Positions 1 through 64,000 of a stretch of 64,000 bases of DNA are shown here, piece by piece. Position 1 is the stretch's first letter; each line of letters opens with the position of its first letter. Origin of the DNA: Uliginosibacterium sp. 31-16 (GTDB lineage: Bacteria > Pseudomonadota > Gammaproteobacteria > Burkholderiales > Rhodocyclaceae); assembly GCF_030730865.1 (NCBI RefSeq), contig NZ_JAVALZ010000001.1, forward strand, positions 1,426,001-1,490,000, in the 5' to 3' direction. The notes under the pieces are model-generated. The model made no database searches. It saw only the letters and a program-made list of their open reading frames with translations, and was not told the origin of the DNA. A program made the position numbers and the translations under genes.

Positions 1-684
1 CAGGGCCAGCGCCTTGACGTTGGCGGGGTCCAGCTGCAATGCACGTGCGACCAGTTTGGCCGGCTCGCCGGTGAGTGAGCCTCCGGCGCTACCCAAGGCA
101 TCGGCCCAGTCGGCGAAGGTCTGCGCATTAGCCGGCTGCTTCTGCGCCAGCTTGGCAAAGGTGTCACTGGCGTCCTTGAAGCGCTCCAGCACCATGTAGG
201 AGCGCCCCAGCATGTGCAGGCCCTCCAGGTCATCGGGATTGGCCGCCACCTTGGCGGCGAGCTTGTCGACCATGGCTTCGATCTGCAGCGGGCTGATGCC
301 CTGCGGTGCAACGCGCAGTGCCGGGTCCAGTGCGGCCGGATTGCCCAGCGCCAGATACAGCCCCACGGCGAGCAGGGTGCTTGCCAGCCCGGTGGCAATT
401 GCCCAGCCGCGGCGCGGCACGGCGAGTGCCTGTTCAGCGGGAGCGACATCCGCTTCTGCCAAGGCGCGGCGAGCCAGTTCGTCGAGGCCTTCGGCGTGGG
501 CGGCAGCGTCGATCTGGCCGGCAGCCAGTTCGGCGTCCAGGGTGGCGCGCTGCTCGCGCAGGATGCGTAGCGCAGGCGCTTCGGCGGGGATTTCGAGCGC
601 TGCGGGCCGGCGCCACAAGGGCCACAGCAGCACGGCGAGTACGGCGAGCAGGAGCAGGCCGGCGGCAATCAGGAAGGGGCTCAT
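1..684 (-). CDS. ccmI: Cytochrome c maturation protein CcmI (partial)
   Basis: The ATG is at 684 and the gene runs off the left edge, so only the first 228 codons are present. The protein opens with a hydrophobic membrane segment followed by a basic patch (WPLWRRP). A cytoplasmic part holding a leucine-zipper-like helix follows (REQRATLDAELAAGQIDAAA), then a second membrane segment (about residues 95-112). A TPR region begins with NPDDLEGLHMLGRSYMVLER. This is the standard CcmI/CycH order. In the family, CcmI holds apocytochrome c and presents it to the CcmF/H haem lyase. It is the last visible gene of the minus-strand ccm operon, starting 1 base after ccmH ends. Confidence 0.93.
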   Translation of the reverse strand, partial: MSPFLIAAGLLLLAVLAVLLWPLWRRPAALEIPAEAPALRILREQRATLDAELAAGQIDAAAHAEGLDELARRALAEADVAPAEQALAVPRRGWAIATGLASTLLAVGLYLALGNPAALDPALRVAPQGISPLQIEAMVDKLAAKVAANPDDLEGLHMLGRSYMVLERFKDASDTFAKLAQKQPANAQTFADWADALGSAGGSLTGEPAKLVARALQLDPANVKALAL

Positions 685-685
685 G

Positions 686-1135
686 TCAGCTTTCTTTCTT
701 GTCGAGCAGGGCACGGGCGCGCGCCAGTGCGGCGGCATCCGGCACCGCCTCGGCGGGCTCGCTGCGGCGTTGGCGCAGGCGCCAGAAGAAGGCGGCCAGT
801 GCGCCGAGGACGAGCAGCAGCGGGCCGAGCCACAGAATCAGCGTGCCGGTTTTCAGCGGCGGGTCGTAGAGCACGAAATCACCATAGCGCTCGACCATGA
901 AGTCGCGCACCTCGGCCTCGCTCTTGCCGGCGGCAAGCATCTCGTGCACCTGGCGCTTCAGGTCCATGGCGAGATCGGCCTGCGATTCGGCAATCGACTG
1001 GTTCTGGCAGACGAGGCAGCGCAACTGTTCCTCAAGCCGCGTGGCGCGGGCGTCTACGGTCGCTTCGGGCGTCGCGGCGAAGGCCGAGACACTGAAAAAT
1101 ACGATGCATATTGCCCGGATCAAGCGCTGTGCCAT
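686..1135 (-). CDS. ccmH: Cytochrome c maturation protein CcmH (CcmL type)
   Basis: A 149-residue protein. A signal peptide (about residues 1-20) precedes the diagnostic LRCLVCQNQS motif, with redox cysteines C40 and C43. One membrane helix near residues 103-122 anchors it (LILWLGPLLLVLGALAAFF). In System I, this thiol-oxidoreductase keeps the CXXCH motif of apocytochrome reduced for haem ligation together with CcmF and CcmG. It is the short CcmH form without a fused TPR domain, consistent with a separate ccmI next door. The ATG at 1135 lies 19 bases after the ccmG stop. A longer in-frame extension overlaps ccmG and looks non-coding. Confidence 0.95.
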   Translation of the reverse strand: MAQRLIRAICIVFFSVSAFAATPEATVDARATRLEEQLRCLVCQNQSIAESQADLAMDLKRQVHEMLAAGKSEAEVRDFMVERYGDFVLYDPPLKTGTLILWLGPLLLVLGALAAFFWRLRQRRSEPAEAVPDAAALARARALLDKKES

Positions 1136-1154
1136 CCGGGGCCTGGAGAGAGAT

Positions 1155-1685
1155 TCACGCACCCTGCAACTCCTTGATCCGTGGCAGCAATTCCTTCTCC
1201 AGCACCTCCGGCGTGAGCGGGCCGATGTGCTTGTGGCGGATGCGTCCCTTGCCGTCGATGAGGAAGGTTTCCGGCACGCCATACACGCCGTAGTCGATGC
1301 CCACGCGACCGTCGGCATCGACGATGGAGAGCGTATACGGGTCGCCAAACTGGCCCAGCCAGCCCAGCGCGTCGTCACGCTTGTCCTTGTAGTTCAGGCC
1401 GATGATGGGCAACACGCCGCGTTTGGCGAAGTCGATCAGCACCGGATGCTCCTCGCGGCAGGCTACGCACCAGCTCGCCCACACATTCAGCAGCCAGACC
1501 TTGCCCTGCATGTCGGCGAGCTTGAGCTGCGCCTCGGGCTGCTGCAGTTGCGGCAGATTGAAAGCCGGCGCCGGCTTGTCGATCAGCGGCGAGGGAATCT
1601 CGCGTGGATTGAGAGTCAGGCCGATGGCGAGGAAGGCGACGAGGCCGATGAAGATCGCGAGAGGGATGAGGGCTTTGGCTTTCAT
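1155..1685 (-). CDS. ccmG: Thiol:disulfide interchange protein CcmG/DsbE
   Basis: A 176-residue thioredoxin-fold protein with an N-terminal membrane anchor (about residues 7-24). The active site is WASWCVAC (C73, C76), and the cis-proline loop is YGVYGVPETFL. CcmG reduces the disulfides of CcmH and apocytochrome c on the periplasmic side. Its ATG at 1685 overlaps the stop of the preceding small gene by 4 bases (ATGA), so its translation appears coupled to that gene rather than directly to ccmF. Confidence 0.95.
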   Translation of the reverse strand: MKAKALIPLAIFIGLVAFLAIGLTLNPREIPSPLIDKPAPAFNLPQLQQPEAQLKLADMQGKVWLLNVWASWCVACREEHPVLIDFAKRGVLPIIGLNYKDKRDDALGWLGQFGDPYTLSIVDADGRVGIDYGVYGVPETFLIDGKGRIRHKHIGPLTPEVLEKELLPRIKELQGA

Positions 1686-2011
1686 GCGGATTCTTCTGCG
1701 CTGATGAAATGGCACAGTTGTGCGGTGACAGAGATAAGACCGCGGGCCAAGTAAATGAAAGTGGTTCCTTGCGTTGGGGACGGGGCCCACGAAACGATAT
1801 TTCCAGCTCTGGCATTTGACTTCAACTCTGCGAAATCAGCGATTTGTGAGTGCTGTGACACACCTTCAAAGCGGATGTTGGCGGGGCAGCGTTGGCGTGA
1901 GTTGTTTCCGTTTGGGTAATAGTCCAGAGAAATGGAAATCGTGTCCGTTGCCACGTTTATTTCCATTCCTTTGAGTACGGCGTCGTGCAGTTCGATAGAG
2001 TCCAGACTCAT
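1682..2011 (-). CDS. Small unknown protein inserted between ccmF and ccmG
   Basis: A 109-residue soluble-looking protein with no signal peptide or membrane segment. It starts MSLDSIELHDAVLKGMEI and has a central IRFEGVSQHSQIADFAEL and a C-terminal TTFIYLARGLISV. No Ccm motif is present and I do not recognise a function. The layout (HDA near the N-terminus, beta-rich, a GNI-W pattern, then YLARGLI) resembles small single-domain proteins found as orphans in many proteobacteria, but this is from memory and unverified. Its ATG overlaps the ccmF stop (ATGA, 2008-2011) and its stop overlaps the ccmG start (1682-1685). It is therefore a fully coupled cistron inside the operon. Its DNA is visibly less GC-rich than its neighbours. 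Confidence 0.75.
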   Translation of the reverse strand: MSLDSIELHDAVLKGMEINVATDTISISLDYYPNGNNSRQRCPANIRFEGVSQHSQIADFAELKSNARAGNIVSWAPSPTQGTTFIYLARGLISVTAQLCHFISAEESA

Positions 2012-3948
2012 GCGGCCACCTTGGTTTTTGTCTTGCGGTAACGCGCATCCAGTGCCGCGCACAGCCCGCCCAGCGCCATCAGCAGGCAACCGCCCCAGAT
2101 CCAGCTGACGAAGGGTTTGTAGTACAGGCGCAGCACCCAGCTGTCCGGCCCGACGGCTTCACCCAGCGAGACATACACATCGCGGAACAGGCCGGTATCA
2201 ATCGAGGATTCGGTCATCGGCATCTGGCGAGCTGTGTAGATACGCTTCTCCGGATGCAGGACATTGATCTGCCGGCCGTCGCGGGCGAGGCTGACCGTGG
2301 CCTGCGCGGCGACGTAGTTGGGGCCTTTGACTTCATTGACCCCGTCCAGCCGGAAATCGTAGCCCGCCAGCTGCGTGTTGCTGCCGATCTTCACGGTGAC
2401 GTCGACATTGGCCTCCAGCGTCTTCACCAGCGTCACGCCGATGATGAAGATGCCGATGCCCAGATGCGCCAGCCACATCCCCCACCACGAACCGGGGATG
2501 CCGGAGAGCCGCGCCCACAGGCCGTCTTCACCCTGCATGCGGGCCCATAGAAGCTGCACGTTGCCCGCCAGTACCCATGCCGCGAGAGCCAAACCCAGCG
2601 TACTTCTCCACGATGGATGCCCGGAGAGCCACGCCAGCAGCGCGCCTGCGAGCAGGCTTCCTGCAAACGCAGGCCAGAGGCGGCTCACCAGCGTGCCGAA
2701 AGCGTGATCCTTCCAGCGCACGAAGGGGCTGACGACCATCAGCAGCACGACCGGCGCCATCAGTGGCACGAACACGGCTTCGAAATAGGGCGGACCGACG
2801 GAGAGCTTGCCGCCGCCCAGTGCATCCATCAACAGCGGGTACAGCGTGCCGAGCAGCACCGTGGCGCACACCACGGCGAGTAGCACGTTGTTGGTCAGCA
2901 GCAGGGTTTCACGCGACAGCAGACCGAAGCGCCCGCCGCCCGCCAGCTTCGGGGCGCGCCAGGCATACAGCGCCAGCGAGCCGCCGATGACGATGACCAG
3001 CAGCGCAAGAATGAACACGCCGCGTTTCGGGTCGGTGGCAAACGCATGCACGCTGGTCAGCACGCCGGAACGCACGAGGAAAGTGCCGAGCAGCGACAGC
3101 GAGAAAGCCGAGATGGCCAGCAGCACCGTCCAGCTTTTGAAGGCACCGCGTTTCTCGGTGACCGCCAGCGAGTGGATCAGCGCGGTGCCGACCAGCCAGG
3201 GCATGAAGCTGGCGTTCTCCACGGGGTCCCAGAACCACCAGCCGCCCCAGCCCAGCTCGTAATACGCCCAGCCGGAGCCGACCGCGATGCCCAGCGTGAG
3301 GAACAGCCAGGCGGTGAGCGTCCACGGCCGTGACAGGCGTGCCCAGGCCACGTCGAACTGGCCGCCGATCAGCGCCGCGATGGCAAACGCGAAGGCCACC
3401 GAGAAGCCCACATAGCCCATGTACAGCAGCGGCGGATGGATGATCATCCCCGGGTCCTGCAGCAGCGGGTTCAGGTCGTTGCCTTCCGGTGCGCCCGGCA
3501 GCAGGCGGGTGAAGGGATTCGAGGTGATCAGCATGAAGGCCATGAAGCCCACGCTGACCAGTCCGAGCACGGCCAGCACGCGCGCCGAGAAAACTTCCGG
3601 CAGGCGCTTCGAGAAAGACACCGCAGCGGTCCAGCCGGTGAGCATCAGCCCCCACAGCAGCAGCGAGCCCTCGTGGCTGCCCCACACGGCAGTCAGGCGA
3701 TAGACCAGCGGCAACTGCGTGTTCGAATGCGAGGCGACGTAAGCCACCGAGAAATCGTTGTCGACAAAGGCCCAGGCGAGGCAGGCGAACGCCACCAGCA
3801 CCAGCACGAACTGCGCGCGTGCGGCCGGGCGGGCGACCGCCATCAGTGCCGCATCGCCACGCTGGGCGCCGAGCAGCGGCAGGCTGCCGAGCACGGCGGC
3901 GGTGACAAAGGCGAGGATCAGGGCAAAGTGGCCGAGTTCGGGGATCAT
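2008..3948 (-). CDS. ccmF: Haem lyase subunit CcmF
   Basis: A 646-residue polytopic membrane protein of full family length. It carries the CcmF signature WGSHEGSLLLW (residues 89-99), a conserved periplasmic histidine in IIHPPLLYMG (H171), and the WWD haem-handling segment WGGWWFWDPVENASFMPW (234-251). A large periplasmic loop lies before the C-terminal helix. CcmF takes haem from holo-CcmE and, with CcmH and CcmI, attaches it to apocytochrome c. It is separated from ccmE by 94 bases containing a REP-like hairpin. Confidence 0.97.
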   Translation of the reverse strand: MIPELGHFALILAFVTAAVLGSLPLLGAQRGDAALMAVARPAARAQFVLVLVAFACLAWAFVDNDFSVAYVASHSNTQLPLVYRLTAVWGSHEGSLLLWGLMLTGWTAAVSFSKRLPEVFSARVLAVLGLVSVGFMAFMLITSNPFTRLLPGAPEGNDLNPLLQDPGMIIHPPLLYMGYVGFSVAFAFAIAALIGGQFDVAWARLSRPWTLTAWLFLTLGIAVGSGWAYYELGWGGWWFWDPVENASFMPWLVGTALIHSLAVTEKRGAFKSWTVLLAISAFSLSLLGTFLVRSGVLTSVHAFATDPKRGVFILALLVIVIGGSLALYAWRAPKLAGGGRFGLLSRETLLLTNNVLLAVVCATVLLGTLYPLLMDALGGGKLSVGPPYFEAVFVPLMAPVVLLMVVSPFVRWKDHAFGTLVSRLWPAFAGSLLAGALLAWLSGHPSWRSTLGLALAAWVLAGNVQLLWARMQGEDGLWARLSGIPGSWWGMWLAHLGIGIFIIGVTLVKTLEANVDVTVKIGSNTQLAGYDFRLDGVNEVKGPNYVAAQATVSLARDGRQINVLHPEKRIYTARQMPMTESSIDTGLFRDVYVSLGEAVGPDSWVLRLYYKPFVSWIWGGCLLMALGGLCAALDARYRKTKTKVAA

Positions 3949-4014
3949 GGGTCAGTCGTACCAGTCTCGCCGGGCGGAGGAATGAGTCGCGCGGCAATTG
4001 TTGAGCATCAGGAT

Positions 4015-4042
4015 GGCGGGTTACGCCTTCGGCTAACCCGCC
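4015..4042. repeat. REP-like palindrome between ccmE and ccmF
   Basis: Perfect 9-bp arms (GGCGGGTTA at 4015-4023 and TAACCCGCC at 4034-4042) flank a 10-base loop containing TTCGG. It sits immediately after the ccmE stop and inside the operon. It resembles a palindromic sequence widely scattered in proteobacterial intergenic regions. It has no downstream T-run on the minus strand, so it more likely protects or processes the mRNA than terminates it. Confidence 0.75.
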
Positions 4043-4489
4043 TTACTGTGAAATCGTTTGCGCTGTCTTGTGGGCGCGGTCAATCGCGTCCTTGGCTTCC
4101 GGCGGCATGTAATTCTCGTCGTGTTTGGCGAGCACTTCGGTGGCGGTGAACACCCCGTCGGCGCCCAGCTTGCCCTGCGCTACGGCGCCTTTGCCATCCT
4201 TGAAGAGATCCGGCAGCGCGCCTTTGTACACCACCGGCACCGTCTTCGCGGTATCGGTGATTACGAAGCGTACGGTCTGGCCATCTGCGTTGCGCTGCAG
4301 CGAGCCCGCCAGCACCATGCCGCCGACGCGGAAGTTGCGGCCCTGCGGCACCTTGCCCTCGGCCACTTCGCTCGGAGTGTGGAAGAACACCAGATTGTCG
4401 TTGAAGGCATTCAGCACCAGCGCGGTGGCGCCGCCAAGCAGGGCCAGCGCGATGCCGATGAGCAGAAAACGTTTGTGGCGGGGTTTCAC
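4043..4489 (-). CDS. ccmE: Haem chaperone CcmE
   Basis: A 148-residue protein with a short cytoplasmic start (MKPRHKR), one membrane anchor, and a periplasmic OB-fold. The fold ends with the haem-binding HDENY motif (H123, Y127, the usual H-x3-Y). I chose the GTG at 4489. It gives the classic MKPRHKR N-terminus and has AAGGA (about 4496-4500) at good spacing. A TTG at 4504 would add five residues and overlap ccmD. CcmE receives haem covalently from the CcmABCD complex and passes it to CcmF. A single base separates the ccmD stop from this start. Confidence 0.95.
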
Positions 4490-4490
4490 G

Positions 4491-4664
4491 TCAGTCCTTT
4501 TCAATTTGCTGCAACTGGCACAGGCGCTGCAGGCTCTGCTTCCGACGCTGGTGCAGCAGCCAGAGTTCCGCAGCGATGAGCAGAAAACTCACGCCGTAGG
4601 AACCCCATACGAAGAAACCGCGCCCGCCCATGGCGATGAATTCACTGAAGGATTGCCACTGCAT
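4491..4664 (-). CDS. ccmD: Haem exporter small subunit CcmD
   Basis: A 57-residue protein with the typical CcmD plan. An N-terminal [18 protein letters not shown] segment is followed by one membrane helix (about residues 20-38) and a charged, glutamine-rich C-terminal tail. In the family, CcmD stabilises CcmE in the CcmABCDE complex and helps release holo-CcmE. Its ATG directly abuts the ccmC stop codon (TAA at 4667-4665), and its own stop is one base before the ccmE GTG, so it is tightly coupled on both sides. Confidence 0.92.
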
Positions 4665-5423
4665 TTATCGATCCTCCCTGTTGTTCCGACTCCCCAGCCG
4701 GGCAATTTCGGCCGCCGCCCAGTCGGTGTGGCGTTCGCGCTCCAGAATGATGCTGCGGGTGCGGGCAAAGGTGACGGCGAGGCTGTAGAACCAGGCAGCG
4801 AAAGCCATGACCAGCATGCCGAGCTTGATCGACGCTGCTACGCTGGCCGAGCTGCCGGCTCCGACCGAGGCGCCCTGATGCAGGGTGCTCCACCATTTCA
4901 CCGAGAAATAGATGATGGGCACATTGACCGCCCCGACCAGCGCGACGATGGCGCCCGCCTTGTCGGCGCGGCGCGGGTCTTCGATGCTGCGGGTCAGCGC
5001 GATGAAGCCGAAGTAGAGGAAGAGCAGCAGCAGTTGCGAGGTCAGGCGTGCATCCCATACCCAGTAGGCGCCCCAGGTCGGGCGGCCCCACAGCGCACCG
5101 CTCCACAGTGCGATGAAGCAGAACAGCGCCCCGGTGGGGGCGAGTGCCTGCGTGACGTAGAACGACAGGCGCGTACCCAGCCCCAGTCCGATCGCTGACC
5201 AGAAGGCCATCACCAGATAGATGAACATGCTCATCCAGGCGGCGGCGACGTGGATGTAGATCACGCGGTAGACCTCACCCTGCACGGCATCGACGGGGGC
5301 GACGAAGAAGCCAATGTACAGGCCCGCGGCACAGCACAGGGCGGCCAGCGTTGCAAACACGGGCACGAGCTTGCCGGCGAGCGGGTAGAAGGTCTGCGGT
5401 GAGGAAAACCTGAAGATGTTCAT
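4665..5423 (-). CDS. ccmC: Haem exporter protein CcmC
   Basis: A 252-residue protein with six membrane helices. It has the periplasmic WWD-type motif WGRPTWGAYWVWDARLTSQ (112-130) flanked by the two conserved haem-ligand histidines (H58 in YIHVAAAW and H182 in STLHQGAS). CcmC presents haem to CcmE so that it becomes covalently attached. It follows ccmB after 82 bases, one of the larger gaps within the operon, in which I see no terminator. Confidence 0.96.
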   Translation of the reverse strand: MNIFRFSSPQTFYPLAGKLVPVFATLAALCCAAGLYIGFFVAPVDAVQGEVYRVIYIHVAAAWMSMFIYLVMAFWSAIGLGLGTRLSFYVTQALAPTGALFCFIALWSGALWGRPTWGAYWVWDARLTSQLLLLFLYFGFIALTRSIEDPRRADKAGAIVALVGAVNVPIIYFSVKWWSTLHQGASVGAGSSASVAASIKLGMLVMAFAAWFYSLAVTFARTRSIILERERHTDWAAAEIARLGSRNNREDR

Positions 5424-5505
5424 GGTTTCAGCTGTAAGTACTCAGGCAGTTCCGCATGATACGAAGAAATGTGCCTGCAGGTGCCTTGATCTGTTTCAAG
5501 AGAGG

Positions 5506-6171
5506 TCATTCACAGGCCAGTCGCAGGGCCGCCGCGCAAGCAAATGGCGCCAGCGCCAGCGCCGCCAGACTGGCGCCGCCCAGCAGGGAGAGATGCGGCG
5601 TGATGCTCATGCCCCCCGCCCATGCATCCACGGCACCTGCACCGAAAACCAGCACCGGTACGCATAGTGGCAGGACCAGCAGGGCGAGCAGGCTGCTGGC
5701 GCCGCGCAGGCCCAGCGTCAGTGCTGCGCCGATGGCTCCGAGTAGTGACAGGATGGGGGTCCCCAGCATCAGGCTGGCGACGAGTACCTGGGTGGCGCCA
5801 GGCTCCAGCCGATACATCAGACCCAGCAGCGGGGCGATCAGCACCAGCGGCAAACCGGTAGTGAGCCAGTGGGCGAGGATCTTGGCGCTGACCCAGATAA
5901 CGGAGGGTTCGGGCGAGAGCAGCAGTTGCTCCAGCACGCCATTGTCGAAATCCTGCGCAAACAGGCGGGGCAGGGCGAGCAAGCTGGCAAGGAGTGCTGC
6001 GACCCACACGACGCCGGGACCGATGGTACGCAGCTGTTCTGCTTCTGAACCGATGCCAAAAGGGAACAGGCTTGCGACGATGACGAAAAAGGACAGCGCG
6101 ACCAGCAGGTCGGCGCGCGCGCGCCATGCCAGGAGAATGTCTCGATGCAGGACGGAGAAAAAGGTGTTCAT
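5506..6171 (-). CDS. ccmB: Haem exporter permease CcmB
   Basis: A 221-residue integral membrane protein with about six helices. It has the CcmB features RDILLAWRARADL at the N-terminus and AQDFDNGVLEQLLLSP between helices 2 and 3. It pairs with the ATPase CcmA to form the ABC unit that energises release of holo-CcmE. Its start overlaps the ccmA stop by 4 bases (6168-6171). Confidence 0.95.
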   Translation of the reverse strand: MNTFFSVLHRDILLAWRARADLLVALSFFVIVASLFPFGIGSEAEQLRTIGPGVVWVAALLASLLALPRLFAQDFDNGVLEQLLLSPEPSVIWVSAKILAHWLTTGLPLVLIAPLLGLMYRLEPGATQVLVASLMLGTPILSLLGAIGAALTLGLRGASSLLALLVLPLCVPVLVFGAGAVDAWAGGMSITPHLSLLGGASLAALALAPFACAAALRLACE

Positions 6172-6803
6172 GGAGCAAACGTCTCTACATCAAGGATCCG
6201 CAATGGCGTCCGGAAGGAAACGTCCTGATGCGAACTGAAGATCACGCTGCCGCCGGCCGCGCAATGCGCATCCAGCGTGGCCGTCAGCCCGGCCACCGCA
6301 TCTGCGTCAAGAGCCGTGAAAGGCTCGTCAAGAATCCAAAGAGGACGATCTGCTGCGAGGAACAGTCGTGCCAGCCCGACACGACGACGCTGGCCCTGTG
6401 ACAAAACTTTACAAGGCAGAGTGGTCTGGTGCTGCAGTCCGATCTGCGATAGTGCTGCGACACAGTCTGCGTGGCTGACAGGAGTGCCAGCTGCAGTGCA
6501 GGCAAAGCGCAGATTCTCGACCGGAGTGAGCAATTCGTTGAGAGCCGGAGCGTGGCCCAGATAGAGCAGGGCTGCGTGAAACGCCTCACGCTGGACGTGA
6601 ATCGAGGTGCCATGCCAGCACAGTGTTCCGACGGCGGGCGGCGATAGTCCGGCAAGCAGGCGCAGCAAGCTGGTTTTTCCCATGCCATTGGCGCCTGCAA
6701 TGCGCAGCAATTCGCCAGGCTTCAGGGAAAAGCCCAGCCGGCGGAACAGGAGGCGGTCGCCGCGCTGGCAGGCGAGTTGATCGACGTCAAACATGGACGG
6801 CAT
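6168..6803 (-). CDS. ccmA: Cytochrome c biogenesis ATP-binding protein CcmA
   Basis: A 211-residue ABC ATPase. Walker A is GANGMGKTS (37-45), the signature is LSQGQRRR (134-141), Walker B is LWILDEP (155-161), and a switch histidine lies in IFSSHQD. The length is normal for CcmA. It is the first gene of the minus-strand ccmABCDEF-x-GHI operon, so the operon promoter should lie in 6804-7005. An internal ATG at 6794 would drop three residues; I kept the longer form. Confidence 0.95.
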   Translation of the reverse strand: MPSMFDVDQLACQRGDRLLFRRLGFSLKPGELLRIAGANGMGKTSLLRLLAGLSPPAVGTLCWHGTSIHVQREAFHAALLYLGHAPALNELLTPVENLRFACTAAGTPVSHADCVAALSQIGLQHQTTLPCKVLSQGQRRRVGLARLFLAADRPLWILDEPFTALDADAVAGLTATLDAHCAAGGSVIFSSHQDVSFRTPLRILDVETFAP

Positions 6804-7005
6804 TCAACCACAAGCGGGCAGGCGGAGCCAGCCCGTGAGGGGCGACTGCCTTTCTGGCAGGGGCCTCAAGGTCTGTGATGTGCCGCCGTAACCTGAACAT
6901 GTAGTCCCGTTTTGCGGGGTGTGTTCCGGTGATGCAGACACGGGGTGTTTCAGGACGGTGCCAATCGGCACCGGGCGGAAAGCTGGTGATTTTCGGAGGA
7001 TCATG
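6804..7005. other. Divergent intergenic region, ccmA and chemoreceptor
   Basis: This 202-base region must hold the promoters of the ccm operon (leftward) and of the fused chemoreceptor (rightward). A small hairpin with arms GGTGCC and GGCACC and loop AATC lies at 6957-6972. A strong ribosome-binding site, GGAGGA, lies at 6995-7000. I see no convincing sigma-70 or sigma-28 hexamers and no riboswitch-like architecture. Confidence 0.5.
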
Positions 7006-9141
7006 ATGTCCATTACCCGCAAGATTTTTGTGCTGATTTGTGTGGCACTGGCCAGTTGCGGTGTTGTTTTCGGAGTGGCCCTCAGCGGCCTTTCGCGCAT
7101 GCAGGCGGCGGCCAGTGCGGCGGATCCTCAGGCCGTGCAGGTGGCTTTTGCCTCGGCACGCATGCTGTCGGTCGTGGCCTTGCTGCTGGGGGTTGTCGTG
7201 ATTGCCGGGTTGGGCTATCTGCTGTGGCGTTCTCTGGTGAAACCCTTGCAGAACATGCAGGAGACGATCGCTCAGGCGGCGGACAAACTGGATTTCACCG
7301 GAGTGATCACGGTGAGTTCCGGTGACGAAATTGGCACGACGCTGAGTGCCTATAACCGTTTGCTGGAGCGTCTGCGCCAGAGTTTTGCCGATATCCAGAA
7401 GGCGACCGAGCACATGCTTGAGGTGACCGAGGATGTCGACGTGTCTTCACGCAAGATTGCGCGCAATTCGCAGATCCAGAGCGATGCGTCGGCCAACATG
7501 GCAGCAGCGGTCGAAGAAATGACCGTCAGCATCTCCATCGTTGCGCAGCAGGCCAAGGATGCCAATCAGCACACCCAGGAGTCGCGGGATATTGCCGAGC
7601 ACAGTGCAGGCTCCATCCTGAGCACCGTTGATGGTATTCGCACGATTTCAGACACGGTGGGAGAGGCTGCCGCGCGGATCAAGACCCTGCGCGCCGACTG
7701 CGACAGTATTTCGGCAATGGCCGGGATCATTCACGAGATTGCCGATCAGACCAATCTGCTGGCGCTGAATGCGGCCATTGAGGCCGCACGGGCGGGCGAG
7801 CAAGGGCGTGGTTTCGCGGTGGTGGCCGACGAGGTACGCAAGCTTGCTGAGCGCACCACCAAGTCGACGCAGGATATCAGCGCGCTGGTGGTCCGGATGC
7901 AGGATAGCGCCCGTTCCGCAGTTGACAGCATGAGCGCAACCGAAGAAGCCGTCAGCCACGGCGTGGTCAATGCCAAGCAGGCTGGGGATTCGATCGAACG
8001 CATCAAGGAGGGTTCTGCGGCCGCGGCGGGTGTCGTGGAGGAAATTGCCGGGGCGATTCGTGAGCAGCAAACTGCAAGTACCGAGATAGCCAAGAACATC
8101 GAACAGATCGCCCAGATGAGCGAGCAGAATTCCGCAGCGGCAGGTGCATCGGCGACGGCGGTGAGTCGCATTTCGCAGGCGGGGCGGGAGATTGCCCAGT
8201 CCCTGTCGTTGTACAAGGTGGATAACCGGCGCAAGACTCTGGAAATCCGCGTTGCGGATATTCACGGCGATGATCATCCGGCGGTGCGCGCCTTGCGCGC
8301 AATGGGCGAGTTGATCGAATCACGTTCGGATGGTCGTTTGCGCATGAAGGTGATGTCCAAGGGGGCGTTCGGTGCAGAGAAGGAAGCACTGGAGCAGCTC
8401 AAGAGTGGTGGGCTGGACATGACTCGCACCATGATCTCCAGCCTCAACAAGGATTGCCCACAGACTGTGGTGCCGGCCATGCCCTTCCTGTTCCGCTCTA
8501 TTGATCACATGCAGAAAGCCATGGACGGACTGCCGGGGCAGCAGATCCTTGCGTCCTGTGCGAGTGGTGGGTTCATGGGGCTGGCCTTCTATGACAGCGG
8601 GGCGCGCTCGATCTATGCCAACAAGCCTGTGAAATCGATTGCCGATGTGCGTGGCATCAAGTTGCGCGTACCGCAGTCGGATCTGTGGATTGCCGTGGCC
8701 AATGCCATGGGTGCGCATGCCACGCCGATGTCACTTGACGAGATCGTGGCGGGCCAGCGCATGGGCCTGGTCGATGCGGCGGAAAACAATCTGCCTTCTT
8801 ATGAAGGCTTCAAACATTCTGAAATCTTCAAGTATTTTTCCTTTACCGAACACTCGATGGCTCCGGATATTCTGGTGTTCTCGAAGAAACGCTGGGATAC
8901 GCTGGCTGAGGAAGATCGCCAGATTATTGCCGAGGCCGCTCGCGAATCGGTCGGCATCATGCGCCGGTTCTGGAAGGAGCGTGAAGAGCAGGCCAGCCGG
9001 GCCGCCAGTGCTGCGGGGTCGATCTTCGTGCGGGATGTGGACAAGGCTTCTTTCCAGAGCGCGATGAAGCCAGTCTATGACAAGTTTGTGACGACCAGCG
9101 ACCAGCGCGCCCTGTTGCAGGCAATCCAGGCCATTCGCTGA
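7006..9141 (+). CDS. Chemoreceptor fused to a C-terminal DctP-type TRAP binding domain
   Basis: A 711-residue single reading frame. There are two membrane helices (about 5-27 and 47-70) separated by only about 20 periplasmic residues, then HAMP (about 75-125). The methyl-accepting signalling domain follows, with hairpin tip [20 protein letters not shown] (about 245-264) and [17 protein letters not shown]. From about residue 416 to the end the protein is a DctP/SBP_bac_7-like domain. Evidence is [19 protein letters not shown], the ligand-arginine motif KLRVPQS (R554), AENN (N594) and FSFTEHS. No signal peptide or membrane segment separates the two halves, so the binding domain should be cytoplasmic. 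GGAGGA sits 5 bases before the ATG at 7006 but only 2 before that at 7003, which favours 7006. Confidence 0.9.
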
Positions 9142-9213
9142 CCCGGATCCGGGCCGTCATTGTCATTCTGTCGCCGTGTGGCAGTGACTGTTATTGCCAT
9201 CGGCGCTACATCC

Positions 9214-9233
9214 TTTAGGGTACTTTCTTACTT
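9214..9233 (+). promoter_or_regulatory. Weak third copy of the pectin-gene palindrome
   Basis: The stretch TTTAGG then five bases then TTTCTTAC matches the site before the rhamnogalacturonan lyase at about 12 of 17 core positions, with the same spacing between TAGG and TTCTTAC. It lies about 70 bases before the TRAP binding-protein start. The outer arm bases (ACAA) are not kept, so the match could be chance. Confidence 0.3.
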
Positions 9234-9303
9234 TATGGCGGGTCGTTAGCATGGCTACGGCAGCGCACGCTGCCCAAGCCATATGACCCGGAGGAACCCG
9301 CCC

Positions 9304-10290
9304 ATGAAGTTCGCCCTGACTGGCATTGCCCTGGCTGTCGCCAGCCTGTTTGCAAGTGTTGCTCAAGCCGCTCCGACACCTGTCAATCTGCGTGTTGTGA
9401 CCCCATTCGCTACCGGCCACATCCTGGCTGATACCGCCGTCAAGTTCAAAGAAGAGCTGGAGGCCCGCGCCCCGCATATCAAGGTGTCGATTCAGACGGG
9501 GGTGCTCAACGAGCAGACCATCGATCCGGCCTTCCAGCCCTGCAGCGCAAGCGAGCGCGTCGGAGAGGTGCTCCTGACCGGGGGACAGCCCATTCAGGAT
9601 TACGCGCCGGCCTATTTCTTTTTCAACGGCCCGTACGTTATTCGTGACTTCAAACATCTGCAGGAGGTGTGGGAAAGCAAGATTGGCGACAAACTCGTCA
9701 AACAGCTCGAGGACGACGGCAAGATGGTGGCCTTCGATCCGGTTTATCGTGGTTTCCGGCAGTTCACTGCCAACAAGCCGATCAACACCCCTGCCGATTT
9801 CCAGAGCATGAAGCTGCGCCTTCCTCCTGTGCCGGACTGGATTGCGGTCTGGCAATCACTGGGGGTCGTCCCGGTGCAGGTGCCGCTGCCGGGTATCTAC
9901 GATGCGCTTAAAACCGGTGCTGCCGAAGCGTCCGAGGGCGACCTTACCCAGATCAAATCGCTCAAGCTGTACGAAGTACAAAGTCAGTTGATCATGACCA
10001 ACCATCTGGTTGGTTTCGGCATGCAGATGGCCAATGCCTGCTTCTATCGCAAGGAATTGTCGAAGGGAGATCAGAGCAAGGTTCGCCTGGCGCTCAAGAA
10101 AGCCGCGCAATGGGGAACCCGCACAATCCAGGAGCGTGAGGCCAGCCTGCTGGCCGAGTTGCAGGCGTCCGGCATGAAGATTGTCACTCCGGACGCTGCG
10201 GCGATCCGCACTGCGGCTGAACCGGCAATCAACCAGCTGTTTGCCACGAAGTGGACGGTTACCACCTGGAAGAAAGTCCTGGATCAGTAA
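9304..10290 (+). CDS. TRAP-type periplasmic solute-binding protein (DctP family)
   Basis: A 328-residue protein with a clear signal peptide cleaved near residue 23 (LFASVAQAA). A DctP-family fold follows: early strand NLRVVTPFATGHILADT, the helix motif KFKEELEARAP, and the ligand-arginine strand MKLRLPPVPDW. It then has a GAAEASEGDL segment where the family usually has GxVDGxE. GGAGGA at 9290-9295 stands 8 bases before the ATG at 9304. No dctQ or dctM permease gene is nearby, so it is either an orphan TRAP receptor or feeds a distant permease. The preceding gene carries a second DctP-like domain. The substrate is not readable; carboxylates or uronates are usual for the family. Confidence 0.88.
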   Translation: MKFALTGIALAVASLFASVAQAAPTPVNLRVVTPFATGHILADTAVKFKEELEARAPHIKVSIQTGVLNEQTIDPAFQPCSASERVGEVLLTGGQPIQDYAPAYFFFNGPYVIRDFKHLQEVWESKIGDKLVKQLEDDGKMVAFDPVYRGFRQFTANKPINTPADFQSMKLRLPPVPDWIAVWQSLGVVPVQVPLPGIYDALKTGAAEASEGDLTQIKSLKLYEVQSQLIMTNHLVGFGMQMANACFYRKELSKGDQSKVRLALKKAAQWGTRTIQEREASLLAELQASGMKIVTPDAAAIRTAAEPAINQLFATKWTVTTWKKVLDQ

Positions 10291-10302
10291 GCGTTTCAAG
10301 GA

Positions 10303-10333
10303 GTCTGGCTGGAGAGGCTTTCTCCAGCCAGAC
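10303..10333 (+). terminator. Perfect 13-bp hairpin after the TRAP binding protein
   Basis: Arms GTCTGGCTGGAGA (10303-10315) and TCTCCAGCCAGAC (10321-10333) pair perfectly around a 5-base loop, 12 bases after the stop. There is no T-run, so it may act as a 3'-end stabiliser or a factor-assisted terminator. Its CTGGAGAGGC core resembles the 40-nt hairpin repeats found elsewhere in the window, but it stands alone. Confidence 0.65.
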
Positions 10334-10487
10334 ACGGGTGCTGATTTCGCGGAACGCCCAATGCGGTTGAATCCTGACAGCACCCTCCAGGCATCCTTGC
10401 TGGACTGTCTGTCTGTACCATTTGGGATACCGTACCTCTGCCTGGTCGTGGATTCTCCTCCATCCATCTTCCGCTGGTCACTATTTA

Positions 10488-10510
10488 TTTGTAGGATTTA
10501 TTCTTACAAA
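10488..10510 (+). promoter_or_regulatory. Palindromic operator upstream of the rhamnogalacturonan lyase
   Basis: Near-perfect inverted repeat, TTTGTAGGA and TCTTACAAA with a 5-base centre, 61 bases before the lyase ATG. The same site in reverse orientation lies upstream of the arabinanase at 45162-45184, with 17 of 23 bases identical (TGTAGG-N2-TT-N-TTCTTACAA). The size and symmetry suit a dimeric repressor or activator site. I cannot name the regulator; none is encoded beside either gene. Confidence 0.7.
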
Positions 10511-10571
10511 CTACGATGCCACGGAGACGGGATATTTGTATCCCCGACAACAAGAACAGTGAGGAGACATG

Positions 10572-12713
10572 ATGCGTAGCAAGATTCTTGGCGGCATGGC
10601 CGTCATGCTGCTGGCAGCTAATGTGCAGGCAGCTACGGACTATCCGTCCGGTTATACCAAGTGTGCCAAGGAAGGCGCGGCCTGCGCCATGAGTGGCACG
10701 CGCAGCGTGGCATTCGGCAAATCCGGCGCGTTTGTATACGCCACCCTGAGTGGCAACTTTACCTGTCAGGCCTCGCTGTTCCCGTCGAACTCGATCACCG
10801 GCACGCGTTATTGCTCTTACGCGGCGACGACTTCTTCGTCCAGCTCCAGTTCCTCTTCGAGCAGCAGCTCGTCGTCCAGCAGTTCGAGCAGTTCCAGCTC
10901 GTCTTCAAGCAGCAGTTCGTCTTCCTCCTCCTCGTCGAGCAGCAGCTCAAGCAGCGGCGGTACCGGCAAGTACGTCGAGAAGCTCGACCGTGGCGTGGTG
11001 GCGGTTCCCGCTTCCAGCGGCATGCTGGTGAGCTGGCGCCTGCTGGGCACCGATCCTTCCGGCATCAGCTTCAACGTGTATCGCGGCTCGGTCAAACTCA
11101 ACAGCAGCCCGATCACGGGTGCCACCAACTATCAGGACACCGCCGGCAGCGCGGGTTCAGCCTACTCGGTGCGTCCGGTGATCAATGGCGTGGAGCAGTC
11201 TGCTGCCAGCGCCACCGTGCTGGCCAATCCCTACTTGAGCATCCCGATCAGCAAGCCGGCTGGCGGCACGACACCGGATGGTGTGGCGTACACCTACGAG
11301 GCCAACGATGGCTCGCCGGCGGACCTTGACGGCGACGGCCAGTATGAAATCGTGCTGAAGTGGCAGCCAACCAATGCCAAGGACAATTCGCAGTCCGGCT
11401 ATACCGGCAACACCTACATTGACGCCTACAAGCTCAACGGCACACGTTTGTGGCGCATCGACCTAGGCAAGAACATTCGCGCCGGCGCGCACTACACCCA
11501 GATGGTGGTGTATGACCTGGATAGCGACGGCAAGGCCGAGGTCATGCTCAAGACCGCTGACGGCACGAAGGACGGCAAAGGCACGGTAATCGGATCAAGT
11601 TCTGCCGACTACCGCAACAGCTCGGGCTACGTTCTGTCCGGCCCGGAATACCTGACGGTATTCAACGGCGCCACCGGGGCGGCGATGGCCACCACCAACT
11701 ACCTGCCGGCACGTGGCACGGTATCCAGCTGGGGGGATTCCTACGGCAATCGTGTGGATCGCTTCCTCGCTGGCGTGGCCTACCTCGATGGTACAAAACC
11801 GTCGGCGGTGTTCGCGCGTGGCTACTACACCCGTGCAGTGCTGGTTGCGTGGGACTGGCGTGATGGCAAGCTGAGCCAGCGCTGGACGCATGACAGCCCG
11901 ACTTCAGGTTCGGGTGCTTATGGTCAGGGAGCGCACTTCTTTACCGTGGGTGACGTTAACAACGATGGCAAGGATGACATCGTCTATGGCGCTGCCACCA
12001 TCAATGGCAGCGACGGCAAGCTGCTGTATCGCACGGGCCTCGGCCATGGTGATGCACTGCATATGACGGATCTGAACCCGAACCGCAGCGGTCAGGAAGT
12101 GTTCATGGTTCATGAGGAAACCGGTGCTGCCTATGGCATGGAGATGCACGATGCGGCCACCGGCAAGATCCTTTGGGGCGTGAAGACCGGCGTGGATACC
12201 GGGCGCGGCATGTGTGCGGACATCGACCCGGCCTATCCCGGTTACGAGTGCTGGTCCAGCGTGGGCGGCGTGTACAGTGCCACCGGCGTCTCGCTCAGCA
12301 GTTCCCGCCCGAGCATCAACTTCGGCATCTGGTGGGACGGCGATCTGTCGCGCGAACTGCTCGATGGCGTGAAGATCGACAAGTGGGTGCCGTCCTCCTC
12401 CAGTGTTACGCGTCTGGTTACGGGGGCTAATGCTGCGTCCAACAACAGCACCAAGGCCAATCCGGTGATCTCGGCAGATCTCTTCGGGGACTGGCGCGAG
12501 GAGGTGGTCTGGCGCAACACCGACAACAGTGCCCTGCTGGTATACACCACCGGCATCGTGACCAGCGCGCGCATTCCGACCTTGATGCACAACCCGCAAT
12601 ACCGCGTGCAGGTGGCCGGCCAGAACATGGCCTACAACCAGCCGCCGTATCCGAGTTACTTCCTCGGCAATGGCATGGGGGTTGCAGTTCAGCCGGCCGT
12701 GCGTACGCCCTGA
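10572..12713 (+). CDS. Rhamnogalacturonan lyase, family PL11, with polyserine linker
   Basis: A 713-residue secreted enzyme. A signal peptide (1-20) is followed by a small four-cysteine module (C31, C38, C65, C81) and a pure serine tract of about 41 residues (about 88-128) built from all six serine codons. The PL11 catalytic unit follows: an Fn3-like start (VPASSGMLVSWRLLGTDPSG), then an eight-bladed propeller with calcium-binding repeats DLDGDGQYE, DLDSDGKAE and DVNNDGKDD, and the conserved FGIWWDGDLSRELLDG and ADLFGDWREEVVWR. The family cleaves the rhamnogalacturonan I backbone by beta-elimination. GAGGAG at 10561-10566 favours the ATG at 10572 over 10569. Polyserine linkers are typical of Cellvibrio-like degraders. 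Confidence 0.93.
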   Translation: MRSKILGGMAVMLLAANVQAATDYPSGYTKCAKEGAACAMSGTRSVAFGKSGAFVYATLSGNFTCQASLFPSNSITGTRYCSYAATTSSSSSSSSSSSSSSSSSSSSSSSSSSSSSSSSSSSSSSSSSGGTGKYVEKLDRGVVAVPASSGMLVSWRLLGTDPSGISFNVYRGSVKLNSSPITGATNYQDTAGSAGSAYSVRPVINGVEQSAASATVLANPYLSIPISKPAGGTTPDGVAYTYEANDGSPADLDGDGQYEIVLKWQPTNAKDNSQSGYTGNTYIDAYKLNGTRLWRIDLGKNIRAGAHYTQMVVYDLDSDGKAEVMLKTADGTKDGKGTVIGSSSADYRNSSGYVLSGPEYLTVFNGATGAAMATTNYLPARGTVSSWGDSYGNRVDRFLAGVAYLDGTKPSAVFARGYYTRAVLVAWDWRDGKLSQRWTHDSPTSGSGAYGQGAHFFTVGDVNNDGKDDIVYGAATINGSDGKLLYRTGLGHGDALHMTDLNPNRSGQEVFMVHEETGAAYGMEMHDAATGKILWGVKTGVDTGRGMCADIDPAYPGYECWSSVGGVYSATGVSLSSSRPSINFGIWWDGDLSRELLDGVKIDKWVPSSSSVTRLVTGANAASNNSTKANPVISADLFGDWREEVVWRNTDNSALLVYTTGIVTSARIPTLMHNPQYRVQVAGQNMAYNQPPYPSYFLGNGMGVAVQPAVRTP

Positions 12714-12783
12714 AGACACTCCGTCGGGAGTGGAGCGCGGGGCGTTGGCAAGATGCTCGCCCCGGTTCCGCTCCGCCGTACCG

Positions 12784-12810
12784 AAAACCGCCTCCGGGCG
12801 GTTTTGCTTT
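12784..12810 (+). terminator. Intrinsic terminator of the rhamnogalacturonan lyase
   Basis: The stem AAAACCGCC (12784-12792) pairs with GGCGGTTTT (12797-12805) around TCCG, then GCTTTTGG follows. This is a standard rho-independent terminator 71 bases after the stop codon. Confidence 0.85.
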
Positions 12811-12829
12811 TGGTTGTTCCGGTCATGAG

Positions 12830-12909
12830 CCCGCAAGCCGCTCCGCGCTTGCTTTTGCGCGAAGACATGCTGTAAACGCTTGCCGGGTGCGGCTCTTCAG
12901 CCTGTGCTC
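12830..12909. repeat. Two 40-nt units of the CTGAAGA/TCTTCAG repeat family
   Basis: The unit at 12870-12909 ends its first 31 bases with GGTGCGGCTCTTCAG, like the units at 46421 and 43328. The preceding 40 bases end in GAAGACATG, like other units. The rest of the 12714-13121 gap holds the lyase terminator and the rhlE leader; I see no further gene there. Confidence 0.55.
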
Positions 12910-13121
12910 ACTGTAACTAGACACGAGAATTCACTTTGCACTGCAGCATTTAGCGGTTATCCTGCGCCGCCTGTGGCATGTGTTCCAGTCTCCCCGCCAC
13001 TGTCCTGTAGCAGCAGACTCGCTGCCCTCAGTAATTCACACGAACCTGCTTCGTCCTCCTCGACTGGAGCCGCACCCTGAAGGCAGCGGCTGGTCGACGC
13101 AGCTCTCTGATTGAGAGAAAA

Positions 13122-14798
13122 ATGTCCTTTGCATCCCTCGGGCTCATCGAGCCCCTCGTCCGCGCCGTTACCGAGCGTGGCTACACTACCCCTACGCCCA
13201 TTCAGACCCAGGCCATTCCGGCCGTGCTGGGTGGTGGCGACCTGCTCGCCGGCGCGCAGACCGGCACCGGCAAGACCGCCGGTTTCACCCTGCCGCTGCT
13301 GCAACGCCTGACCGAAACTCCGGCCCGCAAGCCTGGCGCGATCCGCGCGCTGGTGCTGACGCCGACCCGCGAACTGGCCGCCCAGGTCGAAGAATCCGTG
13401 CGCCACTATGGTGTGCACCTGCCGCTCAAGTCCATGATGATGTTCGGCGGTGTGTCCATTAACCCGCAGATCACCCAGCTCAAGCGCGGTGTCGACATTC
13501 TCGTCGCCACGCCGGGCCGCCTGCTGGACCACGTGCAGCAGAAGACTGTCGATCTGTCCGGTGTCGAAATCCTCGTACTGGATGAAGCCGACCGCATGCT
13601 CGACATGGGCTTCATCCGCGACATCAAGCGCGTGCTGGCCCTGCTGCCGAAGCAGCGCCAGAACCTGCTGTTCTCCGCGACCTTCTCGGACGAGATCAAG
13701 GAGCTGGCCGACAGCCTGCTGAACAAGCCCGCGCTGATCGAAGTGGCGCGTCGCAATGCCACGGTCGAAGCCATCACCCAGCGCGTCATGCTGGTTGATC
13801 AGAAAGCCAAACGTCATCTGCTCGCGCATCTGATCAAGGAACACGCCTGGTTCCAGGTTCTGGTGTTCACACGCACCAAGCACGGTGCCAACCGGCTGGC
13901 CGAGCAGCTCACCAAGGGCGGCACTCCGTCCCTGGCGATCCACGGCAACAAGAGCCAGAACGCCCGTACCCGTGCGCTCGCCGAATTCAAGAGCGGCGAC
14001 CTGCAGGTGCTGGTGGCGACCGACATCGCCGCGCGTGGCATCGACATTTCCGAGCTGCCGCATGTGGTGAATTTCGAGCTGCCCAATGTGCCGGAAGATT
14101 ACGTGCACCGTATTGGTCGGACCGGCCGTGCCGGCTCCACCGGTGAAGCCCTGTCGCTGGTAGCGCCGGACGAAACCGGTTTCCTCAGGGACATCGAGAA
14201 GCTTACCCGCCGCACGATCGAGCGCGTAGTCGTGCCGGCTTTCGAGATTCCGGCCGGTGCTGCTGCTGAAGATGCGCAACCGCGCCCGCCGCGTCAGCCG
14301 CAAGGTCGTGGGCGTCAAGCCCAGGGCCAGCGCCGCGAAGGCGGCACACCGGCCAGTGCGCCGCGCAGCCGCTCCGGCAGCGCTTCTTCGGGCAGGTCTT
14401 CTGCACAGCCGCGCGCAGCCGGCGCTGGTGAAGGCCGTGCGCCGCAGAGTGAGGCACGGCGCGGATCTGCAGGCGCATCGTCCGGACAGCCGCGCGGAAC
14501 GGGCTCTTCCGGGCAGCCTCGTCGCTCAGGTCCGTCGGGTGCGGCTTCCGGGCAGGCACGTCATGGTTCCTCGCAAGGTGCCAATGGTCGTCCGCAGCGC
14601 AGCAATGCACCGCGTGGCGAAGCCAATGGCAATGTCGCGCGTCCGCAGCGTGAAGTGAATGGCAATGTACTGGCGCAGCCGCGGCGTGATGTTAATGGCA
14701 ATCGCGCCCAGCCGGCCCGTTCGGGCGAGAGCCAGGGCGGCTTGCGTGGCGCGTTCTCGCGTGGCATCAGTGCCTTGCGCCGCCTGAGCGACAGCTGA
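13122..14798 (+). CDS. rhlE: DEAD-box RNA helicase, RhlE type
   Basis: A 558-residue protein. The Q motif is [13 protein letters not shown], motif I is AQTGTGKT (45-52), motif Ia is PTRELAAQ, motif II is DEAD (154-157), motif III is SAT (185-187), and motifs V and VI are [11 protein letters not shown] and [10 protein letters not shown]. RhlE helicases remodel rRNA precursors and mRNA during ribosome assembly and at low temperature. The core ends near residue 370. The last 180 residues are a disordered R/G/Q/S-rich tail with short repeats ([31 protein letters not shown]) that probably bind RNA. The start codon follows GAGAGAAAA. Confidence 0.95.
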
Positions 14799-14830
14799 AA
14801 AAGGCAGTTCGGCGCTTGCCGGGCTGAATG

Positions 14831-14860
14831 CACAAAGGGCCGCGTTTGCGGCCCTTTGTG
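14831..14860. terminator. Bidirectional terminator between rhlE and fructosamine kinase
   Basis: A perfect 13-bp stem, CACAAAGGGCCGC and GCGGCCCTTTGTG, encloses the loop GTTT between two convergent genes. The A- and T-rich ends of the arms serve both directions. Confidence 0.85.
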
Positions 14861-14877
14861 CGTCTGCGGATCTGGCG

Positions 14878-15777
14878 TCAGCGCCCCAGTTCGCGGGCGA
14901 GCTGTCCGGCGAGCTTCAGGCTCTGGTTGAGATAGCCGCGACCGAACAGGTTCAGGTGATTGAGGATGTGATACAGGTTGTACAGCGCTTTGCGCCGTTC
15001 GTAATTCTCATGCAGGGGCAGGGCTGTGCGGTAAGCGGCATAGAAACCGAGCGGAAAGCCGCCGAAGAGTTCGCTCATGGCGACATCGGCCTCGCGGTCG
15101 CCAAAATGGCAGGCCGGATCGAACAACACCGGGGTGCCGTCCGGCAAGGCGCCGATATTGCCGCTCCACAAATCGCCGTGCAGCAGGCTGGGCCGGGGGT
15201 GGTAGTCGATGAACAGGCCCGGCGTCTTTTCGCAGATGCGTTCGCCATGCTGCTGCAATTCGCCTTTGAAGCCGTTACGTGCGGCCAGCGCGAATTGTGG
15301 CTGCAAGCGCTTCTGCACGAAGAATTGCGACCAGTTGTCGGTCTCGCCGTTGGTTTGTGGCGTACTGCCGATGAAGTTGTCCTGCGGCCAGCCGAAATGC
15401 TCGCCGGTGCAACGATGCAACTCGGCCAGAGCTTCACCGGCCCGGCGGGCCTCGGCATCACTGCGCAATGGCGCGATATCCAGCCACTCAAGGAGCAGGA
15501 AGGCGTGCCCATCTGCTTCGCCAAGACCCAGTACCGCCGGGGTTCTCAGGGCTGGGCAGCGCGACAGGGCGCGCAGGCCATCGGCTTCCGCCGCGAACAT
15601 GGCCAGATCACCGGCAGGGCGGAGCTTGACGAAAACATCGCTGGTTGAACCGCCGAGTTTCAGTGTGGTGTTGATGTCACCACCGCTGATGGGTGTGATG
15701 CAGTCGATGCGGAAATCCATACCGATTGCGCTGCGAGCGCAGCCTTCAAGACTGGATCGCAGCGCTTCGCTGAGCAT
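14878..15777 (-). CDS. Fructosamine kinase family protein
   Basis: A 299-residue protein kinase-like protein. It has the nucleotide strand ISGGDINTTLKL, the lysine strand DVFVKLRP, and the hinge FLLLEWLD. The catalytic loop is LLHGDLWSGNIG and the metal aspartate lies in PVLFDPACHFGDREADVAM, followed by ELFGGF. These match the fructosamine-3-kinase/ketosamine kinase family, which phosphorylates glycated amines as a repair step. Its ATG overlaps the argH stop by one base (TAATG), so it is the second gene of an argH operon. Confidence 0.9.
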   Translation of the reverse strand: MLSEALRSSLEGCARSAIGMDFRIDCITPISGGDINTTLKLGGSTSDVFVKLRPAGDLAMFAAEADGLRALSRCPALRTPAVLGLGEADGHAFLLLEWLDIAPLRSDAEARRAGEALAELHRCTGEHFGWPQDNFIGSTPQTNGETDNWSQFFVQKRLQPQFALAARNGFKGELQQHGERICEKTPGLFIDYHPRPSLLHGDLWSGNIGALPDGTPVLFDPACHFGDREADVAMSELFGGFPLGFYAAYRTALPLHENYERRKALYNLYHILNHLNLFGRGYLNQSLKLAGQLARELGR

Positions 15778-17198
15778 TACTTCGCCAGTCTTGCGCGTGC
15801 CCGCGCAATCGCTGCGCGCACCTGCTCCGGTGCGGTGCCACCGATGTGATTGCGCGAGGCCAGCGAGCCTTCCACGGTGAGCACGCCGAAGATGTCATCG
15901 GCGAGTCTGTCGGCGGCTCCCGGCACATGACCCATCGAGGTGCGCAGTTCGGCCAGCGACATGTCGGGCAGATCGCAGCCTTTGGTTTCGGCTGCGCGCA
16001 CAGCCAGCGCCACGGCTTCGTGCGCGTCGCGGAAGGGCAGACCCTTCTTGACCAGATAATCAGCCAGATCGGTGGCAGTGGCGAAGCCGAGTTTGAGCGC
16101 TTCGCGCATGTTGTGCGCTTTCACCTTGATGCCGGTAATCATGTCGGCATAGATGCGCAGGGTGTCGATCATCGTGTCGGCGGCGTCGAAGATCGGTTCC
16201 TTGTCTTCCTGATTGTCCTTGTTGTAGGCCAGCGGCTGGCCCTTCATCAAAGTCAGCAGGGCGATCAGGTGACCATTCACGCGACCGGTCTTGCCACGCA
16301 CCAGTTCGGGCACGTCCGGATTCTTCTTCTGCGGCATGATGCTGCTGCCGGTGGTGAAGCGGTCGGCCAGATCGATGAAGCCGAAGCGCGGGCTCATCCA
16401 CAGGATCAATTCTTCGGACAGGCGTGACAGATGCATCATCGCCAGCGCCACGGCGGCGCAGAATTCGATGGCGAAGTCGCGGTCCGACACGGCGTCCAGC
16501 GAGTTCTCGCAGACTTCGTCGAAGCCCAGCTCGCGCGCGACGAATTCACGATCGATCGGATAGGTGGTACCTGCCAGCGCGGCAGAGCCCAGCGGCAGGC
16601 GGTTGGTGCGGCGGCGCACGTCGGCAAAGCGCTCGGCGTCGCGGCGCAGCATCTCGCTGTAGGCCATCAGGTGGTGGCCAAAGGTGACCGGCTGGGCGAT
16701 CTGCAGGTGTGTGTGGCCGGGCAAGGGTGTGGCCGCGTGCTCTTCGGCAAGCTTGAGCAGGTTGGTCTGGAAATCGCCGATCAGCACCAGAATGCTGTCG
16801 ATCGTGTCACGTAGCCACAGGCGGATGTCGGTGGCGACCTGATCGTTGCGTGAGCGGCCGGTATGCAGGCGTTTGCCGGCGTCACCGATCAGCGCGGTCA
16901 GGCGCTGCTCGATGTTCATGTGCACGTCTTCGCCGTCCAGCGTCCACACGAACTCGCCACGCTCGATTTCGCCGAGAATCTGCGCCATGCCACGCTCGAT
17001 ATCGGATAAATCCTGATTGCCAATGATCCCTTGTTTTGCCAGCATCCTGGCGTGCGCCAATGAACCGCGAATATCCTGCGCGGCCATGCGGCAATCGAAG
17101 AACACGGAAGCGGTGTAACGCTTGACCAGATCGGAGACGGGTTCGGAGAAGCGGCCAGACCAGGCGCCGGAAGCGTTGCCGGAGGATTTATCGGTCAT
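15777..17198 (-). CDS. argH: Argininosuccinate lyase
   Basis: A 473-residue member of the fumarase/aspartase superfamily. It has the SAL signature [22 protein letters not shown] near residue 110, and the catalytic histidine region [12 protein letters not shown]. It catalyses the last step of arginine synthesis, argininosuccinate to arginine plus fumarate. It starts opposite the algZ gene, with 59 bases between the two ATGs. Confidence 0.97.
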
Positions 17199-17257
17199 AA
17201 TCAGCAGATTGGTTCATCAATAACGGTTTGGGTGGCAGCTTGTCACGCAAGGGGAAC

Positions 17258-18313
17258 ATGGCGGCAGCACCGGAGAAGACGACAAGTATAAAGCAAGCAC
17301 CAGAGCGCTCCGTGATTCCGGAGCGTTTGCGCGTGCCGGTGCCGGATTTCCGCAATCTCGGGGCGATCCTGCGCGTGCTGGGCTGCGGCAATCTGCTGAT
17401 GTTGCTGACCGTACTGATCCGTACGCCGCATCTGCGTGAGTTTGTGTATCACATGACAGTGATGGTGGGGCGGGCCGAATTGCCGTTGATGGCTCTGTCT
17501 GGCTGGCTGTACTGGCTGGGGCCCTGGCTCAACCGGCTGCACTGGCGTGACCTGACCCTGATTACCGGCTGCATGGCTGTGGCGCTGGCGATCATCTTCC
17601 AGACCTGGATCCTGCCCGCGGTGGATGCCGATGCCTATTTGCGCGGCTTGCTGTGGGCGGCAGGCAGTTCAGTAGCCGTGATGGCGTATTTCCGCTGGCG
17701 GCAGATCTCGCAGATGCCGGCGCTGGGGGAGGCACGCATCCTGGCGCTGACGGCGCGTATCCGCCCGCATTTTTTCTTCAACTGCATCAATGGCGTGCTT
17801 GGGGTAATGCGCTCTGAGCCCAAGCGCGCCGAGCAGGCACTGGAGTCGATGGCCGAGCTGTTTCGCGAACTGATGCGTGACAGCCGCGAACTGGTGCAGC
17901 TGTGCGATGAAATCGAGCTGTGCAACCGTTATCTGGAGCTGGAGCGATTGCGCCTGGGGGACCGTCTGAATGTGAAGTGGGAGCTCAAGCATGCGCCGCT
18001 CAACGCCCAGGTTCCGCCGCTCATGCTGCAACCCCTTCTCGAGAATGCGGTATGTCACGGTATAGAGCCAAACCCGGAGCCGGGACGCATCCTGGTGCGT
18101 ATCATCCGGCGTGGCAATATGCTCGACATGCGTATCAGCAATCCGCTCTGTCCGGGGGGCGGCCGGCGTGCTGGCGGAAACCGCATGGCGCTGAACAACA
18201 TCCGGGAACGATTGGCGCTGTTTTTTGATATGGAAGCTACCCTCTCTACTGAAGAGCAGGATGGCGAATTCAGGGTGCGGGTGCGCATCCCGCTGCGAAA
18301 AGAGGAGAAGTAA
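17258..18313 (+). CDS. algZ: Sensor histidine kinase, LytS/AlgZ type
   Basis: A 351-residue protein with about four membrane helices in the N-terminal half. A His_kinase domain follows, with the phospho-acceptor region ARIRPHFFFNCINGVLG (H171) and the ATP-binding N-box LQPLLENAVCHGIEP. A C-terminal GGNRMALNNIRERL segment takes the place of the usual G-box. The ATG at 17258 follows AAGGGGA; an upstream TTG at 17228 is less likely. Pairing with the downstream LytTR regulator (TAATG overlap) and neighbouring argH matches the AlgZ/AlgR arrangement of many beta- and gammaproteobacteria. The signal is unknown. Confidence 0.88.
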   Translation: MAAAPEKTTSIKQAPERSVIPERLRVPVPDFRNLGAILRVLGCGNLLMLLTVLIRTPHLREFVYHMTVMVGRAELPLMALSGWLYWLGPWLNRLHWRDLTLITGCMAVALAIIFQTWILPAVDADAYLRGLLWAAGSSVAVMAYFRWRQISQMPALGEARILALTARIRPHFFFNCINGVLGVMRSEPKRAEQALESMAELFRELMRDSRELVQLCDEIELCNRYLELERLRLGDRLNVKWELKHAPLNAQVPPLMLQPLLENAVCHGIEPNPEPGRILVRIIRRGNMLDMRISNPLCPGGGRRAGGNRMALNNIRERLALFFDMEATLSTEEQDGEFRVRVRIPLRKEEK

Positions 18314-19074
18314 TGGAAACGACGTCGCTGGCAATCCTGATCGTGGATGACGAGGCCCCCGCGCGCGAGCGCCTGCGTGACCTGCTCGGCGATATTGCCG
18401 GCGAGCAGCCCAACCGCGTGGTCGGCATGGTGGGGAACGGGCTGGAGGCCCTGCGTCTGCTTGAAACCACGCCGGTTGATGTGATCCTGGTGGACATCCG
18501 CATGCCGGCCATGGACGGCATCGAGTTCGCCCAGCATGCCGCCTTGCTCAAGCCGGCGCCGCCGATCATCTTCGTCACGGCCTACGATGAGCACGCCGTG
18601 CAGGCCTTCGAACTGAACGCCATCGACTACCTGCTCAAGCCGGCCCGTGCCGACCGCCTCGCCGCTGCCTTGCAGAAGGCCCGGCACGCCACACCGGTTA
18701 CCCGCGAGGCGCTCGACACCATTGCCGAACCGCGCCGCCACCTCACCTGCAGCGAGCGCGGCAAGATCCATCTGATTCCCATTGCCGACGTGCTGTATCT
18801 GAAGGCCGAGCTCAAGTACGTCACTGCTCGCACCGCTGGTCGCGAATACCTGCTCGAAGAGTCGCTGGTCCAGCTGGAGCAGGAATTTGCCGAGCGCTTC
18901 GTGCGTATCCACCGTAACTGCCTCGTTTCCCGCTCCGCTGTCGTCGGCTTCGAGCGTTCGGTGGGGGAGGATGGTGGCGAAGGTTACTGGAGCGTACGCC
19001 TGAATGGGCTGGACGAGCTGCTGCCAATCAGTCGTCGGCAGTGGGCCAACGTCCGCGCCGTGCTGGGCGACTGA
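18313..19074 (+). CDS. algR: LytTR-type response regulator, AlgR-like
   Basis: A 253-residue regulator. The receiver domain has the acid pocket DD (12-13), phospho-acceptor D61 in LVDIRMP, T in FVTAYDE and K in YLLKPA. A C-terminal LytTR DNA-binding domain follows (ADVLYLKAELKYVTART and RIHRNCLVSRSAV). In this family, phosphorylation by the paired LytS-type kinase changes binding to promoter sites. It is translationally coupled to the kinase gene. The name algR rests on synteny and domain match, not on a known regulon here. Confidence 0.88.
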   Translation: METTSLAILIVDDEAPARERLRDLLGDIAGEQPNRVVGMVGNGLEALRLLETTPVDVILVDIRMPAMDGIEFAQHAALLKPAPPIIFVTAYDEHAVQAFELNAIDYLLKPARADRLAAALQKARHATPVTREALDTIAEPRRHLTCSERGKIHLIPIADVLYLKAELKYVTARTAGREYLLEESLVQLEQEFAERFVRIHRNCLVSRSAVVGFERSVGEDGGEGYWSVRLNGLDELLPISRRQWANVRAVLGD

Positions 19075-19081
19075 AAAATCG

Positions 19082-19186
19082 GCATAAGCCTGCTGCGCGA
19101 CGCAATCTCGAAGCTCCAGTGCTCAAGCTACTCACGTAGCTATCCGCTCCTCGCTTCGACCTTGCGCCGCTCGCTACGGCTTCTGC
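19082..19186. repeat. MITE-like imperfect palindrome after algR
   Basis: Long imperfect arms (19082-19113 and 19154-19186; aligned blocks GCA-AAGCC and TCGAAG) surround a central hairpin AGCTAC-TCAC-GTAGCT (19126-19141). It encodes nothing obvious. The architecture resembles the element at 43044-43191, though the base sequence differs. It could be a non-autonomous mobile element or a chromosomal intergenic repeat. Confidence 0.55.
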
Positions 19187-19213
19187 ACGATTTCCGGGCC
19201 TGAACCGGGGTTA

Positions 19214-19373
19214 GGCAAATCCCGGGAGAGTGTTCTGCTCAGGCGAAAGATGGCTGAAGAGCCGCTTTGGCGGCCGATCTTGCGTGGGTATGCCTGAAAA
19301 ACCAGCAAGGGCCAAGGTCTTCGCTGGGCGTGCTTGCAGAGCCTTGCTGATGGCGGGTGTACAGGCAGGAGTG
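19214..19373. repeat. Four 40-nt units of the CTGAAGA/TCTTCAG repeat family
   Basis: Units begin at 19214, 19254, 19294 and 19334. The clearest starts with CTGAAGAGCCGC and folds as GCCGC-TTTG-GCGGC; the next starts CTGAAAAACC and ends AGGTCTTCGC. Each closes with a 9-base tail such as TGGGTATGC, TGGGCGTGC or GCAGGAGTG. The array fills the convergent gap between algR and the molybdopterin oxidoreductase. Confidence 0.7.
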
Positions 19374-19385
19374 GGTGCTGCTCTG

Positions 19386-21479
19386 TCAGGCTACGTCGGC
19401 CGTGACTTCCACCAGACAATCATAGAAGGTCGCGCTGCCGCCCATGTCGGCCAGTGCCTGCGAGGTGACGGCGTTGGCGTTGCAGCCATCGCCGGAGAGC
19501 TTCTGCCACCAGATCGAGGGCGCGCTGACCACGCCTTCCCGTACGCCCGGCGTTTCCGCATTCACGCGCAATGTGGCGTGGAAGGCGCCACGGGCGTTGA
19601 AGATGCGTACGCGCTGCCCGGTCGTGAGGCCGCGCGCGGCGGCGTCAGACGGGTGCATGTCCAGCCAGGGCTTGCCTTCGGCCTCGCGGAAGCGAGGCAG
19701 GTTGGCGAAGCTGGAATTGAGAAAGTGGCGTGAAGGCGGACTGATGAAGGCCAGCGGGTATTTTTCTGCGAGTTCAGGATTGCTGCGCGGGCCTTCGCGA
19801 GGGGGCACGTAATGCGGCAGCGGGTCGATACCCTGATGCGCCAGCGTGTCGGAGTAGAACTCGCATTTGCCGGAGGGCGTGGGGAAGCCACCTTCGGCAA
19901 AGGGTGCAAAGGGCGTTGGCACGTCAAGACGCTGCCAGCCCTGTTCGCGCAGGATGGCCGGGTCGATATTGCCACTGCGCGGATGGTCGGCGCGGAAAGC
20001 CTGCGCGCCGATCTGCTCGTCTGTTTCCGTGAAGCATGGATCGCTGAAACCCATGCGCCGCGCCAGTTCGCGAAATACCCAGGTGTTCGGCCGTGCTTCG
20101 CCCAGCGGGGCAATGGCTGGCTGGTTCACCATCACGTTGAGATGGCCGTAGGATTTGTGGATGTCCCATTGTTCCAGCTGGCTGGTGGCGGGCAGCAGGA
20201 TGTCGGCGAAGTCGGCCGTATCGGTCTGGAACAGCTCATGCACGACCACGAACAGGTCGTCGCGGGCAAAGCCGGCGCGGACCTTGTTGGAGTCCGGCGC
20301 CACGGCGACCGGATTCGAGTTGTACACCATGATGGCGCGGATGGCCGGATCGCTGGCTTCGAGCAGAGCGTCGCCTATCGCGCTCATGTTGATGTGGCGT
20401 GGCGGGAAGCGCTGGTCGTAGGGATACAGGTCGGGCCGCTCCAGCGCGTGGCTGTCGGCACCGTAAGTGCCGGAGGTGGAGAGCAGGATGCCGCCGTGGG
20501 CCCAGCGCCAGTGGCCGGTGAGCGCCGGCAGGCAGGCAATTGCGCGCATCGCGGCGCCGCCACCGGCGCAGCGATTCAGTCCGTAATTGACGCGAATCGC
20601 CGCCGGGCGGCCTTCCTGGCCGTATTCGCGGGCGAGCTGCTCGATATCCTGAGCCGCGAGGCCGGTTTCGGCAGCGGCGCGTTCCGGTGTCCAGTCATGC
20701 ACACGGCGTTTGAGGACGGCATAACCGGTGGTGTAGCGGGCGATGTAGTCTTCGTCGCAGAGGCCGTCGCGGATCAGCACATGCATGATTGCCAGTGCCA
20801 GGGCGGCATCGGTGCCAGGCAACGGGGCGAGGTGCCAGTCCGATTTTTCGGCGGTGAGACTGCGTGCGGGGTCAATGCACACGACACGGGCGCCCTTGCG
20901 TTTGGCCTCGACGATGCGTGCCCACAGATGCAGATTGGAAACGACCGGGTTGCTGCCCCAGATCAGGATGTAGGGCGCGTTGGCAAAGGCTTCGGGGTCG
21001 GTGCCAAAAGTGGCGCCGATGGTGGCCTTGTAGCCGAGGTAGCCGGCTTCGGCACAGATCGTACGATCCAGAAAGCTGGCACCAAGGCGATGAAAAAAGC
21101 GCCGGTCCATCGAACTGCCCTGCACCAGACCCATGGTGCCCGCATAGCTGTAGGGCAGGATGCTGCGCGGATCGGTGGCGGCAAGCTGGCGGAACTTTTC
21201 GGCAATGGTATCCAGCGCCAGCTCCCAGCTGATGCGCTCGAAGCGCCCTTCCCCTTTCTTGCCGGCCCGCTTCATCGGGTGCAGAAGGCGTTGGTCGGAG
21301 TAGGTGCGTTCTTCGTAGTGAGCGACCTTGGCGCAGAGGGTGCCGCGCGTGATCGGGACGTCAATAGCGCCCTGAACCTTGATGGCACGGCCGTCCTCAA
21401 CCGTGATTTGCATGGCACAACTGTCCGGACAGTCGTGCGGACAGACTGCGCGGACGGTATGACGTGAGTTCGGGCTCAT
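19386..21479 (-). CDS. Molybdopterin-dependent oxidoreductase, catalytic subunit
   Basis: A 697-residue DMSO-reductase-superfamily protein. The N-terminal [4Fe-4S] site has cysteines C13, C17, C21 and C49 (CPHDCPDSC and GTLCAK). Molybdopterin-binding segments include WGSNPVVSNLHLW and a C-terminal molydop-binding domain (DMHPSDAAARGL). No Tat signal is visible, so it is probably cytoplasmic. No iron-sulfur or membrane-anchor subunit gene is adjacent, so the electron partner and substrate are unknown. TICAEAG lies where this superfamily often carries its metal ligand, suggesting a cysteine ligand, but that is inference. The following gene (minus direction) is 19 bases upstream. Confidence 0.9.
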   Translation of the reverse strand: MSPNSRHTVRAVCPHDCPDSCAMQITVEDGRAIKVQGAIDVPITRGTLCAKVAHYEERTYSDQRLLHPMKRAGKKGEGRFERISWELALDTIAEKFRQLAATDPRSILPYSYAGTMGLVQGSSMDRRFFHRLGASFLDRTICAEAGYLGYKATIGATFGTDPEAFANAPYILIWGSNPVVSNLHLWARIVEAKRKGARVVCIDPARSLTAEKSDWHLAPLPGTDAALALAIMHVLIRDGLCDEDYIARYTTGYAVLKRRVHDWTPERAAAETGLAAQDIEQLAREYGQEGRPAAIRVNYGLNRCAGGGAAMRAIACLPALTGHWRWAHGGILLSTSGTYGADSHALERPDLYPYDQRFPPRHINMSAIGDALLEASDPAIRAIMVYNSNPVAVAPDSNKVRAGFARDDLFVVVHELFQTDTADFADILLPATSQLEQWDIHKSYGHLNVMVNQPAIAPLGEARPNTWVFRELARRMGFSDPCFTETDEQIGAQAFRADHPRSGNIDPAILREQGWQRLDVPTPFAPFAEGGFPTPSGKCEFYSDTLAHQGIDPLPHYVPPREGPRSNPELAEKYPLAFISPPSRHFLNSSFANLPRFREAEGKPWLDMHPSDAAARGLTTGQRVRIFNARGAFHATLRVNAETPGVREGVVSAPSIWWQKLSGDGCNANAVTSQALADMGGSATFYDCLVEVTADVA

Positions 21480-21498
21480 GATGCCCCCTTGCAGTGAA

Positions 21499-22122
21499 TT
21501 AGCGCACCGAAGCGCCAGTCAGCACCATGTAGCGGTTGCGATCGGCCTCGAAGCGGGCGCGCAACTGGTCGATTTCGCGTTGCTTGGCGGCGATGACGGA
21601 GCGGATGGCTTCCAGTTCCGAGGTGTTGATGCTGATGTTTTCAGCCAGGGTTTTGGGGAAGCTGCCTTTGGCGGGGCGGCTCTTGTCGAGTTTGGCCTGC
21701 TGCACCAGCAGGTCGGCCTCGCGAGCGCGGGCGGCTTTCAGCTCGCCTTCGACGTTGCCGATATCGCGGTCACGCCGGCGGTCCAGTTCGCTGACGCTGG
21801 CATAGGAGTCGAGCAACACCTGATCGCGCCGGCGAGCTTCTGCTTCTTTGGCGATACGGTCGCGCTGGGCGCGCAGCTCTGCATCTTTTTTCGCACGCTG
21901 CTCGGCGGTCAGGGGGGCTTCTACCTCGCGAACCACGCGTCCACCGAGAATTTCCGCATAAGCACGGTCAAAGCAGACCTGTGGCAGGCTGTCGCCGCAG
22001 GTCCGGCGGCCCTGCGCGTCATTGCAGCAGAAAGAGCGTGTTTGTCCGGGAGCGTTCGCTTGCCCATGCACGGGCAAAACCGTCAGCAGGCTTAGCAGGA
22101 ACAGAGCACGCATCAGTCTCAT
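21499..22122 (-). CDS. Secreted coiled-coil protein of unknown function
   Basis: A 207-residue protein with a signal peptide (cleavage near GQA, residues 19-22). A four-cysteine N-terminal patch follows (FCCNDAQGRRTCGDSLPQVC). Residues about 70-200 are strongly heptad-like and charged (LTAEQRAKKDAELRAQRDR), a probable coiled coil. It begins one base after the pyrE stop, with GGAG upstream, so it is likely cotranscribed with pyrE. The cysteine-rich start resembles the DUF4124 type of periplasmic protein. I cannot assign a role. Confidence 0.75.
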   Translation of the reverse strand: MRLMRALFLLSLLTVLPVHGQANAPGQTRSFCCNDAQGRRTCGDSLPQVCFDRAYAEILGGRVVREVEAPLTAEQRAKKDAELRAQRDRIAKEAEARRRDQVLLDSYASVSELDRRRDRDIGNVEGELKAARAREADLLVQQAKLDKSRPAKGSFPKTLAENISINTSELEAIRSVIAAKQREIDQLRARFEADRNRYMVLTGASVR

Positions 22123-22123
22123 G

Positions 22124-22762
22124 TCAGCTCACTCCGTAGGTTTGCCGGTAGGCCCGGACGGCCGGCAGGAAGGTGGCAAGACGAGCATCATCCGCGATGA
22201 AGCCCATCAGGTCATCAAGGTTGGTCACTGCAACGACCGGTACGCCGAAAGTGTCGCGAACTTCCTGTGCGGCGCTTTTCTCGCCGGTGCCGCGTTCCAT
22301 GCGATCAATGGCGATGATTACGCCGGCCAGTTCGGCTCCGCTGGCGCGGATGATTTCCACGGATTCGCGCACCGAAGTGCCTGCTGATATTACATCATCG
22401 ACCACGATGACCCGGCCTTTCAGCGGGGCGCCCACCAGTGTGCCGCCCTCGCCATGGTCCTTGGCTTCCTTGCGATTGAAGCAGAACGGGATGTTGCGCC
22501 CTTGTGCGGCCAGTTGCATGGCCGTGCCAGCGGCCAGAGGTATCCCCTTGTAGGCGGGTCCGAACAGCGTATCGAAGGCAATGCCGGAAGCTCGGATGGC
22601 CTGAGCATAGTAGTCGCAGAGTTCGGCGAAGGATGCACCATCATCAAACAGGGCCGTATTGAAGAAATAGGGAGACAGACGGCCCGCCTTGGTTTTGAAT
22701 TCACCAAAGCGCAAAGCTCCTTTGCGTTCTGCGAGGGCGAGAAACTTGCGGCTAAAATCCAC
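22124..22762 (-). CDS. pyrE: Orotate phosphoribosyltransferase
   Basis: A 212-residue enzyme of pyrimidine synthesis (orotate plus PRPP to OMP). It has FGEFKTKAGRLSPYFFNTALF near the N-terminus, FGPAYKGIPLA, and the PRPP loop VIVVDDVISAGTS. I chose the GTG at 22762, which gives MDFSRKFLALAERKGAL and the usual family length of 213. A TTG at 22792 would add ten residues unlike the family. No clear ribosome-binding site precedes either start. Its divergent neighbour is exonuclease III, only 32 bases away. Confidence 0.93.
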   Translation of the reverse strand: MDFSRKFLALAERKGALRFGEFKTKAGRLSPYFFNTALFDDGASFAELCDYYAQAIRASGIAFDTLFGPAYKGIPLAAGTAMQLAAQGRNIPFCFNRKEAKDHGEGGTLVGAPLKGRVIVVDDVISAGTSVRESVEIIRASGAELAGVIIAIDRMERGTGEKSAAQEVRDTFGVPVVAVTNLDDLMGFIADDARLATFLPAVRAYRQTYGVS

Positions 22763-22794
22763 GGTAATTATCGATAGCAAGGAAAACGCCAAGG

Positions 22795-23589
22795 ATGTTA
22801 CGCGTCATCACTCTCAACCTCAACGGCATCCGCTCCGCCGCGACCAAAGGCTTCTATGAATGGCTTGCCACCCAGGATGCCGATATCGTGTGTCTGCAGG
22901 AGGTCAAGGCGCAGGAAGCGGATCTGACTGCAGCCATGCTTAATCCGCCTGGCTGGCATGGTTATTTTCACTGTGCCGAAAAGAAGGGTTACAGCGGTGT
23001 GGCCATTTATGCACGACGCAAGCCGGCGGCTGTTGCCAGCGGTATTGGCGTGGCCGAGTTTGATGTTGAAGGACGCTACATCCAGGCCGATTTCGACTTG
23101 CCTGGCGGTCCTTTGTCGGTGGTGTCTCTGTATCTGCCCTCCGGATCCAGTTCCGAGGAGCGCCAGCAGGCCAAGTTCCGCTTCATGGCCGAATTCGCCC
23201 CGCGCATGGATTTTCTGCGCGCGAGCGGGCGCGAGGTTATCGTTTGTGGTGACTGGAATATCGCCCACCGCGAAGCCGACCTGAAGAACTGGAAAAGCAA
23301 CCAGAAGAACTCCGGATTCCTGCCTGAGGAGCGGGCCTGGTTGGGGGGGCAACTCGATGCGGGCTGGGTGGACGTGTATCGCCGGCTTGAACCCGATGCG
23401 ACCGATGCCTGCTACACGTGGTGGAGCAATCGGGGCCAGGCCTGGGCCAAGAACGTGGGCTGGCGTCTGGATTACCAGCTTGCCACGCCGCTCATTGCCG
23501 CCCAGGCCAGGCAGGCTGCGGTCTACAAGGCGCAGAGGTTTTCCGATCATGCCCCGCTGAGCATTGATTACCTCTTTCCGGTCGCTTGA
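22795..23589 (+). CDS. xth: Exodeoxyribonuclease III (AP endonuclease)
   Basis: A 264-residue endonuclease/exonuclease/phosphatase-fold protein. It has LNLNGIRSA, the metal-binding CLQEVKAQ, CGDWNIAHREADLKNWKSN, and the catalytic SDHAPLSIDY at the C-terminus. It acts in base-excision repair at abasic sites. The length is complete. AAGGA lies 11 bases before the ATG. It is divergent from pyrE, a common pairing in beta- and gammaproteobacteria. Confidence 0.95.
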   Translation: MLRVITLNLNGIRSAATKGFYEWLATQDADIVCLQEVKAQEADLTAAMLNPPGWHGYFHCAEKKGYSGVAIYARRKPAAVASGIGVAEFDVEGRYIQADFDLPGGPLSVVSLYLPSGSSSEERQQAKFRFMAEFAPRMDFLRASGREVIVCGDWNIAHREADLKNWKSNQKNSGFLPEERAWLGGQLDAGWVDVYRRLEPDATDACYTWWSNRGQAWAKNVGWRLDYQLATPLIAAQARQAAVYKAQRFSDHAPLSIDYLFPVA

Positions 23590-23701
23590 AACTGCCGTCC
23601 ATGCAACAAACCGGCTATAGCCTGCATTTGCTGCGCAAGAGTTCAACCGGGCAAGTCCCGGCTGGATTAAAATCGCTCAACTTTGCCTTGCTGGGTTTGC
23701 C

Positions 23702-23941
23702 ATGGATACGCTTGAACTGCTGCGCGACTTCATCAAACGTCGGGTCGCCAATCCGCCTGAAGAAATCACGCTGGAGAGCCGGCTCGAAGATGTTGGAGTC
23801 GACTCCCTGACGTTGCTCGATCTGATGTTCGACATGGAAGACAAGTTCGGCGTGCGCATGCCGGATGATCTGCCACGCCCCGAAACCGTGGGGGAACTGA
23901 TCGCGATCTTCGAAAAGCTCAAGCCCGCGACCAATGAGTAA
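23702..23941 (+). CDS. Acyl carrier protein (plus-strand pigment operon)
   Basis: A 79-residue ACP with the phosphopantetheine serine S35 in VGVDSLTLLDLMFDMEDKFG. It is the first gene of a seven-gene plus-strand operon (ACP, ketosynthase, chorismatase, MipA, acyltransferase, glycosyltransferase, methyltransferase). It overlaps the next gene by 8 bases. It is distinct from the second ACP at 41808-42101 and is probably dedicated to the aryl polyene pathway rather than to general fatty acid synthesis. Confidence 0.9.
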   Translation: MDTLELLRDFIKRRVANPPEEITLESRLEDVGVDSLTLLDLMFDMEDKFGVRMPDDLPRPETVGELIAIFEKLKPATNE

Positions 23942-25187
23942 TCCCGGCCGCCGCCGTGTGGCGGTGACTGGCGTAGGGCTGGTCAATCCCTTTGGCGGGG
24001 ATGCGCAGGATTTCTTCGCTCGCCTGATGCGTGGCGAGTCTGCAGTGCGTCTTTATCACCACCCCGCTTCACCCTCGCCGCTCGCCCAACCTGCGGTGAG
24101 TTGTCCCCATTTCGACCCGGAGCTTGTGCTGGGCCGACCGCTGGCGGGGGTAATGGATCGTTACAGCCAGCTTGGCGTGGCGGCCGCGTTCTCTGCGTGG
24201 GACGATGCCGGCTTGCCGCGTCAAGGGGCTGGCTCCGATGAGTATGGTGTGTCCTGGGGAACGGGCGTCGGCGGGACGCTGACCTTCGAGCGTGGGTACA
24301 CCGACTTTTATGTCCACGGCAAGGACCGCGCTCACCCGCTTTCCATCGTGCTGGCGATGAACAATGCCGCTGCTTCTCATGTAGCGATTTCGCTGGGGCT
24401 GGGCAGTGCCTGCCTGACCTACTCTGTGGCGTGTGCCTCGTCGGCCGTTTCCATCGGTGAGGCAATGCGACGCATCCAGGCTGGTGAGTCGCAACTGGTG
24501 GTGGCCGGAGGTTCCGAGGCGCCACTGTCGTTCTCTGTCATGCGGGCTTGGGAGGCCATGCGGGTGGTTGGACAGGGGAATGAAGAGACGGCCTACCGTG
24601 CCTGTCGTCCCTTCCAGAACGGGCGGACCGGATTGGTGCTGGGTGAGGGTGGAGCGGCCCTGATCCTTGAAGACTGGGAGCATGCCGTGGCACGTGGCGC
24701 ACGGATTTACTGTGAACTGGCCGGTTACGGACAAAGCTGTGACCACTCCCATCTGGTCAAGCCTGATGCCTATGGGCAGACCCGGGCGATGAAGCTAGCG
24801 TTGCGTGAGGCCGGACTGGCGCCGGAAGAGATTGGCTACGTGAATGCCCATGGCACGGCGACGCGCGAGGGAGATCCGACCGAAATCGACGCCGTGCGCC
24901 AGATATTCGGTGCGCATGCGGAAAACCTGCTGGTCAGCGCAACCAAGTCCATGCATGGTCATCTGCTGGGGGCAACGGGAGCCATGGAAGCCCTGATTAC
25001 GGTGCTCGCATTGGCCCGGGGCGAAGTACCGCCAACCGCGCACCTCGACGACGTTGCCGCCGACTGTACCGGCGTACGGCATGTCATGGGAGCTGGACTG
25101 CGTGACGTTCCGCTCAAGGCTGCCCTGTCCAATTCCTTTGCATTCGGCGGCAGCAATGCCGTGCTGGCATTCAAGGCGGCAGCGTGA
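23934..25187 (+). CDS. Beta-ketoacyl-ACP synthase
   Basis: A 417-residue condensing enzyme with the complete Cys-His-His triad: C167 in SVACASSAV, H306 in NAHGTATREGD, and H343 in KSMHGHLLGATG. The C-terminal SNSFAFGGSNAVL is typical of FabF-type ketosynthases. Between an ACP and a chorismatase it probably extends, or loads the starter for, the aryl polyene chain. It overlaps both neighbours (8 and 4 bases). Confidence 0.92.
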   Translation: MSNPGRRRVAVTGVGLVNPFGGDAQDFFARLMRGESAVRLYHHPASPSPLAQPAVSCPHFDPELVLGRPLAGVMDRYSQLGVAAAFSAWDDAGLPRQGAGSDEYGVSWGTGVGGTLTFERGYTDFYVHGKDRAHPLSIVLAMNNAAASHVAISLGLGSACLTYSVACASSAVSIGEAMRRIQAGESQLVVAGGSEAPLSFSVMRAWEAMRVVGQGNEETAYRACRPFQNGRTGLVLGEGGAALILEDWEHAVARGARIYCELAGYGQSCDHSHLVKPDAYGQTRAMKLALREAGLAPEEIGYVNAHGTATREGDPTEIDAVRQIFGAHAENLLVSATKSMHGHLLGATGAMEALITVLALARGEVPPTAHLDDVAADCTGVRHVMGAGLRDVPLKAALSNSFAFGGSNAVLAFKAAA

Positions 25188-26176
25188 GCGTTCAGCATCC
25201 TTTGCGCATTCTTGATCTGCAGAGTCTGGCTCCGCGCGATGCCGGAGAAGATCTGCTGGGGGCGGTGATCTATGGCGCGCCGCAGACACTGGAGGCGGCG
25301 GCAGTCGGCGTGCCTTTGCGGGTACTGCCGGCGGGAGGGCGTACCTGTACCACCTGGTTGTCGCCGGGACCTTTTGTCGAAGGGCACACAGGCGAACTGA
25401 ACTGGCGGCACAACGAACATCTGCTGTTTGGCAGCATCAGTTTGCGCGAAGCAGGGCAGAGCACTCTCCAGCAGGTCAGCCATCAAGCCTATGCTGCCGT
25501 ATTTGAAACGCTCCGCCTGACCGGGTTCCCGTATTTGGCCCGCTGCTGGAATTATCTGCCACGCATCAATCTGGATGGCGGCGGGCTCGAACGCTATCGC
25601 CAGTTCAACATCGGCCGGCAGGACGCCTTCATCGCCGCCGAACAGGCCTGGTTGGCGGGAGCCCCGTCGGCATGTGCGCTGGGGACTGCCGAAGGTGATC
25701 TGGTCCTGTACTTCCTGGCTTCGCGGGTGTTGCCGCAGGCCATCGAAAACCCGCGTCAGATCAGCGCCTACCGTTATCCGGAGCGCTATGGTCCGCGTAG
25801 TCCGACCTTTTCGCGAGCCAGTCTGCTGGCCTTGCCGGGGCAGGAGGTGCTGTTCATTTCCGGCACGGCGAGCATCGTCGGACATGAAAGTCTGCATCGT
25901 GACAGCGTCGTGGCGCAGACCGAAGAGACATTGCGCAATATTGCCGTGGTGGTGGAGCAAGCCAACCTCAAATCCGGAATTGGTGGCTTCAGCAGCCGTG
26001 AGCTGATCCTGAAGGTGTTTGTACGTCATGCTGAGGACATCCCTGTCGTGGCTCAGGTACTGAGGACTCAGCTGGGGCCGGATCTTGATGTGATTTATTT
26101 GCAGGCGGATATCTGCCGTGCCGAACTGCTGGTGGAAATCGAAGCGTTCGGTTTTCGCGATGAGGAAAGAAAATGA
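25184..26176 (+). CDS. Chorismatase, FkbO/Hyg5/XanB2 family
   Basis: A 330-residue protein. Family-type segments are RCWNYLPRIN, LERYRQFNIGRQDAF, NPRQISAYRYPERYGPRSPTF, FISGTASIVGHES, and a late acidic VEIEAFGFRDE. Members hydrolyse chorismate to dihydroxycyclohexadienoate or hydroxybenzoates. In Xanthomonas, XanB2 supplies 3- and 4-hydroxybenzoate for the xanthomonadin pigment. Its position between a ketosynthase and MipA in an aryl polyene cluster supports a starter-supply role here. I cannot tell from sequence which product is made. Confidence 0.88.
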   Translation: MSVQHPLRILDLQSLAPRDAGEDLLGAVIYGAPQTLEAAAVGVPLRVLPAGGRTCTTWLSPGPFVEGHTGELNWRHNEHLLFGSISLREAGQSTLQQVSHQAYAAVFETLRLTGFPYLARCWNYLPRINLDGGGLERYRQFNIGRQDAFIAAEQAWLAGAPSACALGTAEGDLVLYFLASRVLPQAIENPRQISAYRYPERYGPRSPTFSRASLLALPGQEVLFISGTASIVGHESLHRDSVVAQTEETLRNIAVVVEQANLKSGIGGFSSRELILKVFVRHAEDIPVVAQVLRTQLGPDLDVIYLQADICRAELLVEIEAFGFRDEERK

Positions 26177-27021
26177 GCATTTCCCGCCTGTGGAGTCCGT
26201 TTTTTCTGTCCCTGCTGTTTTCTTTGCCTGTGCAGGCCGAGCAGGTGCCGCGCTGGGAACTGGGGATGGGCGCGGGTGGTGTGAGCATGCCGGATTACCG
26301 GGGCTCGGATGAAACGCGCAGCTACCTGCTGCCTTTTCCCTATGTGGCCTATCGTTTCGAGTGGCTCAAGGCTGATCGCAACGGCGTGCGCGCCACCCTG
26401 TTCGACTCCGACCGGGTCGAACTGAACATGAGCCTGGGCGCCACGCCACCGGTACGCAGCAAGAACAATCATGCACGTGAAGGCATGCCTGACATCAAGC
26501 CGATGATCGAATTCGGCCCGTCCATGGATTTCAGCCTGTGGCGCAGTGAGGACAAGAGCAAGCGGCTGAACCTGCTACTGCCAGTGCGTGCCGCGATCGA
26601 AGCGCGCAGCAATCCGCGCTCTGCCGGCTGGGTGTTCACGCCCAAGCTGAATTTCGATATTTCCGGTATTGGCATGCCGGCAGGCTCGAAGGAAGGCTGG
26701 AATCTGGGGCTGGTGGCAGGCCCCTTGTTTGCGGACAAACGCCAGAATGCCTATTTTTATACGGTCGATGAGCAGTATGCGCGTCCGGACCGTCCGGCCT
26801 ATCAGGCACGTGCCGGTTATGCCGGCACGCAGTTCCTTGCCTCGCTGTCGCGCCGCTACGGCAAGGCCTGGGTCGGAGCCTATGCACGTTACGACAATCT
26901 GCGTGGGGCGGTGTTCGAGGACAGCCCGCTGGTCAAGCGCTCGTCCTATGTAACGTATGGACTGGCCTTCACCTGGACTTTTGCTCAATCATCCGAGATG
27001 GTTGAAGTGGGTGGCGACTGA
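26173..27021 (+). CDS. MipA/OmpV family outer membrane protein
   Basis: A 282-residue protein with a signal peptide (cleavage after about VQA, residue 22). The mature part is all-beta: WELGMGAGGVSMPDYRGSDE at the N-terminus, which is the family hallmark, and alternating aromatic strands ending in YVTYGLAFTWTF. MipA/OmpV proteins are outer-membrane barrels that in E. coli interact with murein machinery. Its place in the pigment operon suggests a role in envelope placement of the product; that is inference. Confidence 0.88.
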   Translation: MSISRLWSPFFLSLLFSLPVQAEQVPRWELGMGAGGVSMPDYRGSDETRSYLLPFPYVAYRFEWLKADRNGVRATLFDSDRVELNMSLGATPPVRSKNNHAREGMPDIKPMIEFGPSMDFSLWRSEDKSKRLNLLLPVRAAIEARSNPRSAGWVFTPKLNFDISGIGMPAGSKEGWNLGLVAGPLFADKRQNAYFYTVDEQYARPDRPAYQARAGYAGTQFLASLSRRYGKAWVGAYARYDNLRGAVFEDSPLVKRSSYVTYGLAFTWTFAQSSEMVEVGGD

Positions 27022-27026
27022 GAGTG

Positions 27027-27794
27027 ATGATGTTGTCCGGTCTTTTTTCCCCGCTGCGCCGGGTGCACTCCTTCCTTGCCTTGCGTCTGGGTCTTGGCAC
27101 CCTGGCGCTGGGCTGTCTGGTGTGGACCCTGTTTTCCCTGCCACTGACCTTCGTGCTGTCCCGTCGTCAGGGGATCTGGTTGGGGCGCTGGGTGGCCTGT
27201 CTGGGTTTCCGGCTGTATCTGGGGTTTCTGTGGTTGACGGGGGTCGGGCGTTTCGATCTCAAGGCGCTGGACGAGCTGCGCGATGCCGGACCACTCATCA
27301 TTGCCCCGAATCACCCGGGCCTGCTGGATGCCGTGATGGTCATCTCGCGTCTGCCCAATGTGGCCTGCGTGCTCAAGGCCAGCCTTCTGGATAACGTGCT
27401 GTGGGGCGCTGGTTCGCGCCTGGCCGGCTATGTGCGTAACGACTGGTTCATCGGTTCGATCAATCTGGCCGTGGCTGACTTGCAGCGAGGCAGTCAGTTG
27501 TTGCTGTTTCCGGAAGGCACGCGTACCGAAAATCCTCCGCGGCTCAATGATTTCCGGGCCGGCGTGGCCTATGTGGCACATCGTGCCGGAGTGCCGATCC
27601 AGACCGTCCTGATCGAACAGGACACGCGTTTCCTGGGCAAGGGCTGGCCCCTGTTCAAACGTCCCGATATGCCGATGCGTTTCCGGGTGCGATTGGGGAG
27701 GCGTTTTGAAGCGCCATCCAGCCCGGAAGCTTTCACTCACACCTTGCAAGACTATTTCGAGCAAGAGTTGAATCCCGCAAATCAAAGCACCTGA
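27027..27794 (+). CDS. Lysophospholipid acyltransferase family protein (PlsC type)
   Basis: A 255-residue membrane-associated protein. The HX4D motif lies in PNHPGLLDAVM, and LFPEGTRTE and a conserved GVPIQ block follow. It would transfer an acyl group, probably the aryl polyene chain, to a lipid head. It begins 5 bases after the MipA stop. GTG 27024, ATG 27027 and ATG 27030 are all possible starts and no ribosome-binding site decides between them. It is the first of two acyltransferases in the cluster; the other (38575) is of LpxL type. Confidence 0.87.
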   Translation: MMLSGLFSPLRRVHSFLALRLGLGTLALGCLVWTLFSLPLTFVLSRRQGIWLGRWVACLGFRLYLGFLWLTGVGRFDLKALDELRDAGPLIIAPNHPGLLDAVMVISRLPNVACVLKASLLDNVLWGAGSRLAGYVRNDWFIGSINLAVADLQRGSQLLLFPEGTRTENPPRLNDFRAGVAYVAHRAGVPIQTVLIEQDTRFLGKGWPLFKRPDMPMRFRVRLGRRFEAPSSPEAFTHTLQDYFEQELNPANQST

Positions 27795-27798
27795 ACCG

Positions 27799-28563
27799 AT
27801 GCCCGTCAGCTCCACTAGCCATCTCGTCCTGATCCCCAGTTACAACCCCGGCGCCAAGGTGCTGGAAACCGTGCGTGCCGCACGGGCCCAATGGGAGCCC
27901 GTGTGGGTCGTGGTCGATGGCAGCACTGATGGCACGACGGATGCCCTGCTTGATCTGGCCAATGATGATCCTGGCCTGCATGTGCTGGTGCTGCCGGAGA
28001 ATCGCGGCAAGGGCGCCGCCGTGCTGTACGGCCTGGATGAAGCCAGCCGGCATGGCTTCACGCATGCCCTGACCATGGATTCGGATGGCCAGCATCCGGC
28101 AGACCTGATTCCCGCCTTCATGGCAGCCTCACAGGCCGCACCGGCTTGCATGGTGCTGGGTGTGCCGGTGTTCGACGCCAGTGCGCCAGCCCTGCGCGTG
28201 AAGGGCCGCAAGATTTCCAACTGGTGGGCCAATCTCGAAACCCTGTGGATGGGCATCGGCGATTCGCTCTACGGATTTCGCGTCTATCCGGTTGGGCCGT
28301 TGCGGGCCGTCATGCGTGGCCAGCGCTGGATGCGGCGTTTCGATTTCGACCCGGAGGCGGTCGTGCGTCTGTGCTGGCGCGGTGTGCGACCGGTGAATCT
28401 GGCGGCTCCGGTCAAATACCTGAGCGCGGATGAAGGGGGCGTTTCCCACTTCAATTACTGGCGCGACAACCGTCTGCTTACCTGGATGCATATCCGTCTG
28501 ATGTTCGGCTTCGCCTTACGCCTGCCCGTGCTGGCATTTCACAAACTGTTTCCATATTCCTGA
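27799..28563 (+). CDS. Glycosyltransferase family 2
   Basis: A 254-residue GT-A protein. It has LIPSYNPGAKV at the nucleotide-binding start, VVVDGSTDGTTD, and ENRGKGAAVLYGLDEA. The DxD-like metal motif is MDSDGQHPAD, and FDFDPEAVVRLCWRG follows. It has no large membrane domain, unlike dolichol-P-type synthases. Such enzymes are common in aryl polyene clusters and probably glycosylate the lipid head group. It is four bases after the acyltransferase gene. Confidence 0.9.
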   Translation: MPVSSTSHLVLIPSYNPGAKVLETVRAARAQWEPVWVVVDGSTDGTTDALLDLANDDPGLHVLVLPENRGKGAAVLYGLDEASRHGFTHALTMDSDGQHPADLIPAFMAASQAAPACMVLGVPVFDASAPALRVKGRKISNWWANLETLWMGIGDSLYGFRVYPVGPLRAVMRGQRWMRRFDFDPEAVVRLCWRGVRPVNLAAPVKYLSADEGGVSHFNYWRDNRLLTWMHIRLMFGFALRLPVLAFHKLFPYS

Positions 28564-28574
28564 TCAGGATTTCC

Positions 28575-29348
28575 ATGTCTACCAATCCGCAAGTCCAGCC
28601 TGCCAATGCGCCGCACGTTCCGCTGACCGACTACTACGCCAGCGAACAGGAGCGCGCCGGCTTCGTACGCGAGATGTTTGACAGTACGGCGGAGGATTAC
28701 GACCGTATGGAGCACATCCTCGGTTTTGGCACCGGACCGACCTATCGCGGCGAGGCGCTGGAGCGTGCGGGTCTCAGGGCTGGCATGCGGATTGTTGATG
28801 TCGGCACCGGCACCGGTCTGGTCGCCCGCGAAGCAGCGCGCATTACCGGAGATGTGGCCCTGGTGATTGGCGTGGACCCCAGCCCCGGCATGATGGCCGC
28901 GGCAAAACTGCCTGCCGGACTGCAGCTGGTTGAAGGCCGCGCCGAAGCGATCCCCTTCCCCGACGCCAGTTTCGACTTCCTGTCGATGGGCTACGCACTT
29001 CGCCACATCAGTGATCTGTCGGTCGCTTTCAAGGAGTTCCATCGCGTCATGAAACCGGGCGCGAAGCTTTGCCTGCTGGAGATTACCTGTCCGGAATCCA
29101 CGCTGGGGCGCTTCCTGCTCAAGATCTACATGAAGGGCATCGTGCCGATGCTGGCCTATGTCGTCGGTCGCCAGAAGCAGGGCACCAGCAAGCTGTGGCG
29201 TTACTACTGGGACACCATCGAAGCCTGTGTGCCACCGAAGCAGGTGGTTGCCACACTCGAGGCTGCCGGTTTCGTCATGGCACGTCGGCACATCGAGCAC
29301 AAGGGCCTGTCGATTCTGGCCGAGTACCAGGCGACCAAGCTGGAGTAA
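28575..29348 (+). CDS. Class I SAM-dependent methyltransferase (UbiE-like)
   Basis: A 257-residue protein with motif I VDVGTGTGLVAREAA, post-I GVDPSPGMM, and motif II/III SFDFLSMGYALRHISD and LLEITCPES. It resembles the UbiE/COQ5 C-methyltransferase group. As the last gene of the plus-strand pigment operon, it probably methylates the aryl head group or polyene. A strong terminator follows. Confidence 0.88.
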   Translation: MSTNPQVQPANAPHVPLTDYYASEQERAGFVREMFDSTAEDYDRMEHILGFGTGPTYRGEALERAGLRAGMRIVDVGTGTGLVAREAARITGDVALVIGVDPSPGMMAAAKLPAGLQLVEGRAEAIPFPDASFDFLSMGYALRHISDLSVAFKEFHRVMKPGAKLCLLEITCPESTLGRFLLKIYMKGIVPMLAYVVGRQKQGTSKLWRYYWDTIEACVPPKQVVATLEAAGFVMARRHIEHKGLSILAEYQATKLE

Positions 29349-29370
29349 GGCTTGCCCTTGCCAGCCGGAA

Positions 29371-29404
29371 AAAAAGCCCGTCAGTTATTGCTGACGGGCT
29401 TTTT
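29371..29404. terminator. Bidirectional terminator at the pigment-cluster convergence
   Basis: The stem AAAAAGCCCGTCAG (29371-29384) pairs with CTGACGGGCTTTTT (29391-29404) around TTATTG. It separates the plus operon from the minus-strand barrel gene and serves both directions. Confidence 0.92.
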
Positions 29405-29422
29405 CATGAGGATGGCTGGCGA

Positions 29423-30055
29423 TCAGAAACGCCCTTCGACGCCCGCGTACATCAGGCCGTAATCGGCCGATTTTGAGAAGCTCGCGCCGTCGGCACGCTC
29501 GATCTCATATTTGGCGCCGCCAAAGTGCTCATAGGCCAGGCGAACCGCGAAGTTCTTGCTGGCATGCCAGCGAGCGCCCACACCGCCGGACACGACGATC
29601 TTGCGCGTTGTTTTGTCTGGCAGGGACGAGCAGTACAGATCCTCACAGTGATATTTCTGCGAGACGATGCCGGGGCCGATTTTCGCGTCGATGCTGAACT
29701 TGTCACCCAGCGGAAGAATGCCGACTACATTGAGGCCGAACGCCTTGGCTGCCAGCGAGTCGCTGACGCTGTAACCATCCCAGTCACGGCCCGAGGCGAC
29801 ATACTTGCCGAAATCGATGTAGCTGGCTTCGACAGCGACATGTTTGTTGAAGGCATAGCCACCGTACACGATAAAGGCGGCATTGCTGTCTTCCTTCTTG
29901 TCGACCGTCACGTAGTCGGCGAAGGTCTGTGACAGGCGCTCGGCGGCGTTGGAGCGGGTCATGCCTCCGCCAATCCCGAGATACACCTCGGCAGATGCAA
30001 CTGAACTCAGCAGCGACAGGCCGGCCGCAGCCAGCGCGAATTTGGTGCTTTTCAA
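29423..30055 (-). CDS. Outer membrane beta-barrel protein (OmpA-like transmembrane type)
   Basis: A 210-residue protein with a signal peptide (cleavage after VASA, about residue 22). The mature domain starts EVYLGIGGGMT and has alternating strands (FIVYGGYAF, VAVEASYIDFG, ARWHASKNFAVRLAYEHFG). It ends in the C-terminal phenylalanine typical of barrel proteins. An insertion with two cysteines (YHCEDLYC) may form a loop disulfide. It stands 128 bases after fabG and may have its own promoter, so membership in the pigment operon is uncertain. Confidence 0.83.
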   Translation of the reverse strand: MKSTKFALAAAGLSLLSSVASAEVYLGIGGGMTRSNAAERLSQTFADYVTVDKKEDSNAAFIVYGGYAFNKHVAVEASYIDFGKYVASGRDWDGYSVSDSLAAKAFGLNVVGILPLGDKFSIDAKIGPGIVSQKYHCEDLYCSSLPDKTTRKIVVSGGVGARWHASKNFAVRLAYEHFGGAKYEIERADGASFSKSADYGLMYAGVEGRF

Positions 30056-30183
30056 GACAAAGACCCCCGGAAAATGGATTTTCAGCGCAAGCGGTTGGGT
30101 GCGCAGGCCGGATTCTAGGGGAGGCGCCCGGCGACAAGTTGACGAGCATTCAAGTCAGTGCCCGAATGCCCGGAAGGGCAGTG

Positions 30184-30903
30184 TCAGATCATCCCGCCGT
30201 TGATGGAGATGACCTGTCCGGTGATGTAGGCCGCGGCGTCGGAAGCGAGGAAGGCGACCAGTTCGGCGACCTCTTCCGGCTGGCCGGCGCGTTTCATCGG
30301 CACCAGTTGCTTGATCGCGTCGGCATCAAAGACATCTTTCGTCATGTCCGAGGTGATGATGCCTGGCGCCACGGCGTTGACCGTGATGTTGCGGCTGGCC
30401 AGTTCCAGTGCCAGCGATTTGCTCGCAGCGTGCAACGCGCCCTTGGCGGCCGAGTAATTCACCTGGCCGCGGTTGCCGGTGATGCCGGCTATCGACGAGA
30501 TGCTGATGATGCGGCCCCAGCGCGCGCGGATCATCGGCATGGTGAGCGGCTGGGTCACATTGAAGAAGCCGTTGAGGGATACGTCGAGCACGCTGTCCCA
30601 CTGTGCACGGCTCATGCCGGGGAAGACGGCATCGTCGTGAATGCCGGCGTTGTTAACCAGAATCTGGATCGGACCTGCCTGCAGAGCCTCTTCCAGCGCG
30701 GATTGCGTGGCTTCCCCATCGCAGATGTCGAACTGCAGCGCCTCTGCGGACAGACCCTCTGCACACAGGCTCTGCGCAAGGCTCTGCGCGGCATCGAGAT
30801 TCTTGTTGGCGTGAATGATGACGTGCAGGCCGCAGCGGGCAAGCTTGCGGCAGATGGCCGCGCCAATGGCGCCACTGCCACCGGTAACGAGCGCGCGTTT
30901 CAT
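30184..30903 (-). CDS. fabG: 3-ketoacyl-ACP reductase, FabG type
   Basis: A 239-residue short-chain dehydrogenase. The Rossmann motif is VTGGSGAIG (6-14), then NNAG, and the catalytic S137-Y150-K154 (ISISSIAG and VNYSAAKG). The C-terminal GQVISINGGMI is typical of FabG. It is the last biosynthetic gene of the minus-strand pigment operon and probably reduces each ketoacyl intermediate of the aryl polyene chain. The 45-base gap to the dehydratase gene is small. Confidence 0.9.
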   Translation of the reverse strand: MKRALVTGGSGAIGAAICRKLARCGLHVIIHANKNLDAAQSLAQSLCAEGLSAEALQFDICDGEATQSALEEALQAGPIQILVNNAGIHDDAVFPGMSRAQWDSVLDVSLNGFFNVTQPLTMPMIRARWGRIISISSIAGITGNRGQVNYSAAKGALHAASKSLALELASRNITVNAVAPGIITSDMTKDVFDADAIKQLVPMKRAGQPEEVAELVAFLASDAAAYITGQVISINGGMI

Positions 30904-30948
30904 GACCGTACTCCTGTGATGTGAGGTCGGCGCAGCCTTCGGTCGCGC

Positions 30949-31395
30949 CTAAAGGTTGCTGCCTGCATCCAGCATTACGCTGGCACGACCGGAAACGAGA
31001 ACGGCGCCTGCCGCTTCGACGCGGAAGGCATACATCTGGTGGTTGCCGGCGTCTGACAGGCATTCAGCGTGCACATCGAGTCCGTCCGCCACGTCGAGCT
31101 GGCTGACGTGAAACTCGACTTCGCGCACGCTGGTGAGGAAACCGGCGCGTGGCGCAGTGCCCGCTCCGGCGCGCAGTGCGCCATGTACAGCCATGGCCTG
31201 CGCGGCGTATTCGATGGCGTTGGCAGTACCGAGGCGGCCAGCAGCGCGCAGCGGGTTGTCGCTCAGGCGATGGCTGCTGGCGATGCAGTGAATCCGTTCC
31301 TGTGACCAGTCTGCGACGCCATCAAGCAGACACATGCTGCCCTGGTGGGGAATGCGGGTCGCAATCCAGGCGCGGTCCGGGAGCGCCTGGCTCAT
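30949..31395 (-). CDS. Hotdog-fold 3-hydroxyacyl dehydratase-like protein
   Basis: A 148-residue protein of ApeP/FabZ-like type. Near the N-terminus is IPHQGSMCLLDGVADW, whose histidine matches the catalytic one. NAIEYAAQAMAVHGAL supplies the catalytic glutamate, and a late GRASVML strand follows. These enzymes remove water from 3-hydroxyacyl-ACP to build the conjugated double bonds. Its ATG overlaps the preceding ketosynthase-like gene by 4 bases. Confidence 0.85.
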   Translation of the reverse strand: MSQALPDRAWIATRIPHQGSMCLLDGVADWSQERIHCIASSHRLSDNPLRAAGRLGTANAIEYAAQAMAVHGALRAGAGTAPRAGFLTSVREVEFHVSQLDVADGLDVHAECLSDAGNHQMYAFRVEAAGAVLVSGRASVMLDAGSNL

Positions 31396-32186
31396 GCCGT
31401 CACCTCGATGGCGAGGCTCAGGTGCTCCAGATAGTCGATGACGACCCGGCCGGGTGCATTGCGCGCCAGTCGTTGCAGCAGCGGCAGGGCTCGTGCGACC
31501 GGAATACTCTGGCGCAGGGATTCGAGCGTGGCGTCGGTGCAGCGGTCGGGTGCTTTTTCGCTCAGGCCGATGTTCAGGCAGGCAAGGCTGGTGGTGCTGC
31601 GTGCCGGGCGCAGCAGCAGGGCAAGGCCGAAGGGATAGGGGATCGGCCGCAGCGAGTACAGCGGGTCGGGGTAGGCCGTGTCGTAGGCCAGCAGCAGACA
31701 GGGCTGGCCGCTTGCCAGAGCCTGGCTGGCGGCTTCAAGCAAGCCCGCGCCGAATGTGGCATCCAGCGCGCACAGGCTGGTGGACGGCGCCATGCAATGG
31801 GTGGCGATGCTCCAGTAGCCCGATGGCGCGTTGTGCACCGAGTTGTGGAAGCGCGTCGGCGAAATCTGGCGGTCGTCCGAGGCCAGGGTTTCGAGAATGG
31901 CGTGGCAGTTGTCGCAATCGCCACCGGTCGAGGAGAACACTGCCGCGAGGTTTGCCGGATCGACGCCGGCCTGCTGCGCGGCTTCAAAGCCGATGGCCAT
32001 CGACAGCTTGATCGGCACTCCCACCCGTCTGCGCTCGGCCGGCGGCAGAGCCTCGGCTGCCGGCAGCACGGTGGGACTGAGTTCGACGGGCCGCGTGCCC
32101 GCCAGCGAGTCGCGGCTGGCCGCCCAACCCGCCATGCCCGGCCCGCACAGGCCGATGCCGTCCAGATACACACGGAGCGCGCTCAT
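31392..32186 (-). CDS. Beta-ketoacyl synthase-like chain length factor
   Basis: A 264-residue ketosynthase N-terminal-domain protein. FSSTGGDCDNCHAIL and NSVHNAPSGYWSIA lie where normal ketosynthases carry the catalytic core. The active-site cysteine region is replaced by STSLCALDATFGAGLLEA, and the protein stops well short of the full 400 residues. This matches the truncated partner found next to true ketosynthases in aryl polyene clusters, where the heterodimer sets chain length. It overlaps both neighbours by 4 bases. Confidence 0.85.
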   Translation of the reverse strand: MSALRVYLDGIGLCGPGMAGWAASRDSLAGTRPVELSPTVLPAAEALPPAERRRVGVPIKLSMAIGFEAAQQAGVDPANLAAVFSSTGGDCDNCHAILETLASDDRQISPTRFHNSVHNAPSGYWSIATHCMAPSTSLCALDATFGAGLLEAASQALASGQPCLLLAYDTAYPDPLYSLRPIPYPFGLALLLRPARSTTSLACLNIGLSEKAPDRCTDATLESLRQSIPVARALPLLQRLARNAPGRVVIDYLEHLSLAIEVTA

Positions 32187-33376
32187 GCCATCACCTTTGA
32201 CAGGACAATGCTGCAGTTGCTGCCGCCGAAGCCGAAAGAATTGCTCAGGGTGTGGCGCATCGGGATCGTGAGGTTGGTGAGCAGGTAATGACTGGCCAGG
32301 CGCGGGTCCACTTCGGTGGTGCCGACGCCGCCAGGGGCGAGGTCATGCTGCAGGGCCAGCGCACAGATGATCGCTTCGGCGCCGCCAGCGGCACCCAGCG
32401 TGTGGCCGGTATGGCCTTTGGTCGAGCTGCAGGGTGTGGCCGTGCCGAACAGACCGCTGACGCCCTTGTCTTCGGCCGCGTCATTGCTGGGCGTCGAGGT
32501 GCCATGCAGGTTGATGTAATCAATGTCCGTCGGGGTCAGGCCGGCCATGTCCAGTGCAGCCTGCATTGCCAGACGGGCCCCCAGCCCTTCCGGATGCGGC
32601 GAGGACATGTGGTGAGCATCGCTTGATTCACCGATGCCGCTCATCACGATCTCGCCGGGGCGGGCCAGCTCACCGGCTTCGACGAGGATGAAGGCCGCTG
32701 CTTCACCAATCGAGATGCCGTCGCGGTGTGCATCAAAGGGCTTGCAGGCCGTCGGCGACACCAGTTGCAGCGAGTTGAAGCCGTACAGCGTAGTCAGACA
32801 CAGCGAATCGACACCGCCAACGATGGCGGCATCGATCAGCCCGGCGGCGATCATGCGCTGAGCGCTGCCGAATACCTTGGCCGAGGACGAGCAGGCCGTT
32901 GACACCACGAAGGCCGGGCCGCGCAGGTCGAAGTAATGACGCACGAAATCAGCCACCGAGTAGCTGTTGTGGGTGTGACGGTAATCATGGTTGGCGGGCA
33001 GATGGCCGCTGACCGGATCGCGGTGACGATAGGCAATTTCAGTGCTGAGGATGCCTGAAGTACTGGTACCCAGGAATACGCCGACACGGGTCGCGCCGTA
33101 CTTGGCGATAGCGCTGCGGACGGCCTCGGCAAAGCCGTCCGTTTCCAGTGCAAGCTGAGCCAGGCGGTTGTTGCGACAATCGAATTGCGCCAGATCCGCA
33201 CGTACCGGCAGGTCATCCAGACCGCCGACTTCGCCGATGCAGGTATCCAGATCGACGGTCTCCCAGTGCTTGTGGGCCAGACCGCTGCGCTGCGCGCGCA
33301 GTGCTTCCAGGGTGGGCGCCAGGCCGGTGCCCAGCGCACTGCTCAGGGTGAAGGATGAAAGTCGCAGGGCGGGCAC
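32183..33376 (-). CDS. Beta-ketoacyl-ACP synthase (aryl polyene chain elongation)
   Basis: A 397-residue condensing enzyme with C162 in VSTACSSSAK, histidines in NLHGTSTPSNDAAE and STKGHTGHTLGAAGG, and C-terminal SNSFGFGGSNCSIVL. The triad is complete. The downstream overlapping gene encodes its apparent chain-length partner. It lies 32 bases after the methyltransferase gene. Confidence 0.92.
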   Translation of the reverse strand: MPALRLSSFTLSSALGTGLAPTLEALRAQRSGLAHKHWETVDLDTCIGEVGGLDDLPVRADLAQFDCRNNRLAQLALETDGFAEAVRSAIAKYGATRVGVFLGTSTSGILSTEIAYRHRDPVSGHLPANHDYRHTHNSYSVADFVRHYFDLRGPAFVVSTACSSSAKVFGSAQRMIAAGLIDAAIVGGVDSLCLTTLYGFNSLQLVSPTACKPFDAHRDGISIGEAAAFILVEAGELARPGEIVMSGIGESSDAHHMSSPHPEGLGARLAMQAALDMAGLTPTDIDYINLHGTSTPSNDAAEDKGVSGLFGTATPCSSTKGHTGHTLGAAGGAEAIICALALQHDLAPGGVGTTEVDPRLASHYLLTNLTIPMRHTLSNSFGFGGSNCSIVLSKVMA

Positions 33377-33408
33377 ACAGACTCCGGATCAAGAATTCAG
33401 GCTGGATT

Positions 33409-34173
33409 TTAACCGATGCGGCCTTCGGCCTCCGTGACGTGGCCCAAGTTGCCGGAAAGTTTTGCGACCAGCATCACGTTGGCGAAGGGATTGGCGCCAT
33501 TCATGGGTTCGGTGCGGACTTCAAACCCACGCGCCTCCAGGATGCGTACCCATTCGGCGAGTGGGCGACACCACATGCGTGGCAGGCGATGGCCTTGCAC
33601 GAAAGAGATCGAGCGGTCGACCAGCTGGCTGATGCGAAAGCGCAGACCGCCCTCGGCATCGCCGACGCGGGTCAGGAACAGGCAGCCCGGGCCGAGTGCG
33701 GCACGGATCTGGTCGAGCACCTTGTCCTGCTCCGGATAGTCGACGTAATGGAGCACGTCGAGAATCGCCACGACGTCAATGTTGCTGAAGTCAGCACGGC
33801 GCATGTCGCCCTGGGCCAGCTCAACGCGCCCCGGATAGACCGGCTGCAGCGCACGGTTGCCAGCTTCGGGCTCGCGGCCCATCAATTCGAGGCCGCGAAA
33901 ATGCAGACCGCGCGGGGGCGGTGGGGCATTGGCAGGCCAGAGTCCGTCGGCAGCCATTTTTTCGGCGGCCAGAAACCACGCGGCGAGCAGCCCGCGACCG
34001 CAACCGAGATCGAGGATGCTGGCGTTCGACGGAAAAATCTGCTCGTCGATCAGTGCGGCGAAGATCGGATCTCCGCCGAGCTTGCCGCGGCCCCAGTAGT
34101 AATGAATCACGCCAACGGCCTTGAAGGGGGCGGTAGCAAGCTTGATCAGACGTTTTTTCAGGGCACGTTGCAT
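33409..34173 (-). CDS. SAM-dependent methyltransferase in pigment operon
   Basis: A 254-residue protein with motif I ILDLGCGRGLLAAWFLA, then ELMGREPEAGNRAL, QGDMRRADFSNIDVVAILD and LHYVDYPEQDKVL. The N-terminus is basic and hydrophobic, so it may associate with the membrane. It is a second methyltransferase in the cluster, unrelated in detail to the UbiE-like one. Its target is unknown. Confidence 0.83.
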   Translation of the reverse strand: MQRALKKRLIKLATAPFKAVGVIHYYWGRGKLGGDPIFAALIDEQIFPSNASILDLGCGRGLLAAWFLAAEKMAADGLWPANAPPPPRGLHFRGLELMGREPEAGNRALQPVYPGRVELAQGDMRRADFSNIDVVAILDVLHYVDYPEQDKVLDQIRAALGPGCLFLTRVGDAEGGLRFRISQLVDRSISFVQGHRLPRMWCRPLAEWVRILEARGFEVRTEPMNGANPFANVMLVAKLSGNLGHVTEAEGRIG

Positions 34174-34182
34174 GACAGGACT

Positions 34183-35001
34183 TTAACGTGAACGTCGCTC
34201 GGCGACTCGGTCTGGCAGAAAGGCGGGCACAAGCTGGCGCTCGGTCAGCGCCGCCAGCAGGCGTGGCAGTACCGCGAGAATCACCGGCTCGCCTGCCGGC
34301 GTGCGGGCGGCGTGCCCGTCGTGCAGCAGCAGGATGTCGCCTGCTGCCAGTCCACGGGTGAGGCGGGCCAGCACGGCATCGGCATCTCCCGTGCGGGTGT
34401 CATAGCCGCGCCGGGTCCAGCTCGCCAGATGCAGCCCGAGGCGCTGTAATGCCGGGTCGAGGAATGGGTTGCGCAGGCCCGCAAGCGCCCGGAAGTACTG
34501 CGGGCGTCGTCCGCTCAGGGCCGCCAGCGTGTCTTGCGCATCGCCGACTTCGCGTGCCCAGCCGCGCGGGCCATACAGTGAAGCGTGTTTGCGGTGATGC
34601 TGGCCATGGTTCTCGATGCGATGGCCCGCGGCAACAATCGCCTGTATCAGTGCAGGGTGCCTGGCGGCGCGCTCGCCGATGCAGAAGAACGTGGCACATG
34701 CGCGCTGCGAGGCGAGGATGGCCAGCACGCGCGGGGTGACTTCGGGGTCCGGACCGTCATCGATGGTGAGCGCCACTTCCTTGCGGGCGATGGCCTCGGC
34801 TGGCAAGCGGGTGAGGTTGGGGCCGAGCAGGCTGCAGCGCGGCAGCATGCCGGCGACGACCACGCCTGCATGGCTTGCCAGCAATATGCCCAGCGCCCAG
34901 GGCCAGGCGTCCGGTCGGGCAAGCCATCCTGCAAGCGCGCCAAGGTGCACCAGGGCCGACAGGAGGATGAACGGAGAGGGGCGCCAGGCGGGCTTCTTCA
35001 A
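34183..35001 (-). CDS. Polysaccharide deacetylase family protein (NodB domain)
   Basis: A 272-residue protein with two N-terminal membrane segments, then a NodB-type domain. Motif 1 is ALTIDDGPDPEVTP (about residues 78-90) and motif 2 is HRIENHGQHHRKHA. Motif 3 is altered (FRALAGLRNP in place of RxPxG). I placed the start at the TTG at 35001. GGGGAGG lies 4 bases upstream, and TTGA overlaps the hydrolase stop. Longer readings run into the hydrolase gene. A deacetylase inside an aryl polyene operon suggests head-group tailoring. Confidence 0.8.
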   Translation of the reverse strand: MKKPAWRPSPFILLSALVHLGALAGWLARPDAWPWALGILLASHAGVVVAGMLPRCSLLGPNLTRLPAEAIARKEVALTIDDGPDPEVTPRVLAILASQRACATFFCIGERAARHPALIQAIVAAGHRIENHGQHHRKHASLYGPRGWAREVGDAQDTLAALSGRRPQYFRALAGLRNPFLDPALQRLGLHLASWTRRGYDTRTGDADAVLARLTRGLAAGDILLLHDGHAARTPAGEPVILAVLPRLLAALTERQLVPAFLPDRVAERRSR

Positions 35002-35675
35002 GCTGCCTCCCCGGAGAGGCCCGCTGTGCGCGGCAGCGCAGCATGGTCCAGCCAGGATGCCCACAGTGCTTGCCAGACGGGCCAGTCGTGAGTCCCGGGC
35101 AGATACTCGACGCGGTCCGTTGGCAGCAGGCCGGCCAGCAGGCGCTGGTTGCGGATGAAGCGATCCTCGCTGCCACAACCGAAGCTCACCGGCAGCGGCG
35201 AACCCGCAGCGGCCTGCTCTACCAGCCAGCGCCAGAACACGCGCTCGTCGCCCTGCGCTGCAGCCGGCGTCGCAGACCAGGCCTGCGGGCCGCCAGCGGC
35301 GCGGATTTCGGCCACGATGTCGCCGGTGCCGGGGTAAGGCGCGAGGAGGTGAATGCCCGCCAGCTCCGCTGCGTGTTCGCTGGCATACAGCAGGGCATTC
35401 ATCGCGCCCAGCGAGATGCCGGCGAGCCAGATTGCGCGATAGCCGGCCGCGCGGGCGGGGCGGATCACGGCTTCATGCAGGCTGCTGACCACCGTGCGCG
35501 CCATGACATGGGTGTAGTTCAGATCGGTGACGAGGATGTCGGCAGCAATGCCCCGGCTGCGCACGGCTTCGATGAAACCGTGCTGCCCGAAGTCCTCCAG
35601 GGTCATCTCCGCACCGGGCAACAGCACCAGCAGGGTGTCCGGACGCGGGGCGAGGCAATCAGTCAGCGTGCGCAT
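34998..35675 (-). CDS. Alpha/beta hydrolase-like protein
   Basis: A 225-residue protein with the start LLVLLPGAEM, nucleophile elbow LAGISLGAMNAL (Ser in GISLG), an aspartate in FGCGSEDRFI, and a histidine in PGTHDWPVW. Together these form a plausible complete catalytic triad. No signal peptide is present. It overlaps the MMPL exporter gene by 17 bases at its start. The closest general class is thioesterase or esterase; a role in releasing the acyl chain is possible but unproven. Confidence 0.75.
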   Translation of the reverse strand: MRTLTDCLAPRPDTLLVLLPGAEMTLEDFGQHGFIEAVRSRGIAADILVTDLNYTHVMARTVVSSLHEAVIRPARAAGYRAIWLAGISLGAMNALLYASEHAAELAGIHLLAPYPGTGDIVAEIRAAGGPQAWSATPAAAQGDERVFWRWLVEQAAAGSPLPVSFGCGSEDRFIRNQRLLAGLLPTDRVEYLPGTHDWPVWQALWASWLDHAALPRTAGLSGEAA

Positions 35676-38001
35676 CTGCCGGAGCCTTGCTGGCGAGGAT
35701 TGCGGCGGAAACGAGAGCCAGGAAGGTACCGGGGCCGACGGTACTGCCAAGATAGGACAGCACGGGTACTTCCGACAGGGCGAGCACACCGAAGCTGCCC
35801 ACCGCAGTGAGATTCGCCACCACGATGGAAATCTGCACCTGGCGTTGCTGTGCCGGGCTGCCGGTGTGGCTGCCCGCATCGAAGAACAGGGTGTAGTTGC
35901 GGCCGATGGCGACCACCAGCAACAAGCCGATCAGATGCAGGATGGTCAGTGTGATGCCACACAGGAGCAGGCCGGCGGTGACGCCGATCACGGCGCAGGC
36001 CAGCGGCGCGGTGGCGCGCAAGGCGCGGGGCAGGGAGCGCAAGGCGAACAGCAGCAGCAGGAAGATGACGAGCATGCCACCGCCGACCAGCAGCTTGGCC
36101 TCGTTCAGATAGCTGGAGAACAGGCTGGTGGATTCCTCCAGGATGTCCAGCACGGTGACACCCTTGAGGCCGGCCGCGTGGATGGCTGCATCCAGGGCCG
36201 GGATGTCGATGAGTTCCTGACCGGCCGGCGCGCGCAGCGGAACCAACACCAGCACGTCGCGGGCGCGCTGCACCAGCAGCGAGTCCACCCCGAGTGCGGC
36301 GGAACTGCCGGCGAGATCCTGGCGGGTCAGCAAGGCGTGCTGACGAGAGTTTTGCACATCGCTGACAAAACCCTCCAGACGTGCGGGCTGGATCGGCAGA
36401 TCGCGCAGGGCCTGACCGAGATTGGCGCGCAGAGTGGCTTCATCCGGCAGGGCGGCGCGGCGAGCAGCCTGAGCCTGCTGGCTGGGCAGGAATTGTGCGG
36501 GCGAGGTGAAGCCGGCCAGCTTGCCCGCCTCGACTTGCGCCTGCAGCACCACTCCGAGGGCTTCGGCAGCTTGCAGGGCCGCCTCGGAGTCCGGCGCCGA
36601 GAGCGCGGCGATGTAGCGCATGTCCGGTGCGCCCATCTCGTTGCGCAACGAGATATCCAGCGCCTGTTCGGCCGGCGTGACCGGGCTCAGGGCGTTGAGC
36701 TGGCGGTTCCAGACTGCATCGCCTTGCCAGGCAATCCAGGCTCCGGCGGAAACTACTGCAAGCAGCAGCAGCGGGCGCAGGCGCCGGGCAAAACGGAAGG
36801 CGCGGTCAACCTGCCGGGCCGGGCCTGCAAGATCGCGCAGCTTGAGTTGCTGCGGCATCAGGCCGGGCAGCACGAAGCGGGCGGTCAGAGCGGCGGCTAC
36901 CAGACCGGCAATCGAATATACGCCGAGCTGGGCCAGGCCAGGGAAGCCGGAGACCAGCAGGACGGAGAAGCCGGCCAGCGAACACAGCACGCCCAGCCCC
37001 ATGGTGCGCCAGAAGCGGCGGCCCTCGATGCCGGCGGCGCGCTGGATGAACAGGTAGATCGAGTAATCCACAGACTCACCGATCAGGGTGCTGCCGAAGG
37101 CCAGGGTCAGGCCATGGATGTTGCCGAAACTCAGGCTGACGGCGGCCACTCCGGCGAGGACGCCGGAAGCCACCGGCAGCAGCCCCAGCAGCAGCAAGCG
37201 TGGCGAGCGATAAATGGTGAGCAGCAGGCCGACCACCAGAACGGTACTGAACAGGGCAAGGCGATGGATGTCACCCTGGATGCGCTCACGCGAGGCAACC
37301 GACATCACACTGGTGCCGCTCATGAGCAGGCGGGTGTCTGCAGCGCGGCCGGGGATGCGGTCGAACGCCGCACGGATATGCTCCAGAGCTGCGGCCTGGG
37401 CATCGGTATCCGAGCCTTCGGCGCCGGTCTGGACCAGCAGCAAGGCCCGCTGACCGTCGCGCGAGGCCCAGGCGCCCTCCAGCTGGCGGGGGTGACTGTC
37501 GCCGGTGAACTGCTCCAGCAGGTTCAGGGTCTCGCCGGTCGGATCATGCGGCAGCAGCTTCTTGAGCATCAGGCCGGCGTTGCCGGAGAGTGCCTCGAGC
37601 GAGCGTTCGATGGCGCTCTGCAAGCCTTCGGCGCTGAAGCGTTCGGCGGTGACGGCAGGGCTGAGCAGATAGCGATTGTCGAAGAAATATGCGCGGTCGC
37701 GTGCCTCGGTGGCGGCTTCGCCATTCTGTACGCCAATGAAGGCCGGGTCGGCACGCAGCTGTGCGGCCAGCTCGCGCGATATGCGGGCCCGTTCGGCGGC
37801 GTCGCCCCCCTCGATGCCGACCATGATCAGGCGGGCGATGATGCCGTCGCGCAGCTGCTCGATGAGCATCTGTTGGCGGGCATTCGGCGCCCGTGGCATG
37901 AAGGCTGTCAGGTCGGCAACGAAACGGGTATGCGCGATGACCGCGATGCAGGCAGCGAGTGCAGCAAGCCAGAGTGCGAGCGGCAGCAGACGACGATTCA
38001 T
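35659..38001 (-). CDS. MMPL/RND-type lipid exporter
   Basis: A 780-residue membrane protein with the two-fold MMPL plan: helix 1, a large periplasmic loop (about 30-250), then a block of five helices. GESVDYSIYLFIQRA is typical, and GIEGGDAAERAR is in the first loop. A second loop (about 440-620) and a last helix block with VVAIGRNYTLFFDAG follow. In aryl polyene clusters this gene is thought to carry the lipid-linked pigment across the inner membrane. It overlaps its upstream neighbour by one base (TAATG). Confidence 0.9.
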   Translation of the reverse strand: MNRRLLPLALWLAALAACIAVIAHTRFVADLTAFMPRAPNARQQMLIEQLRDGIIARLIMVGIEGGDAAERARISRELAAQLRADPAFIGVQNGEAATEARDRAYFFDNRYLLSPAVTAERFSAEGLQSAIERSLEALSGNAGLMLKKLLPHDPTGETLNLLEQFTGDSHPRQLEGAWASRDGQRALLLVQTGAEGSDTDAQAAALEHIRAAFDRIPGRAADTRLLMSGTSVMSVASRERIQGDIHRLALFSTVLVVGLLLTIYRSPRLLLLGLLPVASGVLAGVAAVSLSFGNIHGLTLAFGSTLIGESVDYSIYLFIQRAAGIEGRRFWRTMGLGVLCSLAGFSVLLVSGFPGLAQLGVYSIAGLVAAALTARFVLPGLMPQQLKLRDLAGPARQVDRAFRFARRLRPLLLLAVVSAGAWIAWQGDAVWNRQLNALSPVTPAEQALDISLRNEMGAPDMRYIAALSAPDSEAALQAAEALGVVLQAQVEAGKLAGFTSPAQFLPSQQAQAARRAALPDEATLRANLGQALRDLPIQPARLEGFVSDVQNSRQHALLTRQDLAGSSAALGVDSLLVQRARDVLVLVPLRAPAGQELIDIPALDAAIHAAGLKGVTVLDILEESTSLFSSYLNEAKLLVGGGMLVIFLLLLFALRSLPRALRATAPLACAVIGVTAGLLLCGITLTILHLIGLLLVVAIGRNYTLFFDAGSHTGSPAQQRQVQISIVVANLTAVGSFGVLALSEVPVLSYLGSTVGPGTFLALVSAAILASKAPADAHAD

Positions 38002-38585
38002 TACTGGGCTACCACCTTGGTGACGAACATCTCGGAGCGATCGCCGTCAGCCAGATCGAAATCGATGCGGTTCACATCTCCGCGCACGCCATTGATGCTG
38101 ATGCGGGTGACGATGTCGCTCATGCGCGAGTACTGGGGCTGCAGGATCAGCTGCCATTTCTCCGCAGAGCCGTGCAGGGTCAGCCGATAGACCTTTTCCA
38201 GTGCACTCTTGTCGCCGGCCAGGGTGCCACGAATGCTTTCGACGAAAGCGGCGGCTTCCGGGTAGTCCTGCAGATTCAGGCTCATGCGGGTCTTGCCGGG
38301 GCGCTCGATGATCAGGCGTTGCCCTTCCAGCACCAGGCTTTCGGCCTTGGGTTTGAGGGTGCGTTTTTCCAGCTTGTCCGGCGCCGTGAAGCGTAGTTCG
38401 CCGGAGGATTCGACTGGTTTGTCGACAATCCCGATGTATTTCTTTTCGACGAAGGTGGCGCGCCCGTCGCGATTCTGCGCCAGTTGTTGCATCAGATCGT
38501 TGAGTTGCCACTCGGCGGCCTGGCCGATCGTGGCAAACAGGCCGGTCAGTACGGCGATGGCAAGGCGGAAAAGGTCAGGACGCAT
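38001..38585 (-). CDS. LolA-like outer membrane lipoprotein carrier family protein
   Basis: A 194-residue protein with a signal peptide (cleavage after GQA, about residue 23). The LolA-like half-barrel shows WQLNDLMQQLAQNRDGRATF, KKYIGIVDKPVESSGELRF, and later LTLHGSAEKWQLILQP. LolA-like proteins of pigment clusters probably ferry the lipid across the periplasm, working with the MMPL exporter. Its start overlaps the acyltransferase end by 11 bases. Confidence 0.85.
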   Translation of the reverse strand: MRPDLFRLAIAVLTGLFATIGQAAEWQLNDLMQQLAQNRDGRATFVEKKYIGIVDKPVESSGELRFTAPDKLEKRTLKPKAESLVLEGQRLIIERPGKTRMSLNLQDYPEAAAFVESIRGTLAGDKSALEKVYRLTLHGSAEKWQLILQPQYSRMSDIVTRISINGVRGDVNRIDFDLADGDRSEMFVTKVVAQ

Positions 38586-39516
38586 CGCGGGCAGATTTCC
38601 AGAAATCGTAGAAGTTGAACCAGTTGTAGGGTTGGGCCCGGCAGTGCCGTTCCAGCGTGGCAACGTATTTTTCCACGGCCGCACGGATTGCCGCATCGCG
38701 CTCGCCGCGGTCAATCTCGCTGAAGTCGGCAATCTGTTCGAAATGTACATCGTAGCGATTGCCCCCCAGATACAGGCCGGCCATGAAGAATACCGGCTGG
38801 CGCAGCATGGCGGCCATGCGGAAAGGGCCGCTCGGAAAATGCGCCGGCGCACCGAGGAAAGACACCGTCTGGTACGCATCGGTTCCTGTCGCGCGATCCG
38901 CGAGGATGCCGACCATCGCACCTTCCTGCAGCTTGTTGTGTGCGTTGAGCATCGAGTCGAGCTGGCCGAGCGGAATGATGTCCTGCATCGCGCGCGGGTT
39001 GATTGCCGCGAGGGTGCTGTTGATCTGGCGTGCATTGTCAGCGTACATCGCCATGCATACGTTGCGGTGCGGGTTGCCGCGGGCCAGCGTGCGCAGCATC
39101 TCGAAGCTGCCCAGGTGAGCGCCGAACAGGAACAGTCCGGTGCCGCAGTCATGTCGCGCGTGCATGGCCTCAGCGCCAAACCAGCGTACGCTGAAGGCCT
39201 CGCTGCGATCGTTGAGCAGGTAAAAGCGGTCGTGGATGGTGCTGGCAAACGACAGGATGTGACGATAACCATCAAACCAGTTGCAGGGACGTCCGAGGAC
39301 ACGATCGAGGTAATCCCGCGAGGCGCGGCGTGCTGCGGGGACGGCAAACAGGAAGTACAGGGCAATGCCGTACACGATCAGACGCGAGAATCTGCGCCCG
39401 AGCAGCAGGGAGAGCCTACTCATCACGCGCAGCAGGAACATGCTGCCGCGTTCTTCGCGCTGCATCCATTCGGGTTTCTGTGCCGTGGCGGCAGGTTTTC
39501 CGGCAGGCATGTTCAT
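38575..39516 (-). CDS. LpxL/HtrB-type acyltransferase
   Basis: A 313-residue protein with one N-terminal membrane segment (RLIVYGIALYFLFAVPA). The family's H-x4-D/E motif is seen as GAHLGSFEML, and RATGTDAYQTVSFLGAPAHF and NWFNFYDFW near the C-terminus match the LpxL group. These enzymes transfer acyl chains to lipid carriers. It overlaps the dehydratase gene by 4 bases (ATGA). It may attach the polyene acyl chain to its lipid head. Confidence 0.87.
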   Translation of the reverse strand: MNMPAGKPAATAQKPEWMQREERGSMFLLRVMSRLSLLLGRRFSRLIVYGIALYFLFAVPAARRASRDYLDRVLGRPCNWFDGYRHILSFASTIHDRFYLLNDRSEAFSVRWFGAEAMHARHDCGTGLFLFGAHLGSFEMLRTLARGNPHRNVCMAMYADNARQINSTLAAINPRAMQDIIPLGQLDSMLNAHNKLQEGAMVGILADRATGTDAYQTVSFLGAPAHFPSGPFRMAAMLRQPVFFMAGLYLGGNRYDVHFEQIADFSEIDRGERDAAIRAAVEKYVATLERHCRAQPYNWFNFYDFWKSARDAS

Positions 39517-39800
39517 GCGGCCTCCGTCGGGCGCAGCGTGAAGCGCCCGTTTGCCACCTTGCGCTCCTCTGTCCGGATCGTGAATGCGCCCGTGTTCTCG
39601 AAATCCAGCCACAGCGCTTCGCCAGGGCCGACCGGACTGAGGAATTTGGCCATGGCCAGGCCGCTGACCTGATGTCCGGTGGCCTCGATCAACAACTGGG
39701 CCTGATCCAGCAACACGACGCCCGGCACGATCGGGCGCCCGGGGAAATGCCCGGCAAAGGCCGGATGATCCGCTGCGATGTGCAGTTCCAGTGTCGGCAT
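39513..39800 (-). CDS. ApeI-like 3-hydroxyacyl-ACP dehydratase
   Basis: A 95-residue single-hotdog protein with the FabZ/FabA signature HPAFAGHFPGRPIVPGVVLLD near the N-terminus and a LAMAKFLSPVGPGE strand. It is short for FabZ but normal for the ApeI-type dehydratase of aryl polyene clusters. It overlaps its neighbours on both sides (1 and 4 bases). Confidence 0.88.
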   Translation of the reverse strand: MPTLELHIAADHPAFAGHFPGRPIVPGVVLLDQAQLLIEATGHQVSGLAMAKFLSPVGPGEALWLDFENTGAFTIRTEERKVANGRFTLRPTEAA

Positions 39801-41137
39801 CAGGGCTTTTGCTCCAGATGCGCAGCGACCAGTTGTGCCATCGCGGCCGCAGTGATCTTGCCGGTGGCATTGCGTGGCAGGCTGTCGACAAAGACGATCG
39901 GGCGCGGCAGGAATACCGCATCCACCCAGGCGCGCAAGCCGTGCTGGATGGTGTGGGCGCTCACTCCGGGCGCCACCACAAAGGCTGCCAGGCGGCTGGT
40001 TTCGCCTTCATGCGGCAGGCAGAAAGCGGCATCCTTCACGCCAGGCAGACGCAGGATCACATTATTCAGGAACGCCAGCGAGGAACGCTTGCCGGCGATG
40101 TTGATCATGTCGGCGCCACGGCCAAGCAGGTGGAAGTGCTGTGCGTCGAGCAGTTCAAGCACATCGCCGAGTACGATGTCCTGTTCCAGGCAGGGGCTGC
40201 TGGCTGTGGTCAGCTCACCTTGCTGGCGCAGGCTTACGCCGGCATACAGAGTCCACGCCTCGGTGCGGGTCGGCTGGCGTGTGGCGAGCTGGCCGGTTTC
40301 GGTGGAGCCATAGATCTCCAGCATCGGCGCGCCGAGCTGCTGCTCGGCCTGCTCGGCCAGTTCGCGGGCCAGCGGAGCCGTGGCCGAGAGCACTGCGGCT
40401 ACAGGTGGCAGATCAATCTGTGCATCGAGCAGGTTGCGCAGATGGAAGGGCGTGGTGACCAGAAAGCGGGGCTTGGGCAGGGCTGCCAGCGCGGCCGCAA
40501 CGTCGCCAGCGAAATAGGGACGCTCGGCACTGAGCACGCCGCCGCCAAACAGTGGCAGCAGTACCGTGGATTCCAGTCCGTACATGTGCTGGAAAGGCAC
40601 CGTGCCGAGCACTGCACAGGGCCCGCCTGCGGCCGCCCACATGCGTTCGGCTTCAGCCAGAACGATTGCGCGCAAACGGCCAAAGCTCTTGAAGTGTGGC
40701 TGTGGCACTCCGGTGGAGCCGGAAGTGAACACGCAGGCCATGAGTTGCCCGGCCGGGATCTGTGGCGTGGGGAAGTGTGCCCCCGGAGCCGTGTCGGCCT
40801 CATCGAATGCGATGCGCAGGCGCGGCAGATCGAACGGCGCTTCGGCCTGATCGAACAGGCACAGCAGGTCGGGCTGCTGCGCATGCAGGGCGGCAATGGT
40901 TTCAGGCGTGGTCGAATTCGGCAGCAGGCTCAGCGAGCCGCGGCTGATTGCCGCAAACAGGGCCACGGCAAACAGATAGCGATCGTTGCACAGATTGAGC
41001 AGCGGACGGTCCGCCGGCAGGCTTTGAGCCAGCGCCAGTACGTCACGCAGGAAGCGGGCGCGGCTGATGGCCTGACCATGGCGGCAGGCGACGATCTGAT
41101 GATCCGGCAGGTCGGGCAGGAGTGGCAGGGTGCTCAT
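39800..41137 (-). CDS. AMP-dependent acyl/aryl-acid ligase
   Basis: A 445-residue adenylate-forming enzyme. The P-loop-like motif is CVFTSGSTGVPQPHFKS, the adenine-binding motif is EIYGSTETGQLA, and HLLGRGADMINIAGKR has the hinge. The late lysine motif is LPRNATGKI. It probably activates the hydroxybenzoate starter for loading onto an ACP, fitting the chorismatase across the cluster. Compared with typical acyl-CoA ligases (about 540 residues) the N-terminal domain is compact, as in other aryl polyene clusters. Confidence 0.9.
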   Translation of the reverse strand: MSTLPLLPDLPDHQIVACRHGQAISRARFLRDVLALAQSLPADRPLLNLCNDRYLFAVALFAAISRGSLSLLPNSTTPETIAALHAQQPDLLCLFDQAEAPFDLPRLRIAFDEADTAPGAHFPTPQIPAGQLMACVFTSGSTGVPQPHFKSFGRLRAIVLAEAERMWAAAGGPCAVLGTVPFQHMYGLESTVLLPLFGGGVLSAERPYFAGDVAAALAALPKPRFLVTTPFHLRNLLDAQIDLPPVAAVLSATAPLARELAEQAEQQLGAPMLEIYGSTETGQLATRQPTRTEAWTLYAGVSLRQQGELTTASSPCLEQDIVLGDVLELLDAQHFHLLGRGADMINIAGKRSSLAFLNNVILRLPGVKDAAFCLPHEGETSRLAAFVVAPGVSAHTIQHGLRAWVDAVFLPRPIVFVDSLPRNATGKITAAAMAQLVAAHLEQKP

Positions 41138-41145
41138 CGGACAAG

Positions 41146-41808
41146 TCAGTGCGGGAGTTTGGCCTGACGCTGTTGCGAGAACTCGCGATAGGCCCGGATG
41201 CTGCCGGCAATGCCTGCGTGCTGCCGGTTGGGCAGCACCCGGATGCGGATTGCGTATTCAACGACGAACAGCAGGCCGATGATCACCGGCGTCAGCAAGT
41301 TGGCGTAGACCGACCAGACCGATAGCGGGCCGAAGAAAAACAGCAGTGTCGACAATGCGGTGGTGAAGGCGAAATAGATCGTCCACATCACGGTGACGGC
41401 CCAGGCGTAGTCGAAGAACTTCGCATCCAGCGTTTCCTTGCTGTAGACGAAGCACGAAATCTGCGAGCACAGCGCCACCGTGCGGTCCCGGCTCAGGGTG
41501 CGGCCGAACATCAGGCCGAGCATGGTGTGCATGCCCGCGTGCTGGATGAAATAGACCCAGGCCATATTGGCTCGCAGGAAATCGATGTACACCAGCATGC
41601 CGAGCAGACCTGCGGCGCACAGCGCAATCAGCCATGCCGAGCGCGAATGCACGGCCAGCAGCACGGCGCTGACGCTCAGCGGCGCCAGACCGATCAGGAT
41701 GCTCAGCAAGGGCGGGTCGGCCGAAATCGAGGCCAGATGGCCAAGCCAGAGATACGCCGCACCAAGCAGGCCGATCAGTGCCAGGCGTAACACCTGCTTG
41801 ACCGGCAT
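41146..41808 (-). CDS. Membrane protein of aryl polyene cluster (COG4648-like)
   Basis: A 220-residue protein with about six membrane helices. HAGMHTMLGLMFGRTL, the cytosolic SKETLDAKFFDYAWAVTV segment, and a basic C-terminus (REFSQQRQAKL) are present. Such proteins occur beside the ligase in aryl polyene clusters, but no biochemical role is known to me. Its ATG shares one base with the ACP stop. Confidence 0.78.
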   Translation of the reverse strand: MPVKQVLRLALIGLLGAAYLWLGHLASISADPPLLSILIGLAPLSVSAVLLAVHSRSAWLIALCAAGLLGMLVYIDFLRANMAWVYFIQHAGMHTMLGLMFGRTLSRDRTVALCSQISCFVYSKETLDAKFFDYAWAVTVMWTIYFAFTTALSTLLFFFGPLSVWSVYANLLTPVIIGLLFVVEYAIRIRVLPNRQHAGIAGSIRAYREFSQQRQAKLPH

Positions 41809-42101
41809 CACTTGGTCCGGTGCGCGGCGATGTAGTCGGTCAGGCTGCGCAGCGAGCCGAAGATGCGGAAGTTGTCTTCGCTGTCGGCCTTGAGCTGGAA
41901 GCCGAAGCGCTTGGATACGACCAGTGCTACCTCCAGGATGTCGATCGAATCCAGGCCAAGGCCTTCTTCGCCGTACAGCGCATCCTCGCCCTTGATTTCT
42001 TCCGGAGCCACTTCCAGATTCAGGGCGGAAACGATCATTGCGGCAACTTCGCGCTCCAGCGCGGTATCGGGTGCGGCGGCCGGGGTTTGCTCTTGAGTCA
42101 T
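41808..42101 (-). CDS. Acyl carrier protein (minus-strand pigment operon)
   Basis: A 97-residue ACP with the phosphopantetheine serine S52 in GLGLDSIDILEVALVV. An N-terminal extension (TQEQTPAAAPDT) precedes the helical core. It is the first gene of the 14-gene minus-strand operon. I chose the ATG at 42101 over the one at 42146, which lies across the predicted -10 box. With the ACP at 23702 the cluster has two ACPs, one at the head of each operon. Confidence 0.9.
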   Translation of the reverse strand: MTQEQTPAAAPDTALEREVAAMIVSALNLEVAPEEIKGEDALYGEEGLGLDSIDILEVALVVSKRFGFQLKADSEDNFRIFGSLRSLTDYIAAHRTK

Positions 42102-42460
42102 GCTTGGCGGGAATACAGGTGAACGGGAGGGCGCGATTATAGCCAATCGGTTCCGGTATCCGTTTGATTTCTGCAGGTTTTCCGGTGTCGCCGGGCGGAG
42201 GTGGTGGCGAGACCACCGGAAAAGCCATTTTGGCTGCCTGTTTGCAGAAAATCTGTCGTTTTGTGTGAAAACGTGTCACCAAAACACCTGACGGGACGGC
42301 TGTCCGGCATCCCTGCCCAGCCTTGTCGCCACCGCGCAGGCATCGCCGTCCTCGCGGTGCTGGCCTGAGAGGCTGGCAGGGCCGCTCTTTTGCTGCGACA
42401 GATCAGATCGGCGGCGGGCGCAACGGCTAGAATCCCGCGATTGATTCTGGAGCCCGATTG
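42102..42460. other. Divergent regulatory region, pigment operon and hpt
   Basis: This 359-base gap separates the minus-strand pigment operon from hpt. It contains the candidate pigment-operon -10 box at 42136-42141, a candidate -10 (TAGAAT, 42428-42433) for hpt, and GGAG before the hpt ATG. At 42365 there is a CTGAGAGGC stretch that resembles the 40-nt repeat family, but as a single poor match. I see no protein-coding gene. Confidence 0.5.
42136..42141 (-). promoter_or_regulatory. Candidate -10 box of the minus-strand pigment operon
   Basis: A perfect TATAAT on the minus strand, preceded by TTGGC, lies 35 bases before the ACP start codon. No good -35 hexamer is present at 16-18 bases, so the promoter may need an activator. 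Confidence 0.5.
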
Positions 42461-43027
42461 ATGGACAAACAACACGAAAACCTGCAGGACGCCAAGCGTG
42501 CCATGGCTGAGGCCGATTGCCTTGTCGACAACGCGGCCGTTGAAGCTGCGCTGGACAAGCTCGCCGAGAGCATCACCGCGCGCCTGGCCGACAGCACCCC
42601 GCTGGTGTACGCGGTCATGAATGGCGGCCTCGTGCTCGCCGGCCGTATCCTGCCCAAGCTCAACTTCCCGCTCGAAGTCTCTTACCTGCACGCCTCGCGC
42701 TACGGCCACGCCCTCAACGGCGACCTGCTGGACTGGCGCGTGCGCCCCACCCAGGACTTGCGTGGCCGCACCGTGCTGGTGCTCGACGACATCCTCGACG
42801 AAGGCTTCACCCTCAAGGCCATCCTCGAACACCTGCGCAACGAAGGTGCGGCCGAGGTGCTCTCCGCCGTGCTCGTGCACAAGGATCACCAGCGCAAGGC
42901 CTACCCGGGCATGCGTGCCGACTTCACCGGGCTCGACGTAGCGGATCGTTTCCTCTTCGGCTGCGGCATGGATTACAAGGGCTACTGGCGCAACGCGCCG
43001 GGCATCTATGCGCTCAAGGGGCACTGA
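42461..43027 (+). CDS. hpt: Hypoxanthine phosphoribosyltransferase-like protein
   Basis: A 188-residue type I PRTase. The PRPP motif is RTVLVLDDILDEGFTL, an early MNGGLVLAG loop is present, and FGCGMDYKGYWRNAPGIY at the C-terminus is typical of bacterial HGPRT. It salvages hypoxanthine and guanine to nucleotides. GGAG at 42449-42452 favours the ATG at 42461 over the TTG at 42458. Confidence 0.87.
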   Translation: MDKQHENLQDAKRAMAEADCLVDNAAVEAALDKLAESITARLADSTPLVYAVMNGGLVLAGRILPKLNFPLEVSYLHASRYGHALNGDLLDWRVRPTQDLRGRTVLVLDDILDEGFTLKAILEHLRNEGAAEVLSAVLVHKDHQRKAYPGMRADFTGLDVADRFLFGCGMDYKGYWRNAPGIYALKGH

Positions 43028-43043
43028 GGTTCCGTGCCGGGTC

Positions 43044-43191
43044 CTGAGAGGCTGTTCATGATCTTACTGCGAGGCCGTGATCAGGGCTCATGCGCTGCTC
43101 GGAATCCTCATTTATCAACATAAACTCCGGGTCCTGCGCTGCTCTTCACCCTGCTGACGGCCTCTCGCTACAGATCGTGAACAGCCTCTGA
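43044..43191. repeat. MITE-like element with 35-bp imperfect terminal inverted repeats
   Basis: Arms at 43044-43078 and 43157-43191 share GAGGCTGTTCA-GATCT and end in GAGGCCGT. The 78-base middle contains no reading frame. It starts 17 bases after the hpt stop. The look is that of a non-autonomous transposable element or a large intergenic repeat; I see no clear target-site duplication. Confidence 0.65.
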
Positions 43192-43206
43192 GGGCCGGAT
43201 GAAAAT

Positions 43207-43228
43207 TGCGCCGGCTTCTGCCGGCGCA
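43207..43228 (-). terminator. Terminator of the merR/decarboxylase operon
   Basis: A perfect 9-bp stem, TGCGCCGGC and GCCGGCGCA, with loop TTCT. On the minus strand it is followed by ATTTTC. It lies about 145 bases beyond the decarboxylase stop and could also stop hpt transcription. Confidence 0.7.
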
Positions 43229-43247
43229 GTTGTCTGGAGGATGCTGT

Positions 43248-43367
43248 CTGAAGAGCCTCGCCCGGCGGCCTTCTTCAGATAGGCGTGCGGCAAATGATTG
43301 CGGGACGCAGGTCTTGCAGCAGGCATGCTGAAGACCTTTTCTGGATGCGGCTCTTCAGCTGCCTCCA
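43248..43367. repeat. Three 40-nt units of the CTGAAGA/TCTTCAG repeat family
   Basis: Units start at 43248, 43288 and 43328. The first and third run from CTGAAGA to TCTTCAG in 31 bases, with perfect 7-bp complementary ends. The middle one is degenerate but ends GGTCTTGCAG and carries the tail CAGGCATG. The array fills the gap between the convergent hpt and decarboxylase-like genes. Confidence 0.75.
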
Positions 43368-43373
43368 ATGTTG

Positions 43374-43757
43374 TCAGCCCTTTTCCGCAAAGACTTCCTT
43401 GGCCGCGAAGAGGCCGTTGAGCGCGGCCGGGAAACCGGCGTAAACACCCATCATCATGATCGTTTCGACGATCTCTTCGCGCGTACAGCCGACGTTGAGC
43501 GCTCCGTGCAGATGGACCCGGAGTTGCGGCCCGGCATTGCCGAGCGCGGTGAGGGCTGCGACCACGGCGATTTCGCGGGTCCGCAGGTCCAGGCCGGGGC
43601 GGCTGTAGATGTCGCCAAAGGCGAATTCGACCAGCAGGCGGGCGAAGTCCGGTGCAATGTCCTGCAGGGCGTCGCAAACCTTCTGGCCAGCCTCGCCGTC
43701 AACCTCGCCGAGTTTTGCGAGTCCGGTCTGGTAACGGGTGTTTTCCTGAGTCAGCAT
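43374..43757 (-). CDS. Carboxymuconolactone decarboxylase family protein
   Basis: A 127-residue AhpD-like helical protein with [20 protein letters not shown] and [19 protein letters not shown]. Only one cysteine is in the usual catalytic region (VGC), so it is closer to the muconolactone decarboxylase type than to the CxxC-containing AhpD type. The gene begins inside the 3' end of the MerR gene (59-base overlap), so both are one operon. The substrate is unknown. Confidence 0.85.
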
Positions 43758-44154
43758 GTTCAGTCTCCATGGTTGCCGGTGGGGTGGAGATGCGTGCCGT
43801 GTCGCGATACCAGCGAACCTTGTCCGCCACGAAGCTGGCGAGCTCCTGCAGATGAGCGATTTCTGCCTCTACGCGGGCCAGATGGGTTTCCATCATGAGG
43901 CCACGTTCTGCATGGGTGCTGGTGCCTTGCCGGCGCAGTTCGGCGTAGTGCAGCATGTCTGCAATCGACATGCCGGTTTCACGCAGACGCATCAGGAAAC
44001 GCAGCCAGTCCATGTCCGCCGGGGTATAGCGCCGCCGTCCGCCCGCATCCCGCGCGACGTCGTGGATCAGGCCGATCCGCTCGTAATAGCGCAGGGTGTG
44101 GGGGCTCAGGCCGGTGCTTGCCGCGACGTGCTGAATGGTGAGTTGCGTGTCCAT
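43699..44154 (-). CDS. MerR family transcriptional regulator
   Basis: A 151-residue regulator. The winged-helix motif is [26 protein letters not shown], then [24 protein letters not shown] and a long dimerisation helix ([18 protein letters not shown]). No metal-binding cysteine cluster is present at the C-terminus, so it is more like the organic-effector or stress-responsive MerR types. I chose the ATG at 44154, which suits the MerR-type promoter directly upstream. A longer ORF starts at 44181 within that promoter. Confidence 0.88.
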
Positions 44155-44160
44155 GGAGAC

Positions 44161-44191
44161 ATTCTCGAAGTTTGAGTGCACTCGAAGTCAA
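44161..44191 (-). promoter_or_regulatory. MerR-type promoter with 19-bp spacer
   Basis: On the minus strand, TTGACT (44191-44186) and GAGAAT (44166-44161) are 19 bp apart, the elongated spacing typical of MerR-activated promoters. The spacer contains the perfect palindrome GAGTGCACTC (44174-44183). The predicted transcription start falls at or beside the regulator's ATG, implying a leaderless transcript and autoregulation of the regulator/decarboxylase operon. Confidence 0.75.
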
Positions 44192-44230
44192 GCACGTACT
44201 GAAGCTCCCCGCGTGTCAGCGCGGCGAGCT

Positions 44231-45148
44231 TCAGGCGTGCAGGTGAGCAGGCCCGGCCGGACGGGTGGACAGGAAAATCCCGCTGATGATCAGGGCCATG
44301 CCAGCCAGGTGGTAGGGCAGAATCGATTCGCCAAGGAATACGGCCGACAGCAGCGGTGTGGCCACCGGCATCAGGTGGATGAACAGCCCGGCCGGCGCGG
44401 CACCAACCTGCGCCACCGCGCGGTTCCAGAACACGTAGCCAAGGAACGCTGGCAGGGTGCCGGTATAGACGATGCTCGCCAGTGCCGCCGGGGTGGCGTG
44501 GATGACACGGCCGGCGGCCAGCTCCCACAGATAAAAAGGCGTCAGCCCCGCCAGGCCGATGGCGGTCAGCAGGGCCAGCAGCAGCATGGGAGGCAGCCCG
44601 GCCGGCCGGCGTCCGAGCAGCAGGGTATAGCCCGCCCACACGAACACCGAGAGCATGATCCACAGGTCACCGGGATTGAAGCTGAGGCTGGCCAGACGAG
44701 CCAGCTCACCATGCGCCACGATGACCGTCACCCCGGCCAGCGAGACGCTCACGCCCAATGCCTCCAGCGCGCGCAAACGCTTGCCGAGAAAGGCGCAGCC
44801 CAGCCCGATGATGACGATGGGGATGAAGGAATTGAGCAGCACGCCGTTGGTGGCGGTGGTGTACTGCAGGCCGAAATAGGCCAGGGTGTTGTACCCGGTG
44901 ATGCCCAGCAGCGCCAGGGCCCCGAGGATGCGCCAGTGTGCCCGCAGCGCCGGCCAGGCCAGCTTGCGATGCGGCCAGGCAAAAGGCAGGGTGCAGGCCA
45001 GCGCCAGCGTCCAGCGCCAGAAAGCCAGTGCCACCGGCGGCACATCACCGCGTGCGCCGCGTCCCACCACCCAGTTGCCGGACCAGAACAGGGCGGTCAG
45101 GACCAGTAGCAGCCAGGGGTTGTCGAAGCGCCGGAAAAAGGAAGGCAT
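44231..45148 (-). CDS. DMT superfamily (EamA) transporter
   Basis: A 305-residue membrane protein with ten helices in two EamA repeats. The first repeat starts LVLTALFWSGNWVVGRGA, and the second contains LWIMLSVFVWAGYTLLLGR and VPVATPLLSAVFLGE-type sequence (LMPVATPLLSAVFLGESIL). These are drug/metabolite exporters. The upstream palindrome at 45162-45184 lies 14 bases before its ATG, so it may be co-regulated with the arabinanase gene. Confidence 0.88.
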   Translation of the reverse strand: MPSFFRRFDNPWLLLVLTALFWSGNWVVGRGARGDVPPVALAFWRWTLALACTLPFAWPHRKLAWPALRAHWRILGALALLGITGYNTLAYFGLQYTTATNGVLLNSFIPIVIIGLGCAFLGKRLRALEALGVSVSLAGVTVIVAHGELARLASLSFNPGDLWIMLSVFVWAGYTLLLGRRPAGLPPMLLLALLTAIGLAGLTPFYLWELAAGRVIHATPAALASIVYTGTLPAFLGYVFWNRAVAQVGAAPAGLFIHLMPVATPLLSAVFLGESILPYHLAGMALIISGIFLSTRPAGPAHLHA

Positions 45149-45161
45149 ACAGGGACGGGGT

Positions 45162-45184
45162 GTTGTAAGAAAAATACCTACATT
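45162..45184 (-). promoter_or_regulatory. Second copy of the pectin-gene operator
   Basis: Read on the minus strand this site matches the lyase site at 10488-10510 at 17 of 23 positions, with the full core TGTAGG-N2-TT-N-TTCTTACAA. It lies between divergent genes, 146 bases before the arabinanase ATG and 14 bases before the DMT transporter ATG. The dyad arms are TTGTAAGA and ACCTACA. Confidence 0.7.
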
Positions 45185-45195
45185 TGTTCGAGCGA

Positions 45196-45219
45196 TTTTC
45201 TTTCTTCATTGAAAGAAAA
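45196..45219. promoter_or_regulatory. Inverted repeat upstream of arabinanase
   Basis: Perfect 9-bp arms TTTTCTTTC (45196-45204) and GAAAGAAAA (45211-45219) around TTCATT. It lies 111 bases before the arabinanase start, next to the shared operator. It could be a second regulator site; it is too far from either gene's 3' end to be a terminator. Confidence 0.5.
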
Positions 45220-45330
45220 AACAGCAATTCTGGTCATCGGAGCAGGGTATTGCTGTGCTAGCGTGCGCAGGCTGGGCAGAAAAATGAGTCCGAAAACGGA
45301 CCATACCATTCAATCAAGGAGACAGAAATC

Positions 45331-46272
45331 ATGCAATCCATCTTTCGCAAGGCGCTGCTCGCGGCCGCGCTCGCCGGTACCACACTGAGCGCAGCCGCCG
45401 AGCATTGGGCCCTGAGTGGCGACCTCGGTGTTCACGATCCGGCCATCATCAAGGAAGGCAATACCTGGTGGACCTTCTCCACCGGCGAGGGCATCCAGGT
45501 CCTTTATTCCGGTGACGGCAAGGCGTGGAGCCGTGGTGTGAAGGTCATCGGCTCGCGCCCCTCGTGGTGGAGCACCTACGTGCCGAAACACTCCGGCCTC
45601 GATGTCTGGGCGCCGGACGTGGTCAATTACAACGGCAAGGTCTGGCTGTACTACTCGATCTCGACTTTCGGCTCCAACACTTCGGCGATCGGCCTGGCCT
45701 CGGCCACCAGCATTGCCAAGGGTGACTGGTCCGACAAGGGCAAGGTCATCAGCACCAAGGCCGGCAGCAACGATTACAACGCGATTGATCCGAACTTCAC
45801 CCTGGACGCCAGCGGTCAGCCTTATCTGGTGTTCGGCTCCTGGTTCTCCGGCATCAAGATCGTCAAGCTCGACAAGAGCACGATGAAGCCGACCGGCTCG
45901 GTGTCGACCATCGCCAAGCGCAGCGGCGGCATCGAAGGTCCGGCCATCGTTTATCGCGACGGCTATTACTACCTCTTCGTGTCGATCGACAAGTGTTGCT
46001 CGGGCACGTCCAGCACCTACAAGGTGGCCTATGGCCGCGCGACCAAGATCACCGGTCCGTATGTCGACAAGAACGGCAACAAGATGACCGACGGCTATTC
46101 GAGCGTGCTGGATGCTGGCAATTCGCGCTGGGTCGGCCCCGGCGGTCAGGACATCTATCGCGAAAACGGCTACAGCATCATTGCCCGCCATGCCTACGAC
46201 GCGACCGCCAATGGCGCGCCCAAGCTGCTGATCAGCGACCTGAAGTTCTCCGGTGGCTGGCCGACATACTGA
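45331..46272 (+). CDS. Endo-alpha-1,5-L-arabinanase, family GH43
   Basis: A 313-residue secreted enzyme. The signal peptide ends near SAAA (residue 23). The five-bladed propeller carries the GH43 catalytic triad: D36 in GVHDPAII, D153 in AIDPNF, and E202 in IEGPAIV. LDVWAPDVVNYNGKVWLYYS is typical of arabinanases of the Arb43A type, and the C-terminal GGQDIYRENGYSIIARHAYD supports this. It would cut arabinan side chains of pectin. AAGGAGACAG precedes the ATG. A terminator follows. Confidence 0.93.
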   Translation: MQSIFRKALLAAALAGTTLSAAAEHWALSGDLGVHDPAIIKEGNTWWTFSTGEGIQVLYSGDGKAWSRGVKVIGSRPSWWSTYVPKHSGLDVWAPDVVNYNGKVWLYYSISTFGSNTSAIGLASATSIAKGDWSDKGKVISTKAGSNDYNAIDPNFTLDASGQPYLVFGSWFSGIKIVKLDKSTMKPTGSVSTIAKRSGGIEGPAIVYRDGYYYLFVSIDKCCSGTSSTYKVAYGRATKITGPYVDKNGNKMTDGYSSVLDAGNSRWVGPGGQDIYRENGYSIIARHAYDATANGAPKLLISDLKFSGGWPTY

Positions 46273-46289
46273 TTGCTCCTGCCCTGGAA

Positions 46290-46326
46290 AAAACGCCGCG
46301 TCAGCTCATGCCCGACGCGGCGTTTT
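46290..46326 (+). terminator. Intrinsic terminator of the arabinanase gene
   Basis: The stem AAAACGCCGCGTC (46290-46302) pairs with GACGCGGCGTTTT (46314-46326), followed by CATTTC. It lies 18 bases after the stop. Confidence 0.9.
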
Positions 46327-46340
46327 CATTTCTGTACCTT

Positions 46341-46460
46341 TTGTAGATCCGCTTCTGGCAAGGCTCTGTGCGTATGCAGTCTGGCGATGTCCGGCTGTAT
46401 TGGCTCTTGCGGCAGGCTGGCTGGAGATGACCGTCCGGTGCGGCTCTTCAGGTCGGTGCG
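46341..46460. repeat. Three tandem 40-nt units of the CTGAAGA/TCTTCAG repeat family
   Basis: Units begin exactly at 46341 (TTGTAGATCCGC), 46381 (CTGGCGATGTCC) and 46421 (CTGGAGATGACC). They share GGCTCT near position 23-28, and their 9-base tails are GTATGCAGT, GCAGGCTGG and GTCGGTGCG. The last unit covers the stop codon of the FHA-EAL gene, which ends in the TGA of CTGAAGA on the minus strand. Confidence 0.75.
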
Positions 46461-47563
46461 AATAGCTTGTCTGCGGGAATCGGCTTGCCGGTGAGGAAGC
46501 CCTGAATCAGCTGGAAGCCCATCTCGCGGCAGATTTCGGCTTCGGCCTCCATCTCGATGCCTTCCGCCAGCGGCACCGAACCCAGATCCAGCACCAGCTT
46601 GACCAGATCCCGCACGACGCGACGCTTGCGCTCGCTGGCCAGATGGATGTCGTGCAGCAGCCCCATGTCGAATTTCACGAAATGCGCAGGCGCCTCGCCG
46701 AGTTCGTTCAGGCGGGCCTGGCCGGCGCCGAAGTCGTCATAGGCGAAGCGCACCCCGATGTCGCGGAAGCGCGCGGCCAGCTCCTTGAGCCGATCGGGTT
46801 CGGTCACTGCCGTTTCGTGGATCTCGATCACCAGATCCAGATCCGGCATGTCGCGGCGCAGGCTGACGACGGATTTGAAGAATTCCTCGCTGAAGGTTTC
46901 CTTCGGATGGGTATTGGCAAACAGCGGATAGCCCCTGAGGTGGGGGGCGAGGGCGGCGATGCCGAATTTGCGGAAAGCCACCGACAGTTCGACTTCGCGA
47001 TCCAGAGCGCTGGCCAGCTCGAACAGGCGGATCGGGGAAACCGGCAGCAGCGGATGATTGGCTCGGCCGAGCAACTCGTAAGCGTAGATCTTGCCGGTGT
47101 GCGCTTCGACAATCGGCTGGGCTGCGCCGGACATGCCGTGACCATCCAGCAGTGCGAGGAACTCCGCCTCATTCGGGACGAACAGTTCCGAGAGCGCCAT
47201 GCCATTGGGCACCAGCATGGTGTGCATGTCGCTGGCGGAGAGGATGCGGGTCTGATCCGAGACGCGGATGCGCAAACGGAATTCGGCCGTGCCGAAATGC
47301 ACGATGTCGTTTTCGTCGAGCAGGCACGAGCCTTCGATGCGCCGCCGGTTCACGAAGCTGCCATTGGTGCTGTTCATGTCGGTCAGGCGGATGCGGCCCG
47401 AGATGTCCGGCGTGAGGAGCGCGTGATGGCGCGAGAGGCCGAGCGTTGCCACCACCAGATCATTTTCCGGGTCGCGGCCGACACGGAAAGGCAGGTGGGT
47501 GATGTTGTAGGTGACGTGCGAGCCATCTGCTGCGATGGACTCCAGGAACCACTGCCTTTCCAC
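46448..47563 (-). CDS. FHA domain-EAL domain protein (c-di-GMP phosphodiesterase-like)
   Basis: A 371-residue protein. The N-terminal FHA domain (about 20-98) has FRVGRDPENDLVV, SRHHALL and NSTNGSFVN, which read phosphothreonine. The EAL domain (about 130-371) has AYELLGR (degenerate EALxR), FANTHP, IEIHETA, YDDFGAG, VKFD, EGIE and IQGFLTGKP. The metal and catalytic residues appear kept, so phosphodiesterase activity is plausible, though EAL itself is YELL. No membrane segment is present. The gene's stop lies inside the 40-nt repeat array. Confidence 0.88.
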   Translation of the reverse strand: MERQWFLESIAADGSHVTYNITHLPFRVGRDPENDLVVATLGLSRHHALLTPDISGRIRLTDMNSTNGSFVNRRRIEGSCLLDENDIVHFGTAEFRLRIRVSDQTRILSASDMHTMLVPNGMALSELFVPNEAEFLALLDGHGMSGAAQPIVEAHTGKIYAYELLGRANHPLLPVSPIRLFELASALDREVELSVAFRKFGIAALAPHLRGYPLFANTHPKETFSEEFFKSVVSLRRDMPDLDLVIEIHETAVTEPDRLKELAARFRDIGVRFAYDDFGAGQARLNELGEAPAHFVKFDMGLLHDIHLASERKRRVVRDLVKLVLDLGSVPLAEGIEMEAEAEICREMGFQLIQGFLTGKPIPADKLFAPT

Positions 47564-47640
47564 GCTGCGCTCCGGGTTAGGGGATGAAGGGACGGTGTTC
47601 TTGATTGCTCACAGGCAAGTATCGGCCAGTCCGGTCCGAA

Positions 47641-47679
47641 CTTGCAGACCCGTAAGGGTAGTGCCACACAGTCTGCAAG
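47641..47679 (-). terminator. Hairpin after the MATE transporter gene
   Basis: Arms CTTGCAGAC (47641-47649) and GTCTGCAAG (47671-47679) sit directly beyond the MATE stop, with a smaller inner stem (ACCC/GGGT). No clear T-run follows, so termination is tentative. Confidence 0.5.
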
Positions 47680-47680
47680 G

Positions 47681-49039
47681 CTAGCTTACCAGACGCCGGC
47701 CTTTCCAGCGTCCTCCGGAGAGCCGCGCCAGGTAAAGGCCGCTGCGCACCAGCCAGTCGGTGAACATGCCCAGCCACACGCCGGTCACGCCCCAGCCGAA
47801 CGTTACTCCGAACAGCCATGCCAGACCGAGACGGAACAGACACAATCCGACGAGCGTAGTCAGCATCGCGTAGCGCGCGTCCCCCGCTCCCTTGAGTCCG
47901 TTGGGCAGCACGAAGGTGCTGGGGAAGGCGATCAGGAACAGACAGTTCAGCCGCACCAGCGTCGCGCCCAGACTGATCACCTCGGCATCCTGCGAATACA
48001 GGCCGACGATCCACTCCGCCAGCGGCGCACACACGATGGCAATGCCCAGCATCGCGACGCTGGCCAGCTTGAGCACGTACCACATGTCACGCTCCGCGCC
48101 GGTTTCGTCGCCACGTCCGATGGCTTGCCCGACCAGGGTGGTGAGAGCCACCGCCAGCGCGTTGCCGGGGATGTTGAGCAGCATGGAGATCGAGAAGCCG
48201 ATGAAATTCGCCGCAATCGCCACGGTGCCCATGCCGACCACCATGATCTGCACCAGCAGCTTGCCGCCGTTGAACACCAGCGACTCCACGCTCGACGGAA
48301 TGCCGATGGCAAACACGGCGCGCAACAGCGACAGATCAAAGCGGAAACCGGCCAGGCGCAGCGGCAGCAGATGGTGGTGGCGCTGCAGCATGGCAAACAG
48401 ATAGAGCGCACCGCCCAGCCGTGCCAGGCTGATGGCCACCGCGGCGCCGGCCACGCCGTGGCCGGCAACATCCAGCACGAACCATTCGGTGCGCAGGTGC
48501 ATGCCATAGATCAGCACGTAGCTGAAGAGCACGTTGAGCACATTCATCAGCGTATTGGCCTGCATCGCCAGCCGCGTCTCTCCTGCGCCCCGCAATGCCC
48601 CGCTGGCGATCAGGGTCAATGCTGTGAGCGGATATGTCAGCGCGGTGATCAGCAGATATTCGTGCATGTAGCCCTGCACCGTGGCGCCGGGGGAGCCGTA
48701 CAGCCAGGCCAGTAGCGGCTCGCGCAACAGCGCGCCGAGCGCCCCCAGCAGCACGGCGAGCAGGCCGCAGACCACCAGCGCCTGACTGGCGGCGGCTCCG
48801 GCGCGGGCCCGCTCGCCGCGGCCGATGCACTGCGCCACCACCACGGTGGCGCCGATGGCCAGCGCCGAGAACAGCGAAGAGACGATCAGGTTGATCGAGT
48901 CCACCATGCCGATGGCGGACACCGCATCGCGCCCGATGCGCGCGGCCATGATGGTATTCACCGTGCCGAGCAGGTTCACGAACAGCTGCTCGAAGAATAC
49001 CGGGGTGGTCAGGGCGAGGACGTCGCGGCGGATGCGCAT
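47681..49039 (-). CDS. MATE family efflux transporter
   Basis: A 452-residue protein with twelve predicted helices in two bundles. It starts RRDVLALTTPVFFEQLFVNL. Typical MATE segments include SALAIGATVVVAQCIGRGE in the first half and NIPGNALAVALTTLVGQAIG in the second. It exports cationic drugs or metabolites by Na+ or H+ antiport. It is divergent from exonuclease I. A much longer open frame continues antisense through that gene but is a shadow. Confidence 0.9.
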   Translation of the reverse strand: MRIRRDVLALTTPVFFEQLFVNLLGTVNTIMAARIGRDAVSAIGMVDSINLIVSSLFSALAIGATVVVAQCIGRGERARAGAAASQALVVCGLLAVLLGALGALLREPLLAWLYGSPGATVQGYMHEYLLITALTYPLTALTLIASGALRGAGETRLAMQANTLMNVLNVLFSYVLIYGMHLRTEWFVLDVAGHGVAGAAVAISLARLGGALYLFAMLQRHHHLLPLRLAGFRFDLSLLRAVFAIGIPSSVESLVFNGGKLLVQIMVVGMGTVAIAANFIGFSISMLLNIPGNALAVALTTLVGQAIGRGDETGAERDMWYVLKLASVAMLGIAIVCAPLAEWIVGLYSQDAEVISLGATLVRLNCLFLIAFPSTFVLPNGLKGAGDARYAMLTTLVGLCLFRLGLAWLFGVTFGWGVTGVWLGMFTDWLVRSGLYLARLSGGRWKGRRLVS

Positions 49040-49174
49040 TGGGGCGTGGCGGGTGAAGCGTGGCAAGTGACAGGTACGGCGGCAGGCCCCAAACGTATCA
49101 CGGATCACTTGTCCCCTGTCACGCGCTGCCCTTCCCGTAGAATGCCGGCATTCCCCATCGCCCGGCGCAGCGCC

Positions 49175-50605
49175 ATGCCCAACACCTTTTACTGGCACGA
49201 CTACGAAACCTTCGGCATCTCGACGCGGCGCGACCGTCCGGCCCAGTTCGCCGGCATCCGCACCGATGCGGAGCTGAACGAGATCGGCAAGCCGCTGATG
49301 ATCTACTGCCAGCCGGCGCCGGATTATCTGCCGGACCCGGAATCCTGCCTGCTCACCGGCATCCTGCCGCAGACCTGTGTGGCCCAGGGCCTGCCCGAGC
49401 ATCAATTCGCCGCTGCGATCGAGCGTGAGCTGGGCGAGCCCGGCACCGTGGGTCTGGGCTACAACACCATCCGCTTCGATGACGAAGTCACGCGCTTCAT
49501 GTTCTGGCGCAACCTGATTGATCCGTATGCGCGCGAGTGGCAGAACGACTGCGGCCGCTGGGACCTGCTCGACGTGGTGCGCACCACCTGGGCGCTGCGG
49601 CCCGAAGGCATCGAATGGCCGAAGCACGAGGACGGGCGCCCGTCCTTCAAGCTCGAACACCTGACCAAGGCCAACGGCCTGACCCACGAGGCGGCGCACG
49701 ACGCGCTGTCCGACGTGCATGCCACCATCGCGCTGGCCCGCCTGATCAAATCGAAGCAGCCAAGGCTGTGGGATTTCTGTCTGGCCCTGCGCAAGAAGGA
49801 TGCGGTGCTCAAGGAAATCGACCTGATCAACCCCAAGCCGCTGCTGCACATCTCCGGCATGTTCGGCCCGGAGCGCGGTTGCATGGCGATTGTCTGGCCG
49901 CTGGCGCAGCACCCGACGAACAAGAACGAAATCATCGTGTGGGATCTGGCTTTCGATCCGGCCGAGCTCGCCGGCCTGTCGGCCGAGGAAATCCGCACGC
50001 GGATGTTCACCAAGGCGGCCGATCTGCCCGAAGGCGTCAGCCGTCTGCCGGTGAAGACCATCCACATCAACAAGTCGCCGATCGTGGTCAGCAATCTCAA
50101 GATCCTCAGCCCCGAGGTGATTGCGCGCTGGAATATCGACCTGCCGCAGGCCATGGCGCATGCCGACATTGCACGGGGCTTGCCGGCGCTGACGGGCAAG
50201 TGGGCCGCCGTGTTCAAGCGCCCGGCGGATGAAGCGGCGGCGGATGTTGATGAAGACCTCTACGGCGGTTTCGTCGGCAATACCGATCGGCGCACCCTGA
50301 ATCAGTTGCGCAGCCTCGCGCCGGAAGCGCTGGCGCGGGAGCACGTGAGTTTTCAGGATGCACGCCTCGAAGAAGTCCTCTTCCGCTATCGCGCGCGCAA
50401 TTTCCCGGCCAGTCTGACCGAGGCCGAGTTGGAGCGCTGGGAAGCCCACCGTGTGGCCTGCCTGCACGAAGGCGCCGGTGGTGCCCGCTCGCTGGCGGCT
50501 TTCTTCGAGCAGATCGACACGCTCTCCGAGACGGCCGACGAGCGCGGCGAGGCGATTCTCGGCGCGCTTTACGACTACGCAGAATCCATTGCGCCCCCAT
50601 TCTGA
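49175..50605 (+). CDS. sbcB: Exodeoxyribonuclease I
   Basis: A 476-residue DEDDh exonuclease. FYWHDYETFG carries D9 and E11, YNTIRFDDEVTRFMFWRN is the ExoI signature, and HDALSDVHATIALA holds the later acidic and histidine residues. An SH3-like and C-terminal helical domain follow. It degrades single-stranded DNA 3' to 5'. The stop codon TGA lies inside the first 40-nt repeat unit (CTGAAGACCCGC). The length equals the E. coli enzyme (475). Confidence 0.95.
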   Translation: MPNTFYWHDYETFGISTRRDRPAQFAGIRTDAELNEIGKPLMIYCQPAPDYLPDPESCLLTGILPQTCVAQGLPEHQFAAAIERELGEPGTVGLGYNTIRFDDEVTRFMFWRNLIDPYAREWQNDCGRWDLLDVVRTTWALRPEGIEWPKHEDGRPSFKLEHLTKANGLTHEAAHDALSDVHATIALARLIKSKQPRLWDFCLALRKKDAVLKEIDLINPKPLLHISGMFGPERGCMAIVWPLAQHPTNKNEIIVWDLAFDPAELAGLSAEEIRTRMFTKAADLPEGVSRLPVKTIHINKSPIVVSNLKILSPEVIARWNIDLPQAMAHADIARGLPALTGKWAAVFKRPADEAAADVDEDLYGGFVGNTDRRTLNQLRSLAPEALAREHVSFQDARLEEVLFRYRARNFPASLTEAELERWEAHRVACLHEGAGGARSLAAFFEQIDTLSETADERGEAILGALYDYAESIAPPF

Positions 50606-50721
50606 AGACCCGCATGTGGCGGTCTTCTCCGGTTTACCATGCTGAAGAGTCGCGCCCTGCCTTGCTGAGCGCGATGCCTGCCTGAAGAGGCTTGCCGGAA
50701 GCGGCTTTACAGGCAGAGGTT
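50602..50721. repeat. Three tandem 40-nt units of the CTGAAGA/TCTTCAG repeat family
   Basis: CTGAAGA occurs exactly at 50602, 50642 and 50682. The first unit folds as GAAGACCCGC and GCGGTCTTC around four bases. The third ends GCGGCTTTACAG. The first overlaps the sbcB stop and the third abuts the LysR stop at 50721, so the array spans the entire convergent gap. Confidence 0.85.
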
Positions 50722-51620
50722 TATGGCAGGTCTATGGCGTCGGCGCGCAGACGGGTGAGCAGGGCGCGCACGGCGGGCGAGCGCTCGAAGCGGCGGTGTA
50801 TCACCAGCAGGTCGGAGGTGGCCGTGCCATCCTGCAGGGGTCGATACACCACGCCGGGAATCTGCATGTAGGTGGCCGACGCCGGCAGCAGTGCCACGCC
50901 CAGTCCGGCCGCGACCAGCCCGACAACCGAGGCCATTTCATTCACGACCATGCTGCGCCGGGGAACAAAACGCGCGGCCGCGCACAGGCGGCTCACCGTA
51001 TCGGCCAGACCCGTGCCCGGCGGATCTTCGGGCTGCAGAAACGTGTCTTCACTCAATTCCGGCAGGGCGATCGCTGACGCGGCGCTCAGCGCGTGCGCCT
51101 GCGGCACGGCGACGACGATGGGCTGATGCGCCAGGACGAAAGACTCGTAACCCTCCGGGATGTCTGGCATGGGGCCGCGGGTGACCGTGAGGTCTACCGC
51201 CTGCGCGCGCAGGGCTTCGATGTGCACGGCCACCAGGCGCATGCGCATCTCGATCACGACTTCCGGATGGCTGCTGCGGAAGGCGGCGAGTGCGGCTACA
51301 AAAGCCGGCTCGGCCAGCGCGCTGCTGACATAGCCGACGACCACGTTGCCACTTTCTCCCCGGGCGGCCCGCTGCGCCGCGTTGGTAGCCAGCTCCGCGT
51401 GGCGCAGGGCCTCGCGCGCCTCGGCGAGAAAGGCTTCGCCGGCTTCGGTCAGGCTGATGCGGCGGTTGGCGCGCAGGAACAGCTGCACGCCGAGGCGATC
51501 CTCCAGCGCGCGGATGTGCTGGCTCAGCGCTGGCTGCGCCATGCCCAGCTGCGCCGCGGCACGGGCGACGTGCAATTCTTCGGCAACAGTCACGAAATAG
51601 CGGAAGTGGCGGAAATCCAT
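50721..51620 (-). CDS. LysR family transcriptional regulator
   Basis: A 299-residue regulator. The N-terminal winged HTH is FRYFVTVAEELHVARAAAQLG and MAQPALSQHIRALEDRLGVQLF, followed by a periplasmic-binding-like effector domain (VVVGYVSSALAEPAFVAAL). It is divergent from a DMT transporter gene, the usual layout for a regulator and its target. A-T-rich palindromes lie between the two. The effector is unknown. Confidence 0.92.
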   Translation of the reverse strand: MDFRHFRYFVTVAEELHVARAAAQLGMAQPALSQHIRALEDRLGVQLFLRANRRISLTEAGEAFLAEAREALRHAELATNAAQRAARGESGNVVVGYVSSALAEPAFVAALAAFRSSHPEVVIEMRMRLVAVHIEALRAQAVDLTVTRGPMPDIPEGYESFVLAHQPIVVAVPQAHALSAASAIALPELSEDTFLQPEDPPGTGLADTVSRLCAAARFVPRRSMVVNEMASVVGLVAAGLGVALLPASATYMQIPGVVYRPLQDGTATSDLLVIHRRFERSPAVRALLTRLRADAIDLP

Positions 51621-51628
51621 GGATTCAG

Positions 51629-51678
51629 ATTGATATGAATTTACTTATCAATATAGCAATACTAATGCAATTGATAAG
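51629..51678. promoter_or_regulatory. LysR-type operator region between regulator and transporter
   Basis: Inverted repeat ATTGATA (51629-51635) and TATCAAT (51646-51652), 10 bases apart, plus an additional half-site AATTGATAAG (51669-51678). It begins 9 bases before the LysR ATG, so it fits autoregulation with activation of the divergent transporter. Confidence 0.65.
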
Positions 51679-51849
51679 ATGGAACGCGCCAGCCACACTA
51701 TGTTTGAGCGTCGGGCCCACGCATCGTCCGGCACTCTGCGTTTGACTTTCCGTTGCCGGAGCGCGCGGCTCCCAGGCCGATCTGGCGACGGACATCCGAG
51801 GGTGGGAGTGTACCCAGCACTCCCATCCTGCTTTTTTTCCGGAATCCGC

Positions 51850-52845
51850 ATGACCCCCACTGCACAGACCCCCTTCCTGGCTCGTCCCCTCGTCCTCTTC
51901 GTGCTCGCCAGTTTCTGCGGCCTGCTGTGGGGCAGCGCCTATCCGGCGATCAAGCAGGGCTACGCGCTGTTTCACATCGTCTCCAGTGACGTGGCCAGCC
52001 AGATGGTCTTTGCCGGCGTGCGCTTCATTGCCGCCGGGTCCTTGCTTCTTGCTGGCGCCTGGGTCATCGGCTGGCAGGTGCGACTCGAACGCGAGCATTT
52101 CGCCGGCGTCGTCGGCCTCGGCCTGAGCCAGACCGCGTTGCAGTATGTGTTCTTCTACATCGGGCTGGCCAATGCCACCGGCAGCAAAAGCTCGATCATG
52201 AACGCCACCGGCACCTTCTTCTCGGTGCTGCTGGCGCATTTCATCTATCACAACGACCGCATCAGCGGCCGCCGTGCGCTGGGCTGCCTGATCGGCTTTG
52301 CCGGCGTGGCCGCGGCCAACTACGGCCCCAGCCTGTTCGAGCCGGATTTCACTTGGGCTGGCGAGGGCTCCATCGTGCTGGCGGCGTTCCTTCTTTCCGC
52401 CGCCTCCATCTACGGCAAGCGTCTGTCGCAGCGCCTCAACGCGGTCGTCATGACCGCGTGGCAGATGGGCATTGGCGGCGTGGTCCTGACGGTGCTCGGC
52501 CTTCTTGGCGGCGGAGCCCTGCAAGGCTTCACCCCGGCCAGTGTCGGGCTGATGGCTTACATGGCCGTGCTGTCGGCTCTGGCCTTCGGCATCTGGAGCG
52601 CGCTGCTCAAATACAACCCGGTGGGGCGCGTGAGCATCTTCAATTTCCTCGTACCGGTGTTCGGCGTCGCCCTGTCCGCCATCTTCCTCGGCGAAGAGGT
52701 GCTGGTGGCGAAAAATGCGGTCGCCCTGTGCCTCGTGTGCGTCGGCATCTGGCTGGTCAGCGCCGAGCGGCGCAAGGCGGCGCAGCCGGCGCGGCAGGAC
52801 ATCCCGCGCAAGGATCAGCCCGCAGCCGGCCAGGCGCGGGCCTGA
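51850..52845 (+). CDS. DMT superfamily (EamA) transporter
   Basis: A 331-residue membrane protein with ten helices. The first repeat starts FCGLLWGSAYPAIKQGY and has IGLANATGSKSSIMNATGTF. The second has YGKRLSQRLNAVVMTAWQMG and FLVPVFGVALSAIFLGEEV. The long 5' region from 51679 to the ATG could be read as extra coding sequence, but it lacks family character. The LysR gene upstream probably controls it. Confidence 0.9.
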   Translation: MTPTAQTPFLARPLVLFVLASFCGLLWGSAYPAIKQGYALFHIVSSDVASQMVFAGVRFIAAGSLLLAGAWVIGWQVRLEREHFAGVVGLGLSQTALQYVFFYIGLANATGSKSSIMNATGTFFSVLLAHFIYHNDRISGRRALGCLIGFAGVAAANYGPSLFEPDFTWAGEGSIVLAAFLLSAASIYGKRLSQRLNAVVMTAWQMGIGGVVLTVLGLLGGGALQGFTPASVGLMAYMAVLSALAFGIWSALLKYNPVGRVSIFNFLVPVFGVALSAIFLGEEVLVAKNAVALCLVCVGIWLVSAERRKAAQPARQDIPRKDQPAAGQARA

Positions 52846-52858
52846 GCGCCACGCCTGC

Positions 52859-52938
52859 CTGGAGAGCCGCGCTGGGCGGACTTCTCCGGGCGGGTGTGCT
52901 GAAGATGCCCGTCAGAAGCCGCTTACCAGCGCATCCTT
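52859..52938. repeat. Two tandem 40-nt units of the CTGAAGA/TCTTCAG repeat family
   Basis: Units begin at 52859 (CTGGAGAGCCGC) and 52899 (CTGAAGATGCCC). The first has the same CTTCTCCGG close as the unit at 50602. The second overlaps the last codons and stop of the DUF4139 gene (stop 52912-52914), so part of the repeat is translated. Confidence 0.75.
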
Positions 52939-54486
52939 GGGCCAGGTGATGCGGTAATCCACGCCGAATTTCTGCGTGCTGCCCGCCGGCAGCGTTTGCT
53001 CCCAGGCCACCACGCCGGGCTTGCTGTCCCAATCCTGTTTTGCCGGTTGCGGCGTGAAGCGGCTTTCAACCTTGAGCTGCTCGTTGTTGCTGACTGGCGA
53101 GGGCTCTAGCAGCAGAAGTTCGACCGGCTGGCGGTGCTGGTTGCTCACGACATATTCGCTGGCGATCTGGCGTTCGCGGCGCTGCTCGATGAAGCCGCTG
53201 CTGCTGTTCATCTGCTTGCCCTGATTCACGGTGACCCGCACCAGATCGTCGCGGCCGAAGGGCAGTTCCAGTTTGTCCCCCTCCTGCGCGTTCCAGCGCG
53301 TGGCGCCAATGTAGGCGCCGTCGCGATACAGCTGCACGTCGCCCGGCAGCCACACACCTTGCGGGCGCTCACCGGCGGCGACGAGGAAGGCGGTCGGGTC
53401 CTGCCGCGGCACCACCTGCACACGCAGCTTCATCGGCAGGCTCTGGCGGGCCAGTGACACGGTGACCTTGCGCCCGTCCGAGGGCAGTGAGATGCGCGCG
53501 GGCACGTCGAATTCGGTGGCGAAGGCACCCTGCAGTTCGGTGACGTTGAACAGCGCCTCTTCACTGTTGCGGCGTGCCAGTGGCGCGGGTGCGGCAGCTG
53601 GCATGGCCATCGGTTTGGCGGCATAGGCGACGACTGGCTGCGGCTCGCGGATCGAGATGTTCCAGGGGCGCGGTGCCTGGCCTTGCGGCGCGCTGCGCGG
53701 CTGGCCGGTGGATAGACGCAGGGCGACGTTGCTCCAGTCCTCGCCGCTGTTCTGCGCGATCAGGGCTTGGCGTTCGATCTCGACATTGGCGCTGGCCGAA
53801 TCCAGCGTGGCGCGATACACCGGCTGCCAGCCCGGGCCGTTGAGCTGATAGCTGATGCGGATATCGCCGCTGCGTTCGGCGGCGAGGCTCAGATTGAGTT
53901 TGCGCGAATCGCGGTTGCGGTCGCTGATTTTCGCGAGCTCGCGTTGCAGGGCAGCCTGCTGCTTTTCCAGCGCCCGCTTCTGCAGGGCAACTTTCTGGAT
54001 GCGGCTGAAGGCGTCGCTGCCGCCTTGGCGGATGGCGTCCAGCGTGACGCTGAGGTTGCGCCCTTCGGGCCCTGCGGCCTTGCCGTTTTCGGCCGGCGTG
54101 CCGAGTTCCTTCAGATAGGCCGTGACGAGTTCGGCGGACTGGCGTTCGATATCCAGCTGAGCCAGCTGGTCTCCCAGCGCCTCGATCTTCGCCTCCAGCT
54201 CGGCCTGGCGCGGATTGACCGCTTCGGTGCTGGCCACATCCTGCACGGTGAATTCGCCGAGGCGGATGCCGGTGTCGGCCTCCACCCGGATGGTGCGCGC
54301 ATCAAAGCTCGCAGGCAGGCCGGCCAGCTCCAGCTTTGTGGCGCCAGCGGCCACGCGGGCGACGCGTTCGACGGTTGCCGCACCCGGATACAGGGTGACG
54401 CGGGCGATGCGCGAGGCGTCTTGTGCGTGGGCGAGGCCGGCAGCGAAGAAGAGGGCGACGAGAGGAAGCAGGCGCAGCGATGTCAT
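52912..54486 (-). CDS. DUF4139/DUF4140 family secreted protein
   Basis: A 524-residue protein with a signal peptide (cleavage after AHA, about residue 21). The N-terminal DUF4140 region is IARVTLYPGAATVERVARV, followed by a coiled-coil middle (PRQAELEAKIEALGDQLAQL). The C-terminal DUF4139 region has ISYQLNGPGWQPVYRATLDS, LRLSTGQPRS and IASEYVVSNQHRQPVEL. The family is called mucoidy inhibitor A-like in some databases, but its function is unknown. GGAG stands 6 bases before the ATG. Confidence 0.87.
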   Translation of the reverse strand: MTSLRLLPLVALFFAAGLAHAQDASRIARVTLYPGAATVERVARVAAGATKLELAGLPASFDARTIRVEADTGIRLGEFTVQDVASTEAVNPRQAELEAKIEALGDQLAQLDIERQSAELVTAYLKELGTPAENGKAAGPEGRNLSVTLDAIRQGGSDAFSRIQKVALQKRALEKQQAALQRELAKISDRNRDSRKLNLSLAAERSGDIRISYQLNGPGWQPVYRATLDSASANVEIERQALIAQNSGEDWSNVALRLSTGQPRSAPQGQAPRPWNISIREPQPVVAYAAKPMAMPAAAPAPLARRNSEEALFNVTELQGAFATEFDVPARISLPSDGRKVTVSLARQSLPMKLRVQVVPRQDPTAFLVAAGERPQGVWLPGDVQLYRDGAYIGATRWNAQEGDKLELPFGRDDLVRVTVNQGKQMNSSSGFIEQRRERQIASEYVVSNQHRQPVELLLLEPSPVSNNEQLKVESRFTPQPAKQDWDSKPGVVAWEQTLPAGSTQKFGVDYRITWPKDALVSGF

Positions 54487-54542
54487 GATCAGCTCCGGAA
54501 AATGGGTTGGGCCGGCGAAGCCGGTCAGTTCATTGATAAACC

Positions 54543-54652
54543 CCGTTCGGCCTGAGCGTAGCGCGAATGCGCGAAGTCGAAGGCGGCGCAAGTCACTGAT
54601 TTCTTTGTGTGCGGGTGTTTCGACTTCGCTTCGCTACGCTCAACACGAACGG
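54543..54652. repeat. Large imperfect palindrome upstream of DUF4139 gene
   Basis: Left arm 54543-54581 (CCGTTCGGCCTGAGCGTAGC onward, ending CGAAGTCGAA) is the near-complement of right arm 54619-54652 (TTCGACTTCGC onward, ending CACGAACGG). It lies between two minus-strand genes and is flanked by short GGCCGGCGAAGCCGG copies (about 54509 and 54671). The sequence type is a common intergenic repeat in proteobacteria; no gene lies within it. Confidence 0.7.
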
Positions 54653-54739
54653 TATTTTGGCTTTGTCAGCAGTCTGGCCGGCGAAGCCGGTATTGTTGCC
54701 GATCCTGAAACGGGCGAGCGTGCCCACACGGGTTGCCGG

Positions 54740-55300
54740 CTAGCCGGAGCGGCTGCGTTTGAGCTGGCGCAGGGCCGAGGCCGACGGGCAGAGGAAGCTG
54801 TCATCCACCGGCAGATAGCGCAGGTTTTGCGGGCCGGCCTCGTGCAACCAGTCATTGATCGTGTTGATCTCGACGCGGCGGTAATAGGCGTGCGCGATCA
54901 GATCGTCGGCATCGATACGCTGGTTGGCGTTCCGGTCCGCACGCAGCAGCATGAAATGGGATCGGGTCAGCAGCAGGACATCCTGCCCGGCAATTGGCGT
55001 CTGGCCGAGTTGCAGGCGCTGCGCGCGTGGCCACCAGAAGGCGAGGCCCTGATGGATGTTCATGTCCGGGCAACTGCGGCCCGCCTTGCGCAAGGCCTCG
55101 ATCACCGCCGTAAAGCAATTCAGGCCCGTGCCGGCTGCCGTGTCCGGCTGGCGTGCATAGAGGCGGTACGGCACGTTTCGCAGCGTTTTCATGGCGTGTG
55201 CGGCGGGTCGCTCGCCGGCCGCAAGGCAGGCGCCGCTGACGGCGCTCATCGCCGCGCTAAAACAGATAGACCGGATAGATCTCAGAAATGCAGTTTTCAT
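54740..55300 (-). CDS. Secreted protein of unknown function with possible Cys/His pair
   Basis: A 186-residue protein with a signal peptide (SGACLAAG near residue 28). GLNCFTAVIEALRKAG followed by TRSHFMLLRADRN recalls the Cys-then-His order of NlpC/P60 or transglutaminase-like folds, but no diagnostic motif is complete. It starts inside the end of the upstream gene (44-base overlap), so the two are probably coupled. I do not recognise the family. Confidence 0.65.
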   Translation of the reverse strand: MKTAFLRSIRSICFSAAMSAVSGACLAAGERPAAHAMKTLRNVPYRLYARQPDTAAGTGLNCFTAVIEALRKAGRSCPDMNIHQGLAFWWPRAQRLQLGQTPIAGQDVLLLTRSHFMLLRADRNANQRIDADDLIAHAYYRRVEINTINDWLHEAGPQNLRYLPVDDSFLCPSASALRQLKRSRSG

Positions 55301-56744
55301 CCGAACCCTTGCGCGCATGAACGCCCTGAATCTCGATCAGTACCTCATCGAATGCGATGCCGCTGCGGTACTTTCTGGCCGCTTGCGCGGATTCAAGTGC
55401 TTCGTCGAGCCCGGGAATGTTAGCGGGCCAGATTTCGAGCAGGGCATGTGTGCGGAAGCGGTCACGCGGGCTGCGCATGGCCTGCAGGGGCAGTACGCTC
55501 AGGTTGTCGGGCGGCAGAACGCTGCGGTTTTCGGGCTGCGCATCCTGCCCCGCAGCCTCAGCCCCAGCCTCGCGCGAGCGCAGGTGGATTTTCCGGGCCA
55601 GTCCGTACTGCGTGAAATGCGCCTGATCAACGACAGCGCCATTGAGCAGCCCGATGCCGGCCAGGCGGCCCTGGTTAAACAGTTTCGGGATCTGTGTATC
55701 GGGCGTGATGACTTCACGTTGCAGACGTGCCAGAAGCTGTACCGAAGGCCCGCGCCAGCACCAGAAGGTCTCCGGATTGCGATCCGTCAGTGCGGCGATG
55801 TTCTGCCCCGCCGCCGCCGGCTGGCCCGCCCAGAGCAGCACCTGATAGCGGCTCTGCCCGCGTTGCAGGGTGTCCATGAAGCTTGTGTAGTTGCGATAGC
55901 CGGCGTTGTCGGTGCGCAGCACCAGCACCGGCAGGCGGGCCAGATCCGGCTTCTGCAGCGTGAGTTGCGCGCGCTCGCCGGTGAAGGCAAAGGGCCAGCG
56001 ACGGGCATCGAACTGTAGTGGCCCCTGCAGTCCGCTGGCATCGACCCGGATCACCAGATCGCGCATGTCGGGCGCGGCCCACGCCGCGGCGGGCGAGAAG
56101 TCATACACCATGCGGGCCGGGCCGTGGTGATCCCCCGGGCTCTTGCTGGTGCCCGCGCTTTGCTGGCGGTAATCCGCCTCGTAATGCAGCGTCAGCGTTT
56201 CGACAGCCAGCGTGGCGGGAATCTCCGCCCGGAAAAACACGTTTTCATCGGGCGACTCCTGCTCGACGTCCTCGCCCTGGCGCACCCGTGCATTCAGTCG
56301 CCGGGCCTGCGCGCGCAGTGCGGCGTTGCCGGCAAGTTCGCGTGGAGAAACAAGCTGGCTGGTTGCGGCCTGACCATTGATCTCGATCCGGAAATTCCGC
56401 ACGCAGTCGGCGGGTTTCTCGTCTTGCGCCGACAGGGCATGGCAGACCACCGGAAAGTACAGATAGGTCTTCTGGCCGGCGCGTGCGCCACGGTCGCGCG
56501 TCACATAGCGCACGCTGACCGCATGGCTGTCGGCGCGCAGGCTGATATCGAGCTCTTCACGCAACAAGGCGAGGCGCGCTGAGGGCTGCAACAGATTGCC
56601 TGCCGCGCGATGCGGGGTATCCCACACGCCGCCATTGGCGCCGGCATGCATCGCCATCCCGCCAAGGCAACACAAGGAGAGGCAACGGAAGAATCGTGAC
56701 AGGAACATGCGCGCTTTCGAAGGCAGGAAACTGCGGCGAATCAT
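55257..56744 (-). CDS. Large secreted protein of unknown function
   Basis: A 495-residue protein. The hydrophobic start (FLSRFFRCLSLCCLGGMAMHAGA) is a signal peptide. The middle has beta-rich, immunoglobulin-like character (HAVSVRYVTRDRG, ETLTLHYEADYRQQ). The C-terminal region around DENCISEIYPVYLF faintly recalls discoidin-like glycan-binding ends. I chose the ATG at 56744, with GGGAGG 10 bases upstream; 56708 is the alternative. It is followed by an overlapping secreted gene. Function not recognised. Confidence 0.65.
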   Translation of the reverse strand: MIRRSFLPSKARMFLSRFFRCLSLCCLGGMAMHAGANGGVWDTPHRAAGNLLQPSARLALLREELDISLRADSHAVSVRYVTRDRGARAGQKTYLYFPVVCHALSAQDEKPADCVRNFRIEINGQAATSQLVSPRELAGNAALRAQARRLNARVRQGEDVEQESPDENVFFRAEIPATLAVETLTLHYEADYRQQSAGTSKSPGDHHGPARMVYDFSPAAAWAAPDMRDLVIRVDASGLQGPLQFDARRWPFAFTGERAQLTLQKPDLARLPVLVLRTDNAGYRNYTSFMDTLQRGQSRYQVLLWAGQPAAAGQNIAALTDRNPETFWCWRGPSVQLLARLQREVITPDTQIPKLFNQGRLAGIGLLNGAVVDQAHFTQYGLARKIHLRSREAGAEAAGQDAQPENRSVLPPDNLSVLPLQAMRSPRDRFRTHALLEIWPANIPGLDEALESAQAARKYRSGIAFDEVLIEIQGVHARKGSDENCISEIYPVYLF

Positions 56745-56918
56745 AGCAGCGCCGCCTCCCGGGCGAGGCGGTTGCGCAAGCCGGCAAAGCGGATCGCCCT
56801 GCCGGGGCGACAGGATTACGATGCTGTTGTTATGATGGCGGCGTGCGGATTGGGGTTCTCTGGCGACTGCAATCGGCCACAACGGTTGTTTTCAATACAA
56901 AATCCTCGAAGGAACATG

Positions 56919-57827
56919 ATGCGTTTAAGAACACTAACTGTAGTTGCACTGTTCAGTTTGGTGTCATACGTGACACCGTGCTTTGCATCAAAAGCTCTGG
57001 CTGAGAAACAACCAAAAAGGGCTGCTCCCACTGCTGCCGCAACAACCAAGCCAGAAACAAAGACGACCAAGCCTTGGGAGCCAACAGCCTTTGATGAAAG
57101 CGTGGATCGACTCCCTCCCCGCTACCCTGGACTCGATGCGATCAAATTCTTTGAAATGCTCAAATCAAAACTAAGTAGATTAAAAAAGGGAGAGTTTGAA
57201 ACATCAGAAGAGTTTTTCCTGCGAACGGAAGACAAGAGTGCGATATTTTCTCCAATCAATACAGCCGATTTATATGCCTTTAAGATAACTGACAACTACA
57301 GCAAAAAATATGATGCTGATTCACAAGCCTATATTTTAGAAGAAACTGGGGGGTTGAATTGCACAGAAACTTACTCAACTTCAAAATATGGAAACGCGGT
57401 GACCTGCCGTATCACCACCGCTATTCACGAGAATGACTCCTACGAAGCAAGCAACGCTTACGGTGCATCTGTGACGGTCCGAAGAACACGTTCTCATTGG
57501 CTGTCTGTCGCAATCAATAGAGACAGTTCTGTTTTCAAAGAACACTTTACAAAATACAAATACCTACCGAACAAACATTCATTCACTGACAACATCCCTG
57601 TTCAGCTAGAGAAAGCAAAAAGCCTTGCGCAATCAAAAATTTCCATGTTGTTTGTTGGACGATTAATAAGCCCAGAAATAATAGAGGGGCGTCCGCTAGT
57701 ATTGTCAGCAACAATTAGCTCGCCCAGCGAAATATTTGCCACAGAAGACGCAATTCCATTTGATTTAAAGAAGATTGTTTATTTCGTTACTGAGACGGGT
57801 GAAATTCTAGGGCAACGATCTTTTTAG
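56919..57827 (+). CDS. AT-rich secreted protein of unknown function
   Basis: A 302-residue protein with a signal peptide (cleavage near CFA, residue 23) and a lysine- and threonine-rich linker (KRAAPTAAATTKPETKTTKP). A globular part follows, with FDESVDRLPPRYPG, LKKGEFETSEEFFLRTEDKS and a C-terminal VYFVTETGEILGQRSF. The codon usage is strikingly AT-rich against a GC-rich background, a sign of recent acquisition. AAGGA favours the ATG at 56919 over 56916. I do not recognise the family; LKKGEFETSEEF is a motif seen in other secreted proteins with a TPR- or DUF-like fold. Confidence 0.75.
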   Translation: MRLRTLTVVALFSLVSYVTPCFASKALAEKQPKRAAPTAAATTKPETKTTKPWEPTAFDESVDRLPPRYPGLDAIKFFEMLKSKLSRLKKGEFETSEEFFLRTEDKSAIFSPINTADLYAFKITDNYSKKYDADSQAYILEETGGLNCTETYSTSKYGNAVTCRITTAIHENDSYEASNAYGASVTVRRTRSHWLSVAINRDSSVFKEHFTKYKYLPNKHSFTDNIPVQLEKAKSLAQSKISMLFVGRLISPEIIEGRPLVLSATISSPSEIFATEDAIPFDLKKIVYFVTETGEILGQRSF

Positions 57828-58076
57828 CCTTGTAGGGTGCGCACCGCGCACGCGGAACCCATGTTCATCCTCGCTCGGCGTTTTATCTCTACGGCGAAGG
57901 ATGCTTTTTGCGTTAAAGGGGCCTGGCTCGAATTAAATCCTGGGCGGCAGCTTGGACTGAGTCTACGAAGCCCAACACCTTCGGGTGATGGTGTAACGTA
58001 CAGGGAAGGTCTTGGGCTTCGCTTTGCTCGGCACCAACCTACACCCCTCCTACACGTGCTGAAGGTCTGGAGTCGC
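57828..58076. other. Repeat-filled intergenic stretch
   Basis: No gene seen. It begins with GTAGGGTGCGCACCGCGCAC, a palindromic sequence common in intergenic DNA, and carries the first copy of the GTTAAAGGGG repeat (57912-57942). It then has a partial inverted pair (AGCCCAACACC and GGTCTTGGGCTTCGC, 57968-58022). Confidence 0.55.
57912..57942 (+). repeat. Direct repeat GTTAAAGGGG, copy 1
   Basis: Thirty-one bases beginning GTTAAAGGGGCCTGGCTCGA and ending TTAAATCCTG. It agrees with the copy at 58535-58565 at 29 of 31 positions. Sequences of this type (AAAGGGG...CTCGAATTAA) often occur near small transposase-related genes in proteobacteria, but no transposase is present here. Confidence 0.75.
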
Positions 58077-58508
58077 ATGCGCCCCAAGAGATCCGTATTC
58101 ATTGGCACAGCAATGTGCATCCTGCTGTCAGGCGTATTTTTGGGGTGGGTCAAGTCCGAGCATTCCCCGGAAGAAGCTGTGCAGGTCGCCAGCAGTTTTC
58201 TGAAAATGCTCGAAGAAAGCCATTTTTCGCAGGCCTTTGAGCTAAGTGTCAAACAGGGCTACGTCGGAGATAGTCCGGAAGCGCTTCAGGCAATCTCTGC
58301 GCGGGAACTATGCAAGGTTGATCGTCTGGTCTCCACCTCTCCCTTTCAATCGAATGGAAACCGGCTGCGTCGCCTCGTGATGGGGAGGGACGTAGAAATG
58401 CCGCAGATCCAGGTCGAGTTCTCGGGGGCCTGTCTTCTCGGAGTCACGCTGCGCCGTACTGCCCGGAATGAGTGGCGTGTGTACAGGTTTGCCCGGCATG
58501 CAGGCTAA
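58077..58508 (+). CDS. Small membrane-anchored or secreted protein of unknown function
   Basis: A 143-residue protein with an N-terminal hydrophobic segment (VFIGTAMCILLSGVFLG, about 7-23) that could be a signal anchor. A soluble part follows: SPEEAVQVASSFLKMLEESH, FSQAFELSVKQGYVGDSPEAL, and a cysteine pair (ELCKVD and GACLLG). The region resembles a DUF4019/NTF2-like start (a helix then FSQAFEL), but the match is weak. It lies between the two copies of the direct repeat, so may have moved as a cassette. Function not recognised. Confidence 0.6.
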   Translation: MRPKRSVFIGTAMCILLSGVFLGWVKSEHSPEEAVQVASSFLKMLEESHFSQAFELSVKQGYVGDSPEALQAISARELCKVDRLVSTSPFQSNGNRLRRLVMGRDVEMPQIQVEFSGACLLGVTLRRTARNEWRVYRFARHAG

Positions 58509-58534
58509 AGGCCTGATCAGGGCCGCTGGTCGCA

Positions 58535-58565
58535 GTTAAAGGGGCCAGGCTCGAATTAAATCCAG
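58535..58565 (+). repeat. Direct repeat GTTAAAGGGG, copy 2
   Basis: Second copy of the 31-base repeat, 623 bases after the first and in the same orientation. The bases just after it (AGCCTTGTA) also resemble those before the first copy's region (57828-57836). This may reflect a duplication boundary. Confidence 0.75.
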
Positions 58566-58612
58566 CCTTGTAAGGTCGATGCCATCAAGTTAGGCGTTAA
58601 CTCCCTTCATTG

Positions 58613-58687
58613 GCGTCATCCCGGCGAAGGCCGGGATCCAGGCAGGGGCCCGGAGCACTGGATTCCGGCCTTCGCCGGAATGACGTC
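58613..58687. repeat. Long palindrome GTCATCCCGGCGAAGG type
   Basis: Arms 58613-58641 (GCGTCATCCCGGCGAAGG onward) and 58658-58687 (ending GGAATGACGTC) are nearly complementary around a 16-base loop. This sequence type is a widespread proteobacterial intergenic repeat. Confidence 0.8.
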
Positions 58688-58736
58688 AAAAGGCCGTAAG
58701 CCGGAAGGCGCGCTCGCGAAGGCCGTCCGAGGCCCG

Positions 58737-58816
58737 GCGAGGCGCCGCGTCCGGCGCTGGTTTTCAGGCAGACATGCCGCAGAGGCCCGCCCGATGCGGC
58801 TTTCCGGCTGCCATCG
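58737..58816. repeat. Two 40-nt units related to the CTGAAGA/TCTTCAG family
   Basis: Units at 58737 and 58777. The first 31 bases end in GGTTTTCAG and CGGCTTTCCGG, with the tails GCAGACATG and CTGCCATCG. The match is weaker at the 5' ends than in the other arrays. Like 12830, this array is between co-directional genes. Confidence 0.5.
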
Positions 58817-58887
58817 GAATGAGCGATTTGCATGCAGGAAATCCGCCTCCTGCCGATAATCCAGCTTTCCGCTGCGGTGTGCCCATC

Positions 58888-61236
58888 ATGAGAATTTTCC
58901 TGCCTGTGCTGTTGGTGATCCTGCCTGCCCTGTGCTGGGCGCAGAGTGATGGCGAACTGGTCGCCGCGCGCGCAAAGCAGTTCCAGCAACAATTGGCCGA
59001 CGCGCATCCACGCCTGCTGATCCGCCCGGCTGACCTGCCCGCCTTGCGTGAATTCATCAAGACCCTGCCGGCGCAAGCGGAGGGTGCCACGCTGGCGAAA
59101 CTGGCCCTGCCGCCGCTGGACAATCGTGCCCTGATCCCCGAGCCGAAAGCCGCGAAGAACGGCACGCCGGAAGGTGCGAAACAGTGGGAAGCGGGCTACA
59201 AGGCGGCGAACGAAACCGCCGCCTGGGCGCAGCGTTACGCGTTGGCCTGGCTGCTTACTGAAGACCCCGCGTATGGCCGCGAGGCGGCGCGCTGGCTGCT
59301 GCATCTGGCGAGCTGGAATATCACGCGCGACACCTATCGCACCAACGACGAGCTTTTCATCCAGTCCCTGCGGCCGATGATCTTTGCGTATGACTGGGCG
59401 TATGCCGCGCTCACGCCGGAGGAGCGGGCGACGGTTTCCAAGGCGCTGATTGCCCGCATGGAAATTCTGGCGGCGCAGGTGCAGCCAAAATTCAGCCTGA
59501 GTCGCGCGGCAGTTCCGGACAATGGCCTGAGTCACCCGATGCGTTTCATCTCCACGCTGGGGCAGGGCGGTCTGGCGCTGTTTCACGAAACGAAAGAGGC
59601 GCCCGGCTGGCTGGCCTGGAGCTATGAGTATTACCTGCGTCAGTTTCCGGTGTGGGGTGGCTCGGCGGGGGGCTGGGCGGAGGGGCTGAACTACTGGAAC
59701 ACCGGGATCAGCCAGCATCAGCGCTTCCTCGAAGGCATGGCGCTGCTGGGCTTCAACGAGCCCTTGCAGAAACCCTTCTGGCGCAACACGCCCTACTTCG
59801 GCGTGTATAGCCAGATGCCGTATCCCGCCTCGTTCTTTGGCGATCTCAGCAACATCAACGCGCCCTCCGGCAGCATGGCGCTGATGATGGAAAAATTCGC
59901 GGTGCTCAATGCCGATCCCTATCCGCTGGCCTATGCCAGGGCGCTGCGGCAGAAGCCGCCGACCAGCTTCAATTACTACAGCTACGATGGCATCGACGCG
60001 ATTCTGCAGCGCTTCCGCACGGCGCAGGCCAAGCTGCCGGAGGTGAGGCTCGCCGAGCTGCCGCAGAGCCGCTACTTTGACGACATTGGCGTGGTGACGA
60101 TGCACTCCGCGCTGGGCGATGCGGCGAATGACATCATGCTGGGCTTCCGCTCCAGCCCGCAGGGCTCGGCCTCGCATGGTTTCGCGGATCAGAACAGTTT
60201 CGTGCTCAATGCCTTCGGCCAGCCGCTGGCGATCAACTCCGGCTACCGGGAGTTCTATGACAGCCCGCATCACGTTGGCTGGAGCCGCCAGACCAAATCC
60301 AAGAGCGCCATTCTCTTCGGTGGCGAGGGTCAGCGCATCAAGGATGCCAGCGCCAGTGGCGCGATCACGCGCTTTGCCGATGGCGCGAGCTACAGCTTCG
60401 CCACGGGGGATGCCACGCGCGCCTATGCGCCACATGCTACGCGCGCGCTGCGGCATGTCTTCTTTGTCGGCCGCCGCTACTTCGTGATGCTCGATGAAGT
60501 GGCGGCATCCGAACCGGTCGCTTTTCAGTGGCAACTGCATGCTCGCAGCGAGATGCAACTGGCTCCGGAGCGAGCCGAGATCACGCTGCAGCAGAAAGAC
60601 GCCCGGCTTGCCGTGCGCTTCCTGCAGCCTGCGCCCGCTGCGCTGGTTTTCCGCCAGACCGATGCCTTTGAGCCGCCGGTGATCGAGAGCTATCGGACGA
60701 AGATGCCGAACGAATGGCATGTGACGGCCGAAACGAAAGCCGCCGCGCCGCAGCAGGAATTTCTGACCCTGCTGTATCCGTGGAAGGCATCCCCGGAGAG
60801 CGGCGCTGCGCCTGCGTCTGCGAGCATGCCTGCCGCGAAGGGCCATGCCATGAGGCTCGCCGGGCAGGGGGGTGAGGAAGTCGTGCTCATGGCGCGCGAA
60901 GCGGAGAAACGGGCCGAGGCGGGCGGCTGGGCGCTGGCCGGCATGGCGGCCAGCTTCGCGACACAAAGCGATACCCTGCGTTTTACACTGGTTGAGGCAA
61001 CCGGGCTGAGCGGTCCGCTCAGCCTGAAGGCCAGTATGCCGGTGAGTCTGGAAGGTGTGCGCAATGCCAATGGGCTCAACATTGTGGCCAGCCTGCGCGA
61101 GCCGCTGACGCTGCAATTGCGGCCGGGCTTTGCCGTCAGCAGCGTGACGGGCGCACAAGGCTGGCAGCAAGACGCCGATGGCGGCGTGGTGGTGACGCTT
61201 GCTGCCGGGCCGGTACGGCTCAGTCTGCTGAAGTGA
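58888..61236 (+). CDS. Heparinase II/III family protein (polysaccharide lyase-like)
   Basis: A 782-residue secreted protein. The signal peptide (LLVILPALCWA) is cleaved near residue 19. An alpha/alpha toroid region follows (HPRLLIRPADLPALREFI, AQRYALAWLLTEDPAYGREA, LFIQSLRPMIFAYDWAY, GGWAEGLNYWNTGI). The heparinase II/III beta-sandwich follows, with SSPQGSASHGFADQNSFVL, GYREFYDSPHHVGWSRQT and FFVGRRYFVMLDEV. Conserved His and Tyr residues suit beta-elimination of uronate polysaccharides. The substrate is not readable. The ATG at 58888 gives the cleanest signal peptide. It is a single-gene unit. Confidence 0.87.
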   Translation: MRIFLPVLLVILPALCWAQSDGELVAARAKQFQQQLADAHPRLLIRPADLPALREFIKTLPAQAEGATLAKLALPPLDNRALIPEPKAAKNGTPEGAKQWEAGYKAANETAAWAQRYALAWLLTEDPAYGREAARWLLHLASWNITRDTYRTNDELFIQSLRPMIFAYDWAYAALTPEERATVSKALIARMEILAAQVQPKFSLSRAAVPDNGLSHPMRFISTLGQGGLALFHETKEAPGWLAWSYEYYLRQFPVWGGSAGGWAEGLNYWNTGISQHQRFLEGMALLGFNEPLQKPFWRNTPYFGVYSQMPYPASFFGDLSNINAPSGSMALMMEKFAVLNADPYPLAYARALRQKPPTSFNYYSYDGIDAILQRFRTAQAKLPEVRLAELPQSRYFDDIGVVTMHSALGDAANDIMLGFRSSPQGSASHGFADQNSFVLNAFGQPLAINSGYREFYDSPHHVGWSRQTKSKSAILFGGEGQRIKDASASGAITRFADGASYSFATGDATRAYAPHATRALRHVFFVGRRYFVMLDEVAASEPVAFQWQLHARSEMQLAPERAEITLQQKDARLAVRFLQPAPAALVFRQTDAFEPPVIESYRTKMPNEWHVTAETKAAAPQQEFLTLLYPWKASPESGAAPASASMPAAKGHAMRLAGQGGEEVVLMAREAEKRAEAGGWALAGMAASFATQSDTLRFTLVEATGLSGPLSLKASMPVSLEGVRNANGLNIVASLREPLTLQLRPGFAVSSVTGAQGWQQDADGGVVVTLAAGPVRLSLLK

Positions 61237-61247
61237 TGGCTTGGGGT

Positions 61248-61271
61248 CTGCTGACACCACGCTGTCAGCAG
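61248..61271 (+). terminator. Hairpin after heparinase-like gene
   Basis: Arms CTGCTGACA (61248-61256) and TGTCAGCAG (61263-61271), 11 bases beyond the stop. A C-run instead of T-run follows, so termination strength is uncertain. Confidence 0.6.
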
Positions 61272-61317
61272 CCCCCCCGCAACATGACGGCTCCTCAACC
61301 GCAACAAGGAGTCCGAC

Positions 61318-61686
61318 ATGAATGTCATCAACTGGTTTGAAATCCCCGTCGCCAATTTCGACCGCGCCCGCCGTTTCTACGAAACGATCTTCGCCGTCCA
61401 GCTCAAGCAGGAAGCCTGCGGGCCGGACAGTCGCATGGCGATCTGGCCGCATGAAGGCCAGGCGGTGGGTGGTTGCCTCATCGAAATGGCCGAGGCGCGC
61501 CCGCACAAGGATGGCACCCGCGTCTACCTGAATGGCGGCAAGGATCTGGGCGAAGTGCTGGCGCGCGTTGAAGCGGCAGGCGGCAGCATCGTCGTGCCCA
61601 AGACCCTGATCAGCCCGGAGATCGGTTACTTCGCGCTCTTTTTCGATAGCGAAGGCAATGTGATCGGCCTGCACTCGCTGGGGTGA
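61318..61686 (+). CDS. VOC family protein (glyoxalase/bleomycin resistance fold)
   Basis: A 122-residue protein with INWFEIPVANFDRARRFYETI at the start, VYLNGGKDLGEVLARVEAAG, and SPEIGYFALFFDSEGNVIGLHS at the end. This is the paired beta-alpha-beta-beta-beta module of the VOC superfamily. The typical metal positions are only partly kept, so its activity is unknown. AAGGAG precedes the ATG. The next gene is a WYL regulator, a frequent partner. Confidence 0.87.
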   Translation: MNVINWFEIPVANFDRARRFYETIFAVQLKQEACGPDSRMAIWPHEGQAVGGCLIEMAEARPHKDGTRVYLNGGKDLGEVLARVEAAGGSIVVPKTLISPEIGYFALFFDSEGNVIGLHSLG

Positions 61687-61740
61687 TTTGATCTGTAAAT
61701 GGAATAATGTGCGGGCTTCGTGATTGCTTCGCACAAACCC

Positions 61741-62439
61741 ATGCGCCGCGCTGACCGCCTCTTCCGTCTCGTCGAACTGCTCCGCGCCCGCCGCCATGCG
61801 ACGGGTGCGTGGCTTGCCGAGCAGTTGCAGGTGTCATTGCGCACGCTGTACCGCGACATTCATGACCTGACGCTGTCCGGCGTGCCGATCGAGGGCGAGG
61901 CTGGCGTGGGCTACCGTTTGCGCTACCGGCTGGACGTGCCGCCGCTGCTCTTCAACCCGGAGGAGCTGGAGGCGCTGCTGGTCGGCTCGCGCATGGTGCA
62001 GGCCTGGGGCGATGGGGAACTGGCGGCGGCAGCCGGCGCGGCGCTGGCCAAGATTCATAATGTGCTGCCCGAGCCACTCAAGCGCGAAGCCCAGCTGGCG
62101 CGCCTGTTCATCCCGCCCGGCGGGCAGGAGCGCCTGCCCTGGCTGCAGCCCTTGCGGGTCGCTGTTCGCGAGCGGCGCATGGTGCGCATCGATTACGTAC
62201 GCGAGGACAAGACGCCCTCCGAGCGTATTCTGTGGCCGCTCGGACTGTTCTTCTGGGGCCGCGCCTGGACCCTGATCGGCTGGTGCGATCTGCGCGGGGA
62301 CTTCCGCCATTTCCGTGTTGACCGCATCCAGCAGCTCGACGCGCTGGATGCGCTGTTCCCGGATCAGCCTGGCCGGCGCCTCGGTGATTTCTTCGATCAG
62401 CTGGAGCGCAGGGAAGGCATTCGCGTCAAGCGCGAGTAG
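61741..62439 (+). CDS. HTH-WYL family transcriptional regulator (YafY-like)
   Basis: A 232-residue protein. The N-terminal HTH_11 domain is MRRADRLFRLVELLRARR and LAEQLQVSLRTLYRDIHDL, with a wing GVPIEGEAGVGYRLR. The WYL domain follows, with RRMVRIDYVRED, WGRAWTLIGWCDLRGDFRHF and RVDRIQQLDAL. The canonical WYL triplet is WTL here. WYL domains sense nucleotides or other small ligands. The ATG at 61741 gives the conserved start; a GTG at 61720 would add seven residues. Confidence 0.9.
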   Translation: MRRADRLFRLVELLRARRHATGAWLAEQLQVSLRTLYRDIHDLTLSGVPIEGEAGVGYRLRYRLDVPPLLFNPEELEALLVGSRMVQAWGDGELAAAAGAALAKIHNVLPEPLKREAQLARLFIPPGGQERLPWLQPLRVAVRERRMVRIDYVREDKTPSERILWPLGLFFWGRAWTLIGWCDLRGDFRHFRVDRIQQLDALDALFPDQPGRRLGDFFDQLERREGIRVKRE

Positions 62440-62493
62440 GCACCAGGGCGTGTTCACAGCAGGCGAGGGGTTGCGCGTGCACGAAATGACGCT

Positions 62494-64000
62494 CTAGAGT
62501 TGGTAAGCCGACACGATGCCGTGCATCTCCTTGGCAAGATGGTCGAGCTGTTGCGCAACACTGGCGCTTTCTTCTGCCGAAGCGCTGCTTTCCTCCGACA
62601 TCTGGGCAATCTTCTCGACCTGTGCCGCAATGGAGTTGGTGGCGGAACCCTGCTCGCGGATGGCGCTGGCGATTTCTTCGACCATCTGCACGGCACCGTG
62701 ACTGCCCGCCCGGATCTGCTGGATGGCCTGGTTGGCTTCCTGCGCACCGGAGACGCCCGTGCTGACGCGGCGTACTGCCTCCTGCATGCAATCGACAGCA
62801 CCGCTGGCGCTGGTGCGCATGGTGTTGATGGTGCCCTCGATTTCCCGCGTCGAATTGGCCGTGCGCTCGGCGAGCTTGCGTACCTCGTCGGCCACCACGG
62901 CAAAACCACGCCCCTGCTCGCCGGCCCGCGCGGCTTCGATGGCGGCATTCAGCGCCAGCAGGTTGGTCTGGTCGGCGACTTCCTTGATTACGGCCACCAC
63001 GCTGGCGATCTCGCCGCTGTGGCGCTCCAGTTCGTGAATGCGCCCGGCGGCTTCGTGAACGGAGCCGGCGATGTCATTGATGTCGCACACGGTCTGGCCG
63101 ATCACCTGTTCACCGTTCGCGGCCAGAAGACCGGAATGGCTGGACAGGGTATTGGCTTCCTGGGCGCGATCGGCCACGTGGTTGATGCTGACCGTCATTT
63201 CCTCGACGGTTGCGGCCATGTCGGAGGCGGCTGCGCTTTGTTGCTGCGAGCCCGTTGCTACATGGCTCGCGGCACTCGCCATCTGACTGGCGGAGGCGGC
63301 GAGTGAATGGGCGCCGTTCGCGATGGTCTGCAGGCTGCCCTGCATGCGTTCGATCAGGCGGTTGACTGCGCCTGCCGTAGCGCCCAGCTCATCCTGCTGC
63401 AGGACCCGGATGCGACGCGTGAAGTCCAGCCGGGTTTCGATATGTTCGACCGCCTCCTGCACCTCGTGCAAGGAGCGGCGCACGCTGCGAATCAGCAGGA
63501 AGGCGAGCAGGCCGGTCACGGCCATGGCGAGCAGACTCACTGCCCAGGCGATCTCCAGCAACAGGCTGGCCTTTCTGGCCGCCGCCAGCTGGGATTCGTC
63601 GGCGAGCTTGTCGTTGTATTCCCGGTGCGCCTTGATCGCTGCGCTGACCTTGGTGCCCAGCTCCACGCCCTTGCCGGTGAAGAGATCACGCGCAGCATCG
63701 GTGTCGAAGTCGCGCGACAGCTGCATGACCTGCTCGGTGACCTGCGCATAGGCACGAATCTGCTGGCGTTCGTCTTCCAGCAGGATTTTGTCCTGTGCAT
63801 CGACCTGCATCTCTTTGGCATAGCGCTCGAGATTCGCCTCGATCCGTTCGTTCGTAGCCCGGATGTTCGCTTCGTCGGCTTTCTTGCGCTCGTCGTAGAG
63901 GTCCAGCACGTGTACCGCAGCCATGCGACGAATCGCCAGGAAGTCACGTTCGACTTCATTGAGCAGGGCCAGACTGGGGCGGATGTTGGTCTGGAAGTCG
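62494..64000 (-). CDS. Methyl-accepting chemotaxis protein (5' end outside window)
   Basis: The frame runs off the right edge upstream of residue M at 63924 (read [20 protein letters not shown]), so the first helix is missing. Visible are a helical periplasmic domain of 4HB type ([19 protein letters not shown]), the second membrane helix ([22 protein letters not shown]), and HAMP. The signalling domain has the tip [21 protein letters not shown] and [20 protein letters not shown]. No CheR-binding pentapeptide ends it (VSAYQL). It is a conventional transmembrane chemoreceptor, unlike the fused one at 7006. Confidence 0.93.

Follow-up and report, generated by a model that had tools for sequence, protein, structure and literature searches.

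A 111-bp element of three palindromic units in 40-bp phase recurs between and within the genes of Uliginosibacterium sp. 31-16

The window is a stretch of 64,000 nucleotides of the genome of Uliginosibacterium sp. 31-16 (Rhodocyclaceae; contig NZ_JAVALZ010000001.1, positions 1,426,001 to 1,490,000). At 46341..46451 it carries an element of 111 bp in a 175-bp gap between two convergent genes, 45331-46272 (+, GH43) and 46448-47563 (-, FHA-EAL), according to Pfam. The orthologous gap of a congener, G002, measures 48 bp and has no element. The elements of the window, with their scores, are the following.

2581..2691, no strand: 111-bp element within ccmF (2008-3948, -), codons 420-456; score about 71.4-71.8
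12790..12900, no strand: element with two units (12830, 12870), downstream of gene 10569-12713 (+); score 25.4, first unit -32
14442..14552, no strand: element within a DEAD-box helicase gene (13122-14798, +), beyond the Pfam domains; score 43.1
19254..19364, no strand: 111-bp element in a convergent gap, position 19214 lying outside it; score 43.9, unit at 19214 -40.1
30679..30789, no strand: element within gene 30184-30903 (-); score 34.6
34971..35081, no strand: weak element at a gene junction, with a poor third unit; score 28.0
43248..43358, no strand: 111-bp element in a convergent gap; score 76.6
46341..46451, no strand: 111-bp element with units 46341-46371, 46381-46411 and 46421-46451; score 66.5
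50602..50712, no strand: 111-bp element adjoining the 3' end of a LysR-type gene (50721-51620, -; Pfam); score 84.4
52819..52929, no strand: element in a convergent gap, with good units at 52859 and 52899; score 54.9, first unit -13
58697..58807, no strand: weak element with two units (58737, 58777); score 16.5, first unit -51
60793..60903, no strand: weak element within gene 58888-61236 (+), with a poor third unit; score 24.4

The worn first unit of 52819..52929 overlaps the 3' end of an EamA gene (Pfam). Two other repeats were seen close to elements: a 36-bp tandem repeat at 14625-14714, in the C-terminal part of the DEAD-box helicase gene and near 14442-14552, and a different palindrome (GGATTCCGGCCTTCGCCGGAATGACG) at 58657-58686, which adjoins the weak element at 58697 and resembles one beside an element of locus L108.

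Units were scored with a symmetric position weight matrix of 31 nt, for which 864 kb of this genome served as the training set (the first 400 kb of each of two contigs, C1 and C2, and the window). The matrix scans the genome on which it was trained, so that the scores of members are somewhat inflated; its controls were order-1 Markov sequence, 744 kb of loci from relatives and synonymous-codon shuffles. A level of 13.3 is passed by five sites in 864 kb of Markov sequence. The units score 14.1, 2.3 and 30.5 at 46341, 46381 and 46421; 26.1, 9.4 and 29.6 at 50602, 50642 and 50682; 31.7, 4.8 and 29.3 at 43248, 43288 and 43328; 27.9 and 23.1 at 52859 and 52899; 5.9 and 27.8 at 12830 and 12870; 16.0 and 28.1 at 58737 and 58777. 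Judged against 13.3, the middle units and the unit at 12830 would not stand alone. A preliminary description of this DNA had placed units at all these positions, where they were indeed found, and an array of four units from 19214. The latter has three units, at 19254, 19294 and 19334 (15.9, 8.9 and 15.8), and the position 19214 scores -40.1. The same description had located the repeats in intergenic gaps, to which they are not restricted: the elements at 2581, 14442, 30679 and 60793 lie within genes.

Each array is one element of 111 bp, made of three palindromic units of 31 bp separated by two spacers of 9 bp. In the consensus of 70 elements, which starts with CTGAAGA and ends with TCTTCAG, the outer units repeat each other in inverted orientation (CTGAAGAGCCGC...GCGGCTCTTCAG), the unit between them is weaker and the flanking columns are weakly conserved. 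The half-site CYGNAGA occurs six times per element, as three inverted pairs with a period of 40 bp. The alignment of 35 elements by MAFFT has no gap. In gapless alignments a single base occupies columns 7, 25, 27, 87 and 105 in 95-99 percent of the elements, and columns 22, 24, 48, 51 and 56 hold at most 0.12 bits. Pairwise identity among the 70 elements is 0.55 on average and 0.71 at most, and thus no recent copies are seen.

The 864 kb contain 304 units, compared with 5 in Markov sequence of equal length. Pairs of units are found 75 times at an offset of 40 bp and 70 times at 80 bp, versus 1, 1, 2 and 1 times at 39, 41, 79 and 81 bp, which bears out the strict 40-base phase noticed in the window. 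The number of units is fixed: the share of 141 elements with a unit scoring above 0 is 0.82, 0.89 and 0.84 at positions 0, 40 and 80, and 0.00 at both -40 and +120, where a fourth unit would lie. The open array of units that had been proposed therefore gives way to a fixed element of three units, even if there are copies with two good units, including three in the window (12830, 52859 and 58737). The expected excess of identity at lag 40 is present in the intergenic DNA of 1.26 Mb of the genome (0.2761 vs 0.2599 +- 0.0034 for the rest of the range 25 to 60, where no lag exceeds 0.2690). Lag 40 thus stands 4.8 standard deviations above the rest. Masking the elements that score above 20 brings lag-40 identity to background (0.2601 vs 0.2585). 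A repeat in coding sequence had been discounted on the ground that a period of 40 is not divisible by 3, and the coding copies, 39 in number, are indeed spread over the three frames (12, 18 and 9). The element had also been thought to belong to no named family; no Rfam family matches the window at the gathering score.

The family extends over the genome, as had been supposed: 240 elements were found in 1.26 Mb (32% of the genome), which extrapolates to about 680 in the 3.9 Mb. Of these 240, 219 are clear (score above 20), with 173 intergenic, 44 coding and 2 partly coding, and in the sampled chromosome there is on average one clear copy per 5-6 kb. The counts of context and spacing are based on the clear elements, leaving aside the 21 of 240 that score 20 or less, and on genes called with a codon-score caller rather than taken from an annotation. 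In the 1.26 Mb minus C2:1-100 kb, elements occupy 77 of 136 gaps between convergent genes, 83 of 778 between co-directed genes and 10 of 134 between divergent ones. For gaps of 111-200 bp the figures are 45/49, 19/120 and 0/40, respectively, and none of the 69 divergent gaps shorter than 200 bp is occupied. Genes often take their stop codon from the edge of an element: within 10 bp the commonest offset is -4 (the TGA of CTGA), with 18 cases. A search for an autoregulated protein took those non-coding elements scoring above 40 for which every 3' end is over 100 bp away (18 of 146); among their flanking genes a small regulator-like protein at C2:284684 stood out by eye, with nothing that links it to the elements. 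The region C2:1-100 kb (loci L085-L089) holds 3 elements, versus 63 in C2:100-400 kb, and its GC content is 55.7-58.4 percent versus 61 percent in the 864-kb sample. Judged by its GC content, it is probably acquired DNA which the elements have not colonised. A plasmid-borne family was also considered; one element compared with 72,556 plasmid records gave no match at an E-value of 0.1.

The genome's own coding DNA (746 kb) has 37 sites above 5, 26 above 20 and 11 above 40; the relatives' loci (744 kb) have 5, 1 and 0. Three runs of synonymous-codon shuffling gave 1, 3 and 3 sites above 20, versus 26 real ones, and some of the weak coding copies may therefore be due to chance. The gene ccmF, which encodes a full CcmF_C domain (E 7.3e-129, Pfam), illustrates how such a site came about. 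At the stretch of the element, read in the same register, its 19 orthologues score from -17.7 to -57.0; 16 of the 19 alignments are free of gaps, and the other 3 have a gap of two residues. The stretches homologous to 30679..30789 in loci L170 and L163 score -41.5 and -61.1. The comparison was extended to 28 host genes with elements above score 30, of which 10 had a homologous stretch and 9 could be read in register, the best 6 of the 19 ccmF homologues being taken. For these nine genes, ccmF included, none of the 16 homologous stretches, which are 35-84 percent identical, has the motif: they score below 0 where the genome's own copies score 31-71. In the region of the element 12 of the 16 are gap-free, and 4 have a gap of one residue. 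Homologues that are nearly gapless and score negative show that these coding sites arose by substitution in place; on the evidence of these alignments, the compared coding copies are not insertions.

The coding copies are not placed at random either. For the 39 elements located in genes with good coding scores, the median distance to the closest intergenic element is 4203 bp. Random coding positions give 2106 bp, and none of 4000 draws attained the 4203 bp observed. Sub-threshold sites, used as a control, lie at a median of 1679 bp. Intervals shorter than 3 kb hold 2.2 coding copies per 100 kb, and those longer than 15 kb hold 7.7. With the intergenic copies held fixed, the coefficient of variation of spacing is 0.734 with the real coding copies versus 0.853 with random ones (P 0.0005). 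Taken by themselves, the intergenic copies show no more evenness than a null which keeps the type and size of the gaps (P 0.18), so that the evenness comes from the coding copies. C2:1-100 kb was left out of these spacing tests. The distances and the variation of spacing both indicate that the coding copies fill the long intervals.

Other genomes were scanned with a model of the genome's own elements (R1) and a model of the dialect of G034, a member of another genus (R2), the best 62, 19 or 12 candidates being scored per genome, so that weak carriers may have escaped. At E <= 1e-4, R1 has matches in at least 15 of 199 genomes of the family, own included, and R2 in at least 16 of 199, own included; together they reach at least 19. 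In an order-wide draw, R1 matches at least 4 of 300 genomes, own included. The first stretches of G034, G005, G019, G026 and G031 were picked around R1 matches, and unpicked stretches of G034 and G005 were counted apart. G034 carries 40 elements in 447 kb, and 21 in 296 kb of unpicked stretches. In the latter, 5 of 7 convergent gaps of 111-400 bp and none of 21 divergent ones are occupied, and pairs of units occur 4 times at 40 bp, twice at 80 bp and at most once at any other offset. A second Rhodocyclaceae genus therefore has the same architecture and placement with a consensus of its own, that is, a dialect. G005, the nearest relative by CcmF (84 percent), has 9 weak copies in 322 kb, and 3 in 251 kb of unpicked stretches. 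The congener G002 shows no pairs at offsets of 40 or 80 in 400 kb, with one marginal match (score 4.6), and its genome scan gave one R1 place among the candidates scored. It thus appears that a relative lives almost without elements.

The preliminary description read the units as hairpins and suggested, among other roles, the insulation of convergent transcription or the protection of mRNA 3' ends. A hairpin of RNA or single-stranded DNA, which would act as a bidirectional terminator, an mRNA 3' stabiliser or a processing site, would agree with the location at gene ends, and 5 of 8 chosen elements fold with z below -2. The two arms of a unit do not behave like a stem, however: the bases that vary on both arms change independently. 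For seven pairings (within each unit, across each spacer, between the outer units and over the whole element), pairing in 196 elements differs from that of shuffled partners by -0.7 to +1.2 percentage points (z -1.75 to 2.32), and thirteen single pairs give z values of at most 1.91 in the same 196. In the alignment A1 (35 elements), the observed pairing is equalled or exceeded by 488 of 500 shuffles, and A2, the alignment of the second dialect (23 elements), likewise shows no pairing covariation. Among the single pairings included in the coupling analysis, 15-17, 29-43 and 31-81 have p < 0.05; the top couplings are between adjacent columns (20-21, 51-52, 60-61 and 91-92). Adjacent bases there switch jointly among a few words (GG, AA and CT at columns 20-21). 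The arms are therefore complementary because both are conserved, and not by pairing; couplings of adjacent bases and independent variation of the arms would fit a readout of duplex DNA. The fold of 46341-46451 is no better than that of shuffles (z 0.18). As for intrinsic terminators, defined by a stable hairpin and a T run, the 43000-59000 part of the window has 26 terminator-like sites, two of them (43207-43228 and 46308-46323) within 25 bp of elements and none inside the five elements there. Since copies also lie within genes, RNA-level insulation and mRNA 3' protection are disfavoured, and a hairpin function is very improbable. A REP/BIME-like or MITE-like mobile repeat that inserts at the 3' ends of genes would account for hundreds of dispersed copies at these ends and for the inverted termini. 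It seems quite unlikely, in view of several observations. No pair exceeds an identity of 0.71 among the 70 own elements, or of 0.76 among the 40 of G034. The flanks of 141 elements are no more identical than shuffled pairs for lengths of 2-6, 8 and 9, which excludes transposition with target-site duplication and sets the element apart from MITEs. Y1 transposase genes are present in 27 of 37 genomes without any visible link to the elements; two (PF01797) are found in the own genome (G000) and two in the nearly element-free G002. Orthologous gaps can be read both ways. The two usable ones in G002, which align poorly, are 127 and 152 bp shorter and have no element, and 50 of 57 convergent gaps in G002 are shorter than 111 bp, versus 60 of 136 in the own genome; many intergenic copies may therefore have come with added DNA. 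The five compared in G005, also poorly aligned, differ by 164, 61, 30, 15 and -5 bp, with no constant 111. In the gap that differs by 164 bp both species have an element; that of G005 (L123:9593) corresponds in position to the own element C1:122747, with diverged letters, and the other four gaps score at most 1.0. The self-spreading element suggested earlier is therefore disfavoured, since close copies and target-site duplications are lacking and the compared coding copies formed in place; intergenic copies could nonetheless have arrived as insertions.

Uptake sequences accumulate by molecular drive in Haemophilus and Neisseria. The main rival reading is of this kind: the element would be a signal for genetic exchange, DNA that bears it being preferentially taken up or transferred, and sites would be spread out because one per fragment is sufficient. 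It would explain the origin in place within coding stretches, the enrichment at gene ends, the small number of elements in C2:1-100 kb, the dialects, the patchy occurrence and the spread-out coding copies. According to the parts of the sources used here, the USS has a relatively even distribution and a full motif of 31 bp (PMC7811141), the DUS is 10-12 nt long with a spacing that matches conversion fragments (PMC2397512), and uptake sequences are under-represented in acquired DNA (PMC7811141, PMC2397512). Within that account, the element resembles them in being over-represented, spread-out, patchy by species, divided into dialects and scarce in probably acquired DNA, and it shares the inverted arrangement at gene ends. 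With its 111 columns and six half-sites at fixed spacing in three phased palindromes, it nevertheless differs from motifs of 10-31 bp, and we regard an exchange signal as unlikely, though less so than mobility or hairpin formation.

As described in the relevant passages of PMC3733652, REP/BIME sequences (repeats with GTAG or CGTC) are palindromes with many copies, which for the most part lie between genes that are convergent or co-directed, and sometimes in genes. The element is similar to them in that its copies are palindromic, lie at 3' ends, are rare in divergent gaps and sometimes fall in genes. On that description it differs by a consensus (70 elements) without a GTAG or CGTC end, by the absence of stem covariation and of recent copies, by its design of three units in 111 bp and by compared coding copies which are not insertions; REP with RAYT is disfavoured by the missing tag. 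The BRE of Bordetella and other Betaproteobacteria have, in the portion of PMC3110155 considered, a unit of about 90 bp, a variable number of tandem copies and at most 29 copies per genome. Like the element they are betaproteobacterial, mostly intergenic, sometimes in genes and built of tandem units, but the size of the unit, the tandem number and the copies per genome separate the two, a distinction made against the description of BRE only. In the sections of PMC5217627 that concern spaced motif pairs, these are palindromic and near gene ends (44 convergent, 4 divergent and 59 co-oriented in one genome). They are single short pairs with 21-125 copies, for which those sections report neither a 40-bp phase nor an origin in place. 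Membership in REP, MITE, uptake sequences, terminators or Rfam families fails on at least one feature in each case. A search of the open-access literature found no description of the element family.

On balance, we propose with a probability of about 0.5 that the element is a duplex docking site with six half-sites for a putative oligomeric DNA-binding protein, whose likeliest role would be in chromosome organisation. Conservation of given positions without pairing, together with the strict phase and the two-fold symmetry, points to a protein that would bind six half-sites of duplex DNA. Three dimers of the protein side by side would be the simplest occupancy. The short single sites matS, parS and KOPS act on the chromosome as sequence-specific duplex sites. 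The element would be like them in being a sequence-specific duplex site, and differs in having three linked palindromes and hundreds of copies. The origin in place and the filling of gaps suggest a force that rewards one site per several kilobases. Chromosome organisation and a gene-exchange drive both supply such a force, and we favour organisation in view of the length and composite nature of the site and of its concentration at the ends of convergent transcription. The sites favour the 3' ends of genes and the gaps between convergent genes, and have evolved within genes in long stretches that lack such copies; they may serve as topological or nucleoid anchors in transcriptionally quiet DNA. 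A broader version of this docking-site proposal, to which we give somewhat less than an even chance, is that a system particular to the lineage sets 111-bp docking arrays of three palindromes along the whole chromosome, one per 5-6 kb, that selection builds new arrays in genes by point mutation where a stretch is too long, and that the putative protein and its sites have co-evolved into genus dialects in Rhodocyclaceae.

Long DNA motifs are usually assumed to spread by copying, whereas here a composite site of 111 bp arose repeatedly in place within coding DNA. No description of a force behind such gap-filling 111-bp sites was found in the open-access literature. The gap-filling positions imply a strong force, dependent on spacing, that acts on the whole chromosome; its source may be a protein that organises the chromosome or a drive linked to gene exchange. 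The dialects would then offer a natural experiment on the co-evolution of a protein and its sites.
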